Assembly (NCBI GenBank): GCA_028532985.1
Contig: JANCIK010000009.1
Location: 62,001 to 126,000 of the forward strand
Reading direction: 5' to 3'
Length of the DNA: 64,000 nucleotides
From: Stropharia rugosoannulata
Taxonomy: Eukaryota; Basidiomycota; Agaricomycetes; Agaricales; Strophariaceae
The position numbers and the translations under genes are program-made. Below, piece by piece: positions 1 to 64,000 of the stretch (its first letter is position 1; the number at the start of each line of letters is the position of its first letter). The notes under the pieces are model-generated. The model was not told where the DNA came from. It did not search any database and saw nothing but the letters and a program-made list of their open reading frames with translations.

Positions 1-814
1 GTTGTCTCCATATATGCCCATCCACTCAAGTTATTCTATACTGTGGCCCGTCTTGTCCCTCTCATGGTATTGCGGTCCTTCCGTCGTTCCACTCCTACTG
101 GCTTGTCACAAACTAAAATCTACTCTGTACCCTCTTGAATATAGATTCAAGTCTGTGAATATGGTGATGTAATGTAGGCAGCTACTATCGTTCAACTGGT
201 GTGGGAAAGAATCGAACGTTTGGCCACCAGTATCAGTATCCAGAGTAAAGCAACGTAAATCCGAAGCTTAGCTGTCAAAGGGAGTAGTGGCGTGCGAATG
301 CATCGGATCCTTCCTTGTGGTACGTACGCAGGGAGAAAGCGTTTGACGCGCCCACGGACACATGCCATAGCCACTCAACCAACTCGTAATATATATAAAA
401 CAAGACGCTTAGGACATCCATGCCCCTCCCAGTTCCCATTCCAATTTGATCATCCTATCATATCATATCGAGTCTATAAAGGCAATGGCCGTACCATATC
501 GGACAGTAACATTACCATACCTCTGCAGCACCTGCAACTGCTATATGCAATGGCCTCGAAAATCTTGTCCCCGTCGCGTGCAGTACGATAATGGCCTGTG
601 TAGCAGTACACACCTAGAGTGTGTCTACCTCGTACAGGAATTAGGTGCGCTGTCATTCAAGGATGTTGGATAGTGCGGTGTTTGGGTTGACTCGAGGACG
701 GTAGACGCGTTTTTTAAGGATGTTCTTTCTAGGTTGTCGCAAGGTCTGACGTGGAGCGGTCAGAGATGGTCAGGCAGCTCGACCTTCCCTGCCTTGGATG
801 CATCACTGCAACAT
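1..814. other. No gene supported; possible upstream exon of next gene
   Basis: No convincing coding exon was found here. A splice-acceptor-like TTTCTAG at 726-732 leads directly into the open frame of the following gene, so an unseen 5' exon of that gene may lie in this stretch. No promoter element could be assigned. Confidence 0.3.
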
Positions 815-1863
815 ATGAATCATGGCGCGTTCACGACGCTGCGCAGTATGCCGCCACTTCAACATATGCCCACATATCAAGAGGAATTTGTCCAAGGATC
901 ATCAACTACTCCGTACACCCTCAATACACAACACCAGGAGGCGAATCGTGTACAGAGTTCTGTAAACCAATTTCAACCTCCCTTTGCCGCTGAGGACACG
1001 CCCGTGTCATGGCCCCAAAACACTTATGCTGCGGCCTCAGTGGCACAATACCCGACCTCTGCACAGAGCCATTATCCCGCCGAGCCAAGTCAATTTGAAG
1101 TCAACCATGCTTCAATGTATCGTTTTGACGGTCTCCTGGACACTTTAGCAGAAGGCGCTTATGGCGGAACAACGGTGCCGCCGACTACACAATCAGGCCA
1201 GGATAAATATTCACTACAAAATGAGCAAGTAAACAGTAAGTTCCTCGCGCCAGTTTCCCGTAATTTGTTCACTCGTTTGACTCTGTAAATCCCCTTAATA
1301 GACGATCTCGTCTACGACGACGAGGAGAAAGAAATCACAATATCTGCACTGCCCGCTGCCTTGGTTCATGATAACCAATACAACAGTCACGCGGTAATCA
1401 GAGAGACGAAAGTCCCACTGAAGCGCAAAGCACAGGGGTGATATATCTCACGATCTCGTCGTTGAAGACTGAAAAGCTAACATGGGGGTTTAGGGAGGCG
1501 TATACGAGTCTACCGGACAGTTGCATGTCCGATACACGCGGTAAACGACGGGTGCGGCTGGAGTGCGATAAGAACATCCAACTTCAAAATGGGACGTATA
1601 TGAAGGGGGTGCCAGTGGATGGGGCGAACTTGCACAACCCCGAGGCTCAACCTCAGTCAAAACCACAGCGAAATCCCAAGTGGACAAGGAGGAAGATGTA
1701 TCCTGGGGAATCAATGATGAGCTTCTGTGAGTACTATGCCGCTAACTCTGAACCTAGTGTTCCGTGACTGACCTTTGCTTCCGTCCTTCTTCATCTTTAT
1801 CTGGTACCAGTGGATATGGAAGGTTCCGACAGCTCAGGCGCTCAGGCGTTTCACCAGAGTTGA
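815..1863 (+). CDS. Hypothetical Gln/Ser/Pro-rich protein, four exons
   Basis: Exons 815-1235, 1302-1437, 1494-1726 and 1811-1863 join in frame into about 280 residues. The introns are 66, 56 and 84 nt, with GTAAGT, GTGATA and GTGAGT donors. The second intron has a CTAAC branch-like site near its acceptor. The N-terminal half is rich in Gln, Ser, Pro, Tyr and His. An acidic patch (YDDEEKE) follows, then a basic stretch (GKRRVRLEC) and a second basic run (KWTRRKMYPG). The product ends with an acidic Ser/Asp tail. This composition would suit a nuclear or regulatory protein, but no domain is recognised. The first in-frame ATG is at 815; the frame is open upstream to an acceptor at 732, so the true start may lie in an upstream exon. 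The consistency of phase across three introns is the main evidence that this is a real gene. Confidence 0.5.
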
Positions 1864-4800
1864 GGACACAGGATTCTCTGAATTTCCACGTAGATGAGCC
1901 TGCGGTCCATTGCTTTGCCCCTGGCGGGCACCTCAGGAACCTAGACATAGACAGGAGATATCCAGCTGTAATTGATAACGAACCATACTCACCGTGATAT
2001 ATAAAAGCAATGAGAAACACAAAATTATGATCTAACGAGGCGACGAGCTATCAATACACGGAAAGCATTAGATGAAAGACGATGTTACGATCTCGGATCG
2101 ATAGATATCGGAGTTTCAAAGGCTATTTTGTAAACATATTTTTGAGGCCCGACAATGCCGCTTAGCCTCGACTTGGCATACCATCCGTCACGTTGTGCTT
2201 TTTGCCGTCGTTGTCTCTACCCTCCGAGCAAGAGAACTTGGACTGATCCTAGCTTTAACTTTCATGCTATGAATCATAGTTGACTGCACTTTTGCGTATC
2301 CTCCGCACGTCCATCCACCGCCCGTGCGCATACATCGTGTTCTTGCCAATAGCGCACAAGTAAACTCTCGTCCTCCATCCCCGTCCCACCACTCACTCTC
2401 TCCGTAAACGCCCATTGTAGCTCTGAGTACCCGCAACAATAGCCTCATCTCGTCCCGTACCGCCGCGCACCCTTTCCCGCGCCTTGTTCTCGATCCCAGT
2501 CCACTCGGTATCAAACGGTTTCGGTTTCGTACAATTAACGCCTTCACGCCGCATGTAGGTCGTCTGCCGCGTCACCTGCATCATGCATGTTTCTCGTACG
2601 TTTCTTCTTTGTCACCTGGGCCATAACCCTCGAGTAAGGCCCGTACTCGTCAGAACGTAAACAACGCCCAGCCGTTCAGCTCTATATATCCCAATCTCCC
2701 TGGTCGGAGCGCAGTACATTGCGATACCCGCCCACGCTCTTCCTGGGTACGATTATGATCCACTTACAGCGCAATACGATCCCGTGCTCATATTGGAAAT
2801 GTATCATTGTGTTCCGCGGGTACATGGTCCCTGGCCCTCCGTCTTCTCTGTCCAATCCTGCCTCACCCTCCTCCCCCCCAGTCCCCTTACCCCACTCATC
2901 CGAGTGCAAAACGTCCTGGACTGTCTACTATACGCGGTCCGCTCTATCCGTTACGGGTCGCAGCGGCGCGGCGCGACGCGGTGCGTTGCAAGCCGATGCA
3001 CAGAATATGTATGCCTCGTTGCGCAGAGGAGGTACGGGATTGTCTGCCTTGTGCTCTAACCCCTTCCGCTATGCTTGTTTATGCACTTCGCAGGTAGCCG
3101 CTCCGAGTCGTCCCCGTCGATTCACTCTTCCACATCTCTCCCTTCTGCATCGTGTCTCGGCTCCCGGTACCAGGCTCAGTTCCCCCGCTTCCCTGCATCT
3201 GCACTCTCTAACCCCATTCACCAGATTCCAGACATACCGTCGATTCTATGCATCGACCTGACCGTCCCACGACCCCTGACCCTCGACCCCTTCCGCGCAC
3301 CAAACGTATATCAGTATGGGCTCCTGCGGTGCGTGCTCACGTACTGCACCTCCATCTCCAAGTCTGTGCGGTTCCCCCTCTTATGCGCGTACTCCGTTTA
3401 CTACTCCCTCCCCCACCCCATGGCCCAGAGCCGGGTATGGGAATGCGCTCGGCGGGCATGAACCGTTCGTCACTTTACAATGTACTCTATATGTCGTCCC
3501 TGGTCTTCATGCCGAGGGCCCAGGGCAAAGCTAGGTATCGGCGCGGCAGAATGTACACGGAAGTGGGTTAGGCCTGTCGTAGCTGGAGGACGACACAACA
3601 CTTTGCACTTTGAGCGGACAAGCCTGATTGACCCGGTCCTCTACTATGGGCTAGGTTAGGGCCAGTAGTCAGTCTCCCTCCCTCTCTCTGTAGGCGTTCG
3701 CCCGCGCTTCCCTCTCTGTCTGTGTGCACCGCACATCTCCATCTCTCTGTCTGGTGATATAGCCTCTGCGATGTCCCCCTGCCTCAGGTTATCTACATCC
3801 GGATATCCCGTATGCGGCCCTGCATGTACGCGTATCCGAGAAAGTATGTACATATGTACATCAGTTGTGTTGAAGATCTTCAGACGTGCTATTCCCACCA
3901 CGCTGCGCTGCATATATGCAGGTGGTGTGTACCAGTGGTTCCCTCGATGTCTGCTCTTGTGTTTCTTCATGTGGTATATGCACTTGTACTTGCCCCGCGC
4001 CGAAGGTTACCCCACACGCGCGCACGCCTTGGTTCCCTCATCGATTAAGGGCAAGTGGACATTTTCTTCGCGTGTCTCCCGTTCACGCTGTGCCAGTACG
4101 CGTGGCGGGTAAACCTCCCTGCACGGTACGTTATTACCTGAACTCTTTCGTTCACGATTTTGTCACCGTTCCGGAAAATACGACCCCAGGAGTGGAATCA
4201 AACTCCCGCCTTCCATCCAGGGATGAAGTCGACAAGTTGTATGCTGAATTAGCAAAATTGAGGAAAGATCATATATCCCCAATCAGCATGTATGTAGCCC
4301 GTAAGCCCTCATCAATCTATTAAAGTGCTGTGGACGTTGGACAGCCTTGATATATGATACTCGTATCAGCATTGAGTTCTGATCCATGACAGGCGTACGT
4401 ATTCAGCCTCAGGGCACACAGGTTTGGTACATCTAGAAATGGGAGAACTCACCGACATGAGCCCGCAATGGCAGAGCAGATCAAACACGCAGCAGGGTCT
4501 ATCTCGATATTCACCTTTACATGACAAGCTTTGTTGTACAGCTGACCACCGTTGTCGGTTATTTAGATACCTGCATCACACATCGAGTTAAATATATCGT
4601 ACACACGAGGTCAAAACCCCCCACATCATTTAAGAATGGAAAGAAGCCCATAGGAAAGGTAACCCATTTCTGTGGTTACGCTTGGATAATACATATATAG
4701 GCTGCGCGTCTCTATCTCGCAGTAGCGACGCAATTCCAGACGCAGTGGTGAGTCATTTCGGAGAGCTACGCTTAACTAGGACGCTACGCTTGACTAGGAC

Positions 4801-4961
4801 AGCCGCAAACTGGTGACTATATACATAGTGGGTCCCCGCCTGCTACGAGTGACTCGGTCTTTCTCCCGCTGCCTTAATATTGTCTTCGTCTCCAACAATC
4901 CTTTTCTGTGGCTTTGTCTGTCTTTGGCAGTAGCTCCGAATTCCCTCCAACCTTAATCCCA
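1864..4961. other. Non-coding, pyrimidine-rich stretch
   Basis: No coding exon is supported. From about 2,180 to 4,100 the plus strand is strongly C/T-rich and resembles in texture the long non-coding repeat found later in the window; the open frames here are low-complexity by-products. A short open segment at about 4,141-4,290 (containing PSRDEVDKLYAELAKL), followed by a GTATGT donor-like site, could be an isolated or decayed exon, but nothing ties it to a gene. Confidence 0.4.
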
Positions 4962-5339
4962 ATGCCGCACACGCAAAGCCGGATGTCGAACAGGGCTCCT
5001 CATTCCAACCGCTCACTTCAGTACCAAAATAAAGAAGCGCGCGAGGCGAGTTTAGACCAAAACGAGAACGTGGACGGCGTATGCTATTTAGACGCCGATG
5101 GCGTTCCTTCCGACACGATAACGAGGGTGCGGTGCACGTGGTGTTCACAATGGATTGCACAGGACGGACGGTTTGGTGGGAGCATGTGGAATTTTAACAA
5201 ACATCTACGCACTAAGAAGTGTGGGGAGAACAAGCTGCGCATATTGCAAGCGCGGGAGGAGGAGAAGAAGATTCTTGCAGGCGCTGAAGCGCTCATTGAA
5301 CTATACCAAAAATCCATTAACAAACCTTTAATTTCCTGA
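4962..5339 (+). CDS. Hypothetical small protein with C-x2-C ... H-x5-C motif
   Basis: The open frame runs from the ATG at 4962 to TGA and encodes about 125 residues. In its middle is CTWCSQW followed by NFNKHLRTKKC. The spacing of two Cys, one His and one Cys recalls BED-like or related zinc-binding fingers found in transposon-derived proteins, but the motif is too short for assignment. After it comes a helical, charged region (LQAREEEKKILAGAEALIEL), which may be a coiled coil. The frame stays open a little upstream of the ATG, past an acceptor-like TTTGGCAG at about 4,923-4,930, so a 5' exon may exist. A solitary transposon-derived gene fragment is an alternative. Confidence 0.42.
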   Translation: MPHTQSRMSNRAPHSNRSLQYQNKEAREASLDQNENVDGVCYLDADGVPSDTITRVRCTWCSQWIAQDGRFGGSMWNFNKHLRTKKCGENKLRILQAREEEKKILAGAEALIELYQKSINKPLIS

Positions 5340-7429
5340 CACCTCAATCGGTATTTATGCTTCCGCCTTTTATATGTAGATATTTTCTATTTCTCGCTCA
5401 TTGGCCTAATTTCTCTTATTGTACTTATTACATGACTAAATTGTTAGTGTACCTACCTTCTTGTTGCGTATATAAACTATTCAAGCGTACATCACTGGTC
5501 GCATATTATTCCACCTAATGCGACCACTTCTGTGCACATACTTAGCTAACTAGCACAGAACGTGTGTGCAAGAAGTCTTCTTATTAGCACGTTCTAATGT
5601 GCACAAGCCCTGCTAACAGAGTCCACCACCCCCTGGTGCAACAGTGCTTCTCGGAAGGACCGGCTTGTTGCCAGCTGATGCCACACCCTGCGGCACGTCA
5701 CGGCATGGATGGAACATTTTTCGCGATTGGTTTGCCGCACTTGAGCGGCACTGCAATCACTGCTTAGTTGCTTGCAAGTATTGGGACAGGCTCTCGGCTA
5801 ACACAAAATTTGAAAGTAATGATATTACATTCAAATATTGTCCCAGTCGAGGAGTGATGATGCCTTGCGCTCAGGCTTCAGTGGCTCAAGCGTAGTTAAG
5901 CGTGCATGTACATATGTCAAATGTATGTATGTAGAGTATTTGAGAATGCATATAAAATCATTTCAAGTTTCCCTGTACTTGTGTGCCGTGTATATGTGCG
6001 CCAACCACTCAAGATATCTAATATAAGTATTTTTGCATAGGACCAATACAATTTCAACAAAAAATCTACATTATTTTTGACGCCTGCTGTAGAGTTTGAC
6101 ATAACTTTCACACGAGCGATTTTCCGCTAGAACTTAGGGGTTGGGTGAATGTGCCAACCTACGCTCTGTTGAAGTGTAAAATATGGCTACTTAAAAACCA
6201 ACTAGATATTCTCTTATTATAAGATATGCAATAATCAATAATGGTCGATGATCGCGCCCTATTAAATGAGGCCATCGAGGTAATAAGTCTGCATTCTCAC
6301 GCCTCGGACCTAGCCGACACCGCGGAGTTGTCCACATACAACTCAATGAGGTCGCACACGGGTCGCACACGGGTCGCACACATTTACATCGCATACGAGG
6401 TTGCATTATACGGGTAGTGTTTTTACTAAATATACTTGATCTGGGCCGCATATGAGTTGGAAACACGTAGGTTGCATAAGGTTTTTATACATTGCTGGCA
6501 CCATATACCTCTGGACTAGATACAAGTCGCCTATACACGTACAGTGACTTACATTGTCAACTAGAAATGGAAGAAAAGGTCTGTTACTACTAGATCACAA
6601 CAATATATACGTGCAGCATAAATAAGATCCCGTGCATGAACACACAATGAACACATCAACAATCTTTTGTGAGACATCTGCAAAACCTTTCACAGGAGAA
6701 CTCGATAGAATCCAGTGTATAGTATACATAGTGAATTCAATGACGGAGTATGGTGTGCTTTCATGGCTAACTATAGCATAAAATGTTAGAATGGTTTTTT
6801 ATACATAGTCATGTATGAATGAAGTATATTAATTGGTCAACATAACCACCTGACCGACTGATTGCTCTACAGACTTCTTCTACAGCTTCAACTCTGCCAA
6901 ATCATAAGCAGTGTATACAGCAAGCCATGCCGAAATGCAGCCGTAGCCGCTGTACAGCCGTACCATGCCGTGTGACGCCGAATAAGCGCTATCCACGACC
7001 ACTGCGTAGCACACACTGTGCACATCACCACGTGCTTACGAGCACAAATCGTGCACAGGCTATTTCTGCTGGTTAGCATTACTGTGTGCACATAAATAGT
7101 AGTATCGGCTCATTATTCCCTCTGCGATGCATAGCCGGGACCGCTGCTTATTATATACAAATATATCCGGAACTGCTATTTTACTTGCATAGTAGCCTCG
7201 TAGCGGACAGGATGTGTCGTCTATCACACTGTCGTCACCTGCGCCCGACGCCGGAGATGTCGATGATGTTAGCCTTATCCCAATCCCTGTAACATACTAA
7301 TATTAGTCGGTGGAAACACGTGTACCTTCCTGTATACGAGCGCGAGTATTCATCAAAATAAATAGACACAGTCCAGGCAGGAATACTGCCCTCAGTTTAG
7401 CAACGTGGCCGTCACGTTAACGAGCTTTA
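5340..7429. other. AT-richer intergenic DNA without recognised genes
   Basis: No coding exon is supported in about 2 kb. The only structured feature noted is a short 11-bp tandem repeat listed separately. The base composition is more AT-rich than that of the flanking pyrimidine-rich repeats. Confidence 0.4.
6351..6381. repeat. 11-bp tandem repeat, 2.8 copies
   Basis: The unit GTCGCACACGG occurs twice in full, followed by a partial third copy. It is a simple minisatellite with no visible function. Confidence 0.8.
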
Positions 7430-7832
7430 ATGATCAAGTTCAAGGCCCGGTTCCGCGTGTCGAAACATATAAATCAGCATAGGAATCGCAATGAAGGAGC
7501 ATCAGATATTTCTTCAGCGGCAGAGGTTCATACGATGCCGCAACAGTATGCACTGAGGCAAACAAGTTAGCATTACATTCATATTAAAATAATCAAGGCA
7601 TTGTTGACACGTTTGGCAGACAATCATTCCAATACAGAAGGGGGTGAGGTAATATTTGACAGTAAATTCAAAGATGGTGGTCCATATGCAAGACGGATGG
7701 AGACCACATTGGACAAAGAGAGTCATTCCCTAATGTCCGCACAGCGTCAAAGGTATGTTCAATTATCCATCACCCCCATCTCTCGAGATGATGTTGCATA
7801 TTCTTTTCTACAGCCCTGAGGCACATTCTTAG
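7430..7832 (+). CDS. Hypothetical small protein, three exons
   Basis: Exons 7430-7565, 7620-7752 and 7814-7832 join in frame to a 95-residue product. The introns are 54 and 61 nt; the first has a TTGAC branch-like site before TTTGGCAG, and the second uses GTATGT and TTTTCTACAG. The N-terminus is basic (MIKFKARFRVSKH) and the rest is polar, with a Lys/Arg/Glu/Asp-rich centre (DSKFKDGGPYARRME). No domain is recognised. The model rests on three phase-consistent exons with good splice signals. It may extend upstream, since the ATG at 7430 follows a featureless region. Confidence 0.4.
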
Positions 7833-10800
7833 CTAACGGGGTTGAAACGACAGGCGGATAACTCGTCTCGCCTTGTCCTTGATGTACCGCTGTGCAGCGG
7901 AACTCGATGCGCCTCGCCTTCCCCGTAAATTACTTCCCACAATGACACGGGGGAGCATGCGCCTCCCCGCAACAGCTGGCGTACAATGCATTCGACTTCT
8001 GTCCGGTGTTCGTGCGTCTATGCACACGTATCTACCCCTGTTCGCTATGTGCCCCCGCTTCTGTGCCCAATGTAGCCCCTTATACCCCTCATACCGTCCC
8101 CAAACCCTCCTGCGTTCGTATCTTGGCCACTCTATAGTCAGCCCATCCGCTCGCTCAGTCGATATACGCTCTATCCAACTCGGGCGTGCGTCTTTGTGGC
8201 CCATGCGTACGTTTTTGGACACTAAACCTATTCATGGTTAACCGGACTGTTTTATAAGTAATCTAAGTATCCCGCCTCGCGCCCCAATCTCGTCTTCTCC
8301 GTACTCCTTCTAAGTAGTGAACTTATGTTCTCTGTTTATGTGACATTAATGTGTATCATCTCTGGTCTTGTTTGATCCGTCAACCTCTCGGGGATCATAA
8401 TCACTGTACATTGAGAGCGGGCGTTTGGTGGGCAGATGTCGTTATCTATTCTTGGAGAGCGCGGATAATGCCGGTCGGCTCAACAACAAAAAGTAAGCTG
8501 CACAGCCACGTAGATCTTTTTCTGTTGCTGACCCCCTCATCGTGCTCGTGCTTTCGACTACGGATGCCTGCGACACTAAAATGTACGGAATGCCATGTGT
8601 ACGCAGAACTTGCCCTGCTCACGACGTGTCTTGCAAGGACGAAGATTACAAGATAGCAAATATGTCGTGTAGGCGGGGCTGTGGCTCATAGGAGGGGGAC
8701 GAGAGGTGAAGCGAAGGTGGCTGGAAGGGAGGTGTCTGCGAGATGTTTATGGCGTTCCCGAGCTTGCTAGTCCTTGGGGAATGGATAAGGACGGAACAAG
8801 GTGGTGGTACGTGTCAGTTTTGGGCTTCGGGCCTTCTTCGCCATCCTTTGTCCAGTTGATTGCTCTGTGTACTCGTTAGGGCGTACTATGCGTGGGCTGG
8901 TCTGCATACGACTTGATTCCGTCTTCCTCGGCCTCGTTTATGCCTTAATGTCTGAATTGCCCGCCATCTCCGTATTCCTCGCCGCCTTCGCTACCCTCCA
9001 CGTATCCGGATAGTCTGCATATGGCCTCCCCTCGACAGTCGCTCTGGTCGCTTCCAACATCCGGCCATCTCCGCGACGTGGCCCGCTCACCCGTGTCTAG
9101 TCCCTCCCCAACATCGCAGAGTCAATGGTCGCGTAGTTGCTTCTGGCCCTACTAATCCTACTAGCTTGCCGTGGTTCGACGCGTGTCCTTTTCCTCGCCT
9201 TTTCTTGGATGCACCTCCATGCACCTCGCTGTTCCCTCGATGGACCTTCTACGCCAGCACGGCGGGTGATGTGCCTTGATGGAATATTCAGCGTACGTTA
9301 TGCATCCTATTACTTCACCCCATCGTGCACGCCTCCCCTTTCGTCCCCCGTATGTCCCTCCCCGTTCACGCGCTCTTCGTCCGGCACCTTTCTTACGCGA
9401 TGTGTTTACGCATTCAGTCTGTGACTCCCGTCCGTCCCTCCTGTGATCTCATCACTCCCCGCCCCAGTCCCCGCTTCCGCTTGCCAGGAAAGTCAATGCG
9501 CGCCCACAGGTGGATCATATCCCATGGGTGTTCGTTTCATCCCATCCCGCTCCGTTCTGTGGCATCACGTCGTGTCGTACTATGAGCCGCTCTATTTGAC
9601 CAGGACTCATGCTCATGAAGACATCGCATACGTGCGCCGTTATAGCCCCCATCCTGTTCCCGCGCCCATCCATCCCTCCTGCGTTCGTATCCCCGCCACG
9701 CTCCCGCGACGTACATTCCGCCTGCTCGCTCGCGCGCCGCGCCAATTCAGTCGATCCTGTTCTGTTTGTCGCATCCGTCCCACGCGTTGCGTTGCAGTAG
9801 TCACTGCCCCATCAAACTTGCAGGAGAGGGCTGCACGCGCATATGTTCTGCTAGCGCGCCGTCCCACGGTTTTGTATGCGCATACTGGTACGAGGTCCAG
9901 GGGAGGGAGAAGAAGGGGAGGGGAGGGAAGCGCGGGGTGGAAGGGGGTGTGCGGTGTTCGGGGAGGACGCAGGAGCCGTGGAGATGGTGTATAATGTGCC
10001 GGCCCCGAGGGAAGGATGGGTACGGTGATTAGGAAACAGGCCAAGAGGGAAACGGGATGAAATTGACTGCCTCTTTTAGATCGCAATCTGGTCCCGCTCG
10101 TCCGCACTCCATGCGTCGGGCTCCATTATCCATCCCTCGGACCCCAACCCTGCTCTCGAACTCGAGCTCCCTTGGCCAACCTGGCGCCCAGTCTCCAAGC
10201 GCGTCCTCTCGATACTGTCCCACAACTAATTGAATGTGCATATTACTCCAACCTTCAACCTTCAAGCTTCAAGCTTCAGTCTCGTACTAACTTCGCCCAC
10301 CCGCCTACCAACCTCATAAATGAATCTGGAACCCTGTCTGGTTCAGATCAGGCACCTTGTGTGCCTCGTCCCGCACCGTAGCAGTCCCCGCCACCTCGTT
10401 TTGTGCCCCGGCCACTCCGATCTCTTCCAGCTAGACCGTCACCACCTCCTTCGTCCCCTATCCATTGGCCTACGTCCCGCGCCCTCCTGTCCTGCTCACC
10501 CACTCTCCGGTGTGTTCACCACGATATAGGGATGTACCTTCGCTCTGACCACGTCTCTTGCTGACCGCCCCGCTCGGCTATGTGTGCATTACGCTGTAGC
10601 CTTCTCCGCTAAATGTACTTTTACCTGGTCGCCTAACACGCACGCCCACTCAGTGTGCGCATACATCAATGTCCCCCATGTGTTCCGACCAGTCCCGCTC
10701 CAGCTCGTTAACCCGCCCTCAAGTGCATCAAATTAACCTCCTAGCCACCTGAGCTTGTTCTTTCTGTCTATGTGAGGCCGTATATCGTTTTTCAATTCTT

Positions 10801-13560
10801 GAATCTAGCGACGAGATACTGTCCATCGAGAGCGCGTCGTGTTCTATTTTTGGATCACTGCCGGTCAGCTCGACGAAGAGAATGCTGCACAGCCACGTAC
10901 GTCATTTCGTCTTCGGCACCCAGGACATTGCCAAGACACGACAATTTCACCGACATCTTGTCATGTCGCTGTCGTGACTCTGTATCATGACGGACTGGTA
11001 TAATTGATTTAAGTGTTGGAGAAGGACGAAGAAAACGAGGTAGAAAAGGAGACCAGGGCGCGGCTGTGGTTGGGAGGCGGGGTCGGGTGGGAGAGAGCGA
11101 GTGGACGCGTCACTGCGGCGTGTATGGCGTTCCCGCAAGAGGAATGAGCCTGTTGGCCCTCTAGAGACATGGGACGGGGTTATGGTACGCTTCTGTATTG
11201 CTTATGCGTCAGCACAAGTTTATGTCCTCCACCTTTGTGCCCGCCCTCGATGCACCGCTCTGCCTTCAGGCACCTCACGCACTTCGCGTCGCCTCTCGCA
11301 TTCTGTCCTGTGCGCCGCATACAGTATGCCTTCCGTGAATCTGCGGCAAGGGCTCCACGCGCACAAGTTCTACTGGCGCACGTCCTGCTCGCTAGATGCG
11401 TATAGTGTGGCAAGGAGGGGTGGTGTAGGGTAGGGTGGAGGGAGGGTAAACAAGGGGCGTGGTCATACACGGTTTGGGTGTGGTCCTCTGGAGAGTTGTG
11501 AGTGGTGGGTGGTTAAATATGGGTCTGCAAGGATTTGGAGATGTGCCGGTGATGACAGGGTAGAACAGGTGAGGTGATAGCGGGAAGCAGACGTGAGAGA
11601 GAGTATATATGCCGCATTGGGCAGGGAGTGCCGTATGCCTGTCCCGCTCATTCTACCGATACGCTCGTACGCGATTGCACTCCCACGGGTCCGTATTCTC
11701 TTTGCTAAACATTGGAACACGTATATTGGACCCCCACCCCGCTCGCTGCTCTCGAGCTTGAATGGTTTATCCTGTCCTGGTCCTGGTCCTGGTCCCCGGA
11801 TCCCCGGCGTCGTACGCCGTCTCTTGAGCCCCGTCCCGCCTCGCTTCGCCTTTAATAACTGATGACTCTAGCGTCAGTATGTGCTGTAAACGCATTCCTC
11901 TATCCGGCATTGTGGCGAGTCCTGCTAGTTGGCGAGTCCTGGTACCCGCAGCCTGCCCCGTCCTGCATGTACAACTTCTCACGGAGGCATCGTTGAGCTA
12001 AGTGTCCGACGGGCCCCGCGGACCTCGTTCTGCGCTGTACGGGCCTACGCCGCTCAGACCTTCTCCATCGATCCCAGGCCCATCCTTCCCCTATCCAGTG
12101 GCCTACGCCCCGCCTGACACTTACTGCTCACCCTTTCCCCAGTGTGCTCCCTGCAAGTATATGTGTTCACGCTCGTTCCGAGTATGGCTCATGCGTCTCG
12201 CCCTCTGCACGGTCCACGCATATCCAGTACCACCGTGTGTGGTTGCGCGCATACAACTGCTGCTTCATTCAGATGCACACTTTTTCTTCTCCTTGGAGTT
12301 CCCGCGATGCATCATTATGCGCTTCGACTTCACCTCCGCAGTCTTTCTTAGGCGCATCAGCACGCGCTCTCAGGTGCTGCTAATCTCCCGGGGCGTAGTT
12401 TTCTAGGTCGGAACGCAGGTGCTAATGTGAGTTGCTCCATGGATCCCGCGTACCCATCAACACGGCCGCTTATTGTTCTCGAGATTGTATGGGCAAGTCT
12501 TATCCGTCCCCTTGGGAAATTCAATACCATCCTTTGTGCATTCGAGTGCGCCCGTCCTGTGTCTCTTCTCACCTCTCAAGTCCGCTGCAACACGTATGCG
12601 ATTATGGGTACTACAGGCTGCAAAAATATGTCTGTGGAAATCCGACGGCATAATTCCCATTAAACCCTCGACGCACGATTTCCAGTTGCTCGCCGAGCCC
12701 TCGAGCGCTTCTCTGGCTATGGATACTCGTACATTCATGTATAGCTCCTACCGGCCCCGAACTGCACACCCGCGTCCGTGAGTGGTTTGTGCGTCTGTCC
12801 CACGCCCAAGGAATGCGCACTTTTGGCTTGACCCGACCGACAGTGCGATAGCTGCTGTCCATTCGGCTGCTCTGTGTAAACCTCGTTTTGTCTAATCGTC
12901 TGAAAACTCTGTTAACCTTCGATGCCTACTACCGGGCGATTTGCTATCCTGTTCTCTGCTGACTGGGATCCCTACAACTGCATTGCGATGTTCACAGGTG
13001 CGTCAGCGCTCATGTGAGTCGTCCCCGGGATCGTCTGTGGGGTGGAAGCGTGAGATCCGCGAACTCTCTCTCTGGTCTGTGTGATACAGTAACTTGCGCG
13101 TGGTACTATTTATTCTCAGTGATGCCCATCTTCTGTATGACGTGTCCCGAGCTACAAAAATTTGACTTTAATGTACTGCTAGATGTTTAAGCCCCCGCCT
13201 TTTTTTTGAAATGTGTAAGTTCAAACGACGACAAAGACTTTTCCAGTGCTTACTCGCCTCCCATACATTCTGCACTGTGTTGAACGCACTTCGTTTTTTT
13301 TATGTCATTGACTCAGTCTTTCTCCACCGTCACCGCAGTGGTCCTTGCCACTGCTCGTACCGTCCAGAGTTCTGAGCAACGGTATCACTCTCCGCATGTG
13401 AATAGTCCGTGCACGCCTCTGTCCATCCACCGCCATATTATAGACCACTCACACCGTGGCCACCCAAAAAACTTACCCTTTTGCTGGCTGCCGGATTCTC
13501 TAAAAATGAAAATATATTTCTGAACTTGTCGGAACGCTCAATTGAATAATACAAACTACA
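7833..13560 (+). repeat. Two head-to-tail copies of a long non-coding repeat
   Basis: This stretch has no coding gene. It carries two tandem copies of a repeat of about 2.4 kb, whose recognisable heads (CTATTYTTGGA..., then TGCCGGTC, then CACAGCCACGTA) lie near 8,447 and 10,842. Related heads occur near 23,471, 41,207, 48,233 and 58,425, and a deleted one near 61,018, all on the plus strand. Each copy is pyrimidine-rich with a short purine/G-rich segment, for example 9,895-10,030 and 11,410-11,590. A conserved marker TATGGCGTTCCCG lies about 300 bp after the head in several copies. The segment 10,030-11,607 is close to identical with 60,040-61,752. Open frames inside are short and differ between diverged copies, so I read this as non-coding repeated DNA. 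Confidence 0.7.
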
Positions 13561-13606
13561 ACATACATTCAGATACCGAGAGGAAGCAGTAATACAAGCT
13601 GGAATG

Positions 13607-14558
13607 TCACAGATACAGCATTTTGATACGTAGACCGTGAGACTCTAACTCATCTTCCGGTATTGTGATTTCAGGGCTTTGCCCTTCAGGATCCTCTGAA
13701 GATTTCAGTGTGAAAATTGGAGGGGAAGGCTCAATACCGAATGGACACATTCTATATGATTCAGTTTGCATAGAGTATGATCCAGTAAGACTGAGGGGTA
13801 CCGAAATGGAGGGATTTTGGATGCATACGTTCCCATTTGTGATAGAGAAGTTGATAACTCCAAAGACAGTGACAAATTCGTCATTGTGAGGTTCAGAAAA
13901 GACTGATTCGCCGTCGTCAGGTTCAGAAATGACTGATTTTGCTAATAAAAAGAAGTTCCAAACTTTGCCATAAAAATCTCCCATGGGCTGGAATGGAGTA
14001 CTCAGCACAAGGTGCCTGATACCTGGGACAAGGAGAAGGTGCATACGTAGTCCCATGTGTGTGAGAAGGAATGGTTCAATAGGAGTTGCATCTTGGAACT
14101 TAAGTTGAAAGACATCAGAACGATGTTGATATACATTCAAAGAAGATGGGATTATATCGCAATCCTCCCAAGTGTAGCCGCGGTTGAAAATATCCATAAT
14201 GCAACGTTTCAAGTTGATGACTTCGCGCATCAGGCGAGAGAAGGCGCGCCGCGACCCTTCACCATATGCTATTGGCATGCTGACATCAAGAATACCCATT
14301 AGCGAGTAGGCCGTGTCCTCTTCACGGGTCACCTGCCTCCCACATGCCATCTGCAATCGTCTGGCTATTGGGATTGCAAGACCTCCATATCGAAAGTCGC
14401 AAATTTTGGATGCCTGTATTCCTGCAGCAGCTGCTACTTTTTCCTGATCTAAAGTCAAGATAGTCCAGTTCTTGTCATATACTGCCATCCTGCGGGGTGC
14501 CACAAGCTCTTGCAATGTCCATCCCCTGGTAAACCATGAGTCCTGAGATATATCATCC
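13607..14558 (-). pseudogene. HET-domain gene copy 1, 5' half deleted
   Basis: The minus-strand frame matches the C-terminal half of the other HET genes in this window. It begins inside the HET domain (at DDISQDSWFTRGW) and runs to the same C-terminal end (IKMLYL). The first two exons and the first part of exon 3, including the LSHTW and IDTCCINK motifs, are missing. Upstream of the break (from 14,559) the sequence becomes the 3'-flanking sequence of the neighbouring HET copy, as it also looks at 13,510-13,606. The simplest reading is an unequal crossover or deletion between tandem HET copies. Without its promoter and the HET core it is unlikely to act, though the frame itself is open. Confidence 0.85.
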
Positions 14559-15130
14559 GATATATATATTTCTGAACTTGTCAGAACACTCAATTGGACT
14601 ATACAAACTACAACATATATTCAGATACCGATAGGGAGAACATCCATTTCACAAATACAACATTATGAGACGTAGACCGTGAGACTTCAACTTGGCTTCC
14701 CGGATTGTTATTTTAGAGCAATGCCCTTCAGGATCCTTTGAAGATTTCAGCGCAAAAATTGGGGGGGAAGGAATCACATTAGTGAATAGACCACGCCTCA
14801 TCGAATATGATTCAGTTTGCATGGAGTACAGTCCAGTAAAGCCAAGGGGTACTGAAATGCACGGATTTTGGATGCATATGTTCCCATTTGTGAGAGAGAA
14901 GTCAACAACTCCAAAGACAGTCACAGAATCATCGGAGTGAGATTGAGAAAAGAGTGATCTTTCCAATAAATGGAAGTCCCAAACTTCACCATATAAATCT
15001 CCTATGGGCTGGAATGGAGTATTCAACACATGGCGCTTGAGACCTGGGACAAGGAGAAGGTGTATACGTAGCCCCATATGCGTGAGGAGAAATGGTTCAA
15101 TAGGAGTTGCACCTTCCAATCTGCAATGGG

Positions 15131-15135
15131 GTCTA
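15131..15135. repeat. Target-site duplication, left copy (GTCTA)
   Basis: GTCTA directly precedes the left LTR, and the identical GTCTA at 21326-21330 follows the right LTR. The duplication lies inside HET copy 2 exon 3. Confidence 0.95.
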
Positions 15136-15596
15136 TGTAAGGGCGACTCTGCGCAGTGTCGAGCTCACACGAGACCTAGCAGAGGGATTCCGAAGTTTAT
15201 TAAGCTGTAAACTATAAATACAATAGAAGCGCACCTAGCAGAGGGATTCCGAAGACAAAAGCCTAAGGAAACCCGCTGCTGGGCGCCACAGTACATAATA
15301 GAAGCGTTGATTGATGCGTGAGAATAAACTATACAGTTGATCCGCCACAAGAAGCCACCACATCACGTCCTCATGTGATGTGCATCATACATCATATGCA
15401 CAACACATGATGGACGTGTCCCATCAGTACGTCACATGATGTAAACCGCGCGCGCCTGTGCACAGTACACACTGCAGAGCATAGTGTACACTGCACGGGC
15501 GGCGCGCGCGGCGTAAATAAAAATAAAATAAAATAAAAGAAAGTGAAGGAAGACGAAATGAATAAAAATAAAGGGTGACGCACAGCGTCCCTTACA
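15136..15596 (-). repeat. 3' LTR (left) of the chromovirus
   Basis: 461 bp, TGTAAG...CTTACA. It contains an internal direct repeat of CCTAGCAGAGGGATTCCGAA and an A/T-rich stretch. It matches the right LTR except for a short change around the GCGCGCGG run, a small insertion after it and one C near the end. Confidence 0.95.
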
Positions 15597-15675
15597 TCAC
15601 CCCCTTCAAGACACGGCGTCCCGGCGTGGCAAGGTGATCCACTCGCCACCATTGACTGTTCTATACCGTCCAGGC

Positions 15676-16242
15676 TCAATTGCCAGGAGCCAATAACCCG
15701 CGGAGCATCAGGATGTTCCGGTAGAACTTGGCCACCAGCTGAGGTGAGAAGACGTCTTCCGCATGCTCCCAGGAGTTCTCCTCATACCCATACCCCTTCC
15801 ATTTGACGAGGAACTGAAGCCTGTTTCGATGGATGCGGCTGTTGAGGATGGCCTCAACCTCGTACTCCAGCTCGTTATCCACCAGCTCAGGTTCCGGAGG
15901 AGGCGCTGCAATGCGGCCCGGAATAGGGTCAGGGAGACAGGGCGTGAGCTTGACAACAGGGAAGACAGGGTGGAGACGCTTGAGAGAAACTGGGAGTTTG
16001 AGACGGTAGGCATGAGATCCAACAGCAGCCTCGACCGTATACGGGCCCAGGAGACGGTGGGACAACTTCTTGGAGGGACGGGAGGTACGGATGTCTGACG
16101 CATCCAGGTAGACCTTGTCACCTGGTTTGTACACCGAGAGGGTCACGTCGCCGGTTGTAGAAGCGAGCCATGTCATCTTTGGCCTTAGCCAGCGCTGACT
16201 TGGCTTCTTCCAATGTACTAGCCATCCGCTCCTTGAACTCAT
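15676..16242 (-). pseudogene. Integrase C-terminal region and chromodomain
   Basis: This frame holds the integrase C-terminal SH3-like portion (GDKVYLDASDI ... LSHRLLGPYTV), typical of Ty3/gypsy integrase ends. A chromodomain follows at about 15727-15864, recognisable by YEVEAIL, FLVKWKGYGYEENSWEHAED and its aromatic and acidic residues. Chromodomains of chromoviral integrases bind histone tails and steer insertion. The frame is offset from the upstream integrase core, so the polyprotein is broken between about 16,120 and 16,240. Confidence 0.85.
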
Positions 16243-16632
16243 TCACAGTCTCCAGAGACGATGGAGCTTCATGAGGTTCAAAGCCCATCCGAGGGTGTCG
16301 TCCAGTGTCGAGCATGAAAGGTGTATGCTGGGTGGAGGCGTGGACATGGTTGTTGTACTGGAACTCGGCCAGAGGCAAGAGATCCTCCCAGTCGCCCTGA
16401 CGCTCATTCACGAAGGTCCGCAAGTACTGTTCCAACTCCATGTTAACGCGCTCCGTCTGACCATCAGATTGGGGTGGTAGGCAGTGGACGTCGCCAGGCG
16501 GATTCCCAACAACCGGTAAAGCTCTCTAGTGAACTCGGCAATGAACTGAGGCCCACGATCCGAGAGGACTATCCGAGGAGACCATGGTGGCGCCAGACAT
16601 AACGGAGATAGAGCCGGGCGCTCCAAGTGCAC
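16118..16632 (-). pseudogene. Integrase core, distal part, two overlapping frames
   Basis: Two minus-strand frames (16408-16632 and 16118-16441) carry the second half of the integrase core. The first holds [20 protein letters not shown] and an AYHP motif. The second holds the region after the catalytic Glu, with [20 protein letters not shown] and QYNNHVHASTQHTPF. The active-site Asp in SDRGPQF and the conserved AYHP turn are visible. The change of frame shows indels near 16,420-16,450 and again near 16,620. Confidence 0.8.
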
Positions 16633-18277
16633 TAACAGTGGTAGTCGTTGGGATAAAGTGACCGCGCTTGGAGACTGAGTCTATCACGTTCATGATGGCG
16701 TCATGTCCATTGGAGAGAGGGAGTTCCACGATGAAGTCCACACTGATAACCGCCCAGCGCTGCTCAGGGATAGGGAGAGGATGAAGCTCACCAACCGGGC
16801 GGTGACGCTGGATCTTGGTGCGAATACAGAGGTCACAGGTCTTGCAGTACTGTCCAATGTACCGAGACATCTGGGGCCACCAGTAGTTGCGCGATACTAA
16901 CTCCAGTGTCTTCCAACGTCCAGCATGACCAGCCACCTTGGTGTCGTGGTGTAAGGAGACAATACGGCGGCGGAGATCAGGGTCGTTGGGGACGTAGATC
17001 TTATCCCGGAAGCTGAGGAGACCATCTTGCATCCTCCACTCCGAGGATCGCACAGAACGGGCCCCACTGCTCAACAAACCCTTTGCTGCCTTCGCCACCA
17101 TCTCCTCATGTTTCCCCTGACGGTTTCCCTTCCGGATCTCGTGCAACAAGTCCTTCTCCTCGCCCACCAGCTCCACCGCCTCGAGCGCCCGGATAGCAAA
17201 GAAGGCGGGCTTGAGGAGTGTCATCTCAGCATTATCCCCAGCGCCGTCTCCATGATCAGCTCGTCGCGAGAGGGCATCAGGTTTCCCCATGGAACGGCCA
17301 GGGCGGTGGCGGAGCGTGAAGTCGAAGCGGGAGAGGTAGAGGGACCAGCGGGCCTGTCTGCGGTTAAGCTTTTTGGCCGTCATGAAGTACTCCAGATTCT
17401 TGTGGTCTGTCCAGATCTCCACCGGATGAGCTGCACCTTCAAGGAAGTGTCTCCACTCCTCCAGGGCTCGAATGACCGCTAGCATCTCCTTGTCATGGAT
17501 CTCGTAGTTACGCTGTACGGGACTGAGGCTCTTGGAGTAATAGGCGACAGGGTGCCATTTCCCATCTTCACGCGACTGCTGAGAGAGCACAGCACCAGTA
17601 GCAAAGTCCGAGGAGTCTGCCTCAACGCGGTAGGGCAGGTCGTCACGAGGGAAAGCCAGGATGGGAGCCGAAGTCACCGCAGTACGCAACATGTCAAAGG
17701 CGGCCTGAGCATCAGAGGACCACGACCAGGGAGTATCCTTACGCGTCAGCTCAAAAAGCGGACGGGCATGGTGAGAGAAGTCCTCGATGAAGCGGCGATA
17801 GAAGTTGACGAAGCCCAAGAAGCTCTGTACCTCCTTGCGTGACTTGGGAACCGGCCACTCTGCTACACCTGCAATCTTGACCGGGTCCATCTCCACCTGA
17901 CCTTCCGAGATGATGAGCCCCAGATACTCAATGCGACGCTTCTCAAACTCGCACTTCTCCGGCTTGAGATACAACCGGTGGAGTCGCAGACGCTCCATGA
18001 CCAGACATGTCACCCGACGATGTTCCTCGAGGGTCTTGGTGTAGATGAGGATATCGTCAAGGTAGACACAGACAATGCCCTCGAAAATGAGGTCGTTGAA
18101 TATCTCGTTCATCATGGTCTGGAACGTTGCAGGCGAGTTGGTGAGACCAAAGAACATAACCGTAGGCTCGAACAGACCGCGGTTTGTTCGGAACGCTGCC
18201 TTCCACTCATCTCCCTCCTTGATGCACATTGTTGTACCCCCACCGCACGTCAAGCTTGGTGAAGTAGCTGGCACCAC
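16526..18277 (-). pseudogene. Reverse transcriptase, RNase H and integrase N-terminus
   Basis: A single 583-codon frame starts inside reverse transcriptase. The catalytic YLDD box lies at about 18053-18064. Next is the RT connection region (LGFVNFYRRFIEDFS), then RNase H (EADSSDFATGAVLSQ and the DHKNLEYF box), then the integrase zinc-binding HHCC segment (HHDTKVAGH ... CKTCDLC, about 16.79-16.92 kb) and the first catalytic Asp of the core (ISVDFIVELP). The gene order is that of Ty3/gypsy. The frame breaks upstream, at the RT palm around 18.22-18.28 kb, and downstream in the integrase core. Confidence 0.9.
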
Positions 18278-18800
18278 GGAGTTGTTGGATGAGGTCAGAG
18301 ACGAGAGGAAGCGGGTAGCGGTTCTTGATGGTCATGGCGTTCAGCACACGGTAGTCCTGGATGAGGCGCAATGACCCGTCCTTCTTCTTGATAAAGAAGA
18401 CAGGAGACGCCATCGGAGACTTAGAGGGACGAATACGGCCAGTGGCGAGGTTCTCCTGTAAGAACGCATCTAGTTCCTTCTGCTCAGGAAGCGTCATAGG
18501 ATACACCTTGCAGTTGCTGGGTGTTGCTCCGAGTTCCAGTTCAATGGCGTGATCCCAAGGTCGACATTCTGGCAAGACATCAAAGGACTCCTTTGAGAAG
18601 ACGTCCTTGAAGTCATGCAAATGGTTAGAACGTCGTCGCGGAAGTCCTTCTGTCCAGAGTTGGACGCAAAGGCTTCTGCGAGCCGCTGGGACACGGTGGA
18701 GGTAGACTGAATGAACTGGGACTCGGGGGGTAACGACGCCGCAAACAGCCGGTTGTCGTCGTCCTCCCAGACAGAGTGGAGGGCCTCTAGTAAGCTGCAA
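18207..18800 (-). pseudogene. N-terminal part of reverse transcriptase
   Basis: This frame carries the start of [39 protein letters not shown], then [20 protein letters not shown] and [13 protein letters not shown], the last including the first catalytic Asp. It loses frame immediately after, where the main RT frame takes over near 18,230. Upstream it is linked by overlapping frames (18494-19069) to an acidic linker and the protease region. Confidence 0.85.
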
Positions 18801-19300
18801 GCGTCCTTAGGAGCAGGCAGCGGTTCAACTTCCTCCAACTCCATCTCGGGGACTTCGTCGTCATCGTCCTCCAGCTCCATAAGGAGGGGCATAGGGCCCT
18901 GGGTACAGGTCTCTACCGCTCTGATCTCTGCGCGAAGCTTAGACTTCTCCGCACGGATCTCATCACGGCACGTGGAGCACCGGCGTGGGCACCGTGACAT
19001 CTTCACCTCTCCAGTGATCCAGTCCACTTCAGGGTTGTGTTCTCGAAGCCAAGTGTGGCCCAGAATCATATCCTGACGTCCGAGGTTGGTGACGGGAAGA
19101 CGGCGCGTTCAGTGTGGTCCTTGTAGCGAAGGATGAGCTCCACAATGGACGTGATAGAGCCGTCTTCATTGAGTGAACCGTCAACGTTGTGGACTGGAAT
19201 GGGGACCAAGAGAGGCGTTCCGTCAGCTTGTGCTGCTGGACGTACTGCGACTGATGAAGCACTGGTCAGCGCCCGCAGTCAACCAGGGGCCTGAGGCGAA
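18800..19300 (-). pseudogene. Aspartic protease-like region, frameshifted
   Basis: Between Gag and RT, overlapping short frames carry a protease-like segment. On the minus strand a LVD-CGA-DQCFI type active-site sequence is read only if one base near 19,270 is skipped, followed by YVQQHKLTE in another frame, and the flap-to-C-terminal segment ILGHTWLREHNPEVDW at the start of 19069. This is the layout of retropepsin in Ty3/gypsy Pol. At least two indels disrupt it. Confidence 0.65.
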
Positions 19301-19535
19301 AACGCTGGCCCGTGTCCGTGGTCTCGATCTCCACTGGAAGGTGAAGGGAGTTGGGACTCGGAGTAGCGGCAATGGTGTAATGAGAGGAAGTGCGCGCTCC
19401 CAGCGGCGAGCACGGGCCTGGATGCGTAACGCAGCAATGGAGTGAGACTTGGGAGCAGGGGATTTAGGCGTGTCAGGCAGTCGTGAAGGTAGGTCTGGAA
19501 CAGAAATAGATTCGCAGGGCTCTACCGACAGTACA

Positions 19536-20834
19536 CTATAAGGACTGCCACGCGCGAACGAGGGCACGCCGCTCACTCTTCGCGATGCACAAAATCCTCC
19601 TCCTCCTGGACATCATCCTCCTTCCTTTCATCCACCGGCGGACTAGCATCCTCCGGGCCCTCCGCAGCGCATGTGCTCGAGTTGCTCCTGAAGCTCCGTG
19701 AGAGTCATGTGGCGAATGTCGAAAGCCCGGGACAATCTCGAGAGATGTGACCAGGTTTACCACAGCGATAGCAGGTAGGGGTGTCTTCCCAGCACTACGA
19801 GCACGATCAATGTCCATGGGAGCGCCCAGAGGAAGAGCAGGGGCAGCAGGCGCGCGAGGGCAGGAATAATGGGCAGAGAAGCACGTGGAACGGTTGCAGG
19901 GAGGCGGATGAACGCGAAGCCGCGGGGGGACCAGAAGGCGTAGGGTGTGCTGCACGGAAGAGCTGGTTGGTCTCGCGGTTGCGAGCAACCTCCACGGCGC
20001 GTTCATACCATCCCTGAAGCGAGGCGGGTCGACTCTCCGAGGGCAGGTTGGCGACTTGACTGTCCAGCGAAGGGGATAGACCACGACGGAACTTCATAAT
20101 CAACGCCTTCTCGTCAATGTACCCAGACTTGAGGACAAGGTCCTTGAAGGCGTCGACGTATTCTTCAGCAGAGCGGCGGCCTTGATGGTAGGAGGTGCTC
20201 GAGGGCGAGCTGAGCGTGCTCGGCCTCGTGCTGCTCGCAAAAATCGCGAATGAACACGGCTTCAAAGGCGTCCCAGCTACGCAGATTGAAGTCGGAAAAT
20301 CCAGACATCATGGCGCGTTTCGAGAACTGGGCGGCGCGGCCTCGTTCATGAAAGAAAGGGCCCAAAGAACTCGAGAGAATTCGTCAGGAAACTGCGAGCC
20401 AGCCAGGGCGAAATAAATGGTGCAAGAATTAAGAAAAGAGCGCCCTTTTTCGCGTGAACCATCAAATGGTTTGGGAGACGCAGGTTTGAGGCGAGAGACA
20501 GTGGGAACTGCAGCTGCAGGAGCCGTGTGGGCGTCGAGATGAGGAGGGGGATCACGAGGCGCAGGAGGGGCGGGTGCAGGTGCAGAATGCGAGCTGGCAA
20601 GTGTAGTCTCGAGGAGGGTGCGGATAGTGTGAAGGGAGCTCAAACGTCGGCCAATTCCTTCCGAAAAATCGCGTTATTGTGGTCGACGTACTCCAGAAGC
20701 GACGTGAGGGTGAGGGCGGGTCTGGACAAGGTATTTCCCGCCTCAGGGCTCGCAGAGGCGTCTGTATCCATCGACATCGAAGCAGGGAGGGGTGTTGGAG
20801 TCCTAGGCCGTTTCCGAAGGCAGTAGGCGTCCAA
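19536..20834 (-). pseudogene. Gag with CCHC zinc knuckle, frameshifted
   Basis: Gag begins at the ATG at 20834 (MDAYCLRKRPRTPTPLP). It continues over at least four overlapping minus-strand frames with Pro-rich and Ala-rich linkers, then the capsid-like part (DFNLRSWDAFEAVFIRDFCE, KALIMKFRRGLSPSLDSQV). A CCHC knuckle, CYRCGKPGHISRDC, lies at 19732-19773. Gag packages the element RNA into virus-like particles. The repeated frame changes break it. Confidence 0.8.
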
Positions 20835-20862
20835 AACTGGTCCCAGGCAGAGGCTTTTGTAC

Positions 20863-21325
20863 TGTAAGGGCGACTCTGCGCAGTGTCGAGCTCACACGAG
20901 ACCTAGCAGAGGGATTCCGAAGTTTATTAAGCTGTAAACTATAAATACAATAGAAGCGCACCTAGCAGAGGGATTCCGAAGACAAAAGCCTAAGGAAACC
21001 CGCTGCTGGGCGCCACAGTACATAATAGAAGCGTTGATTGATGCGTGAGAATAAACTATACAGTTGATCCGCCACAAGAAGCCACCACATCACGTCCTCA
21101 TGTGATGTGCATCATACATCATATGCACAACACATGATGGACGTGTCCCATCAGTACGTCACATGATGTAAACCGCGCGCGCCTGTGCACAGTACACACT
21201 GCAGAGCATAGTGTACACTGCACGGGCTGCGCGCGGCGTAAGAAATAAAAATAAAATAAAATAAAAGAAAGTGAAGGAAGACGAAATGAATAAAAATAAA
21301 GGGTGACGCACAGCGTCCCCTTACA
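20863..21325 (-). repeat. 5' LTR (right) of the chromovirus
   Basis: 463 bp, TGTAAG...CTTACA, near-identical to the left LTR. It lies upstream of Gag on the minus strand, so it would carry the element's promoter. GTCTA follows directly at 21326-21330. Confidence 0.95.
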
Positions 21326-22844
21326 GTCTATCGAAATAGCCAAGGGAAGGAAGTCGAAAGGCATCAGAGCGATGTTGATATACATCCATGGTCCTTGGGA
21401 TAATATCCGTATTCCCCCCAGAGTAGCTGCGGTTGAAAATATCCATAATGCCACGTTTCGAGTTGATGATTTCGCGCATCAGGCGAGAGAAGGCGCGGTC
21501 GGAACCTTCACCATATGCTATCGGAATGCTGATATCGAGAATACCCATTAGCGAGTAGGCTCTGTCCTCTTCACGAGTCACCTGCCTCCCACATGCCATC
21601 TGCATTCGTCTGGATATTGGGATTTTATTTTGGTATCCATGGTTGAAGTTAAAAATTTCGGATGCCTGTATTCCTGCAGCAGCTGCTACTGATGCCTTAT
21701 CAGAATTCAAGATAGTCCAGTTCTTGTCATATACTGCCATCTGACGCGGCGCCACAAGCTCTTGCAATGTCCATCCCCTGGTAAACCATGAGTCCTGAGA
21801 TATATCATCCTGGGAAGTTGTCTCTGAAAGATAAATGAGGCAGAGACCGGCGTTTCGGTACCATTTGTACATAGACCGAATTGCCTCGTCTAGCTCCGCA
21901 CTGCTCTCCTTATTGATGCAGCAGGTGTCGATCCATCCCAGACGGAAGCCGTGATCCCGTGCAGATGCTTCGCAGAACTTTTTGATCTTTGCATATCCAC
22001 CCAAATTCTGTTGTCTGGTAGGCCAGCCCTGATAGGAAATCTCGCCAGAAGTAGCTTTTGTCCATGTGTGAGAAAGGATCGTGTATCGGGCGTATTTGTA
22101 AATGAGTGCATTTATTTGATTGGTTTCTGAATACTCCTTAGTGTCCCAAAGATATTGGCCAGTAGGATGATGTTTGAGGTGATCTATTAGGGCGGGAGCA
22201 AAATTGGGGATATCGTCATCGATCTCCGCACATATACTTTCAACTAAATATAGGGCGGCTTCTCGGTGGTTGACAAGGCGAATTTGCAATCCATCTGAAT
22301 CAAACGCCAACAGTCGTGTTGGCATCTTGGACACGTCGGTGCAGATCTTCTCCAAAAGAAAGTCTTTAAACACTTGTCGAACTAGAATTTATCAGCCAAC
22401 TATAATAGATTACTTAGAGACACGTACACTCTGCTGGTATAACTCGTGGCCTACTGCTATCCTCCATAATGTTGTGATTTACGCGAATGAGGGACGTTGA
22501 GGGTGAAGTATCTGTGGAATCGGGACTGGATTTGGATGGCGGTGATTCCGTCATACGGCACTCCTCGACAGTCTCTGCAATGAAACCTTTCAGACACCTG
22601 ACAAATTCATTCTCAGGAGACTGTCCAGAGGAAGCACTGCCTATTTCAGCCGCCGCTGACTGTGTACGCGGGGTATCTAGAATCCTATTTCAATTCTATT
22701 TCAACTACATATGGCGCTCAAGAACATACCCGAAGCCAAGCACTCATACACCATGGGCTTCACCAGATTCGCCAGTGCGGCAAGTAGTCCTCGAGCCTTG
22801 GGACTTTCAAGGCCTATTGATTCAGCAGTGTTTGCATTCGACAT

Positions 22845-25299
22845 TGTGTGGTAATGTCCTCGTCGTTGGAAAATGCGATCTGATGTGTATGATTGGGTCC
22901 GGTGAGCAATGCGTGCTGCGGTAGTAAGAAGTGCTTACAGTGAGGACTGTGTCAATTCGTTATGGGGAAAGGAAGGAAGAATTGAAGCAATGGACGTCCG
23001 ACCAGATTGTTCGGGAACGTGTCAAACACGTTTGGCGGTCTATTTAAAGTCTTCCATTGCCCACCGACTTATTTTTATCATGTATATTATTGAACAAACG
23101 GATGAACATCTGTCTACATAAGCCCACATCTTCCATCATTCTCTCTGCCTTAGTACCCAATAGCGTCCGGTAGTCTCCACTAGTGAGTAGATGTCTGAGC
23201 CGTAGTGAATGGTTAGAGTTTGGGACTCTGGGATAGCCCTCATAGCTCGTATGCTAGCCATGAGGCATTTTATTTTTATTTGCTAACTGACATGTCCGAG
23301 ATTATACCGCTCTATTGATACCTTCCTTCGTCCCTTTGCCTGCAATCCAGTCCACGGAGCACTGGGTCGAGGGGGTCGCATAACACCTTTTTGAATCTCT
23401 CCATCTCACTCACGACATACTCTACATTCAGAGCGGGAGCGTTGGGGCCAGACAGCATCGCCATCTATAGTACATTCTGTTTTTGAAGCACTCGGTCATG
23501 CTGCCGGCCCGCCGCCTGCGCAACGAAAAGGAAGTTACACAGCGACATAAGTTCGTTTTGTCGTCACTGCCTCCTACTTACAATTTGTCTACAATACCTC
23601 AGGGACCCCTCGACAACTTACAATTAACTTGCTTATGATTTTGGACCATAGAATCTTGCGATTTTAACGGTTAAGTATCGTCGTATAGGCGAAGCATGGT
23701 ATTGGACCTGCTCAGTGCTCACTAGAAGACAATAAACAAGAACGGGTACAGCTGTGGTGATAGTGGAGAAAGGGAAGAGAAGTGAGTGCTAGGTACGTGT
23801 CTGTGTTGCCGGTCTATTCGCCAGCACACATTTACGGTCTTTGTGGAGCCTGCTTGCATTTTCTTAGCCGCTTCACTGCCGTCTGTATGCTGCATGTCTT
23901 GCTATGTGTCTCTCCGTTTGCATAGCGAGGAATGTGCCCGTCTTTCACCCGCCTCACCGTGTTTATGCTTCCTTTGTTCAACTAGCCGGCCTATGCTACT
24001 CGCGGGATAGTCTGCACGCGGCCTCCCCTCGACGGCCCTCTTTGCCTGGTCGCGCTGTCATGTCCAACGACGTGCGACTCCCCCGCAACGGTATACGACG
24101 TACATTACACATTCAACTTCAGCTCGCCGATTGTGCTTTCATCGTGCGCGCTGTATACCCGTGCATGTTGCTGTCCCTTCATCCTGCAACTGCAACTTGT
24201 CCCCGAGGCAATGTCGAGCCGAGTGTCTGCGGCCCTCTTTCTGGGTTCTACAGGCCCTTTCCGGTGAGACCCTTTCCACTCCCTTCGTCCCCAGCCAGTG
24301 GCCCACCTCCCGCGCCATTTTTTCTTGCTCACCCTTTCCGCGGTGTTTTCCCGTTCTCATGTGCGCGTTGGAGACTATGCTCGTGAGATGGACGAGCAGA
24401 CGGATCACGCGAAGACGCGTTATACAGGCGGAAACGCTCCAAGACCTCGTGAAGGGCCATTGCGACGACTCCATGTATGCACATACCTATACACGGACGC
24501 TGTTAGGCTGCACTCATCCTCAAATATTTGTACAGCCATGTTGGATGTTGTTATACCTTTATTCATGCCTTTCCATCGTCCTGTATACCGTACCCTACCT
24601 ATAGAGAAGAAAATATAGAACTGTAGCGCCGCCCCTCTCAGGTCTTCTCTGTTGCTTTTCCTTCATGATAGGGGATATCTGGGTTACAGAGACGACGTAT
24701 GTCTACAAGATGCCGCCCTCGACCTATTGTGGTATACTTATTCATTGCTATTCGTACAGTATATTACCGTAGACTCGGATAGGACACTGCGTCCTACCTC
24801 ATTCTGAGTTATATTACGGGTTTTATGTGATATACGGCGTATCTTGTCTGGACTGTTTTGTTTCTTAGGGATTTATCCGGGAGCGCAGTAACGACGCACT
24901 GGTTACAACGAATATCGACAACCTTGTAGACCCGGATAGAGTACCGGGACCGTCCGTAATATATCCACCCCGCCCACCACTGTAATGTTTCCCGGGTTTT
25001 CAAACCATATCACATGATGCAGCACATAATAACAAAGCATGGCGCTTCCGAGCCTGGTAGAATTCGTCAACATATGTAGTGGTGAAGTCTCACCACATTA
25101 TATCAGTGTAGATTCTGTAGAGTAATGTTCTTGGTTAATAGATCAATAATTTCATTGTTTAATCCTACTACAGATACTCGAGAGCAAATGCGTCGTCCTA
25201 ATATTAGGCAGAATCCCACCACAAAATTAGTATACGCAACTGATTAATTCCTACTACCACAGCGACTCGCGCAGCACATGCGCGCGCCCTCCGCGGCTC
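22845..25299 (+). repeat. HET 5'-flank plus truncated non-coding repeat
   Basis: 22,845-23,460 is shared with the upstream flanks of HET copies 3 and 4, including the words GGGAACGTGTCAAACRCGTTTGG and GGCTTATTTTTATCATG (the first quoted with one ambiguity code). From about 23,470 the head of the long non-coding repeat appears and continues to about 24,620. 24,650-25,300 is unlike the repeat and leads into array A, so one end of the KDZ element probably lies here. No coding exon is supported. Confidence 0.6.
23194..23260 (+). other. tRNA-like relic upstream of HET copy 2
   Basis: The segment CGTAGTGAATGGTTAGAG resembles the A-box and D-arm of a tRNA. About 30 bp later GGACTCTGGGAT resembles an anticodon arm, and ATAGCTCGTATGC a decayed B-box. 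Related but shorter copies lie at 47,257-47,308 (with a clearer GGTTCGATTAC) and 53,621-53,671. A full cloverleaf could not be folded by eye, so I treat it as a decayed tRNA or tRNA-derived SINE piece copied with the HET segment. Confidence 0.3.
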
Positions 25300-26345
25300 C
25301 CACAAAGGCCTTGGTGGAATTACCCCACACACAAACCGCGAGCGCACAGGGGGATCTCCCCATCCATGCCGCGTGCTCTCCCGCGGCTGTGGTGGAATAT
25401 TTCCACACGCAGCAGATGAACGTACAGGGGAATTCACCCGTGAGCGCTCCGCTCTACGGTTGTAGTGAAAATACTCCACACATAAGTAATGCGCGCACAT
25501 GGAGATCCCCCCACATGCGCCGTGCCCTGAATCTGTGGTGGAATAATTCCACACACACAACATGTGCGCGCACATGGGGATTCCCCCACATGCGCCGCAC
25601 CCTGCAGCTGTGGTGGAATAATTCCACACACAAGCAATGTGCGCACTGCAGGGTGCCACACGCACTTTCCCCCAGGATGTGGTGGAATAATTCCACACAC
25701 ACAACATGCTCGCGCACATGGGAATCCCCCCATATGCGCCGCGCCCTGCAGCTGTGGTGGAATAATTCCACACACAAGCAATGTGCGCACAGGCGGGTTC
25801 CGCCACATGCGCCGCGCCCTGCATCTGTGGTGGAATAATTCCACACACACAACATGCTCGCGCACATGGGAATCCCCCCATATGCGCCGCGCCCTGCAGC
25901 TGTGGTGGAATAATTCCACACACAAGCAATGTGCGCACAGGCGGGTCCCCCCACATGCGTCGCGCTCTGCAGTTGTGGTGGAATAATTCCACACACACAA
26001 CATGCGCGCGCACATGGGGATTCCCCCACATGCACCGCGCTCTGCAGTTGTGGTGGAATAATTCCACACACACAACATGCTCGCGCACATGGGGATCCCC
26101 CCATATGCGCCGCGCCCTGCATCTGTGGTGGAATAATTCCACACACAAGCAATGTGCGCACAGGCGGGTCCCCCCACATGCGCCGCGCTCTGCAGTTGTG
26201 GTGGAATAATTCCACACACAAGCCCTGTGCGCACTGCAGGGTGCCACACGCACTTTCCCCCAGGATGTGGTGGAATAATCCCACACACATACAAGTCGTG
26301 CGCACACAGGAATCTCGTAATACCCGCCTGCCCTAAATGCATGTG
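25300..26345. repeat. Array A: palindrome-centred tandem repeat, about 14 units
   Basis: Units of about 73 bp each contain TGTGGTGGAATAATTCCACA, whose core GTGGAAT-A-ATTCCAC is a perfect inverted repeat. Spacers alternate between two types, giving a dimer period of about 146 bp. The outermost (left) units are degenerate (TGGTGGAATTACCCCACA, then a TATTTCC variant), as is usual at array edges. Long open frames on both strands here are by-products of the repeat. The array is oriented as the inverse of array C. Confidence 0.92.
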
Positions 26346-26397
26346 GTGACCTTCCAGCAACTTACCACACAACCGGTACTTGATACCAACAGCACAA

Positions 26398-26720
26398 ATG
26401 CCTGACAGTGATATCGACCCGGCTGACAGCGACATGGAGACATTACAAAGCGACCTGGAGATGGACAGTGACGGTGCAGTGAATTTTGATCAGTGAGCAA
26501 GATTTTTGTTCATGTTGATTTCATAGAGTGCTCGGTGGTGGACATTCTCGTCAAATCTGACTCCTCGGATTCCGAATGTGAGTATCTCTTCCTTTCTTTG
26601 CTCTATTTTATTTCACTCATTCTTGATGAAGATGATTCGGATTGCAGTGCTCTATTGCCTTGCAATAATAGATTCTGTGTAGACTCGTGCAATAGTTCGT
26701 CTATCCATATGAAATTGTGA
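26398..26720 (+). CDS. Possible small acidic protein next to array A
   Basis: An ATG at 26398, about 50 bp after array A, opens a strongly acidic frame (MPDSDIDPADSDMETLQSDL, then EMDSDGA). Further acidic codons (SDSSDSE, DSDC) follow at about 26,555-26,650 and would join by one or two short introns. A GTGAGT at about 26,577 is a good donor. I could not settle one exon structure: the best path uses GTGAAT at 26478 and an acceptor near 26528. It may instead be the 5' part of the next gene. Confidence 0.3.
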
Positions 26721-26767
26721 ATAGCTTACAAACCTATTTATGCACAGTATGCACTGATATTGTGTGT

Positions 26768-27367
26768 ATGAGATACAGATGTGTTGCTGCGCGTTCCCAA
26801 CCTCAAGTGAAAGTAAAGTTTTGGTTACCTGTAAGTTTCATATAATACATACCAATACTAAGCATGTAATAATATCAAAGGTGTCAGTATGTAACTGATG
26901 CCCCATTGCCTATCAGCAGTCCCATTATGCCAAACGGACGTCACAATCTCTCCCTCAATTACCGTCTTCACCATCTGGGTGAATTCCAGACATCAATTTA
27001 TATGGTCTACCATCCTCGAACGCGTCCCCACTGGCTCCCAGCTGACTTCAAACACAGGGACTTTGTAGATCCAAGTGGCATTCTTCTGTATAGGTCAGTC
27101 TATAGGGTAGATGACGAGTGTGGCCGCCTCGCACGTGAAGTCCGTCGACTTCATGCAGCACTAGCTGCTGCAGAGCCTTCCAAACCCCCGCCGCCAGTCC
27201 CAAAACGGTATCGATTACCAAGCGACCTGAAAAAAATCAAGAAGAAAAGTTACAGCTCGGACACGCAGTCTACTGAATACTCGTCAACAGACGAGTCTGA
27301 TGATGGATTTCGCAATTGCTGTACTTATGGTAGAAACTCGCAAACAGGCGAGATTACGTGTTGGTAA
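26768..27367 (+). CDS. KDZ-element protein of about 180 residues, unknown function
   Basis: Exons 26768-26830 and 26888-27367 join in phase through a 57-nt GTAAGT...GTCAG intron. The N-terminus is basic (MRYRCVAARSQPQVKVKFW). The middle holds YMVYHPRTRPHWLPADFKHR and a predicted helix (DDECGRLAREVRRLHAALAA) that looks like a short coiled coil. The C-terminal part is Pro-rich, then Lys-rich (SDLKKIKKK), then Ser/Thr/Asp/Glu-rich, and ends in NCCTYGRNSQTGEITCW. No domain is recognised. It lies in the left gene group of the element, and an upstream exon from the acidic frame at 26398 is possible. Confidence 0.55.
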
Positions 27368-27384
27368 TGGTAGAATTATACCAT
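27367..27384. promoter_or_regulatory. Isolated copy of the array palindrome upstream of the 850-residue gene
   Basis: ATGGTAGAATTATACCAT is an 18-bp inverted repeat with perfect 6-bp arms and the same GGTAGAATTAT core as array C units. It lies 157 bp upstream of the ATG at 27541 and overlaps the stop codon of the previous gene. I infer a binding site for the same factor that would bind the arrays. Confidence 0.45.
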
Positions 27385-27540
27385 ATTACTTTGTTACGGA
27401 ATATAACAATCGCGCTGGTTTTTTTGCTCGTCCCATTCTAAGTTTTTGACGTTTGATCAAAAAACTCCTGAGCAATATATAATCTGTCTGGTGAAAAATT
27501 CAATGTTGCATACCCTGCTTTCTTCTGCCATTTTCTCTCA

Positions 27541-30306
27541 ATGCCCCCAAAACGATCGTTTGCAAGCAGCCAGTGTTAGTCATTAGGTCTCTATACTCAC
27601 CTATAAGATAAAAACTTACTGTTATACCCATTACAGTGCTGGATCTTGATTCCGTCATTGCAGCTCAGGCTGCCGCACAATTGAAGCTAGATGCTTACAT
27701 CGATCAGCGTTCAAAGGGAAAGCGCAAAGTACTTAAGCCTACAGGTGTGTTTGTTTACTATTCCATTCACAACTCTAATATATATTCTGTACAGTAAAGG
27801 AAACTAATCTACGGAACGCATTGACTGAGGCAACTGAGCAGGTCGAGTCACTTCGTGCTAGCAACCTCGGCTTGCTCACCAATAAAAAACCTCAACTGTC
27901 TGTTACCCCGAGCTCCCCTCTGACAGAGCTTGCGGATGAGGGGCCCCCTTTTTCTATGGACGCTCAGGAGAGTTCATTCCTCGGATCGCACACCGGGAAT
28001 GATGATGGCAACGCTGCTGATGCGAGGGAATGGGACGGCGCCTGTCAAAAAAGTATGCCTGGTCTGAGTTATTCTGATGACTCCGAAGAGATGACATCAG
28101 TGAGTTTACCACATGACTTACAGTCAGCATCGATCTAATTCAGTTAATCTTAGCTTCTCAATCTGTCAATGCCGGAGAAAGAGGAGAAGCGTCGTGAGCT
28201 TCAGGTTCAGCTGAAGGAAATGCAGGGAACAATGCTCCAAGAACACAGCGAGCCAGGCAGTTACACTGTCTTGTCAGCTAAATATGCTAAGGTCAACCAC
28301 ATGATCAACATTTTGGAATCTCCGATCCCATTGACCTTCGCGGAAATGATGAACATGGCTGTATCCGACGAGCTCCCACAGCTCCCACACCTGAACGACG
28401 CATCCGCCCCGTTTGTCTACTACAATTTTGCGCAAGATCAAATTATAGGCAACAATATTTTTGGCGATCCTTTGTCGTTACTAGATAACCCTCCTGTAAC
28501 CCCTGAGCAACGTGCATCAACCTCTTTCTCTACCCCTAGGCCGAAAAATATAACTCCACAGTTCGACGTGTTCCCTGCTCAATCAGTGGCTCAAAATGTC
28601 TTGCCAGACGTACCATTCCCTTCCACCCCGACCCCTAAGATGCATAGCCGCTCTGATGCACCGCCTGTGCAATCCACGGCTGACAATCACTCGGCGCGGA
28701 ACAGGACGCAATCACCGGCATATCAAGCTCCTGACGTCACCACTGATGTCAGCATGGACGACAAAGCCAAATTTGTTGTTATTGATACCAAGACGGCTGA
28801 TAAGGATGTCCTGGCCATTCCTCCTAATGAAGACAAACCCGCGGCGCTCGGTGGGATTGGAGAATTGGCTGCTCCCGCCAATGACGACAAACCTGCAGTG
28901 CGTGACGGGGTTGAAGCATCGGACAACATCAATCAAAAACTTGCGGATATCAAGGCGCGCATCATGGCTCGTACTAAGTCCAGGGAGAAAGAAATTCGTC
29001 AGCTTATGAACATTCTCCTTGCAAACTCTGGGGTCACGGAAAGCGCTGAGACGACAAAGGCTAAGGACATCATCAACAGCAAAGTGAAGGCCCATGACGA
29101 AGCACTTGAAGCTCTCCGAGAGTTACGCAAGCAATTGAAGCAGGAACACAGTTCGCGCACTGTCAAGGTTGCTCCAAAAGTACAGGTGTCGAAGAAGCAG
29201 CCAAATGTTGGCTTGGCACAACTTGTACTCATTCTGACGAATCAACATGTCAAAGTAGACTTCAGTAACAATAACTTGGTTATGGCAATCGACGAATATC
29301 TCCCTGGCGGTCCATTCCAGACTAATGAAGAGCGACTAGTTGCGATTAAACATGAGTCTGAGTTGACTCTTACCCGCCAGGAAGCCTTTGAGTTAGAACT
29401 GCACTCGGATAACGATGACGACAACAGCGACTCGGATGATGACTCCAGGAAAAGAAGGAAACTGCGAGCTGATGTCTACACCGAGAGCGAGCCACTCGAG
29501 TACCTCTCAATGTCGACTGAGTCAAAGGAGATATATGAGGGTACGCCTATCATCTAATTTCGCTTTATAATACTTACTGTTCTACAGCAAAGGTCCTAGA
29601 GGCAGTCAACAAATTTCTTCTTGATCCCTCTTTAGCCATTGAATTTAGCATGCGGCGTACTTTACGCACCGTCCAGAACTTTCTCCCCCAGGTATCAATG
29701 ATCTCCCGCGAGCTGGCCCTTCATATACACACCAACAAGAACGGCAACTTGCAATGCCGTTATCACGAGAAGAGCAAGACCAGACGCTACTGGGATGGCC
29801 GTGCCGTTCTGCCACACTTTTTGTATGGAGTCTCTTACCCCCCACAACTAGGGCCGAAGAAGCTGGGCAGCGATAACCACACACGCCCCCCGAACACGTT
29901 CATGGATTGCGGCTGTCCCTTTGAAGATGTATTGCTCGACTTCTATTTTTGGAAAACGTGGAAGGCGTCTTCGCGCAATCCGCTCTACACAGGCCGGCAA
30001 GAGGGTCTTGGATCGACTCACATGGACCCGCGAGTCAGAACATTCGTCGTACAAGCGTTCACAAATCTTACGGGACTCACCGTGGACAATATCTACTCGA
30101 GCGACAATGCCATGAGGACGGACACTAATAGCCGTGAGTTGCAATGGAAGCAAGCCTGCAGTCTGATCTGTAGGATGAATATGGCGAACAGCTTCAATGG
30201 ACCTTGGTTCCAGATGAGACAGTTTTCCGTAAAGGATGAGTATGACATGGAAAACAATGTCAAACGCCCTCGTCGTCGCTCAATCGGACCTGGATGCTCC
30301 TTTTAA
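27541..30306 (+). CDS. Large KDZ-element protein (850 residues), unknown function
   Basis: Exons 27541-27574, 27637-27744, 27795-28099, 28154-29540 and 29588-30306 join in frame over four introns of 47-62 nt (GTTAGT, GTGTGT, GTGAGT, GTACGC donors) into 850 residues. The N-terminus is basic (MPPKRSFASSQ) and is followed by a helical segment (NALTEATEQVESLRASN). The centre is low-complexity, with near-repeats around PPNEDKPAA and PANDDKPAV, then a charged coiled-coil-like region (ARTKSREKEIRQLMNIL) and an acidic patch rich in Asp and Ser near residue 570-580. The last 240 residues look globular, with CGCPFEDVLLDFYFWKTWKA, and end in a basic NVKRPRRRS. No family is recognised, and no 2-oxoglutarate dioxygenase (TET/JBP) HxD signature was seen. 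Context suggests a transposition accessory or DNA-binding partner. Confidence 0.75.
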
Positions 30307-30447
30307 GTAGTCTCGCATCAGTGGTCACATAGTTTCTGTATTTGTTGTAGAATTTCTGAATGCATGTGCACCCTTTTGCCCTGTTCACTAAAGTGTTTGT
30401 TATATAAAATTGTGTTCTTTGATATGTAGCGCCCTATGTAGTACGGC
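30307..30447. terminator. Probable 3' flank of the 850-residue gene
   Basis: The 140 bp between the stop codon and array B is AT-rich and contains no exon. Polyadenylation most likely takes place here. No specific signal is certain. Confidence 0.25.
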
Positions 30448-31478
30448 GTACGGTGGTAGAATTATTCTACACACATGCCGCACGTGCTTGTGGATAGATC
30501 AAGCGCTCCCCAAGCGGCTGTGGTAGAAATACTCTACACACCAGCCGCGCGCATGCAGGGGAATCACGCATGCAGGGGAATCACTCACAGGCATTCCCCA
30601 AGCAGCTACGTGTGGGGGAATTGCCCCACACATGTTCCCCAAGCGGCTGTGGTAGAAATATTCCACACACCAGCTGCATGCATGCAGGGGAATCACTCAC
30701 ACATGCTCCCCAAGCGGCTGTGGTAGAAATACTCTACACAACAGCCGCACGCATGCAGGGGAATCGCATGTGTGGGGGAATTGCCCCACACGTGTTCCCC
30801 AAGTAGCTGTGGTAGAAATATTCCATACACGAGCCGCATGCGTGCGGGGGAATCGCACATACGGAGGAATCACTCACACGCACTCCCCAAGTGACTGTGG
30901 TAGAAATACTCTACAGACCAGCCGCACGCGTGCAGGGGAATCGTGTGTGCGGGGGAATCACTCACAGGCGTTCCCCAAGCGGTGGTGGTAGAAATATTCT
31001 ACACACCAGCCGCACGCGTGCGGGGGAATCACTCACACGCGCTCCCCAAGCGGTGGTGGTAAAAATACTCTATGCACCGGCTGCGCACATGCAAGGGAAT
31101 CACCCTGCACGCGCTCCCCAAGCAGCGGTGGTAGAAATATTCTACACACCAGCCGCGCACATGCAGGGGAATCGTGTGTGCGGGGGAATCACTCACAGGC
31201 GTTCCCCAAGCGGCGGTGGTAGAAATATTCTACACACCAGCTGCACGCATGCAGGGGAATCGCTCACACGCGCTCCCCAAGCAGCTGTGGTAGAAATATT
31301 CTACACACCAGCCGCACGCGTGCGGGGGAATCACTCACACGCGCTCCCCAAGCGGTGGTGGTAAAAATACTCTACGCACCGGCTGCGCACATGCAAGGGA
31401 ATCACCCCGCACGCGCTCCCCAAGCAGCGGTGGTAGAAATACTCTACACACCAGCCGCGCGTGTGCAGGGGAATTGGC
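30448..31478. repeat. Array B: internal palindrome-centred repeat, about 13 units
   Basis: Units of about 72-90 bp contain GTGGTAGAAATATTCTACAC or a close variant, followed by a GC-rich spacer (CCAGCCGCACGCGTGC, then GGGGAATC and GCTCCCCAAGCGG). Orientation is the same as array A and opposite to array C. The arms use A-T at the third position (GTAGAA/TTCTAC) where array A uses G-C. Some units carry an extra insertion with its own GTGGGGGAATTGCCCCAC palindrome (near 30,610 and 30,773). Confidence 0.92.
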
Positions 31479-31574
31479 CAAATGAATGAGGGATCCCCGT
31501 ATGCGTGATTACCTTCTGTTTGCCTTTCTTCGTCTTGTACTTTCACAAACTAGTACTTCAAGCTCTTTGTTACA

Positions 31575-32514
31575 ATGGACAATGAATTGACAAAAGATCA
31601 GCGATACTACGAAAGGTTAGATACTCACTGCTCTCCTATGCTATTGCCTCACTAATGGTACCACTCAGAAACAAGGAGGTCATCAAGCAGAAAAATGCAG
31701 AAAGGAATAGGCTAAACCGTGTCAAGAAAAGGTAAGCAGTACAAGCAACTATCATGTCTTCTGTTCACCTGTTGCTGCTTAGGGAGAGTAACAGTTCAAT
31801 CAAAGCACTACAGCAGTCCCAATTGGATGCACCACCGAAGTACAGGTACAGTTCACACTTACAAGTCTGTTAGTTTGTACTGCTGATATACTTACAATAC
31901 TTACCAGGAATGCCAGTGTTCAAGTAGGCGGAGAAAGGCTATGCCCAGACTCCTGTTATTGCAGCTACTTACCTGGCCTGCATATTCCCATCGAGGAACT
32001 CATTCCATTGATGAACGGATATCATAAACCGAAGTCCCCCTTGACAAGACTTCCCGAAGAATTTGGGGATGTATCTTCTGCATACAAAGAGTACGATGTC
32101 TTCATCAACGCACGTCGCCTTGTTCAGGAATGGTGCTCCGCGTGGGGTGGTGTTAGAAACTGGCACGATGCCTTGGATGTTCTATTTCTCGAGGCCATGA
32201 GGAAGAATCATGACGCTTGCCGGGACACCTTACAGAAGATTTACAAACACTCGGAAGAAGGCAAGGACATTCTTAGCAGGATCGACGCAATGCAAGGACG
32301 TCTTCCTTCAGATCCGCTGGCCGTCTCCCTTTTATGGAGGTATTATACTGAAATGACGATTACTTTGACACGCGGGCTAACGATACTTGAATGCCGTTTG
32401 GAACTGGTTCATCGCGAGATGCTTGGTTTAGGTGACTTAGGTTACAGGAAATTCTTCAAACTTCTCTCAGACTGCAAGAATGCGCCTCAGAGAACTCCAA
32501 TGAGGAATTTCTAG
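31575..32514 (+). CDS. KDZ-element protein of 257 residues, basic N-terminus
   Basis: Exons 31575-31615, 31669-31731, 31783-31845 and 31908-32514 all join as AG|gt...ag|R, in phase, with introns of 51-62 nt. The N-terminus (NKEVIKQKNAERNRLNRVKK) is highly basic and resembles a DNA-binding basic helix. The next part has a small cysteine group (CPDSCYC). The C-terminal two thirds are helical and charged (EEGKDILSRIDAMQGRL), perhaps a coiled coil. The gene starts about 95 bp after array B and is transcribed away from it. No family is recognised; I suspect a transposon accessory or regulator with a bZIP-like layout, but no leucine zipper register is clear. Confidence 0.75.
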
Positions 32515-33215
32515 GTATATCTAGTACATACAGTACTTGACAACTGTACCCACATTTTGTTTGTACACTTCTATGCTACTAAATAAACAACTTGTTCGCT
32601 AAATAAATGTATCATTGAGAGTGAGAGAGCATGAGATAGAGTAAGAGAACATGAGGTGGATTGCTTTACGTCGCATGTGTGCAGACATAATGCATGTAAA
32701 TCCAATGTAAATCAGTCGCAAACCATTTGCGACGCTGTCTCCACATCCTTCCCCACCTCGCATTTAGTGTATATAACAAATATTTATGACATTTTACCCA
32801 TAAGAGATCTGGGAACATCTTAAATACTGGAAAGAACACAGAGTTTATTGGGGAAATGAGGCATACCATAGGACTGGGAGTTTTGATGAGGTCAACAACA
32901 TAGTTTCATACTGTATATTGACCGTCCGAGTATCCAAAACCATGCCACCTTTTAAATTGCCGTATCCCCCCATTTGACAGTCGTTTTACATAGGTCCAAA
33001 TACTCTCAGTGTATATCTGTAATTTTTATTTGCATATTCAGACTGTACATGAAGCAAAACGGCCCACAATATGTTCAAAAATGTGATTTACGCTTGTTTG
33101 CGACGTTTGCGAGACGCAATATTCATGTACAGGGAAGTTGTTATACTTAATTCTGTTAGACACACGTCTCAATTACACATATTCATTGAACTTGACATGG
33201 AGTATATTGAAAGAG
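32515..33215. other. Convergent intergenic region inside the KDZ element
   Basis: This 700-bp AT-rich interval separates the rightward 257-residue gene from the leftward 460-residue gene, so both transcripts end here. A GAGAGTGAGAGAGCATGAG-type purine run occurs at 32,617-32,655. No exon is supported. Confidence 0.5.
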
Positions 33216-35023
33216 CTATGTAAGGCTATTATCTACAGGAGGTCCAGGAACACTGTGTTCTACTAAGGAAGATGTACTATGTGAAGGCCCTGCCGTAGTA
33301 GACACATTTATCCTACCAAATAGCTCTTGATATTTAGTAAGGAGAGCGTCCTTATTCAGTCCCTGTACCCTAATCTGCTCCAGTTCCTTCTCCAGGTTTG
33401 CCTTTTGTGTCTGTACCTCTTGAAGTTTGCGCTGTACCTTGAGAGTGTCCCGGCGACGAGCATCCATCAGCTCAGATAGCACTGAACAGAAGTACGACCC
33501 AAACTCAGATATTTCGTCTGATTCATTCCTAATTCTGGGTGATGTATAGTGCAGCGGTGGCACTCGTGATGTCGGGTTCTGGGCTCCAAAAAATAGCCAG
33601 CACCCAGTCTGAACAGAAAGATCTTCGCACTGTAATGGACCCTATTATTAGAAACAACCCTGGATATATAATAAACTCACCCGAACTATCAAGCTATTCA
33701 CTGTCTCAGCAAAGTACCGCTGACATTTATCACTATCCTCAATCTCTCCGGGAAGCTGGTGGCCACGATGTAAAGCTGTCAATGGTCATTATAGATGGTA
33801 AAATTATAAACAATTCAACTTTAGCTAATTTGTACGGACCATGTTTGCTTGGTCCACGATATAAGCCATCGACATGACCGTAGAGAGGATTGGAGGCAGT
33901 TGCACGGATACGCTCTTTCTTTGAGCTTGATTTATTGGTCTCTCCTCGAGCTGGCGTATTGAATGGATCGTGGACAGACACATTATCTCCGCGCATTGGG
34001 CTACTACGGGTGAGAAAGGTAAGTTATTGATCATGGGTAATATCACAGGTGCACCCAACCTGTGTCCTGTCATCTCAGCAGTTTTCGAGGGGTCATCTGT
34101 AGCAGAGAGGGAAGATGCAGAAAACTCAAGCACCCCGTGTGGTACCATTGCTGGAAACTGCTGTGAAGAGCTTTCATGATCGAGAGAGCCATTCTCAATG
34201 TTTGAGCTGGTAGCCGGGTCTGGTGTATGCGGGCCAATGGTGGCCAGTTGCTGAGAGCGCATTTGTAGATCCTAAAGACGTATAAATACATTGTGACAAG
34301 ACAGAGAATACAATGGGATGTTCATACCTGTATAATTTGCTGTTCAATGAGGAAGGCTGCTCCTGATTTTGTATGGGCACATTCGTTGCGTATGGGCCGC
34401 CCAGGGCATATGCTGCATCGTGCGGGCGCCCTTGAAGCCGGACAGCTATTGTCAGAGGAAGTATTGGTAACCCGAGCTCCTGCAAAAATCCCCAGAGTGG
34501 TAATTGAAGAGGGTACACCAGATTCTGACGTTGGCACGAGTGCGGGTACTTCAACATGTACTCCGTTTTGAGTAAATGTAGGCTAATAGCAGGTAAGCAT
34601 ACCGATCATTCAGTACACACTCATTTTCTCGCAAGGACATAGAGACATACCTGAAGAAACTCAAGCACCGTGTTGGACACTAACGGGTGCTGTACACTTG
34701 AGGATGCCCCTCTCGGCGCCTGGATGATAGTATACCAGTGAGTCAGTCAATGTAACACAGCCTGGACATATAGAGTGACAGACCTGAAGCTGCTGCTGTA
34801 GGTAATGTCTTCCGGCTTTTGAATGAACGCACTGGCTCTTTAGAGGCCTATTCTCGCACTTGGTACATCGACTGGGCTGTCGACTAGCCACCTGTACATA
34901 AATCAGAGGTGAGACTTCTTGAATTCACTCCTTCTTAAATTCACTCCATAGGCGTACCTTGGCTTTAATGGGCGATGCTCCTGCGGCGCGGGTTGACCTT
35001 CTTGGGCTTTCAAGGTCGGTCAT
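33216..35023 (-). CDS. KDZ-element protein (460 residues) with duplicated C-x2-C-x2-RP-x4-C-x-H motif
   Basis: Eight minus-strand exons join in phase: 34958-35023, 34784-34891, 34651-34719, 34328-34582, 34060-34271, 33820-34003, 33681-33755 and 33216-33629. Two exons encode the same motif, CTKCENRPLKSQCVH (from residue 31) and CSICPGRPIRNECAH (from residue 137), each followed by a short helix with Gln-Gln. This looks like a duplicated zinc-binding module, perhaps DNA-binding. The centre is Ser/Pro-rich. The C-terminal part has DKCQRYFAETVNSLIVR and a clear coiled coil (RKLQEVQTQKANLEKELEQI). The donor GTTGAA of intron 6 and GTTGGG of intron 5 are unusual, so those joins are less sure. No known family is recognised. 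Confidence 0.65.
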
Positions 35024-35136
35024 CTCAAGATATTGACTCTGGCAAGAAAGTAGGATGAAATCAAGATGCTCATGAAACAATTAAAACCCGAACTGAGTTG
35101 ACATCGAGAAACACAAATGTCAACACATATTCCTTG

Positions 35137-35200
35137 TGGGATATTTCTACCATGAGATCAGATGATGTACGAAGTATGGAATGTTTCTACCATGAGATCA
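35137..35200. promoter_or_regulatory. Pair of palindrome-like sites upstream of the 460-residue gene
   Basis: Two 40-bp-spaced copies of TTTCTACCATGAGATCA (ending at 35160 and 35200), each preceded by a TGGRAT half, give GGAATGTTTCTACC-type inverted sites. They lie 115-180 bp upstream of the gene start at 35023 and resemble the GTAGAA/TTCTAC core of arrays B and C. Confidence 0.4.
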
Positions 35201-35287
35201 ATAGCCACAGTTTCTCGTGTAGAGGGAGATGTACAAAACATCACGTATTATAGTCCATATAAAATATTACATTTGCAACATCCTATC

Positions 35288-38200
35288 CTAAGATGTAAGG
35301 GCTCGGATTCTTTGACGATTCCATACAGATAGGAATGTCTTGGTGTATATAATGGCCCGCTCCTGTGACATGTACGCTACTGGTTTTCGAATACGCAGTA
35401 TGCCACCATTTCCACATTCTGCAGCACTTGAGTTTATATACAGTAAATGTGGGTTAGTTGCACAATATGTACTGAGGAATGCGGCGTGACCACACTTTGT
35501 ATGGCCACCGGTGTGGAATACATCGATAGCAAAGAGGGTCTTGGAAAAGAACTCTGGTTCCCGTGTCATGCAGTAAGGCTGGAGTGCACACGCAAAGTCG
35601 TACACAATGATCTTGGGGGCGGTAACCCAACGTGTATACACAGCTGAGAAAACATCGTTCCTACCTTCGGCAGACGGAATACAGTGGAACCCATAACAAA
35701 TGCTATGAGTGCACCAGATGCACATTATTCCGCCAGTAAGTCGCGATTGACCGTACTTGGCATAGAACTTGTTGCAGCCTTGTCCTCGACTTTCCTTCTT
35801 GGCCGAATCCGTCATATTTTCATAAGGCAGGTTTGGATATTTAGGGCGATGACGAACTTTTGGCATTCCGTAGTATGAGCCTGTCTGTCAACTATAATTA
35901 GCTGTGTGAATACTAGACAATCATGTCAACCACTTACATCTTGCCACCGCTCACTTGAAGCACTTAAGCTTGGATCAATGTCCAATGAAGGCAGGGGATA
36001 TTTTTTGAGTTGAAGAAGCACAGTGCTTGCTCTTACATAGAGCCACAGACACAATTTCAGGGTATCTTGTCTAACCCCACCTTGCTTCAGCTCTAAGGAA
36101 GCAACGCGATACAAGGCTGGGATAGGCGTAAGATGTGATACAAGTTGGGCAAAGCTGTTACTCAAGGTAGGCGCAACAGCAGCCGCGGCGCAAAAATAGC
36201 CCAGCTCATCTAGAGCGGAGCCATTAGCCATTTGCAGACATGTTTCTTCCGCCGCGACCTAGCCACAACATTTAGTAAATATAAATTAATAGCATTAGTA
36301 TGAAGTATTACCTGAAGAAATAGCTTCTTGTACACCGCTGGAGTCCGTACACTTGTCACAAACGCGGTGGGACCGTAGCAACGGTTGAAGACTTGAGAGA
36401 GAGAAGGGTCAATTTTATCTAGCTCCATGATAATGGTAGGAATAAGCTTCAGTCGGTCGGTCATAGCTTTGGCGTTCCTGCGTTGAGCTTTCCTTCGCCT
36501 CTCCAATACAGATTCGGCTGTAGGGTGATCCCCATCATCAGATGAATCTTCGTCGAGATCTGATAAGTCTTTGAGATTATTAAATGGTGCCGTATCTGAC
36601 ATATCACCGCTCTCCAGCATTGATAACAGTAAATCCGGTCCGTTCAAGACGTTGCGGATGGCGTGGCGTAGCTTTCCATTGGCAATAAACTGCAGTCCTG
36701 ACATCGGCTTCACCTTGTCTTTACACGGTGAATCGGGATGAATAGTCGTCGGTGGGCATAATGTGGATCGCAAGTTTCGACGGCTGAAAGCGAGAGTAAC
36801 GCCGTCGACGATGATGGCCTCTGGATTAGGCCCACAGACAGGACACAACATGTCCTGGTTCATTTGCACAAGTTGGATGTATGAGAACCAAGCCGCACGG
36901 AATAGTCGGTCACTGATAAAAGGTATATTTGATTGCCTTGCTTCGTATCTCCTTGATATGACCGTTACCCACGCAATAAATGGGGTTTCAGATGTAGAGA
37001 ACTGGTTGGTGTAATCATCGAGCAGCTCGTGTGTGAGTAATGCTTGATTGTTGAAATTGAATAGGCCGAGAGATTGACAATCAGGTCCAATATAGCGACG
37101 CCTACATGCCCCACATTTCTGTACTTCGATAGTGGTCCTAACAGCGCCAGTAAGTCCGTATATTGTACATGGATTTATTGATGACATAGCAAAGGGGTTG
37201 TAGCGCTCTCGGGGGGACTGACAGCAGCATGTTGAGCTCTCGTCTAGTCGAATCGGCTCAGAGGTCATTGGAATTTGAAAGACGGGGGGCTGAGTAGCAG
37301 TAGGATCTGTAGATATCCTTGCCCATACAGGGGGCGGTATAGCCATGTACGACACTGCTTCTGTGCTTGATCTCACCCGTTGCGCGGAAATGCAGGCTGA
37401 ATAACAGATTATTGAGTACATGAGCATGATTCATGTTGTGACAATATTCAAAACTCGTACCAGGCATATACTCCAAATCCCCAGACCCTGTGTCCTCATC
37501 GAGGGCATCAACATTGGCGTGAATATGCTGCTGGAGTGAGTGCCGTGCTTGGACAATATGATAACAGCTGGTTGCTCCTGAATCTTTGGTACATTTCCAT
37601 GTGCCACCGCCCTTTTCATCTCCATGATGCTTAACGATGGCTCGGTGCTTAACTGTTGCGGAGAACTCATATTCAGGTGCAGGAACAGAGAAAACAGAGT
37701 CATAGAGCCCATCCTTAGCAGTTTCATCCCTTGCACACAAAAAGGTACGCCTATCATCATCTGTAGATTGTGTTGTAGATCTGTACACACGTTAAAAGGA
37801 AATAAACTCACCTGGAGCACTCTGAAACGGCGGAAAGTGAACTGATTGAAACTCTGAAAGGTATGCAATGTGGAAGCATCTGGAGTTTCGTTTACCTTGT
37901 GGGCATTGGCAGCCGATTCTTAATTCATTGGCATGAGGAATACTCTGAATGTGAACCCATCTCGACTAGACTGGATGTCAACTCATTTGAATATACAAAC
38001 AAGTACATGTGGACGTACCAAAATTGCCTCGTTTCTCTCTATATTCCATTCATTTGCCACAAAGATATCCTCGGTCAGTCGAAGGAATGAACATTGGTCG
38101 GATAAAATGGCCTCCACAAATGACATATATCTATCCTCTTCATTTAGCATACTATCTTCACCGGTCAAAACATCAAGAGGAGCAGCCAAGTTCGGTTGAT

Positions 38201-38501
38201 TCTCTTGATTGACATCATTGAACAGCAATATGTCTGAGCTACCTGAAGCAAAATATGGGGTGCTGTAAGAGCGGGAAGTGACAGCCTGGAGAGGTGTAGA
38301 TGGCAAGGGCTCCGAAGACTGGGCTTGCAACGAAGAGCGGTCTTGACCAACATGTGTTTGTACTAGGTGTCCACTTGCTCTCCTGTGACGGCGCTGCTTC
38401 CGGTGTGGTGTGGTGATATCAATTGAGGATGCCTCATATACTATGCGCTGCTTTACTGCCTTAGGACGTTCATATATGACGCGTACATTGTGAGAAGCCA
38501 T
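35288..38501 (-). CDS. KDZ transposase (972 residues)
   Basis: Six minus-strand exons, 38019-38501, 37812-37944, 37461-37760, 36312-37396, 35938-36258 and 35288-35884, join in phase to 972 residues. The N-terminus is basic and Ser-rich. Cysteine clusters follow: CQCPQGKRNSRCFH near residue 170, WKCTKDSGATSCYH near 265-275, and VQKCGACRRRYIGPDC near 237-251 of exon 4's numbering. They fit the CxC-type clusters known beside KDZ transposases (subtype not assigned). The catalytic part has CPVCGPNPEAIIVDGVTLAF (candidate first Asp, about residue 342), then GFHCIPSAEGRNDVFSAVYT, IIVYDFACAL (Asp, about 869) and SSAAECGNGG (Glu, about 929). These are the hallmark KDZ blocks. The enzyme would cut and join the element ends in the nucleus. 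Confidence 0.9.
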
Positions 38502-38599
38502 TGTGTGCGTTAGGCAAGGAGCATATACGCAGTAAATGTTCAAGGAACAAATTGTTTATTGTGCAATTGAACTATTCACCAATATCGTTATATGGCAGG

Positions 38600-38631
38600 A
38601 TTCTACCACATATGAAGTTGTGTGGAATTAC
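38600..38631. promoter_or_regulatory. Inverted half-sites of the array motif upstream of the transposase
   Basis: ATTCTACCACA and TGTGTGGAAT lie about 10 bp apart in inverted orientation, 100-130 bp upstream of the transposase ATG at 38501. They are the two arms of the array units, turned outwards. I infer a regulatory site that could allow the transposase or a partner to control its own gene. Confidence 0.4.
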
Positions 38632-38669
38632 ACAGTACTTGAAACATATTTTCACACCATATTCTTCAC

Positions 38670-39377
38670 TTAAATACATCTGATAAGAGCGCAATACAAT
38701 TCGCCACTTATGACACTACTATGGACCACATACAAACTACCATCAGCTACTAGTGGAGTCACAACCATTGTTTTGCGGGAGTCTACTGATCTATAAATAA
38801 TAATTGAGTAGAGTGCCATATTAATAATAGATCAGTAAATAGACAAACCGATGTCAACGTCGAGAAGTACCTGCACTCAGGGAAGCGCAATGCATTTTGC
38901 GACATTGTAAAGAGAAACTCAACGTCTTCATTGGGTCCCATAAGCTCGAAGGTCTGCGAGGAAGTGTTTCGACCGTGATAGCGGGTAAGAATGACTTGCT
39001 CTGATTGCCATAGATGCACGAGAAGGTCATATGCCATGATATTCGCGGCAACTATTCGGACATCCAATCCAAGGTACTTCTGGAATTCATATCTTACAGA
39101 TCATTGTAATGTACAACCTAGAAGTAAAAAGACTCACAATGTACCGAGCTATTTGTGCTATGACAGATAGACCCTCCATATCAAAGTCATTGGTGTACTC
39201 GTTTGTTGGTCCGGACAGAAAGTGCATATCAAACCGGATTAATTCGTTCTCGTAGTATCGCAGGAGCTTGTTTTGCTCACTGCACGACATTGTGATGAAT
39301 GCAGGATAGTCATCCGAGCTGTCGGAGTACTCGGGAGGGGTGGAGGCACGGTGGGGCAAAGGACGAGTATAGGGCAT
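38670..39377 (-). CDS. KDZ-element protein of 189 residues, unknown function
   Basis: Exons 39138-39377, 38871-39079 and 38670-38790 join in phase to 189 residues. The introns are 58 and 80 nt, with GTGAGT and GTACTT donors. The N-terminus is polar (PPEYSDSSDDYPAFITM), the rest mixed alpha/beta in look, with IAANIMAY-like and QVILTRYHGRN segments. No domain is recognised. It is the first gene inward from array C, reads away from the array, and lies directly upstream of the transposase on the same strand, so a role in transposition or its control is plausible. Confidence 0.65.
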
Positions 39378-39514
39378 GACTGAGGCATGAAGCGTGCGGA
39401 TATTGAGGGAAATAATAATGTATGTTGCTTTTTATCTACACCATTAAATACAGAACTAAAATATCACATGGTGTACATATTTGTTTTATAGAGCATAACA
39501 CTGTGCGTGCGCAG

Positions 39515-40860
39515 CTTGTGTGGAATTATTCCACCACAGCTGATAGCAAGTATGAGTGGTGGGACCCACCTGCGCGCGCACGATGCGGTGTAGAATTATT
39601 CTACCACAGCCCATGGGGCAGCGCACTGGTGGGGACAACTGGTGTGCGCGCACACTGTGTGTAGAATTATTCTACTACAGCCCATGGGGAGTGCACTGGC
39701 AGGGACGGCCGGTGCGCACGCACACTGTGTGTAGAATTATTCTACCACAGTCCATGGGGCAGCGCGCTAGTGGGGACGGCCCGTGCGTGCACACACTGTG
39801 CATAGAATATTTCTACCACAGCCCATGTGGGAGTGTACTGGCGGAGACGGCCGGTGCACGTGCACACTGTCTGTAGAATTATTATACTACAGCTCATGGG
39901 GGAGTGCACTGGTGGGGACCGCCCGTGTGCGTGCATATGTGTGTAGAATTATTCTACCACAGCCTATGGGAGAGTGCGCTGGTGGGACCCATCTGCGCGC
40001 ACACACACTGTGTGTAGAATTATTCTACCACAGCCCATGGGAGAGCACGCTGGTGGGGACGGCCGGTGTGCACACATATGTGTGTGGAATTATTCTACCA
40101 CAACTCATGGGAGAGTGCGCTGGTGGGACCCATCTGCGCGCACACACACTGTGTGTAGAATTATTCTACCACAGCCCATGGGAGAGTGCACTGGTGGGAC
40201 CCATCTGCGCGCACACACACTGTGTGTAGAATTATTCTACCACAGTTCATGAGGCAGCGCGCTGGTGGGGACGGCTGGTGTGCGCACATATGTGTGTGGA
40301 ATTATTCTACCACAACTCATGGGAGAGTGCGCTGGTGGGACCCATCTGCGCGCACACACACTGTGTGTAGAATTATTCTACCACAGCCCATGGGAGAGTG
40401 CACTGGTGGGACCCATCTGCGCGCACACACACTGTGTGTAGAATTATTCTACCACAGTTCATGAGGCAGCGCGCTGGTGGGGACGGCTGGTGTGCGCACA
40501 TATGTGTGTGGAATTATTCTACCACAACTCATGGGAGAGTGCGCTGGTGGGACCCATCTGTGCACGCACACACTATGTGTAGAATTATTCTACCACAGCC
40601 CATGGGAGAGTGCACTGGTGGGACCCATCTGCGCGCACACACACTGTGTGTAGAATTATTCTACCACAGTTCATGAGGCAGCGCGCTGGTGGGGACGGCC
40701 GGTGTGCGCGCATACTGTGTGTAGAATTATTCTACCACTCCCCATGGGGGAGTGCGTTGGTGGGGACCGCCCGTGCGCGCCGACACTTTCTGTAGAATAA
40801 TTCTACCAAAGCCCATGGGGGGAGTGCGCTGGTGGGGACCGCCGTGTGTCGAGCTATTCC
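39515..40860. repeat. Array C: palindrome-centred repeat, about 19 units, with 212-bp higher order
   Basis: Units of about 70 bp contain TGTGTAGAATTATTCTACCA, followed by CAGCCCATGGG and a GC-rich spacer. From about 40,080 to 40,715 three units form a 212-bp higher-order repeat present three times in near-identical form, a sign of recent array expansion. Reverse-complemented, the units match array A in order (CTGTGGTRGAATAATTC, then CACA, then GTGCGCGCA, then GGGTCCC), so A and C form an inverted pair. The outer (right) edge decays to single degenerate units near 40,850 and 40,925. Confidence 0.92.
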
Positions 40861-43800
40861 ATCACAGCTCAATCTCAGCTGGTTGCGGACGTTTGGGATT
40901 TCCCCGTGTCAGCATTTCTTGTGAGTGTAATATTTTCACCGCAGCTATGATGCTAGGAGTATATAGAGCAATACAAGATAATTAATTTGTGTCATAACGG
41001 TTTGAAATTCGTGTATATTTGATACTATCACTACTACATAGCTATGCACAATGAGGCTTATGTAAGAGCAGGCATCAAACCGGGTCATGTTTCACCGATA
41101 CGCCTGGTTGATAAGTATATGTCAGACCAGACACGTTATCCGGGTTTCACTCCTTGTCTATAACCCGGTTACAATGAGACCAGACGCATCGCACGGATTC
41201 AGATCTATTTTTGGAGTGGGCGGGCGATGCCGGCCGGGAACAGTACGCTACACAGCCACGTCTGTTGTTTTCGTCGTCGCCCCCTACCAGGCGACCTACC
41301 CCTCAGAGACTTATGTCTATCGTGATCGCGTTTTCGAACATGGCCGGCTGGGGAACTTGAGTTTGGACCTGTGCACGACACGAAGACGAGGACAGGAATT
41401 ATAATCTCAATAAAGTAAAAAAGAACGGGCACGACAGCGCTGGGGAAGCGGGAGCGGAGAGTGACTGGGACGCATGGACTGAGCTTGCAGCCTCTCAGTT
41501 GCTGGTGATTGGTATGTTTCTTTGCCTATGCATTAGCCCGAATGGTTTACGGTTCTTACTGGAGTACCCTATCCAATTTCTAGGGCCTGTCGCGTTCTCA
41601 TCCCTCCCTCGTCGTGCTTTGCGTCTCCGGGCTCATGGTACTCATGAGATATTCTGTCAGCTCTGCCCCGCACTTGTCTTGCCTCCCCCTTGACGGCCCT
41701 CTCTGCACGGTGCGCCAGCTCATGTGCGTCGCGTTCAACTTCTGTGGTTCGGCCTTCCTCGCAAAGTACCTCCCACGCATGCCAGCTCACGCGCCTCCCC
41801 CGTAACATTCGGTGTGCATTACGCATCCCTCTTCATCCCGCCTTTCATGCGCATATATACCTCTATCTTGCGCGCACTTTACATATATCCACTTGTGTCC
41901 CTCAGTCAACCAGCCCCTCGCAAGCTGCATTCTGCCCTCCCCCTATGCGCTACATTCGTCGCTCCTGCAATCTTGCCCTGGTCTCACCCCCGCCCCCGCC
42001 TCCGGTCCGCAATATATAGTCAGCGCAGTAGCTCGCGCCGCCATCGCGAGACTCGGGCGTGCCTCCTTGGTGCACAGTTCCGTGCATTCACGTTTCGTCC
42101 ATTCGATCTGTTGCATTGCGTTGCATCGGTTGGGTCGCGTTCTATCCGCTCCATCCCATCCCTCGCATTGCATCCCGTCCCCCGCACTGCATCACATCGC
42201 ATAGCTTTGCAATATTTGTCGATGTACTGTCTCCGTCTCTCCTTGCAACCTGCGCAGCGATGGCTCCACGCAAACGATGTCCACTGGCGTGCGGTCCCGA
42301 GGGCTAGCATGCGCGCACTGGTACGAGGACAGGAGGGGAGGCGGGGGATAGATGGAGAGCAAGCGTGAGGTCAGGTGGCCGGTGAGCAGGGATGCGGTAG
42401 GACATGGTTCAGTGCCGCGGAGGTCGGTGGGTGGGGAAGAAGGGTCGGTGTATGGATGGGTCGGCGGATGGTGATGCATGATGGGTCGTTTGTTGGGTGG
42501 GGTGGTGGATGGGAACAATGGTGGTGCTTCGGGAGGCGATGGCGGGGAAGCAGACGTCCTGCTCGTCCGCACTCCATGCGTCGGCGTCGTGCTCACCGAC
42601 ACGGTCGTACGACATTGCCGTCCCGTGGTTCACCTTGGCTAGCACGCGAGCATGTATATGCGCCCCATCTCTACTCTCGAGCTTGTCCGGTCAGGCCCCC
42701 TCCGCCGTCGTGACCGTCCAGCGACTTCCTGTGTCGTCCTGTCCTCGGTGTGTTTCTTGAAGACGTCTGACTGTATGCGCATTCGCACGCTCTGGAGAGA
42801 CCCGTGTTGTCAGACCTCATCTGCTCGTATGCGCATTCGTGCTTTCTCTCTTGAGCCCTTTCCCGTCCCACCTCATACAGCTTGTTGATACTTGCAGCCT
42901 GTCCCGTTCTGTAGGTGCATCTCCGCTGCGTAGATGCGTCCAGCCAAGCGTGCGACAGGCACCGCGGGCCCCGCTCTCCTCGATACCTCCTCTAGCTAGA
43001 CCGTCTCCATCCCCTTCGTACCCTAGCCACTCGCCTATGTCCTGCGCTGTCCTGTCCTGCTCCCCTGCTCCCCAGCGTGTTCCGTGCAAATATATGTGTA
43101 CACCCTCGTCCAGACTACATCTCACGAGCCCCGCCTCACGCGGTTCTCTGACGCCCTGTCCCGCGTTGCCCTCCACTTCCCTTCCCGCCAACTAAACGGC
43201 TGCAGACCTCATGGGGACATGCATCGGCCTGTCCTCTGCATCGCGCACACGGAGCGTATATATCATATCTCGTCTCTAATCTGCTCCGTCCCGCCCCTGT
43301 CTATGGGGCCGCCCCTCTGGAATATTCATCCCATTAACCTGCAAGCCGCCTCCAGTGCTGTCCTCGCTTGGTCCCCACTACACGCATGCGCCCTCACTCC
43401 GACCGCATTCATCGCGCGCAGTCGATGTTCTTCCAACCGCTCCTCTTCACTGCTTTGTCCCTGCCATCTCATTCCATCCTTTCATTTCACTGGTCAATGC
43501 CCCCGCTCGTCGCCTGCGGACTCATTTGCTTCGCATCCCCTGTGCTTGGTTCTGAAGTGCGCTCTTTGCTTGAAGTGCCTCTCGCGATATCCGTTGCTCC
43601 CCTGGTGGCTGTTTACAGGCCAGCTTATCGGTGCGTGCATCTCATGCAGGCTATATCATGTTCTGACTGTATCGTGCGCAGGATATATTGTGCGCCGGCA
43701 TTATTGATTGCGCCCAGGTCTCAATGCATCCTCTCGCCCATACACTAATGCATCCTAGTACGCCCGTCTGTGTCTGTGTATATCTAGCCCTGCCATGTAT

Positions 43801-44920
43801 TATGTGGTTACGTATGCGCAACTGCCACTGACCTCACCTGCGTGCACGGCTTCACATCTGCGCCCTTGCAGTTACGGCGCGTCACTCCGCTCCTATGAAG
43901 CCAAAGCTTCACCTCAGCGCCTGCGCAGGTTCGGCGCACCAACACGCACCACGCTCTGATGCTCACGGGGAATGTCCTTCGTCTGGTTCTGTTCTTGTTC
44001 TACTTTTAGTACCTTGCGATCACATAGCTGGGGTATAAGACTGCATGTACCGAGCTATTCTTATTACCCTGCTCTACTTCTTGCCCTCTATGCCTTAGGC
44101 CTTAAAGCCCACCTTAAAATATGCTTTTTTTGAAATATACTGGTAAACTTTGAGAAGGGCTTTCCATTTCTGTGTTCTGTCCTCTGCTGCCTCCGTCCTG
44201 GTCCCTGCCTACTTGTTTATCCGCCGCTCACCGAGTGCATACATCATGTCGCGTCTTGTAGCTTCTCAGTCCGGTCCCACTCCAGTTCATTAACCCTTGC
44301 GCGAGTACAATACCTGCCGCGCATCCGGCAGGTTTGTGACATGTTGACACATGCTCATCCCCCTTGCTTGTCTCGGTGTGGATGGGCAGATGTTTGGGTA
44401 TGCTTGAGTGCATAGGTGGACTGTGGGCCATAGGATAGCCTACGTTTGCGTCGATCACTATGCTGTCTCTGCTCAAGCGGTATTTATTTCTTCCTTTAAT
44501 GCCCAGCTGCGCAACTCATGTACAGGGCTGGGTCACAGAAAATGTAGGCACTGTCCATAGAGGGTTTCAGAGTAATCTTTCGCGCATGGCGTTTACCGTA
44601 AATACGCCTGAATATCCAACCGATTTGCGGATACTTCACAATTTGTATGTGGTTGTGGAAGTCGGTCGTCACGTTAATGTATGTCTCCAATTCTGTTTTG
44701 ATATCCTGAGGGATACTGCTGCTAATGGGCATCATCGTGACAACAATGTGAACATAGCCGAGGCTCCGTCCAAACGAGTGTAGTTTGTCCTCCCAAGTCC
44801 CGATCAGTAAATTCTCTCAAAGTGTATATATGTCTGAAATGGTCAGAATACTCGATTGGGTTATACAAACTACAATATACATTCAGATACTGACAGGGAG
44901 AAGTAATACAAACATCAATT
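40861..44920 (+). repeat. KDZ right flank and a long non-coding repeat copy
   Basis: 40,861-41,140 is AT-rich and holds degenerate array units, so the KDZ end probably lies here. From about 41,150 the long non-coding repeat resumes (head near 41,207). It is C/T-rich to about 42,300, switches to G-rich DNA (42,320-42,560), then is C/T-rich again to about 44,150. A minus-strand open segment at 44,496-44,735 (with QIGWIFRRIYGKRHARKI) could be an exon relic but has no partner. No gene is supported. Confidence 0.55.
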
Positions 44921-46923
44921 TCACAAATAAATCATTACAAGACGTAATCCATGAGACTTTAACTTGTTTTCCGGGATTGTTATTTCAGAGCATTTCCCTT
45001 CAGGATCCTTTGAAGATTTCAATGTAAAAATTGGAGGGGAAGGAGGCACATTAATTAATATTCTAGGCCACATTTGATGTGATTCAGTTTGCATAGAGTA
45101 CGATCCAGTAAAGCTGAGGGGTACTGAAATGGACGGATTTTGGATGCATATGTTCCCATTTGTGATATAGAAGTTGACAACTCCGAAGACAGTCACAGAG
45201 GATTGGTCGTGAGGTTCGGAAAAGATTGATTGTTCCAATAAGATGAAGTCACAAAATTCGCCATAAAAATCTCCTATGGGCCGGAATGGAGTATTCAACA
45301 CACTGCGCTTGATACCTGGGACAAGGAGAAGGTGTATACGTAGCCCCATGTGCGTGAGGAGGAATGGTTCACTAGGAGTCGAATATTTCAATCTGCAACT
45401 GAGTGGTTCGTCACTGCGACTGGTTTCAAATATAAAGGCATCAGAACGATTTTTGTATGCATCCACGGTAATTGGGATGATATCTGTATACCATGTTGGG
45501 TAGCTCCGGTTGAAAATGTCCATAATGTAACATTTCGTGTTAATGACTTCGCGGATCAGGCGAGAGAAGGCGCGCTTGGAACCTTCACCATATGCTATCG
45601 GAATACTGACACCAAGAATACCCATCAGCGAGTAGGCACTGTCCTTTTCACGAGTCACCTGCCTCCCACATGCCATCTGTAATCGTCTGGATATTGGGGT
45701 GGAATCAAGATCTCCATGTCGAAAGTTGCGAATTTCGGATGCCTGTATTCCTGCAGCAGCTGCTACTGATTCCTGATTGCAAGTCAAGATAGTCCAGTTC
45801 TTGTTGTATACCGCCATCCTGCGGGGTGCCACAAGCTCTTGCAATGTCCATCCCCTCGTAAACCATGAGTCCTGAGGCATATCGTCCTGGGAGTTTGTCT
45901 CCGAAAGATAAACAATGCAGAGATCGGCGTTCTGATACCATTTGTACATAGAGCGAATCGCCTCGTCTAGCTCTGCACTGCTCTCCTTATTGATGCAACA
46001 GGTGTCGATCCATCCCAGACGGTAGCCGTGATCCCGTGCAGATGCTTCACAGAAATTCTTGATCTTTTCATATCCAGCATGATTCTGTTCTCTTGTGGGC
46101 CAGTCCTGATAGGAAATCTCGCCAGATGAAGCCTTTGTCCATGTGTGAGAAAGGATAGTGTACCGGGTGTATTTACCAACGAAGACATCGATTTGGTACT
46201 TGGCAGGATAATCCTCTCTTGTCACAAAATGGCCAGTAGAATCGTCCCTGAAGTGATCCATTAGGTTGTCCACAAAATGGGGGGTACAGTCGGCTATGTC
46301 CGCACAAATACGTTCAAATAAATACATGACGGCTTCGCGGTGGTTGATAAGGCAAATTTGCGATCCATTTTTATCAAATGCCAACAGTCGCGTTGGCATA
46401 TAGGATACATATCTGCGGATTTTTTTGAGAACATAGTCTTTGAACACTTGTCGAACTAGAATTTATCAGTAGAATGAAAAAGAAAAAAAAACTTTGAGAC
46501 ACGTACACTCCACTGGTATAACACCTGGCCTGCTGGTATCGTCTATAATGTTGAGATTTACGCGAACAAGGGCCGTTGAGAGTGAGGCATCTGTGGAATT
46601 GGGACTGGATGTGGATGGCAGCGATTCTGTAACACGGCACTCCTCGACAGTCTCTGCTATGAACCCTTTGAGACATTTGACGAATTCATGCTCAGGAGAT
46701 TGCCCAGAGGAAGCGCTGCCTATTTCGTCCGCCGCTGGCTGTGTACGCGGGGTGTCTAAAATAACATTTCAATTGTATTTTAATTATATATGGCGCTCCA
46801 GAACGTACCTGAAGCCATGCACTCATACACCATGGGCTTCACCAGATTCGCCAGCGCTGCAAGCAGTCCTCGAGCCTTGGGACTTTCAAAGTTTATTGGC
46901 AGAGGAGCATTTGCGTTCGACAT
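44921..46923 (-). CDS. HET-domain (heterokaryon incompatibility) protein, copy 3, intact
   Basis: Exons 46809-46923, 46507-46755 and 44921-46455 (introns 53 and 51 nt) join in phase to 632 residues. Residues 1-215 are a conserved N-terminal region of unknown fold (SPKARGLLAALANLVKPMVY at its start). The HET domain spans about 218-335, with YTILSHTWTK (LSHTW at 223-227), IDTCCINKE (271-279) and WFTRGWTLQELVAP (319-332). A C-terminal region of about 300 residues follows, ending in SHGLRLVMIYL; no NACHT, WD40 or other partner domain is visible. HET proteins sense non-self after hyphal fusion and trigger cell death of the fused cell. The start ATG is conserved in copies 2 and 4. The copy has no frameshift or stop. 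Confidence 0.92.
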
Positions 46924-49900
46924 CGTGCGGGAATGTGTTTTGCTCTGTACTAGAAGGGGTCGAGTGAATATTGTGTAGTGCAGCAGTATGAAGCGTTTAC
47001 ATTGTCGAGTCGGTCAGTTCGTTATGGGGAAAGGAAGGAAGAATTGGATCATTGAGCGTCTGACCACATTGTTCGGGAACGTGTCAAACGCGTTTGGCGG
47101 TCTATTTTCAATCTGGCACTGCCCACCGGCTTATTTTTATCATGCCTATTGTTGAACAAATGGATAATGGCGCTCATATAGGCACGCACATTCCATTACT
47201 CGAATCTCGGCCTTACTACCCAATAGTGACCGGTACTCTGCAAAGGTCAGCAGACGTCTCAGCCTTAGTGAATGGTAGTGGGAAGGCCCCACGGTTCGAT
47301 TACTAGCCAGGAGGCAGTGTATTATTACTTTCTAACTGACATGACAGGTCCGAGATTAGACCGCTCTATTGATACTTGAGAGAATCTGTGCCCTCTGTCG
47401 TCCCTCTGACTGGATTCCTGTCCACGTTCATCCAATGCATTGCATACTGCGTATATCGTACCGTTGCTAGGCTAAATTAATGAGGTGGACGCTGTGCTTA
47501 TACGTAGTCATGTGTCTATGTACATTTCCTGCTGTGCCCAAGCATTCACGCTTGATAATGAGGACTGTACATCACGGAGATCTATTAAACGTCGATGCTT
47601 GCCATGTACATTGTCCATTATTGAAATACTGACTGTGTATTTAGTATTTTGCCAGTCATTCTCACATCAATAATTTAAGAGCGGTCTCCTATGAGCGACC
47701 CGAAATGGCCGTACATTCATTACAGAGAATGTATCAACCATCAAGCTATCTTCTTTTATTTTCGTGGACTACGCAGTCCTTCCATTCTTAAACATCCATG
47801 GATGTACATATACTTAGCGGGAGAGTTGGCGACGTACATGCATGCATCACGCATTAGCGTCGCGTCCCGCGCTGTGGTATCCCCGTGGTCAAGCCAAAAT
47901 TGGCTCCTATGTCTACCTGACCATGTGGCTTTGCGTCTCGAGCTTCACCGCTTCGCTCATTGTTTTAGGCCTACGTATTTTTTTCGCCCTCAAATGTACT
48001 GTACTAGCGCTGGTTCGCGTAGTTGTGCACGTTACGGCCCATATGTATGTCTTTTCGAGCCCCGAATTTGTCTTCTCCGTATTCTCTTTAAGTGATAAAC
48101 TTGTGTACTCTGTTTATGTGAAATTCTTGCATATAATATGTGGGCTTTACCCGTTTTGAACCTCTCAGGCATCGCATTCGCGAGATACAAATTCTACGTT
48201 GAGAGCGTGCGCCTCGGGGACACAGCGTCGCTATCTATTTTTGAAGCACTCGGCCAATGCCGCCGGCCCGCCTCCCGTGCAACAAAAATATGCAGCCACG
48301 TTTCGTCGTTGCTGCCTCCTACTTACAACTTGCCTACAATACCTCCAGGGCCCGTCGACGACTTGCGCTTACTTATCTTGGTTGTGCGTTTGGACCATGG
48401 AATCTTGCGACAATAAGACCTAGGTATCTTGGCGAATGGGATGTGTGGAACTGGACCGGCTCAGTGCTCACAACATATCTTCCGAGGACGAGGGTTACAG
48501 TACAAGACCGTAAACAGGGACGAGTGCACAGGGACGGGTGCGAAGGGGAAGAGGAGTGATTGGCTGGGATGAGGTTTCGCGACATTTATAGAGTGGACAG
48601 AATGCTAGGTACGTGTTTGCGTTGTCTGCCTATGCAGTAGCACAAGGTCATGACTCATGGTCCTTGCATAGAGCCTGCTTGCGTTTTCTTTGTCAATCTC
48701 ACTGCCGTCTCCTGATACGCGTCTCCCCGTTTTTATGGCGAGGTAAGTGCCCCGGTGCTCCTATCTCCCCCGTCTCGGCGTGCGTTTATGCTTGCTTTGT
48801 TAGACTACCCTGCCGTCTCTCCGTCTCTCCGGCTGCCCTCGCCGCGCGCTGCATGTCCAGGTTTGCGCTACTCGTGTGCTAGTCCTCATATGACCTCCCC
48901 TTAACGGCCCTCTCTGCACGGTCGCGCCAGTCACGTCCAATGTCCGGCCACCTCCGCGACGTACCCCGTCCACCCGCGTCCCCCTGCTCGACATCGCAGA
49001 GACAAGCCCCGTGGTCACATAGTAATTTGATACGAATGGGCGCCAGCTGTTGAAATAAGCGACGGAGTGCGGAAAAGAGGATGTATTTCGTTTGTCTGAG
49101 TGAGCTCGATGGACAAACGGATGGGGGGGTACGTTACGAAATACAAGCAGATATAGCTACGATTATGTAAGTGTCCAAATGCGTAATAGCTTGATTTGTA
49201 CGAAGGTCCCAAAATTCCAACACCAGCTTCGGGTCCTACTACCTCTACCAGCCTGGCCTTGGTTTCATTTGCATGCCCGCCGTTCTTGGAGTCTACTCTG
49301 CCTGTTCAGGGTCCCGTTCCCCGTCCTAGTGTACTCGACTACTTGGGCATGGGAAGTACTATCTGGGTTATGTGCTGTTCCCCGCCTTCCTTTGGATGTC
49401 TCCCAATGCGGCTCGCCGTCCCGCGGTGGACCTTCCAAAGCAGCATGGCGCCCTTTCCGGGACATCCTGCGTACATTACGCATCCTGTTTCACCTCCCTT
49501 TCATGCAATTACCCCATATGCGCCTCGGCTTGCGTCCCAAATACATCCCTGCCCATCCACGTGCTGTTCGTCCTTACGCTATCCAATGACGCATCCTTCC
49601 TTGCTCACATCCCTCCCCGCCCCGGCCCCAGCCCCAGCTCCCACTTCCCGCGATGTCGACACACGCCCACGTATTTGTCACGATGTCCCGCTCTATGCAT
49701 CATATTCCGTCTGTGTTCGGAGCAGCTCGTTATATCGCATCCCGCTCCGTCGCGTCGCATCGTAATATGCTGCGTCCTGTTTGACCTGCCGGCCAGGCCT
49801 CGATGCGCATGAAGACATTGTGCATTGTGTTGGTGTGCGGTCCTGTGAGATGGCACGCGCACATTGGTATGGCGTGGGGAGGGAGGCGCGGGTTGTGGAG

Positions 49901-51282
49901 GCTGGGAATGGACAGAGAGGTACACGAGGGTGGGGCGGAGAGTGGAAGGGCCGTGGAGGTGGGGCCTGTGCGGGAAGGAGTGCGTGGAGGGGGGTGGGTA
50001 GAGCACTGGGGCCATGCACGCGGATCCGCTGTCTCCCTAGTATACTCGCTCTTCAAGGAGCTGACACGCCTCCCGCACAATAGTCAACGTGCATTACCCC
50101 GCCTTTCTTACGTCTATCGTGCGAGCACGTGCATGCCCCCCGGTGCCCTGCATTTACCCCTCTCTACACGCACGCACGTAGCATCGCATCCCGTTTCATC
50201 AAACCCCAGGGCCACGCGTCGCGTTCCATCATATCCCGCATGGCTACTCTGCATGCTCACTTGCGCGCCGTGCCATTACATCGGTTGGTCTTGTTCTGCT
50301 CCTCGAATCCCGTTCTGCGCATTGCATTGCTGACAGTGGGCATCGCCCCATTCATCGTGCCGGACTGGGGCACGCGCTTAGGTTCTGCCGGCGCGCCGCT
50401 TGCGGTCTGCTATGCGCATGGTGATACGAGGAGGGGAGAGGACAAGAAGGAGGGGGGAGGGATGGACGGGAGTGAGCGCATGAGCACGGGAGGGCGCTGG
50501 AACTGTGGAGATTTGCGAGCCTGGAGGGAAGGAGGGGTGCCGGTGTTAAGGGAGAGGTGAAGTGAAGGGGGGTTCTTTAGCTTGCACATCCGGTCTCGCT
50601 CGTACGCACCGTTTGCCGCCCCTATTTACATGCGTGCCTTGGAACCTGCGGACTCTGTTCTCTGCTCTCGACCTTGAACCCCCGGAAACGCCATACGACA
50701 CCTAACTTTGTATACTACTTCCGTTCAACGTTCAAATCCTTTGTAGAACCTGCTTTCCCGTCCTTTCCTCAACTCACTGTCGGTGTGTACTCGTATCTTG
50801 TTTGCTTTGCTCGCAGCCCACCCGTGCACTCTGCTTGCCCGGGCTCATGCTACGTGTGTACCCCGTTTTGTCCCCGTATGCGCACGCGCGTGGTGTCGCA
50901 TCCAAAGTCCAGCCATCCTCCCGACAGGCACCACCCACCTGCGCCCGTGACTAGCTCACCTCATCCCAATTTCTTGGAGTGCGCTATGCATATTCCTTGT
51001 GGCCAGCATGCTTTCCCCCTCCTTACGACGCTGAATCCACTTCGCCCCCCGCGATGGACCTGCGATGGGAATGTATACATGTCTCCTTGCACTGCTGGCG
51101 CCGACGTGTTTTTGGCAGAAAAATATGTATTACTATATACGTCATGTATTTCAGTATAGTATTTTACAACCAAAAACAAAAGCTTTATGTTTACAAAATG
51201 ATAAAGAAATAGATGAGATTGGATTATACAAACTACAACATACATTCAGATACAGATGGGGAGAAGTAATATAAGCATCCAT
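46924..51282 (+). repeat. HET 5'-flank and long non-coding repeat copy
   Basis: 46,924-48,150 is the duplicated upstream flank of a HET gene, closely similar to 53,287-54,700 and in part to 22,845-23,460. From about 48,180 the non-coding repeat follows (head near 48,233) to about 51,170, with G-rich segments at 49,870-50,000 and 50,425-50,575. No gene is supported. A tRNA-like relic with GGTTCGATTAC lies at 47,257-47,308. Confidence 0.6.
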
Positions 51283-53286
51283 TCACAAATACAACATTAT
51301 AAGGCGTAGACCGTGAGACTCTAACTTGTCTTCTGGTATTGTGATTTCAGGGCTTTGTCCTTCAGGATCCTTTGACGATTTCAGTGTAAAAATTGGTGGG
51401 GAATGAGACACAGCATTAAAACTAGACTGTATGTCAATCATCTTATATGATTCATTTTGCATAGAGTATGATCCAGTAAATCCGAGGGGTACTGAAATGG
51501 AGGGATTTTGGATGCAGACATTCCCATCTGTGAGAGAGAAGTTGACAATTCCAAATACAATCACAGAGAAATCGGTGTTGAATTGAGAGAAGAGTTGTTT
51601 TTCCAATAAAAAGAAGTCCCAAACTTTCCCATATAAATCTCCTATGGGCTGGAATGCAGTATTCAATGCGTGGTGGTGGAGACCTGGGACAAGGAGAAGG
51701 TGTATACGCAACCCCATGTGCGTGTGGAGGAATGGTTCAATGGGAGTTGTATAGTCCAGTTTGTAGAGTGGGTCAGCAATGTCAGCTGATTCAACTCTAA
51801 AGGCATCAGAACAATGTTGATATACATCCACGGAAATTGGAATGATATCTGTATTCCACTTTGAGTAGCTGCGGTTGAAAATATCCATAATGTAACGTTT
51901 CGAGTTGATAACTTCGCGCATCAGGCGAGAGAATGCGCGCTTGGAGCCTTCACCATATGCTATTGTAATGCTGACATCAAGAATACCCATCAGCGAGTAG
52001 GCTCCGTCCTCTCCACGAGTTACATGTCTGCCACATGCCATCTGTAGTCGTCTGGATATTGGGATGCCATCTGGACGGTCCCACCTGAAGTTGAAAATTT
52101 CGGTTGGGTGTATTCCCGCAGCAGCAGCAACTCCGTTCTGGTCGCAAGGCATAATGTACCAGTTCTTGTTGTATACTGCCATTTTGGTGGGTGCCACCAA
52201 CTCTTGCAATGTCCATCCCCTCGTAAACCATGAGTCCTGAGGCATGTCGTCCTCGGAGAGTGTCTCAGAAAGGTAAACGAGGCAGAGATCGGCTTTATGA
52301 TACCATTTGTACATGGAGCGAATTGCCTCATCAAGCTCTGCGCTACTCTCCTTATTGATGCAGCAGGTGTCGACCCATCCGAGACAATGACCATGATCCT
52401 GAGCAGATGCTTCACAGAACTTCCTGATCTTCTCATGTCCAACAGGATTCAGTTCTCTTGTAGGCCAGCCCTGATAGGAAATCTCGCCAGATGAAGCCTT
52501 TGTCCATGTGTGAGAAAGGATTGTGTATCCGGTGAATTTTGAAATGAATGCGTGTAATTTACTAGCTGATGAAATTTCCATGGTGGCCCAATGAAGTTGG
52601 CTAGTAGGATCACGCCTGAAGTGATCTATTAGGCTGGGAACAAAATCAGGGCTACAGTCGTCCATGTCCACACAAATACGTTCAACTAAAAATAGAACGG
52701 CTTCGCGGTGGTCAACAAGGCGAATTTGCGATCCATCTTTATCAAATGCCAACAGTCGCGTTGGCATAGTAGACACCCTATCATGGATCCTCATCAAAAC
52801 ATAGTCTTTGAACTCTTGTCGAACTACAATTTATCAGTCAGATGAAATTGATTACTTTGAGACATGTACACTCTGTTGGTATAACACATGGCCTACTGCT
52901 ATCATCCATGACGTTGAGATTTACGCGAACAAGGGCCGTTGAGAGTGAGGCATCTGTGGAATTGGGACTGGATCTCGATGGCAGTGATTCCTTCATACGG
53001 CACTCCTCGATGGTCTCTGTTATGAAACCTTTCAGATACTTGACAAATTCATGCTCAGGAGATTGCCCGGAAGGAGCGCTGCCTATTTCGGCCGCCGCTG
53101 GCTGCATACACTGTGTATCTAAAATCCCATTTCAATCTTATTTCAAGGACATATGGTACTCAAGAGCGTACTTGAAGCCATGCACTCATATACCATGGGC
53201 TTCACTAGATTCGCCAGCGCTGCAAGTAGTCCTCGAGCCTTGGGACTTTCAAAGCTTATTGGTGGAGAAGACTTTGCGTTCAACAT
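51283..53286 (-). CDS. HET-domain protein, copy 4, intact
   Basis: Exons 53172-53286, 52870-53118 and 51283-52823 join in phase to 634 residues, with the same two introns (53 and 46 nt) as copies 2 and 3. The HET motifs are complete: YTILSHTWTKASSGEISYQG, VDTCCINKE (Val in place of Ile) and WFTRGWTLQELVAP. Differences from copy 3 are spread through the N-terminal region and the C-terminal 300 residues, for example around the predicted loop after MGLRIHLLLVPG. The initiator exon reads MLNAKSSPP rather than MSNAN. As with copy 3, a role in allorecognition-linked cell death is inferred from the HET domain alone. Confidence 0.92.
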
Positions 53287-54875
53287 CGTTCGGCAATGTG
53301 TTGTGCTGTGTACGAGAATGGATTTAGTAAATCTTGTGTAGTGGGGCAGTACAAAGCGCTTACATTGTTGAGTCGTTCAGTTAGTTATGGGTGAAGGAAG
53401 GAAGAATTGGTCCATTGAGCGTCTGACCACACTGTTCGGGAACGTGTCAAACGCGTTTGGCGGTCTATTTTCAATCTGGCACTGCCCACCGGCTTATTTT
53501 TATCATGCCTATTATTGAAAAAATGCATAATGTCGTTCATATAGGCACGCACATTGCATTACTCGAGTCTCGGCCTTAGTACCCAATAGTGACCGGTACT
53601 CTGCAAAGGTCCGTAGACGTGTCAGCCTTCGTAAATCGTAGTGGGAAGGCCTCACAGCTCGTATACTAGCCATGAGGCAGTGTATTATTACTTTCTAACT
53701 AACATGACAGGTCCGAGATTACACCGCTCTATTAATGCCTGCACAAATCTGTCCCCTCTGTTGCCCCTCCGACTGGAATCCAGTCCACGTTCATCCAATG
53801 CATTGCATACTGCGTATATCGTACCGCTGTGTGACCACATTAATGAGATGGACACATGGCTCAACGATGCTGTGCTTATACATAGTTATGGGTTAGGCTA
53901 CCCGAACACCACGGGCTAAATCTCCAGAACACATATCAGAGCACAGATGCGGCACATGATAGGAGTAAATACAGCTGTTGTTGGATAACTATGTGGACCA
54001 GTATGTGCTGCAGACTGCTATAATTGGGTAGGCAATCAGTAACATGTGTCTATGTACGACTACATTTCCCTGGTTAAGTGCAATATGCTGTGCCCTAGCA
54101 TTCACGCTCGATAATGAGGACCGTACATCATGAAGAGCTATTAAACGTCGATGTTTGCCATGTCCATTATCTGACTGTGTATTCAGTATTTTGCGAGTCA
54201 TTCTCACATCAATGATTGAAGAGCGGTCTCCTGTGAGCGAACTGAAATGGCCGTACTTTTTCTTCGTTTACAAGTCCCCATCATTAATGAATCTGTGCGC
54301 TGGACCTTGGTATACCCCAGTTATGGGCCTATTTTATTTATTTTTGTGAACTATGCAGTCTTCCCATTCTGAAATTATCCATAGCTGTACATGTAATTAG
54401 CAATATAGTTCGTGACGTACATGTATTCATCGCGCATTAGCGTCGCGATCCGCGTTGTAGTATTGCTGTGATGTTCCCGTGGTCGAGCCAACACCATCTC
54501 CCAGGTCTACTTGCCCGCATGGCTTCGCATCTCAAGTATCACATTTTCGGTCATTGTACTAGGCCTACTTATTGTACCCGCCCTCAAATGTACCGTAATC
54601 GCTCTGGAACGCGCCATTGTGGACGTCACGGTCCATACGTCCATTTTTGGACACTATACCTATTCATGGTTAACCAGACTGTTTTATAAGTAATCTAAGT
54701 ATCCCGCCTCGCGCCCCAATCTCGTCTTCTCCATAATCCTTCTGAGTGGTAAACTTGTGTACTCTGTTTATATGACACTCATGTGTACTGTCTCTGGTCT
54801 TGTTTGATCTGCCAATGGGATTGCAATGACTATACATTTAGAGCAGGCGCCTCGGGGGTAGCTACCAGTCATCGC
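53287..54875 (+). repeat. HET 5'-flank and start of a non-coding repeat copy
   Basis: This is a duplicated flank like that of copy 3, with the tRNA-like relic at 53,621-53,671. From about 54,640 it matches 8,210-8,400 closely (CCTATTCATGGTTAACC, then GTTTTATAAGTAATCTAAGT). The repeat copy is then interrupted by the hAT-like element and resumes at 58,418. No gene is supported. Confidence 0.6.
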
Positions 54876-54883
54876 CGTTATCC
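54876..54883. repeat. Target-site duplication, left copy (CGTTATCC)
   Basis: CGTTATCC precedes the element and the identical 8-mer at 58418-58425 follows it. The uninterrupted repeat copy near 8,431-8,447 reads TCGTTATCTATTCTT, which matches the predicted empty site. Confidence 0.85.
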
Positions 54884-57051
54884 CACCTAGGGAAACACCC
54901 GCCCTGGGCCTTTAGGTGGGGTTTAATGTCCGGATTGTACCCACCTAACTGGCATCAATATCTTCTGTTGCCATCCCTGTTGGATCATCCTATCCGGATG
55001 GTTGGTGCCCAGCGGCGCCTAGGTAGGCATACTAAATTGTCATTTTCTGCTGCTCATTGAGAGCCTTGTTCTTTAGCTATGCATAAAATTCTTTTCCGGA
55101 TTGAAAATCTCATGGACTCCTCAAGTCGTCCTCAATTGTTGCTCGAATGTTGTAAATACCGATTTGGGTGCTTAGTCACCGCTTAGTCATTAGATTCTGG
55201 ATCAAGATCGGCACATTGATTAGATCTTGACTCATCTTCGACTTCTCTGCTTCTCGTTTACCTCCAATACTTACCAATACTCACCCCATAGACAGTGCTT
55301 GAAACAAAAGTAAGTCATATAATACATGGTCTGGGCTTCCAAATATCACAGCCTTACTGCTGAAATGCTGACCTCTTACTTTGCTCTAGTCAATCTAGTT
55401 CAGTTTACCGTTCAAACAGTGTTTGAAAAGACGTTGTTTGCGGTTGTGCGCGCACTAGCACATAATATATCAGTATTGGCTCGCAGCCTTGTTGCGGCGA
55501 AGACAAGGCAAAGAACTTCTGAATGTATTCCAACCGTGATGCATGATAGCCCACACAGAGGGTACAGAAGGTACGAGCTGGGCCTGGGCCGCTTCTCCCT
55601 ACGTCGAATTTATGCCGAAGTGCACATACTTACTCCTGACCGTTTCTGGCGCGGCAATTCAGTTGGCGGTGCGTACATGCTATCGATGTCCAGGTCCGGG
55701 GACGGATATCGCTGTTACCCCAGAGTAATGTAACTCACTCACTCACTCACCATGCTTTTTTCTCAATATGCGTTCAACTGCTATTTTGAAAATCAGGTTA
55801 GATTATGTTACTCGAGATGGTAAAGTGTATTTTCAAGGCTTCACACAAAGCTTGTCACTGAAATATTTGCAGCACAATAGTGGGAGCGACCTAGTACCGC
55901 TCTTCTCTTGCTATTGACCTCAAGTGGACCACGTTATATACGACTGCCCTTACCCTCCATGTGAGGTGTAATTCATACCAGGCATGCCAAGCGAGCCCCA
56001 GTATGATCTCCTGTATAGCACATATGGACGCACCTTTTGAACGGCTTGCTGAGTGAACATCTCATGCTTGTCCCACGACGCCTCTCAAGCTTGTCTTGAT
56101 TAACCGTGTACATACACTCACTACCGTGTTTTAATGATATATTTGAGCCCATATATGTACTGCAAAGTAATTTTATGAGCGAAGTGGTATGTTTGAATTG
56201 CAAATTTGCAAATGAATGCCACAAGTACAGTTCTATATTACTGTTTATGCAAGGTGTTTTCACGCTTCGGGCAAATTTTCTGGCAACTTCAAACTTCATC
56301 TAGTCACCATATGCAATCAATGGCTAGTGTAAGTTGCTACAGTGAGCCTTTCTTTAGTATGTTGTTTTTAGGACTGTACTAAACAAATTGCAAGGACATG
56401 TATGTAGTACCTTGCCATAAATTGTACTTCCACATCTGTCGTTTTGCAGTCGTCGTCTGACTTTTACTCAATTTCCCTCTACTGGCTTGCAAATGCATAT
56501 CGTTCGAAAGCTTGTATTTTTCTCTCTCTCAAAATATACTTTCTGTGGGAGAAAGATGCATGTATGAGTTATGATGCTTTTTTGTTTCTCGGGGTAAACT
56601 ATTATTTGATGACAAACATTGACGGGCAATCAACAATGGGTTGGTTCTAATATCTCACGGTTGAACAGCGCCGTCATCATGCAACACATCGAGCTCTTTG
56701 AGGCCGCTCATTATCGTCGCTGACAACTGTTGGCCCCTACTCTGTTTATTTCTCCACCCGGCTGCCCCTCTTGATTCCCATCTACTCTACTAGCTCAAGG
56801 TACTATAGCATCGTAAGCCATTCCTTCCCATCCTCCATTACTCGCCATGACACCCTCTCCAGATGTCTTCCGCGGCCATCTCCCGCCAGACTAGCATACG
56901 TTGCACCAGTGACCTGTGCGCGCTGCTGCTGCACTAGAGCTCTCCGCTCCAATCCAAGAAATGATTTGCCGCTCATCTAAACTGTGGCATTCCTGTATGT
57001 TGCAGCCCTGGTTGCCTAGAATTTCGAGGATAACCTTATCGATATCCTCAA

Positions 57052-57318
57052 CTAATATTTAGGCGGTACAAACTGAGCCTGCCCCTCCCCCCGCGCCCCG
57101 TTGCCATGCTGCTCGACGACAAGTCCCCTGTCAATCCAGCGTCCGCAGCCCACCCGTTGTGCGGTCTCACTGGCCAGCATAACAGTCTCAAATCGATGCC
57201 GGCCACGATGACAGTCGACTGAGCCACAGTTGACGCACCACTTGTTGTAGCAGGAGAAGCGAAGACGGGTGTCAAGCAAGCGGACACACTCCCTGGCGCG
57301 TGCTACCTCATCCAACAT
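57052..57318 (-). CDS. Possible small Cys-rich open frame inside the hAT-like element
   Basis: An 88-codon minus-strand frame from the ATG at 57318 encodes CYNKWCVNCGSVDCHRG, with several regularly spaced Cys, then VGCGRWIDRGL. The Cys spacing could bind zinc, but no family is recognised and no splicing partner was found. It may be a captured exon or chance. Confidence 0.2.
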   Translation of the reverse strand: MLDEVARARECVRLLDTRLRFSCYNKWCVNCGSVDCHRGRHRFETVMLASETAQRVGCGRWIDRGLVVEQHGNGARGEGQAQFVPPKY

Positions 57319-58307
57319 GTACCAGGCGGACGAGTCTGACTCAGAACACGCAGTGAGCCACCAGGTGGTTGATACCGACTATCATTTAACTGCGAATGAG
57401 GACAAAGTTGACGGCACAATGCCTCTCACGATCCATGTCCTTGTACGGGTGCACATTGGTACCCTACCCTCCCTGCTCCCACCCCCCGCGCTCTGAAGCT
57501 TGTGACAAAGCCTTGGTTGCAGCCGTCAAGCTGCAGCCGACCTTACCACTGGTCGCCCTATTTCAGCCTGTTCTTCCCCAACCCCTGGGCCATTTCCGCG
57601 TGGCCTGCGCAAAAGCATTACCCACTTCCGCCCCACCACCCCTCGAGGCCTGACATATAAGCGCGCCCGCCGCTGCCTGGACTACTAGTCGGCTGCCCCT
57701 ATGATTTTATAGCACCGACATTTCGCGGATGCCCATGTATCAAGCATGCTACATCGGCACCTGCTGAACAATTCGAGCAGAGCACATTTGGTCCCTCCTC
57801 AGTATACACCTGTCCACACGTCAATGTCGATAGAGCTCTGTGTGTTGCTAGGTCCTCGATGAGAACATATACGAGCTGCTACTGCATTCCGGCCCCGCTT
57901 CGAGCCTTCGTTTGCATCCCCTGCCTCTAACAATCATGTCGCCCCCTGTACGCCCGCCCATGCACGGTGGTATTTCGATGAACCTCCCTCTTTTTTGCCC
58001 ATAGAGCACACGGACCCACCGCTCTGGGATCCTGGTCCCTACATGCGGGCGCCGCCAAACCTGCTGTTTATTATCCATCCTGACCCATACGTCCCCTTTA
58101 AGGCATCTATCTCCCATCACCCTTGCTTCACCCACCCCTTGACCGCTTGCCCTTTCATGATATATCTACGATTGCTATTGTTATTGTACACATATTTACC
58201 ACTTTTCTCTGTAAGCAGTGAGCACCACTTATTGATATGTGATTTAATTCACTCTACACATCTGAATCCGCTACTCAGAATCCATCTAGCACAGATCATC
58301 ACCGGTT

Positions 58308-58329
58308 GGATTGAATTCTAATTCAATCC
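58308..58329. repeat. Perfect 22-bp hairpin palindrome near the hAT right end
   Basis: GGATTGAATT and AATTCAATCC flank a CT centre with 10-bp perfect arms. It lies about 90 bp inside the right end and may be a subterminal binding site of the transposase. Confidence 0.7.
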
Positions 58330-58417
58330 ATATTGTTAGAATTTAATAAACCTCTTCGGTGGGTTCTTAGCAGCAAAGAACCCCACCTAAAGGTCATCAA
58401 AACTGCTGCCAGTGGTG

Positions 58418-61400
58418 CGTTATCCATTTTTAGAGCACGCAGGCAATGCCGGTCGGGAGGAGTATTTCTGCACAGCCACGTACGTCGTTTTCGTCGTTGC
58501 CGCCTCTACGACCGTCAATGGGAGCCTTCTGCACCTTACGCTCGTCGTGCTCGTGCTTTCAAACTATGGTTCCCTGCGACACAAAAATGTACGGATTACG
58601 ATGGGTACGCAAAGCCTGACCTGCTCACGACGTGTCTTGCGAAGAGATGATTACAAGATAGCAAATATGTCGTGTAGGCGCGGCTGTGATTGTCAGGAGC
58701 GGGAGGAGAGGGGAGGCAAGAGTGACTGGATGGGATACCTGCGAGAGGTATATGGCGTTCCCGACCTTGCTTGTCCTTGGGTGATGGCCAAGGACGGGAC
58801 AAGGTGGTGTTGAGGTGAAGGTACGTGTCAATTTAAGGCTGCTGCCGTTCTTCGCTATATCCTTTGCCCAACTGACTGCTCTGTGTACTCGTTAGGGTTT
58901 ACTAGGCGTGATCTGGACCCGCATACTGCTCGCAAGGTACGCGCTCGTCTGTCACCCGCCTTGGCGCGTGGTTTACGCATTCTTTGTTCGTGTAGCCCGT
59001 CATCTCCGTCTCCTTCAAAGCCCTCGCTGCCCTTAGTCTGCGTGCGCAGGCTTGTGGGCCAGTCTGCGTAAAACCTCCCCTCGATGGCCGTTCTGCACAG
59101 TTGCCCCAGTCGCATCCAGCGTCCGGCCTTCTCCGCGATGTGCCCAGCCCGCCTGCGTCCCCCTCCTCGACTTCGCAGAGACAGCCCCCGTGGTCGTATA
59201 GTGATTTGATACGAATGGGCGCCAGCTTCGGGTCCTACTACCTCTACCTGCCAGCCTTGGTTTTATTTGCATCCCCGCCCTTCTTAGAGGTGCTCTACCT
59301 GCTCAGGCTCCAGGTCTAGGTCTTACTCGACTACTCGGACATGCGGATGTACTAGTTACCATATCAGCTTTTCCCCACCTTCCCTAGGATACCCCTCGAT
59401 GCGGCTTGTCTCCCCGCGATGGATCTTTCACAGTAGCACGGCGCCCCACGCTTTCCGGAGACATCCAGCGCACATTACTTATCCTGCTTCAACCTGCCTT
59501 TTGCGTACATACATCTGTGTACGCCTCCCCGCCGTACATGCTCTGTTCGTCAAGGACCTTCTTACGCGACCTATCAAAACATCCATTCTGCGGCCTCAGT
59601 TCGTCGCTTCTGTGCTCTCATCACGCTACGCCCGGGCCCCGGTCCCGCTCTCCCTCAATGTCGATGCGCGCCCACATATGCGTCACGCCACGTCCCATTT
59701 AAGCATTAAGCATTATATCCCGGGGGTATTCGTTTCAATCTGTCCCGCTCCGTGACGTCGCGTCGCTGCGTGCCATGAGCCGCCCCATCTGGGCTCGATG
59801 AGCATGAAGACATCGCATCCGTGCTCCATGCAGCCCGTTATAACCCCCATCCCGTCCCCGCTTCCTTCCCGCGCCCATCCGTCCCTCCTGCGTTTGTATC
59901 CGGCCACGCTCCCGGACACACATTTAGCATGCTCGCGCATGCGCCGCGCCCATCTCATTGGTTGTATCCTGTTCTGTTCTTCGAATCCCGTCCCGCGCAT
60001 CGCATTGCAGTGGGCACCGCGCCATCCTGCGCACTCCATGCGTCGGGGTCAATTGTGTGTCCCTCGCAACTCGCGGACCCCGCTCGCTGCTCTCAACCTT
60101 GAGCTTCCTTGGCCAACCTGGCGCCCAGTCCCCCGACGTGTCCTCTCGATACTGTCCCACAACTAAGTGAATGCACATATTACTCCAACCTTCAGTCTCG
60201 TACTAACTCCGCCTGCCCGCCCACCAACCTGATAAATGAATCTGGAACCCCGTCTGGTTCAGATCAGGCTCCTCATGTGCCTCGTCCCGCACCGTAGCAG
60301 TCCCCGCCATGTCGAGCACAGTGTCGTGCACGTCGTCCAGGCCTTGATGTGTCCCAGGGAAGAAGTGTCCCTGCCCACTGAGGTTATGCTCCTCCACTAG
60401 CCTGTTCTCTTGAATCCGTCGCACACTCGATGCACCGCTCAGGTGGCCTGTGGCGTACTGGGTCCAGGGCAATTTCCGCGACATCGAGCGCAGTGTCACA
60501 ATTGTAGGTGCGTATACAGCTTCCCGACCTTGTGTGTGTCTTGCCTTACCCGTGCGCGTGAGCACATATATGCATCACATTTCATGCCCTGGCCACTCCG
60601 ATTTCCTCCAGCTAGACCGTCTCCACCCCCTTCGTCCCTTATTCATTAGCCTACGTCCCGCGCCGTCCTGTCCTGCTCACCCGCTCCCCGGTGTGTTCAC
60701 CACGATATAGGGTTATACCTTCGCTCTGACTACGTCCCTTGCTGCCCGTCTTGCTCGGCTACGTGTGCATTACTCTGTAGCCTTCTCTGCTGAATGTACT
60801 TTTACCTGGTCGCCTAACACGAACGCCCGCTCAGTGCGCGCATATATATATCAATGTCCCCCATGTGTTCCGATCAGTCCCGCTCCAGCTCGTTAACCCG
60901 AATTGCATCAAATTAACCTCCTAGCTACCTGAGCTTATTCTTTCTGTCTATGTGAGGTCGTATATTGTTTTTCAATTCTTGAATCTAGTTACGAGATACT
61001 TACTGTCCATTGAGAGCACGTCGTGTTCTATTGCCACGTACGTCATTTCGTCTTCGGCACCCAGGACATTGCCAAGACACGACAATTTCACCGACATCTT
61101 GTCATGTCGCTGTCGTGACTCTGTATCATGACGGACTGGTATAATTGATTTAAGTGTTGGAGAAGGACGAAGAAAACGAGGTAGAAAAGGAGACCAGGGC
61201 GCGGCTGTGGTTGGGAGGCGGGGTCGGGTGGGAGAGAGCGAGTGGACGCGTCACTGCGGCGTGTATGGCGTTCCCGCAAGAGGAATGAGCCTGTTGGCCC
61301 TCTAGAGACATGGGACGGGGTTATGGTACGCTTCTGTATTGCTTATGCGTCAGTACAAGTTTATGTCCTCCACCCTTGTGCCCGCCCTCAATGCACCGCT

Positions 61401-61752
61401 CTGCCTTTAGGCACCTCACGCACTTCACGTCGCCTCTCGCATTCTGTCCTGTGCGCCGCATACAGTATGCCCCCCGTTAACCTGCGGCAAGGGCTCCACG
61501 CACACAAGTTCTACTGGAGCACGTCCTGCTCGCTAGATGCATATAGTGTGGCAAGGAAGGGTGGTGCAGGGTAGGGTGGAGGGAGGGTAAACAAGGGGCG
61601 TGGTCATACACGGTTAGGGTGTGGTCCTCTGGAGAGTTGTGAGTGGTGGGGTGGTTAAATTTGGGTCTGCGAAGATTTGGAGATGTACCGGTGATGACAG
61701 GGTAGAGCAGGTGAGGTGATAGCGGGAAGCAGATGTGAGAGAGAATATATAT
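58418..61752 (+). repeat. Long non-coding repeat, two copies, second cut by a retrotransposon
   Basis: The repeat resumes right after the hAT element (head near 58,425) and matches 8,447-11,607 over its whole length, with an extra stretch of about 240 bp at about 60,310-60,580. The last 1.7 kb (60,040-61,752) is nearly identical to 10,030-11,607; even a 63-codon chance frame (61,088-61,279 and 10,947-11,138) is identical. The match breaks at 61,752, where an LTR begins. No gene is supported. Confidence 0.7.
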
Positions 61753-62098
61753 TGTAAGGAGCGCTATTTGCTTGCGCTTAGATCCGGCCAATTTGTGGCA
61801 TGATTTTCCAGTGGTATGATTTCCTTAAAACTAATTTGCTTGGTGCTTCGGAGTCAGGCGATAATTCTACATATTATTTAGTATTTAAGGACATGGTGTA
61901 CACGTAGATAGGCAGTGAATTACCACCCACCTTCGTTTACCATCCAAGAGCCCGTTACAGCCACCCCAGAAGACGCTAGTCCATCGAGCACAGCCAAAGC
62001 AAAGCCATTCTTTTAATCTCTTACCCTTTTCTTGAGCATCACCCCCAAGACGACCACACAAGGCGTCGCTCGCGCACAAACAAATACACAATCTTACA
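61753..62098 (+). repeat. 5' LTR of the second retrotransposon
   Basis: 346 bp from TGTAAGGAGC to CTTACA, with matching inverted ends. A TATA-like TATTTAAGGA near 61,881 could serve as promoter. Confidence 0.8.
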
Positions 62099-62100
62099 AC

Positions 62101-62117
62101 TGGAGCCCACCGTGAGG
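62101..62117 (+). promoter_or_regulatory. Probable primer-binding site
   Basis: TGGAGCCCACCGTGAGG starts two bases after the LTR. Its reverse complement ends in CCA, as the 3' end of a priming tRNA must. The matching tRNA was not identified. Confidence 0.6.
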
Positions 62118-62444
62118 GGGGGTTGTTTAAGGAAGAAATATTCATTACACTGACACCGAAGCATTACACAAAGTCGTGCAATAGTTTGCGGACCCAAATC
62201 TGGAACTTCTAATACGGGAATATTACATTTGACTGAAATATCTCCGAAGCTAGCCGGCGCCAAGTATTTCCGAGTTCCGACATATACAGGCAGACCTATC
62301 AGTGAGAGGCTGTAATATTGCTCAACTACGAAGCTACGGATACACAAGGTTTCAAAAATCAATAAAGACACAGATTCAGCACACACACGAAGACTGTTAT
62401 TCAATAGGAAGCTCAGCATAAGCGCCCAGAGTGGCACAGCAATT

Positions 62445-64000
62445 ATGGCATCAATGATGGCACCCACGTTGCCCTTTATGCCCGGACGTTCACACCCGTC
62501 AGCACCGAAGTTCACAGGAGTTCCGGCACATCTTGATATGTTCTTCGACGAGCTAGAGATGCTCTCACAAGCATGCAATTTAACAGTTGCAACGATGATC
62601 AAGTGGACAGTGCTGTATGCACCAACAGAAGACTACGAGCTCTGGAAATATGCAGAGCAGCAGCAGATCAATGAAGACAACAACTGGGAAATCTTCAAGG
62701 CACATATCTATGGCTTCTATCCAGGGTCTGACGATGATCGGAGATACAGGCTAGCCGACCTCGAGACGCTTAGCATGCAGCAACGTTGCAAGGCTATGAA
62801 TACACTAGACGATTTTGGTGCATATTACCGAGAATTCTTCAAAGTCTGGTATTTCCTCAAGTGCCGGAATCGTGTAACTGACAGGGAAGCGAGCAGCCTG
62901 TTTATTTCAGGATTTAATTTGCCATTTAAGGCCAAGCTCAGGGAACAACTCAAGCTTCAGAATCCAAGACATTATGATGACGACCCGTTTGGGCTACCGG
63001 AGTTATATGAAGCGGCGATCTTTGTACTATCATGTCGCCTTCCAGATATTGAAACAGCTAAGGCAAATCACACTAGTGTAAAGCTTACAGTTCACGGTGA
63101 TGTTCAAGGTCAGAGTATATCAAAGCTAAATCGGCAGGGACAACAACAGAGCATACACGGTAACGACACACGTTTAACTGTAGCGCAGCATTTCGGTGAA
63201 CAGTGTTCGAAGCAAACACCTCTTGGTGCACGGTACAGCTCAGTAGTCGCGCAAATAACAGAGACGCCGAATTTATGCAGCTCAAACGACTCAAATGTCT
63301 GCCCTAATGAGAGCATAGCTACTCAACATCTAGGAGACCGTTGCTTTCAACAGGAGTCAGAAGAAGCAGTCGCATTCATGGAAAAAGAGCCATCTGAGGT
63401 CGGGATAAACAGCAAGATTATTTCCAAACATGTTAAGGAAACTAACAATGAAAAACTATCACCAAATTCAAAGATGCAGCACATAGTGTCTTCTCAAACA
63501 GAACCAGTACCAGAAAAGCGATATACCTTCCTTCATTCATGGCTAAAAGACGATTATACTAGCCCATCAAGTCAAGAACAAGCCGATCCGGAAAAGGTTT
63601 ATGTACTGGCATGTGCCATATCACAAAACTATCAAGGCTTGCATAGCATACATTCGCCGAACACAACAACACCTACACACGTGAATATCAATTCTGACAA
63701 GCAAGGCGAGATATTCACATTGAATATTAATGACACAACAAGCTATACACGTGAACCACCTCAACCAGCAAAGTGCACACACACCGTAAAGCCTGTAACC
63801 AGTCATAATCCCTGTCTCCTTGATTATTCAACTTTAATGTCGATGTCAGCTACCTGCGATGCACCAGCTTTGCATGTTTCAAAAAGGGGGTTATACGACG
63901 AGTCTGCAGAACAAATGCAGCAAGGCGACAACGACACACATATTTGGCAGAAGACGGGAACTCGCGACACTATCAGCCTGGGTCGAAGTAGCACACACAA
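62445..64000 (+). CDS. Gag protein of an LTR retrotransposon, 3'-truncated by window end
   Basis: An uninterrupted frame from the ATG at 62445 runs 518 codons to the window end without a stop. Residues about 20-190 are Gag-like: KFTGVPAHLDMFFDELEM, then YELWKYAEQQ, NWEIFKAHIYGFYPGSDDDR and LDDFGAYYREFFKVWYFLK. This is the helical capsid core of Ty3/gypsy Gag, preceding polar linkers. It should form the virus-like particle that packages element RNA. After about residue 210 the sequence is low-complexity and rich in Ser, Thr, Asn and Gln, with no zinc knuckle yet in view. There is no upstream in-frame ATG before a stop at 62,313. The absence of frameshifts contrasts with the older-looking coding region of the first chromovirus. 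Confidence 0.8.
   Translation, partial: MASMMAPTLPFMPGRSHPSAPKFTGVPAHLDMFFDELEMLSQACNLTVATMIKWTVLYAPTEDYELWKYAEQQQINEDNNWEIFKAHIYGFYPGSDDDRRYRLADLETLSMQQRCKAMNTLDDFGAYYREFFKVWYFLKCRNRVTDREASSLFISGFNLPFKAKLREQLKLQNPRHYDDDPFGLPELYEAAIFVLSCRLPDIETAKANHTSVKLTVHGDVQGQSISKLNRQGQQQSIHGNDTRLTVAQHFGEQCSKQTPLGARYSSVVAQITETPNLCSSNDSNVCPNESIATQHLGDRCFQQESEEAVAFMEKEPSEVGINSKIISKHVKETNNEKLSPNSKMQHIVSSQTEPVPEKRYTFLHSWLKDDYTSPSSQEQADPEKVYVLACAISQNYQGLHSIHSPNTTTPTHVNINSDKQGEIFTLNINDTTSYTREPPQPAKCTHTVKPVTSHNPCLLDYSTLMSMSATCDAPALHVSKRGLYDESAEQMQQGDNDTHIWQKTGTRDTISLGRSSTH

Follow-up and report, generated by a model that had tools for sequence, protein, structure and literature searches.

Gene content and boundaries of the element

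Positions 24909-41166 of the window, the 64,000-nucleotide stretch of Stropharia rugosoannulata DNA analysed here, are occupied by an element of 16,258 bp with exact ends, flanked by the perfect 8-bp target duplication GGTTACAA. It contains a transposase gene, the accessory genes g1 to g4 and g6, and three tandem arrays (Table 1). The gene models are predictions based on conservation across copies and on GT-AG splicing. A first-pass annotation had proposed one mobile unit, about 16 kb long, with linked genes. Both points held, as the same six genes, conserved as coding sequences, lie between a single pair of ends with a single 8-bp duplication in the window copy and in four further full copies in the genome. 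The proposed length of g2 was kept, and those of g1 (180, now 159 residues for the last exon), g3 (257, now 249), g4 (460, now 433) and g6 (189, now 178) were revised.

Table 1. Features of the element in the window
Feature	Position	Strand	Description
Target-site duplication, left copy	24901..24908	.	GGTTACAA; 8-mer identical to 41167-41174
Left inverted end	24909..24948	+	40 bp; 24/40 identical to right end
Subterminal array A	~25310-26330	+	tandem units of ~69-78 bp around a GTGG...CCAC dyad; GTGGTG/GTGGAA type, GTGGTA absent
g1	26748..27367	+	conserved exons 26748-26830 and 26888-27367; last exon 159 aa; start uncertain
g2	27541..30306	+	850 aa; five predicted exons; conserved C-terminal domain
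Internal array B	~30500-31516	+	between g2 and g3; spacings mostly 71/72 or 88/89 bp
g3	31575..32514	+	~249 aa; no Pfam match
g4	33216..35023	-	~433 aa; two C-x2-C-x8-C-x-H motifs, then conserved C-terminal region
Transposase	35288..38501	-	985 aa in six predicted exons, with SWIM-like CxCx8CxH, a CxC4 domain and a DDE-like core (KDZ) that is split
g6	38783..39377	-	~178 aa; detected in the five-copy family only
Subterminal array C	39514-40846	-	inverted relative to A; 71-bp units (spacing 70-72 bp)
Right inverted end	41127..41166	-	40 bp
Target-site duplication, right copy	41167..41174	.	GGTTACAA; matches left copy

The arrays had been taken for the boundaries of the unit. The true inverted ends, which are imperfect, lie about 400 bp farther out on the left (24909) and about 320 bp on the right (41166), with all three arrays inside them. 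The other full copies were found at C5:123880-140185 (the sister of the window copy), on C10, on C6 and at C5:371.8k, each with its own, different perfect 8-bp duplication at the same junctions and with the order of the six genes unchanged. When up to three mismatches were allowed, the left end occurred five times in the genome, once in each full copy. The right end occurred seven times, in the five full copies and at two other places, C1:194871 and C13:2524219.

Several elements lying side by side or inserted into one another could also give three arrays together with two convergent groups of genes, the more so as the neighbourhood is rich in other repeats and gene order varies in diverged families. 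This patchwork reading is very improbable. For the five-copy family it is refuted by the one end pair and one duplication around all six genes in 5/5 copies and by the confinement of the left end to these copies; arrays or gene groups with separate duplications were looked for in this family and were not seen. An Rfam search over 24800-41300 gave nothing at the gathering score.

The transposase

The assignment to KDZ transposases held and was narrowed to the CxC4 branch, with a length of 985 instead of 972 residues. The CxC4 cysteine cluster (PF18717) scored 160 bits (cut-off 26.9). The KDZ domain (PF18758) scored 16.9-20.4 bits against a cut-off of 26.6 and was matched at profile positions 75-172 only; a precomputed PF18758 assignment was present for 6 of the 120 relatives among the matches listed. 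The residues D461, D817 and E877 were invariant in all 56 aligned transposases. Compared by sequence with solved structures, the profile of these 56 proteins found no relative (best E 0.62). A structural model of a relative with 58% identity, together with the folds that it matched, predicted a DDE-like fold; among these matches was the ISCth4 transposase (PDB 6xg8), presumably of the IS256 family. ISCth4 is a bacterial insertion sequence, unlike the present element, and at 8% identity the likeness is one of fold only. The protein looks like a DDE enzyme of the CxC4 branch with a predicted RNase H-like fold.

By its size and gene number, the element might be a virus-like giant element of the Polinton/Maverick type or a Starship, whose captain is a tyrosine recombinase of the DUF3435 type. 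Both identities are highly implausible, as the transposase is of the CxC4/KDZ type and the target duplications are 8 bp long. Polinton was rejected, as nothing in the ORFs and models scanned scored above cut-off as a polymerase, capsid, protease or tyrosine recombinase. Starship was rejected, as the ten longer ORFs and the four gene models covered by the scan gave no DUF3435-type Pfam match at E <= 1. A search of a phage collection with window positions 31500-35400 gave zero matches.

Accessory genes and arrays

All six genes are under purifying selection between lineages, and the accessory genes other than g6 have relatives beyond the five copies. Coding conservation of g1 was observed in three lineages, and diverged relatives of it lie near other transposase cores. 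By inspection, the paired cysteine-histidine motifs of g4 are putative zinc-binding sites. The g4 profile matched 3 proteins among 8000 scored candidates, one from Coprinopsis cinerea (6e-36), one from Amanita brunnescens (2e-26) and one weakly (4e-4). With residues 560-850 of g2 as query, a search limited to proteins between 0.55 and 1.75 times as long as the query gave none of 1112 candidates at E <= 0.001.

The same genome holds a diverged 21.4-kb family with related genes. Among 26 cores found by similarity, g4 lay within 12 kb of 24 and g2 within 16 kb of 23, and g1 and g3 were found beside many cores of diverged families. In these families the same genes occur in other orders and orientations. 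This core set of partner genes, kept in the relatives within the genome, suggests that a team of proteins and not a single enzyme moves the element.

The three tandem arrays proposed earlier are real and occupy the same places in all five full copies, although their sequence turns over fast. In the window copy, A aligned with C when one of the two was inverted (E 3.7e-110) and with B as a direct repeat (E 2.5e-42). The claim that A, B and inverted C are one repeat stood for this copy and its sister. It failed as a general feature in the C10, C6 and C5:371.8k copies, where the three arrays show weak or no similarity to one another (best E 4.7e-7). The GTGGTA half-site, present in 13 of 18 arrays, was rejected as a mark of every array. 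Genome-wide, array coverage is that of the whole-element DNA search alone, which skips common words.

Alternatively, the transposase alone might mobilise the element, with g1-g4 and g6 as cargo or as anti-silencing genes, a role ascribed to TET/JBP genes in other fungal transposons, and the arrays as promoters, enhancers or chromatin elements. One of the three arrays is internal and the GTGGTA half-site is absent from array A, which speaks for this reading. Cargo is usually replaced between transposon families, whereas g2 and g4 persist next to cores of which most share 58-75% identity with the window core, and g2-g4 were undetected within 12 kb of 86 other KDZ loci. In the ORFs and models scanned, only CxC4 exceeded the Pfam cut-off, and a PADLOC search with six accessory exons gave no match at E <= 0.01. 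In favour of this alternative, Cryptococcus KDZ elements of about 9-11 kb move with only the transposase named in the relevant passages of PMC12810828. KDZ elements of other fungi carry TET/JBP genes according to parts of PMC12730594; no TET/JBP match was found in the ORFs scanned here. On balance, we consider that the transposase acting alone is rather unlikely.

A proposed multi-protein transposition machinery

The best explanation, to which we assign a probability of about 0.75, is a complete multi-gene cut-and-paste transposon of the CxC4-KDZ type. Array-binding proteins of its own may assist it. The accessory genes are probably part of the transposition machinery and not cargo. One or more element proteins may bind the dyad sites in the arrays, bring together the two ends of the 15-21 kb element and seat the transposase at the short inverted ends. 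The likeliest candidates are g4, in view of its paired CxxC...CxH motifs, and the transposase through its SWIM-like N-terminus, singly or together. The transposase would then excise the element and insert it with an 8-bp stagger. At the internal array, the same protein could control the genes of the element.

The helper role is modelled on TNPA of CACTA elements. In anatomy, the element resembles CACTA/En-Spm elements such as the 20.5-kb Tgmt* of soybean (as described in part of PMC2613891), which are large and have palindrome-forming subterminal repeats that differ from one family to another. En/Spm encodes a DNA-binding partner, TNPA, besides its transposase; in the present element such a partner is putative. 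CACTA elements differ in their transposase superfamily, 3-bp duplication and CACTA ends, and their subterminal repeats lie within 159 and 732 bp of the ends (same passages of PMC2613891). Membership in CACTA/En-Spm was rejected, as CACTA ends and a 2-3-bp duplication are absent.

Closer likenesses were found among the KDZ elements. Fungal KDZ transposons of the CxC4 branch share the CxC4 domain, the DDE-like core, inverted ends and 8-bp target duplications. Duplications of this length are reported for Zisupton, which also has inverted ends, and for Dileera (in the sections of PMC12730594 on them), as well as for KDZ1 of Cryptococcus (PMC12810828, in part). At 15-21 kb, the present elements are larger than the roughly 9-11 kb of the Cryptococcus ones (same part of PMC12810828) and differ from known fungal KDZ elements in their several conserved accessory genes and three arrays. 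Kyakuja has a 7-bp duplication, CA..TG ends and no inverted repeats (as given in a portion of PMC12730594), and was rejected for the 8-bp duplication, other ends and inverted ends seen here. CxC4-KDZ elements may well be giant eukaryotic transposons of one lineage that strictly depend on a machine of several proteins, namely the transposase, g2, g4 and usually g1 and g3. This machine would recognise fast-evolving, co-diverging dyad arrays; in complexity it would be on a par with Tn7 or CACTA systems, and its origin would be separate.

No published description of the gene set was found in the titles, abstracts and selected passages of papers on accessory genes or arrays in KDZ/CxC4 elements; an earlier account may exist in the founding KDZ and Zisupton papers, reportedly Iyer et al. 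2014 and Boehne et al. 2012, or in Repbase. For most eukaryotic cut-and-paste elements, one or two proteins are known. If the proposal is true, these elements would offer a testable multi-component transposition machine, made up of several proteins that stayed with a single type of transposase across deep divergence, and the co-evolution of element-encoded DNA-binding proteins with their site arrays could be tested. Testable roles would also be provided for the accessory proteins, which databases name as hypothetical only, and for the transposase, which they name 'HMG domain-containing'.

Copies of the element and their ends

The assembly (47,968,167 bases, 20 contigs), in which the window corresponds to C9:62001-126000, was queried with the interval that the first-pass annotation had read as one giant KDZ transposon, and the collinear matches were fetched and aligned. 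This revealed five full-length copies, including that of the window. Directly outside both ends each copy has its own perfect 8-bp duplication (GGTTACAA, TAGCTTCC, ACAGACCC, CGCAACAG and GCAATCAT, in the order of the table, where ACAGACCC can be counted with one extra base), and the outermost 40 bp of the two ends form an imperfect inverted repeat, with 23-26 of 40 positions identical in the five copies. The proposed unit was borne out in these respects. Our results show that it has defined ends, inserts with an 8-bp stagger and encodes a DDE-like enzyme.

Full-length copies and the diverged element (C, contig)
Element	Location	Length
Copy 1 (window element)	window 24909-41166	16,258 bp
Copy 2	C5:123880-140185	16,306 bp
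Copy 3	C10:397225-412189	14,965 bp
Copy 4	C6:946694-962467	15,774 bp
Copy 5	C5:371768-394344	22,577 bp
Diverged element	C11:2796715-2818113	21,399 bp

At up to 3 mismatches the left end occurred five times in the genome, always in these copies, and the right end seven times, in the five copies and at two further places. The latter, C1:194871-194901 and C13:2524219-2524249 (1 and 3 mismatches), are without a matching left end and are possibly truncated or non-autonomous derivatives.

The copies form three lineages: copies 1 and 2, copies 3 and 4, and copy 5. Long blocks of copies 1 and 2 are 94.8-98.3% identical, with one array-spanning block at 90%, and copies 3 and 4 are 98.7-98.9% identical in two long blocks and 89.6% in an array block. 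Across the lineages, alignment is found in the coding blocks and at the left end, with 65-78% identity. The right part of the window element (36914-40410) is 98.3% identical to copy 2, compared with 95-96% in the other long blocks, possibly due to gene conversion. In copy 2 the transposase gene is interrupted by a 1.1-kb insert, and copy 5 holds a 6.2-kb LTR retrotransposon.

In the diverged C11 element, matches were found to the accessory genes g2, g3 and g4 and to the transposase, the CxC4 part included, and g1-like genes are also present; the DDE-like transposase core is about 63% identical to that of the window. Homology to a near-identical copy on C4, where the ends only were read, breaks off at exactly the two C11 end points, with TCTTGTAA and ACAGATTT as the duplications. 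Between the two ends, 11 of the outermost 40 positions agree, and an inverted repeat of 86 columns with 71% identity begins about 26 bp inside the ends. An extra gene of this element was found at 12 other places, the C4 copy among these.

Genes of the unit and their association with the transposase

Stop-to-stop ORFs from the window were run by tblastn against copies 3 and 5, and exons were chained by GT-AG rules. The genes g1, g2 and g3 lie on the left and read rightward, g4, the transposase and g6 lie on the right and read leftward, and the two groups converge. Between lineages, synonymous sites are saturated (dS >2.4, or too high to be corrected), whereas each of the six genes has a dN of 0.18-0.38, counted after removal of columns with low local identity; all six have therefore been retained by selection. 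The close pairs differ little, with dN/dS of 0.14-0.54 for copies 1 and 2 and, where defined, 0.14-0.74 for copies 3 and 4, where a frame break disturbs the g1 model of copy 4. Judged from the sequences, intactness is not general among the five copies: in copy 4 the matches are split in g1, g4 and the transposase, the matched stretch of g3 contains a stop in copies 3 and 4, and those of g4 and the core contain a single stop each in copy 3. These stops may be gene ends or introns. The four nearest relatives of the transposase are from Pholiota, which belongs to the same family as Stropharia.

The genome was then searched with conserved exons or models and the matches were clustered, second pieces of one place being merged (from 28 to 26 for the core and likewise for g4). 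In these counts, which are lower bounds for the core, g1-g4 and g6 because the search scores the best candidates only, g4 was found within 12 kb of 24 of the 26 cores, one of which is a 74-residue fragment. g3 lay within 12 kb of 16 cores, a g1-like gene within 16 kb of 16, and g6 near 5; for g2 the numbers were 14 (12 kb), 23 (16 kb) and 24 (22 kb). Conversely, a core was present within 22 kb of 25/26 g4, 24/26 g2, 17/17 g3 and 19/21 g1-like matches. The suggested linkage of the genes holds for the five copies, where all six are found, and for g2 and g4 beside most cores, but order and orientation differ in other clusters, which show three recurrent arrangements (7, 7 and 3 clusters) besides the window type. 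The homology of the window g1 to the diverged g1-like genes is suggested by a profile comparison of few sequences (82% probability, E 1e-5).

The Pfam KDZ model detected 88 loci. Two had a g2, g3 or g4 match at a distance of 12 kb or less, and both are cores of the kind counted above; therefore the accessory set appears, as far as detectable, to be confined to one KDZ branch. Two more loci were 12.4 and 14.4 kb from such a match.

At C5:123.9-156k two elements of different families with such cores adjoin. On C6, a core lacking accessory genes (686.6k) and a g1-g2-g4 group that has no core (870-874k) could be the parts of one element broken up by a rearrangement; on C10 (C10:1689.8k and C10:1719-1731k) there is a comparable lone core.

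Arrays and a possible mechanism of movement

All five copies contain three tandem arrays, at the left subterminal position (A in the window), between g2 and g3 (B) and at the right subterminal position (C). The first-pass annotation regarded B as a copy of A and C as its inversion. This is correct for the window lineage, where A, B and inverted C are mutually alignable; elsewhere, however, the arrays within one element match each other weakly or not at all. Arrays compared with their counterparts in other lineages gave no match (12 comparisons, both strands), whereas the genes do match. In the C11 element the tandem-repeat program detected a left and an internal array and no right array.

The half-site GTGGTA/TACCAC, which was selected after inspection, occurs 26-52 times per element compared with shuffle means of 7-12, and is at chance level in both element flanks. 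Of 18 arrays, 13 contain it; those that lack it are array A, the sister array of A, and the internal arrays of copies 3 and 4 and the C11 element. In place of the half-site, array A has GTGGTGGAAT..ATTCCAC. Exact 6-bp dyads exceeded the maximum of 50 shuffles in 7 of the 13 arrays tested. In the close five-copy family the palindromic arrays are a genuine and recurring feature, but they are weak in the diverged C11 family.

CACTA offers the nearest working model: there, TNPA binds the subterminal repeats, which diverge between families (PMC2613891). The accessory proteins are probably required for movement or regulate it. As a first candidate, g4 would bind the arrays; it has two C-x2-C-x8-C-x-H motifs conserved across the three aligned lineages, and its relatives have one such motif in Amanita and likewise in Coprinopsis, with Cys in the last place. 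A second candidate would be the SWIM-like motif of the transposase.

KDZ elements are already known, among them mobile Cryptococcus elements, which measure about 9-11 kb and have 4-8-bp duplications (PMC12810828), and elements carrying TET/JBP (PMC12730594). The literature searched, to which the founding KDZ papers did not belong, yielded no earlier description of the g1-g4 set or of three arrays per element.

Neighbourhood of the window element

Three HET-domain (heterokaryon incompatibility) genes on the minus strand flank the element (window 21324-22388, 44924-46462 and 51286-52830) and are 79-84% identical in DNA over 2-2.7 kb. Related sequence adjoins copy 5. An LTR retrotransposon at window 15136-21325, bordered by GTCTA on both sides, has LTRs of about 463 bp that are 98.5% identical to each other; a 99.2% identical copy of it lies inside copy 5. 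Duplicated stretches, 89-97% identical, are located one on each side of the element, at window 10404-11610 and 60585-61752.
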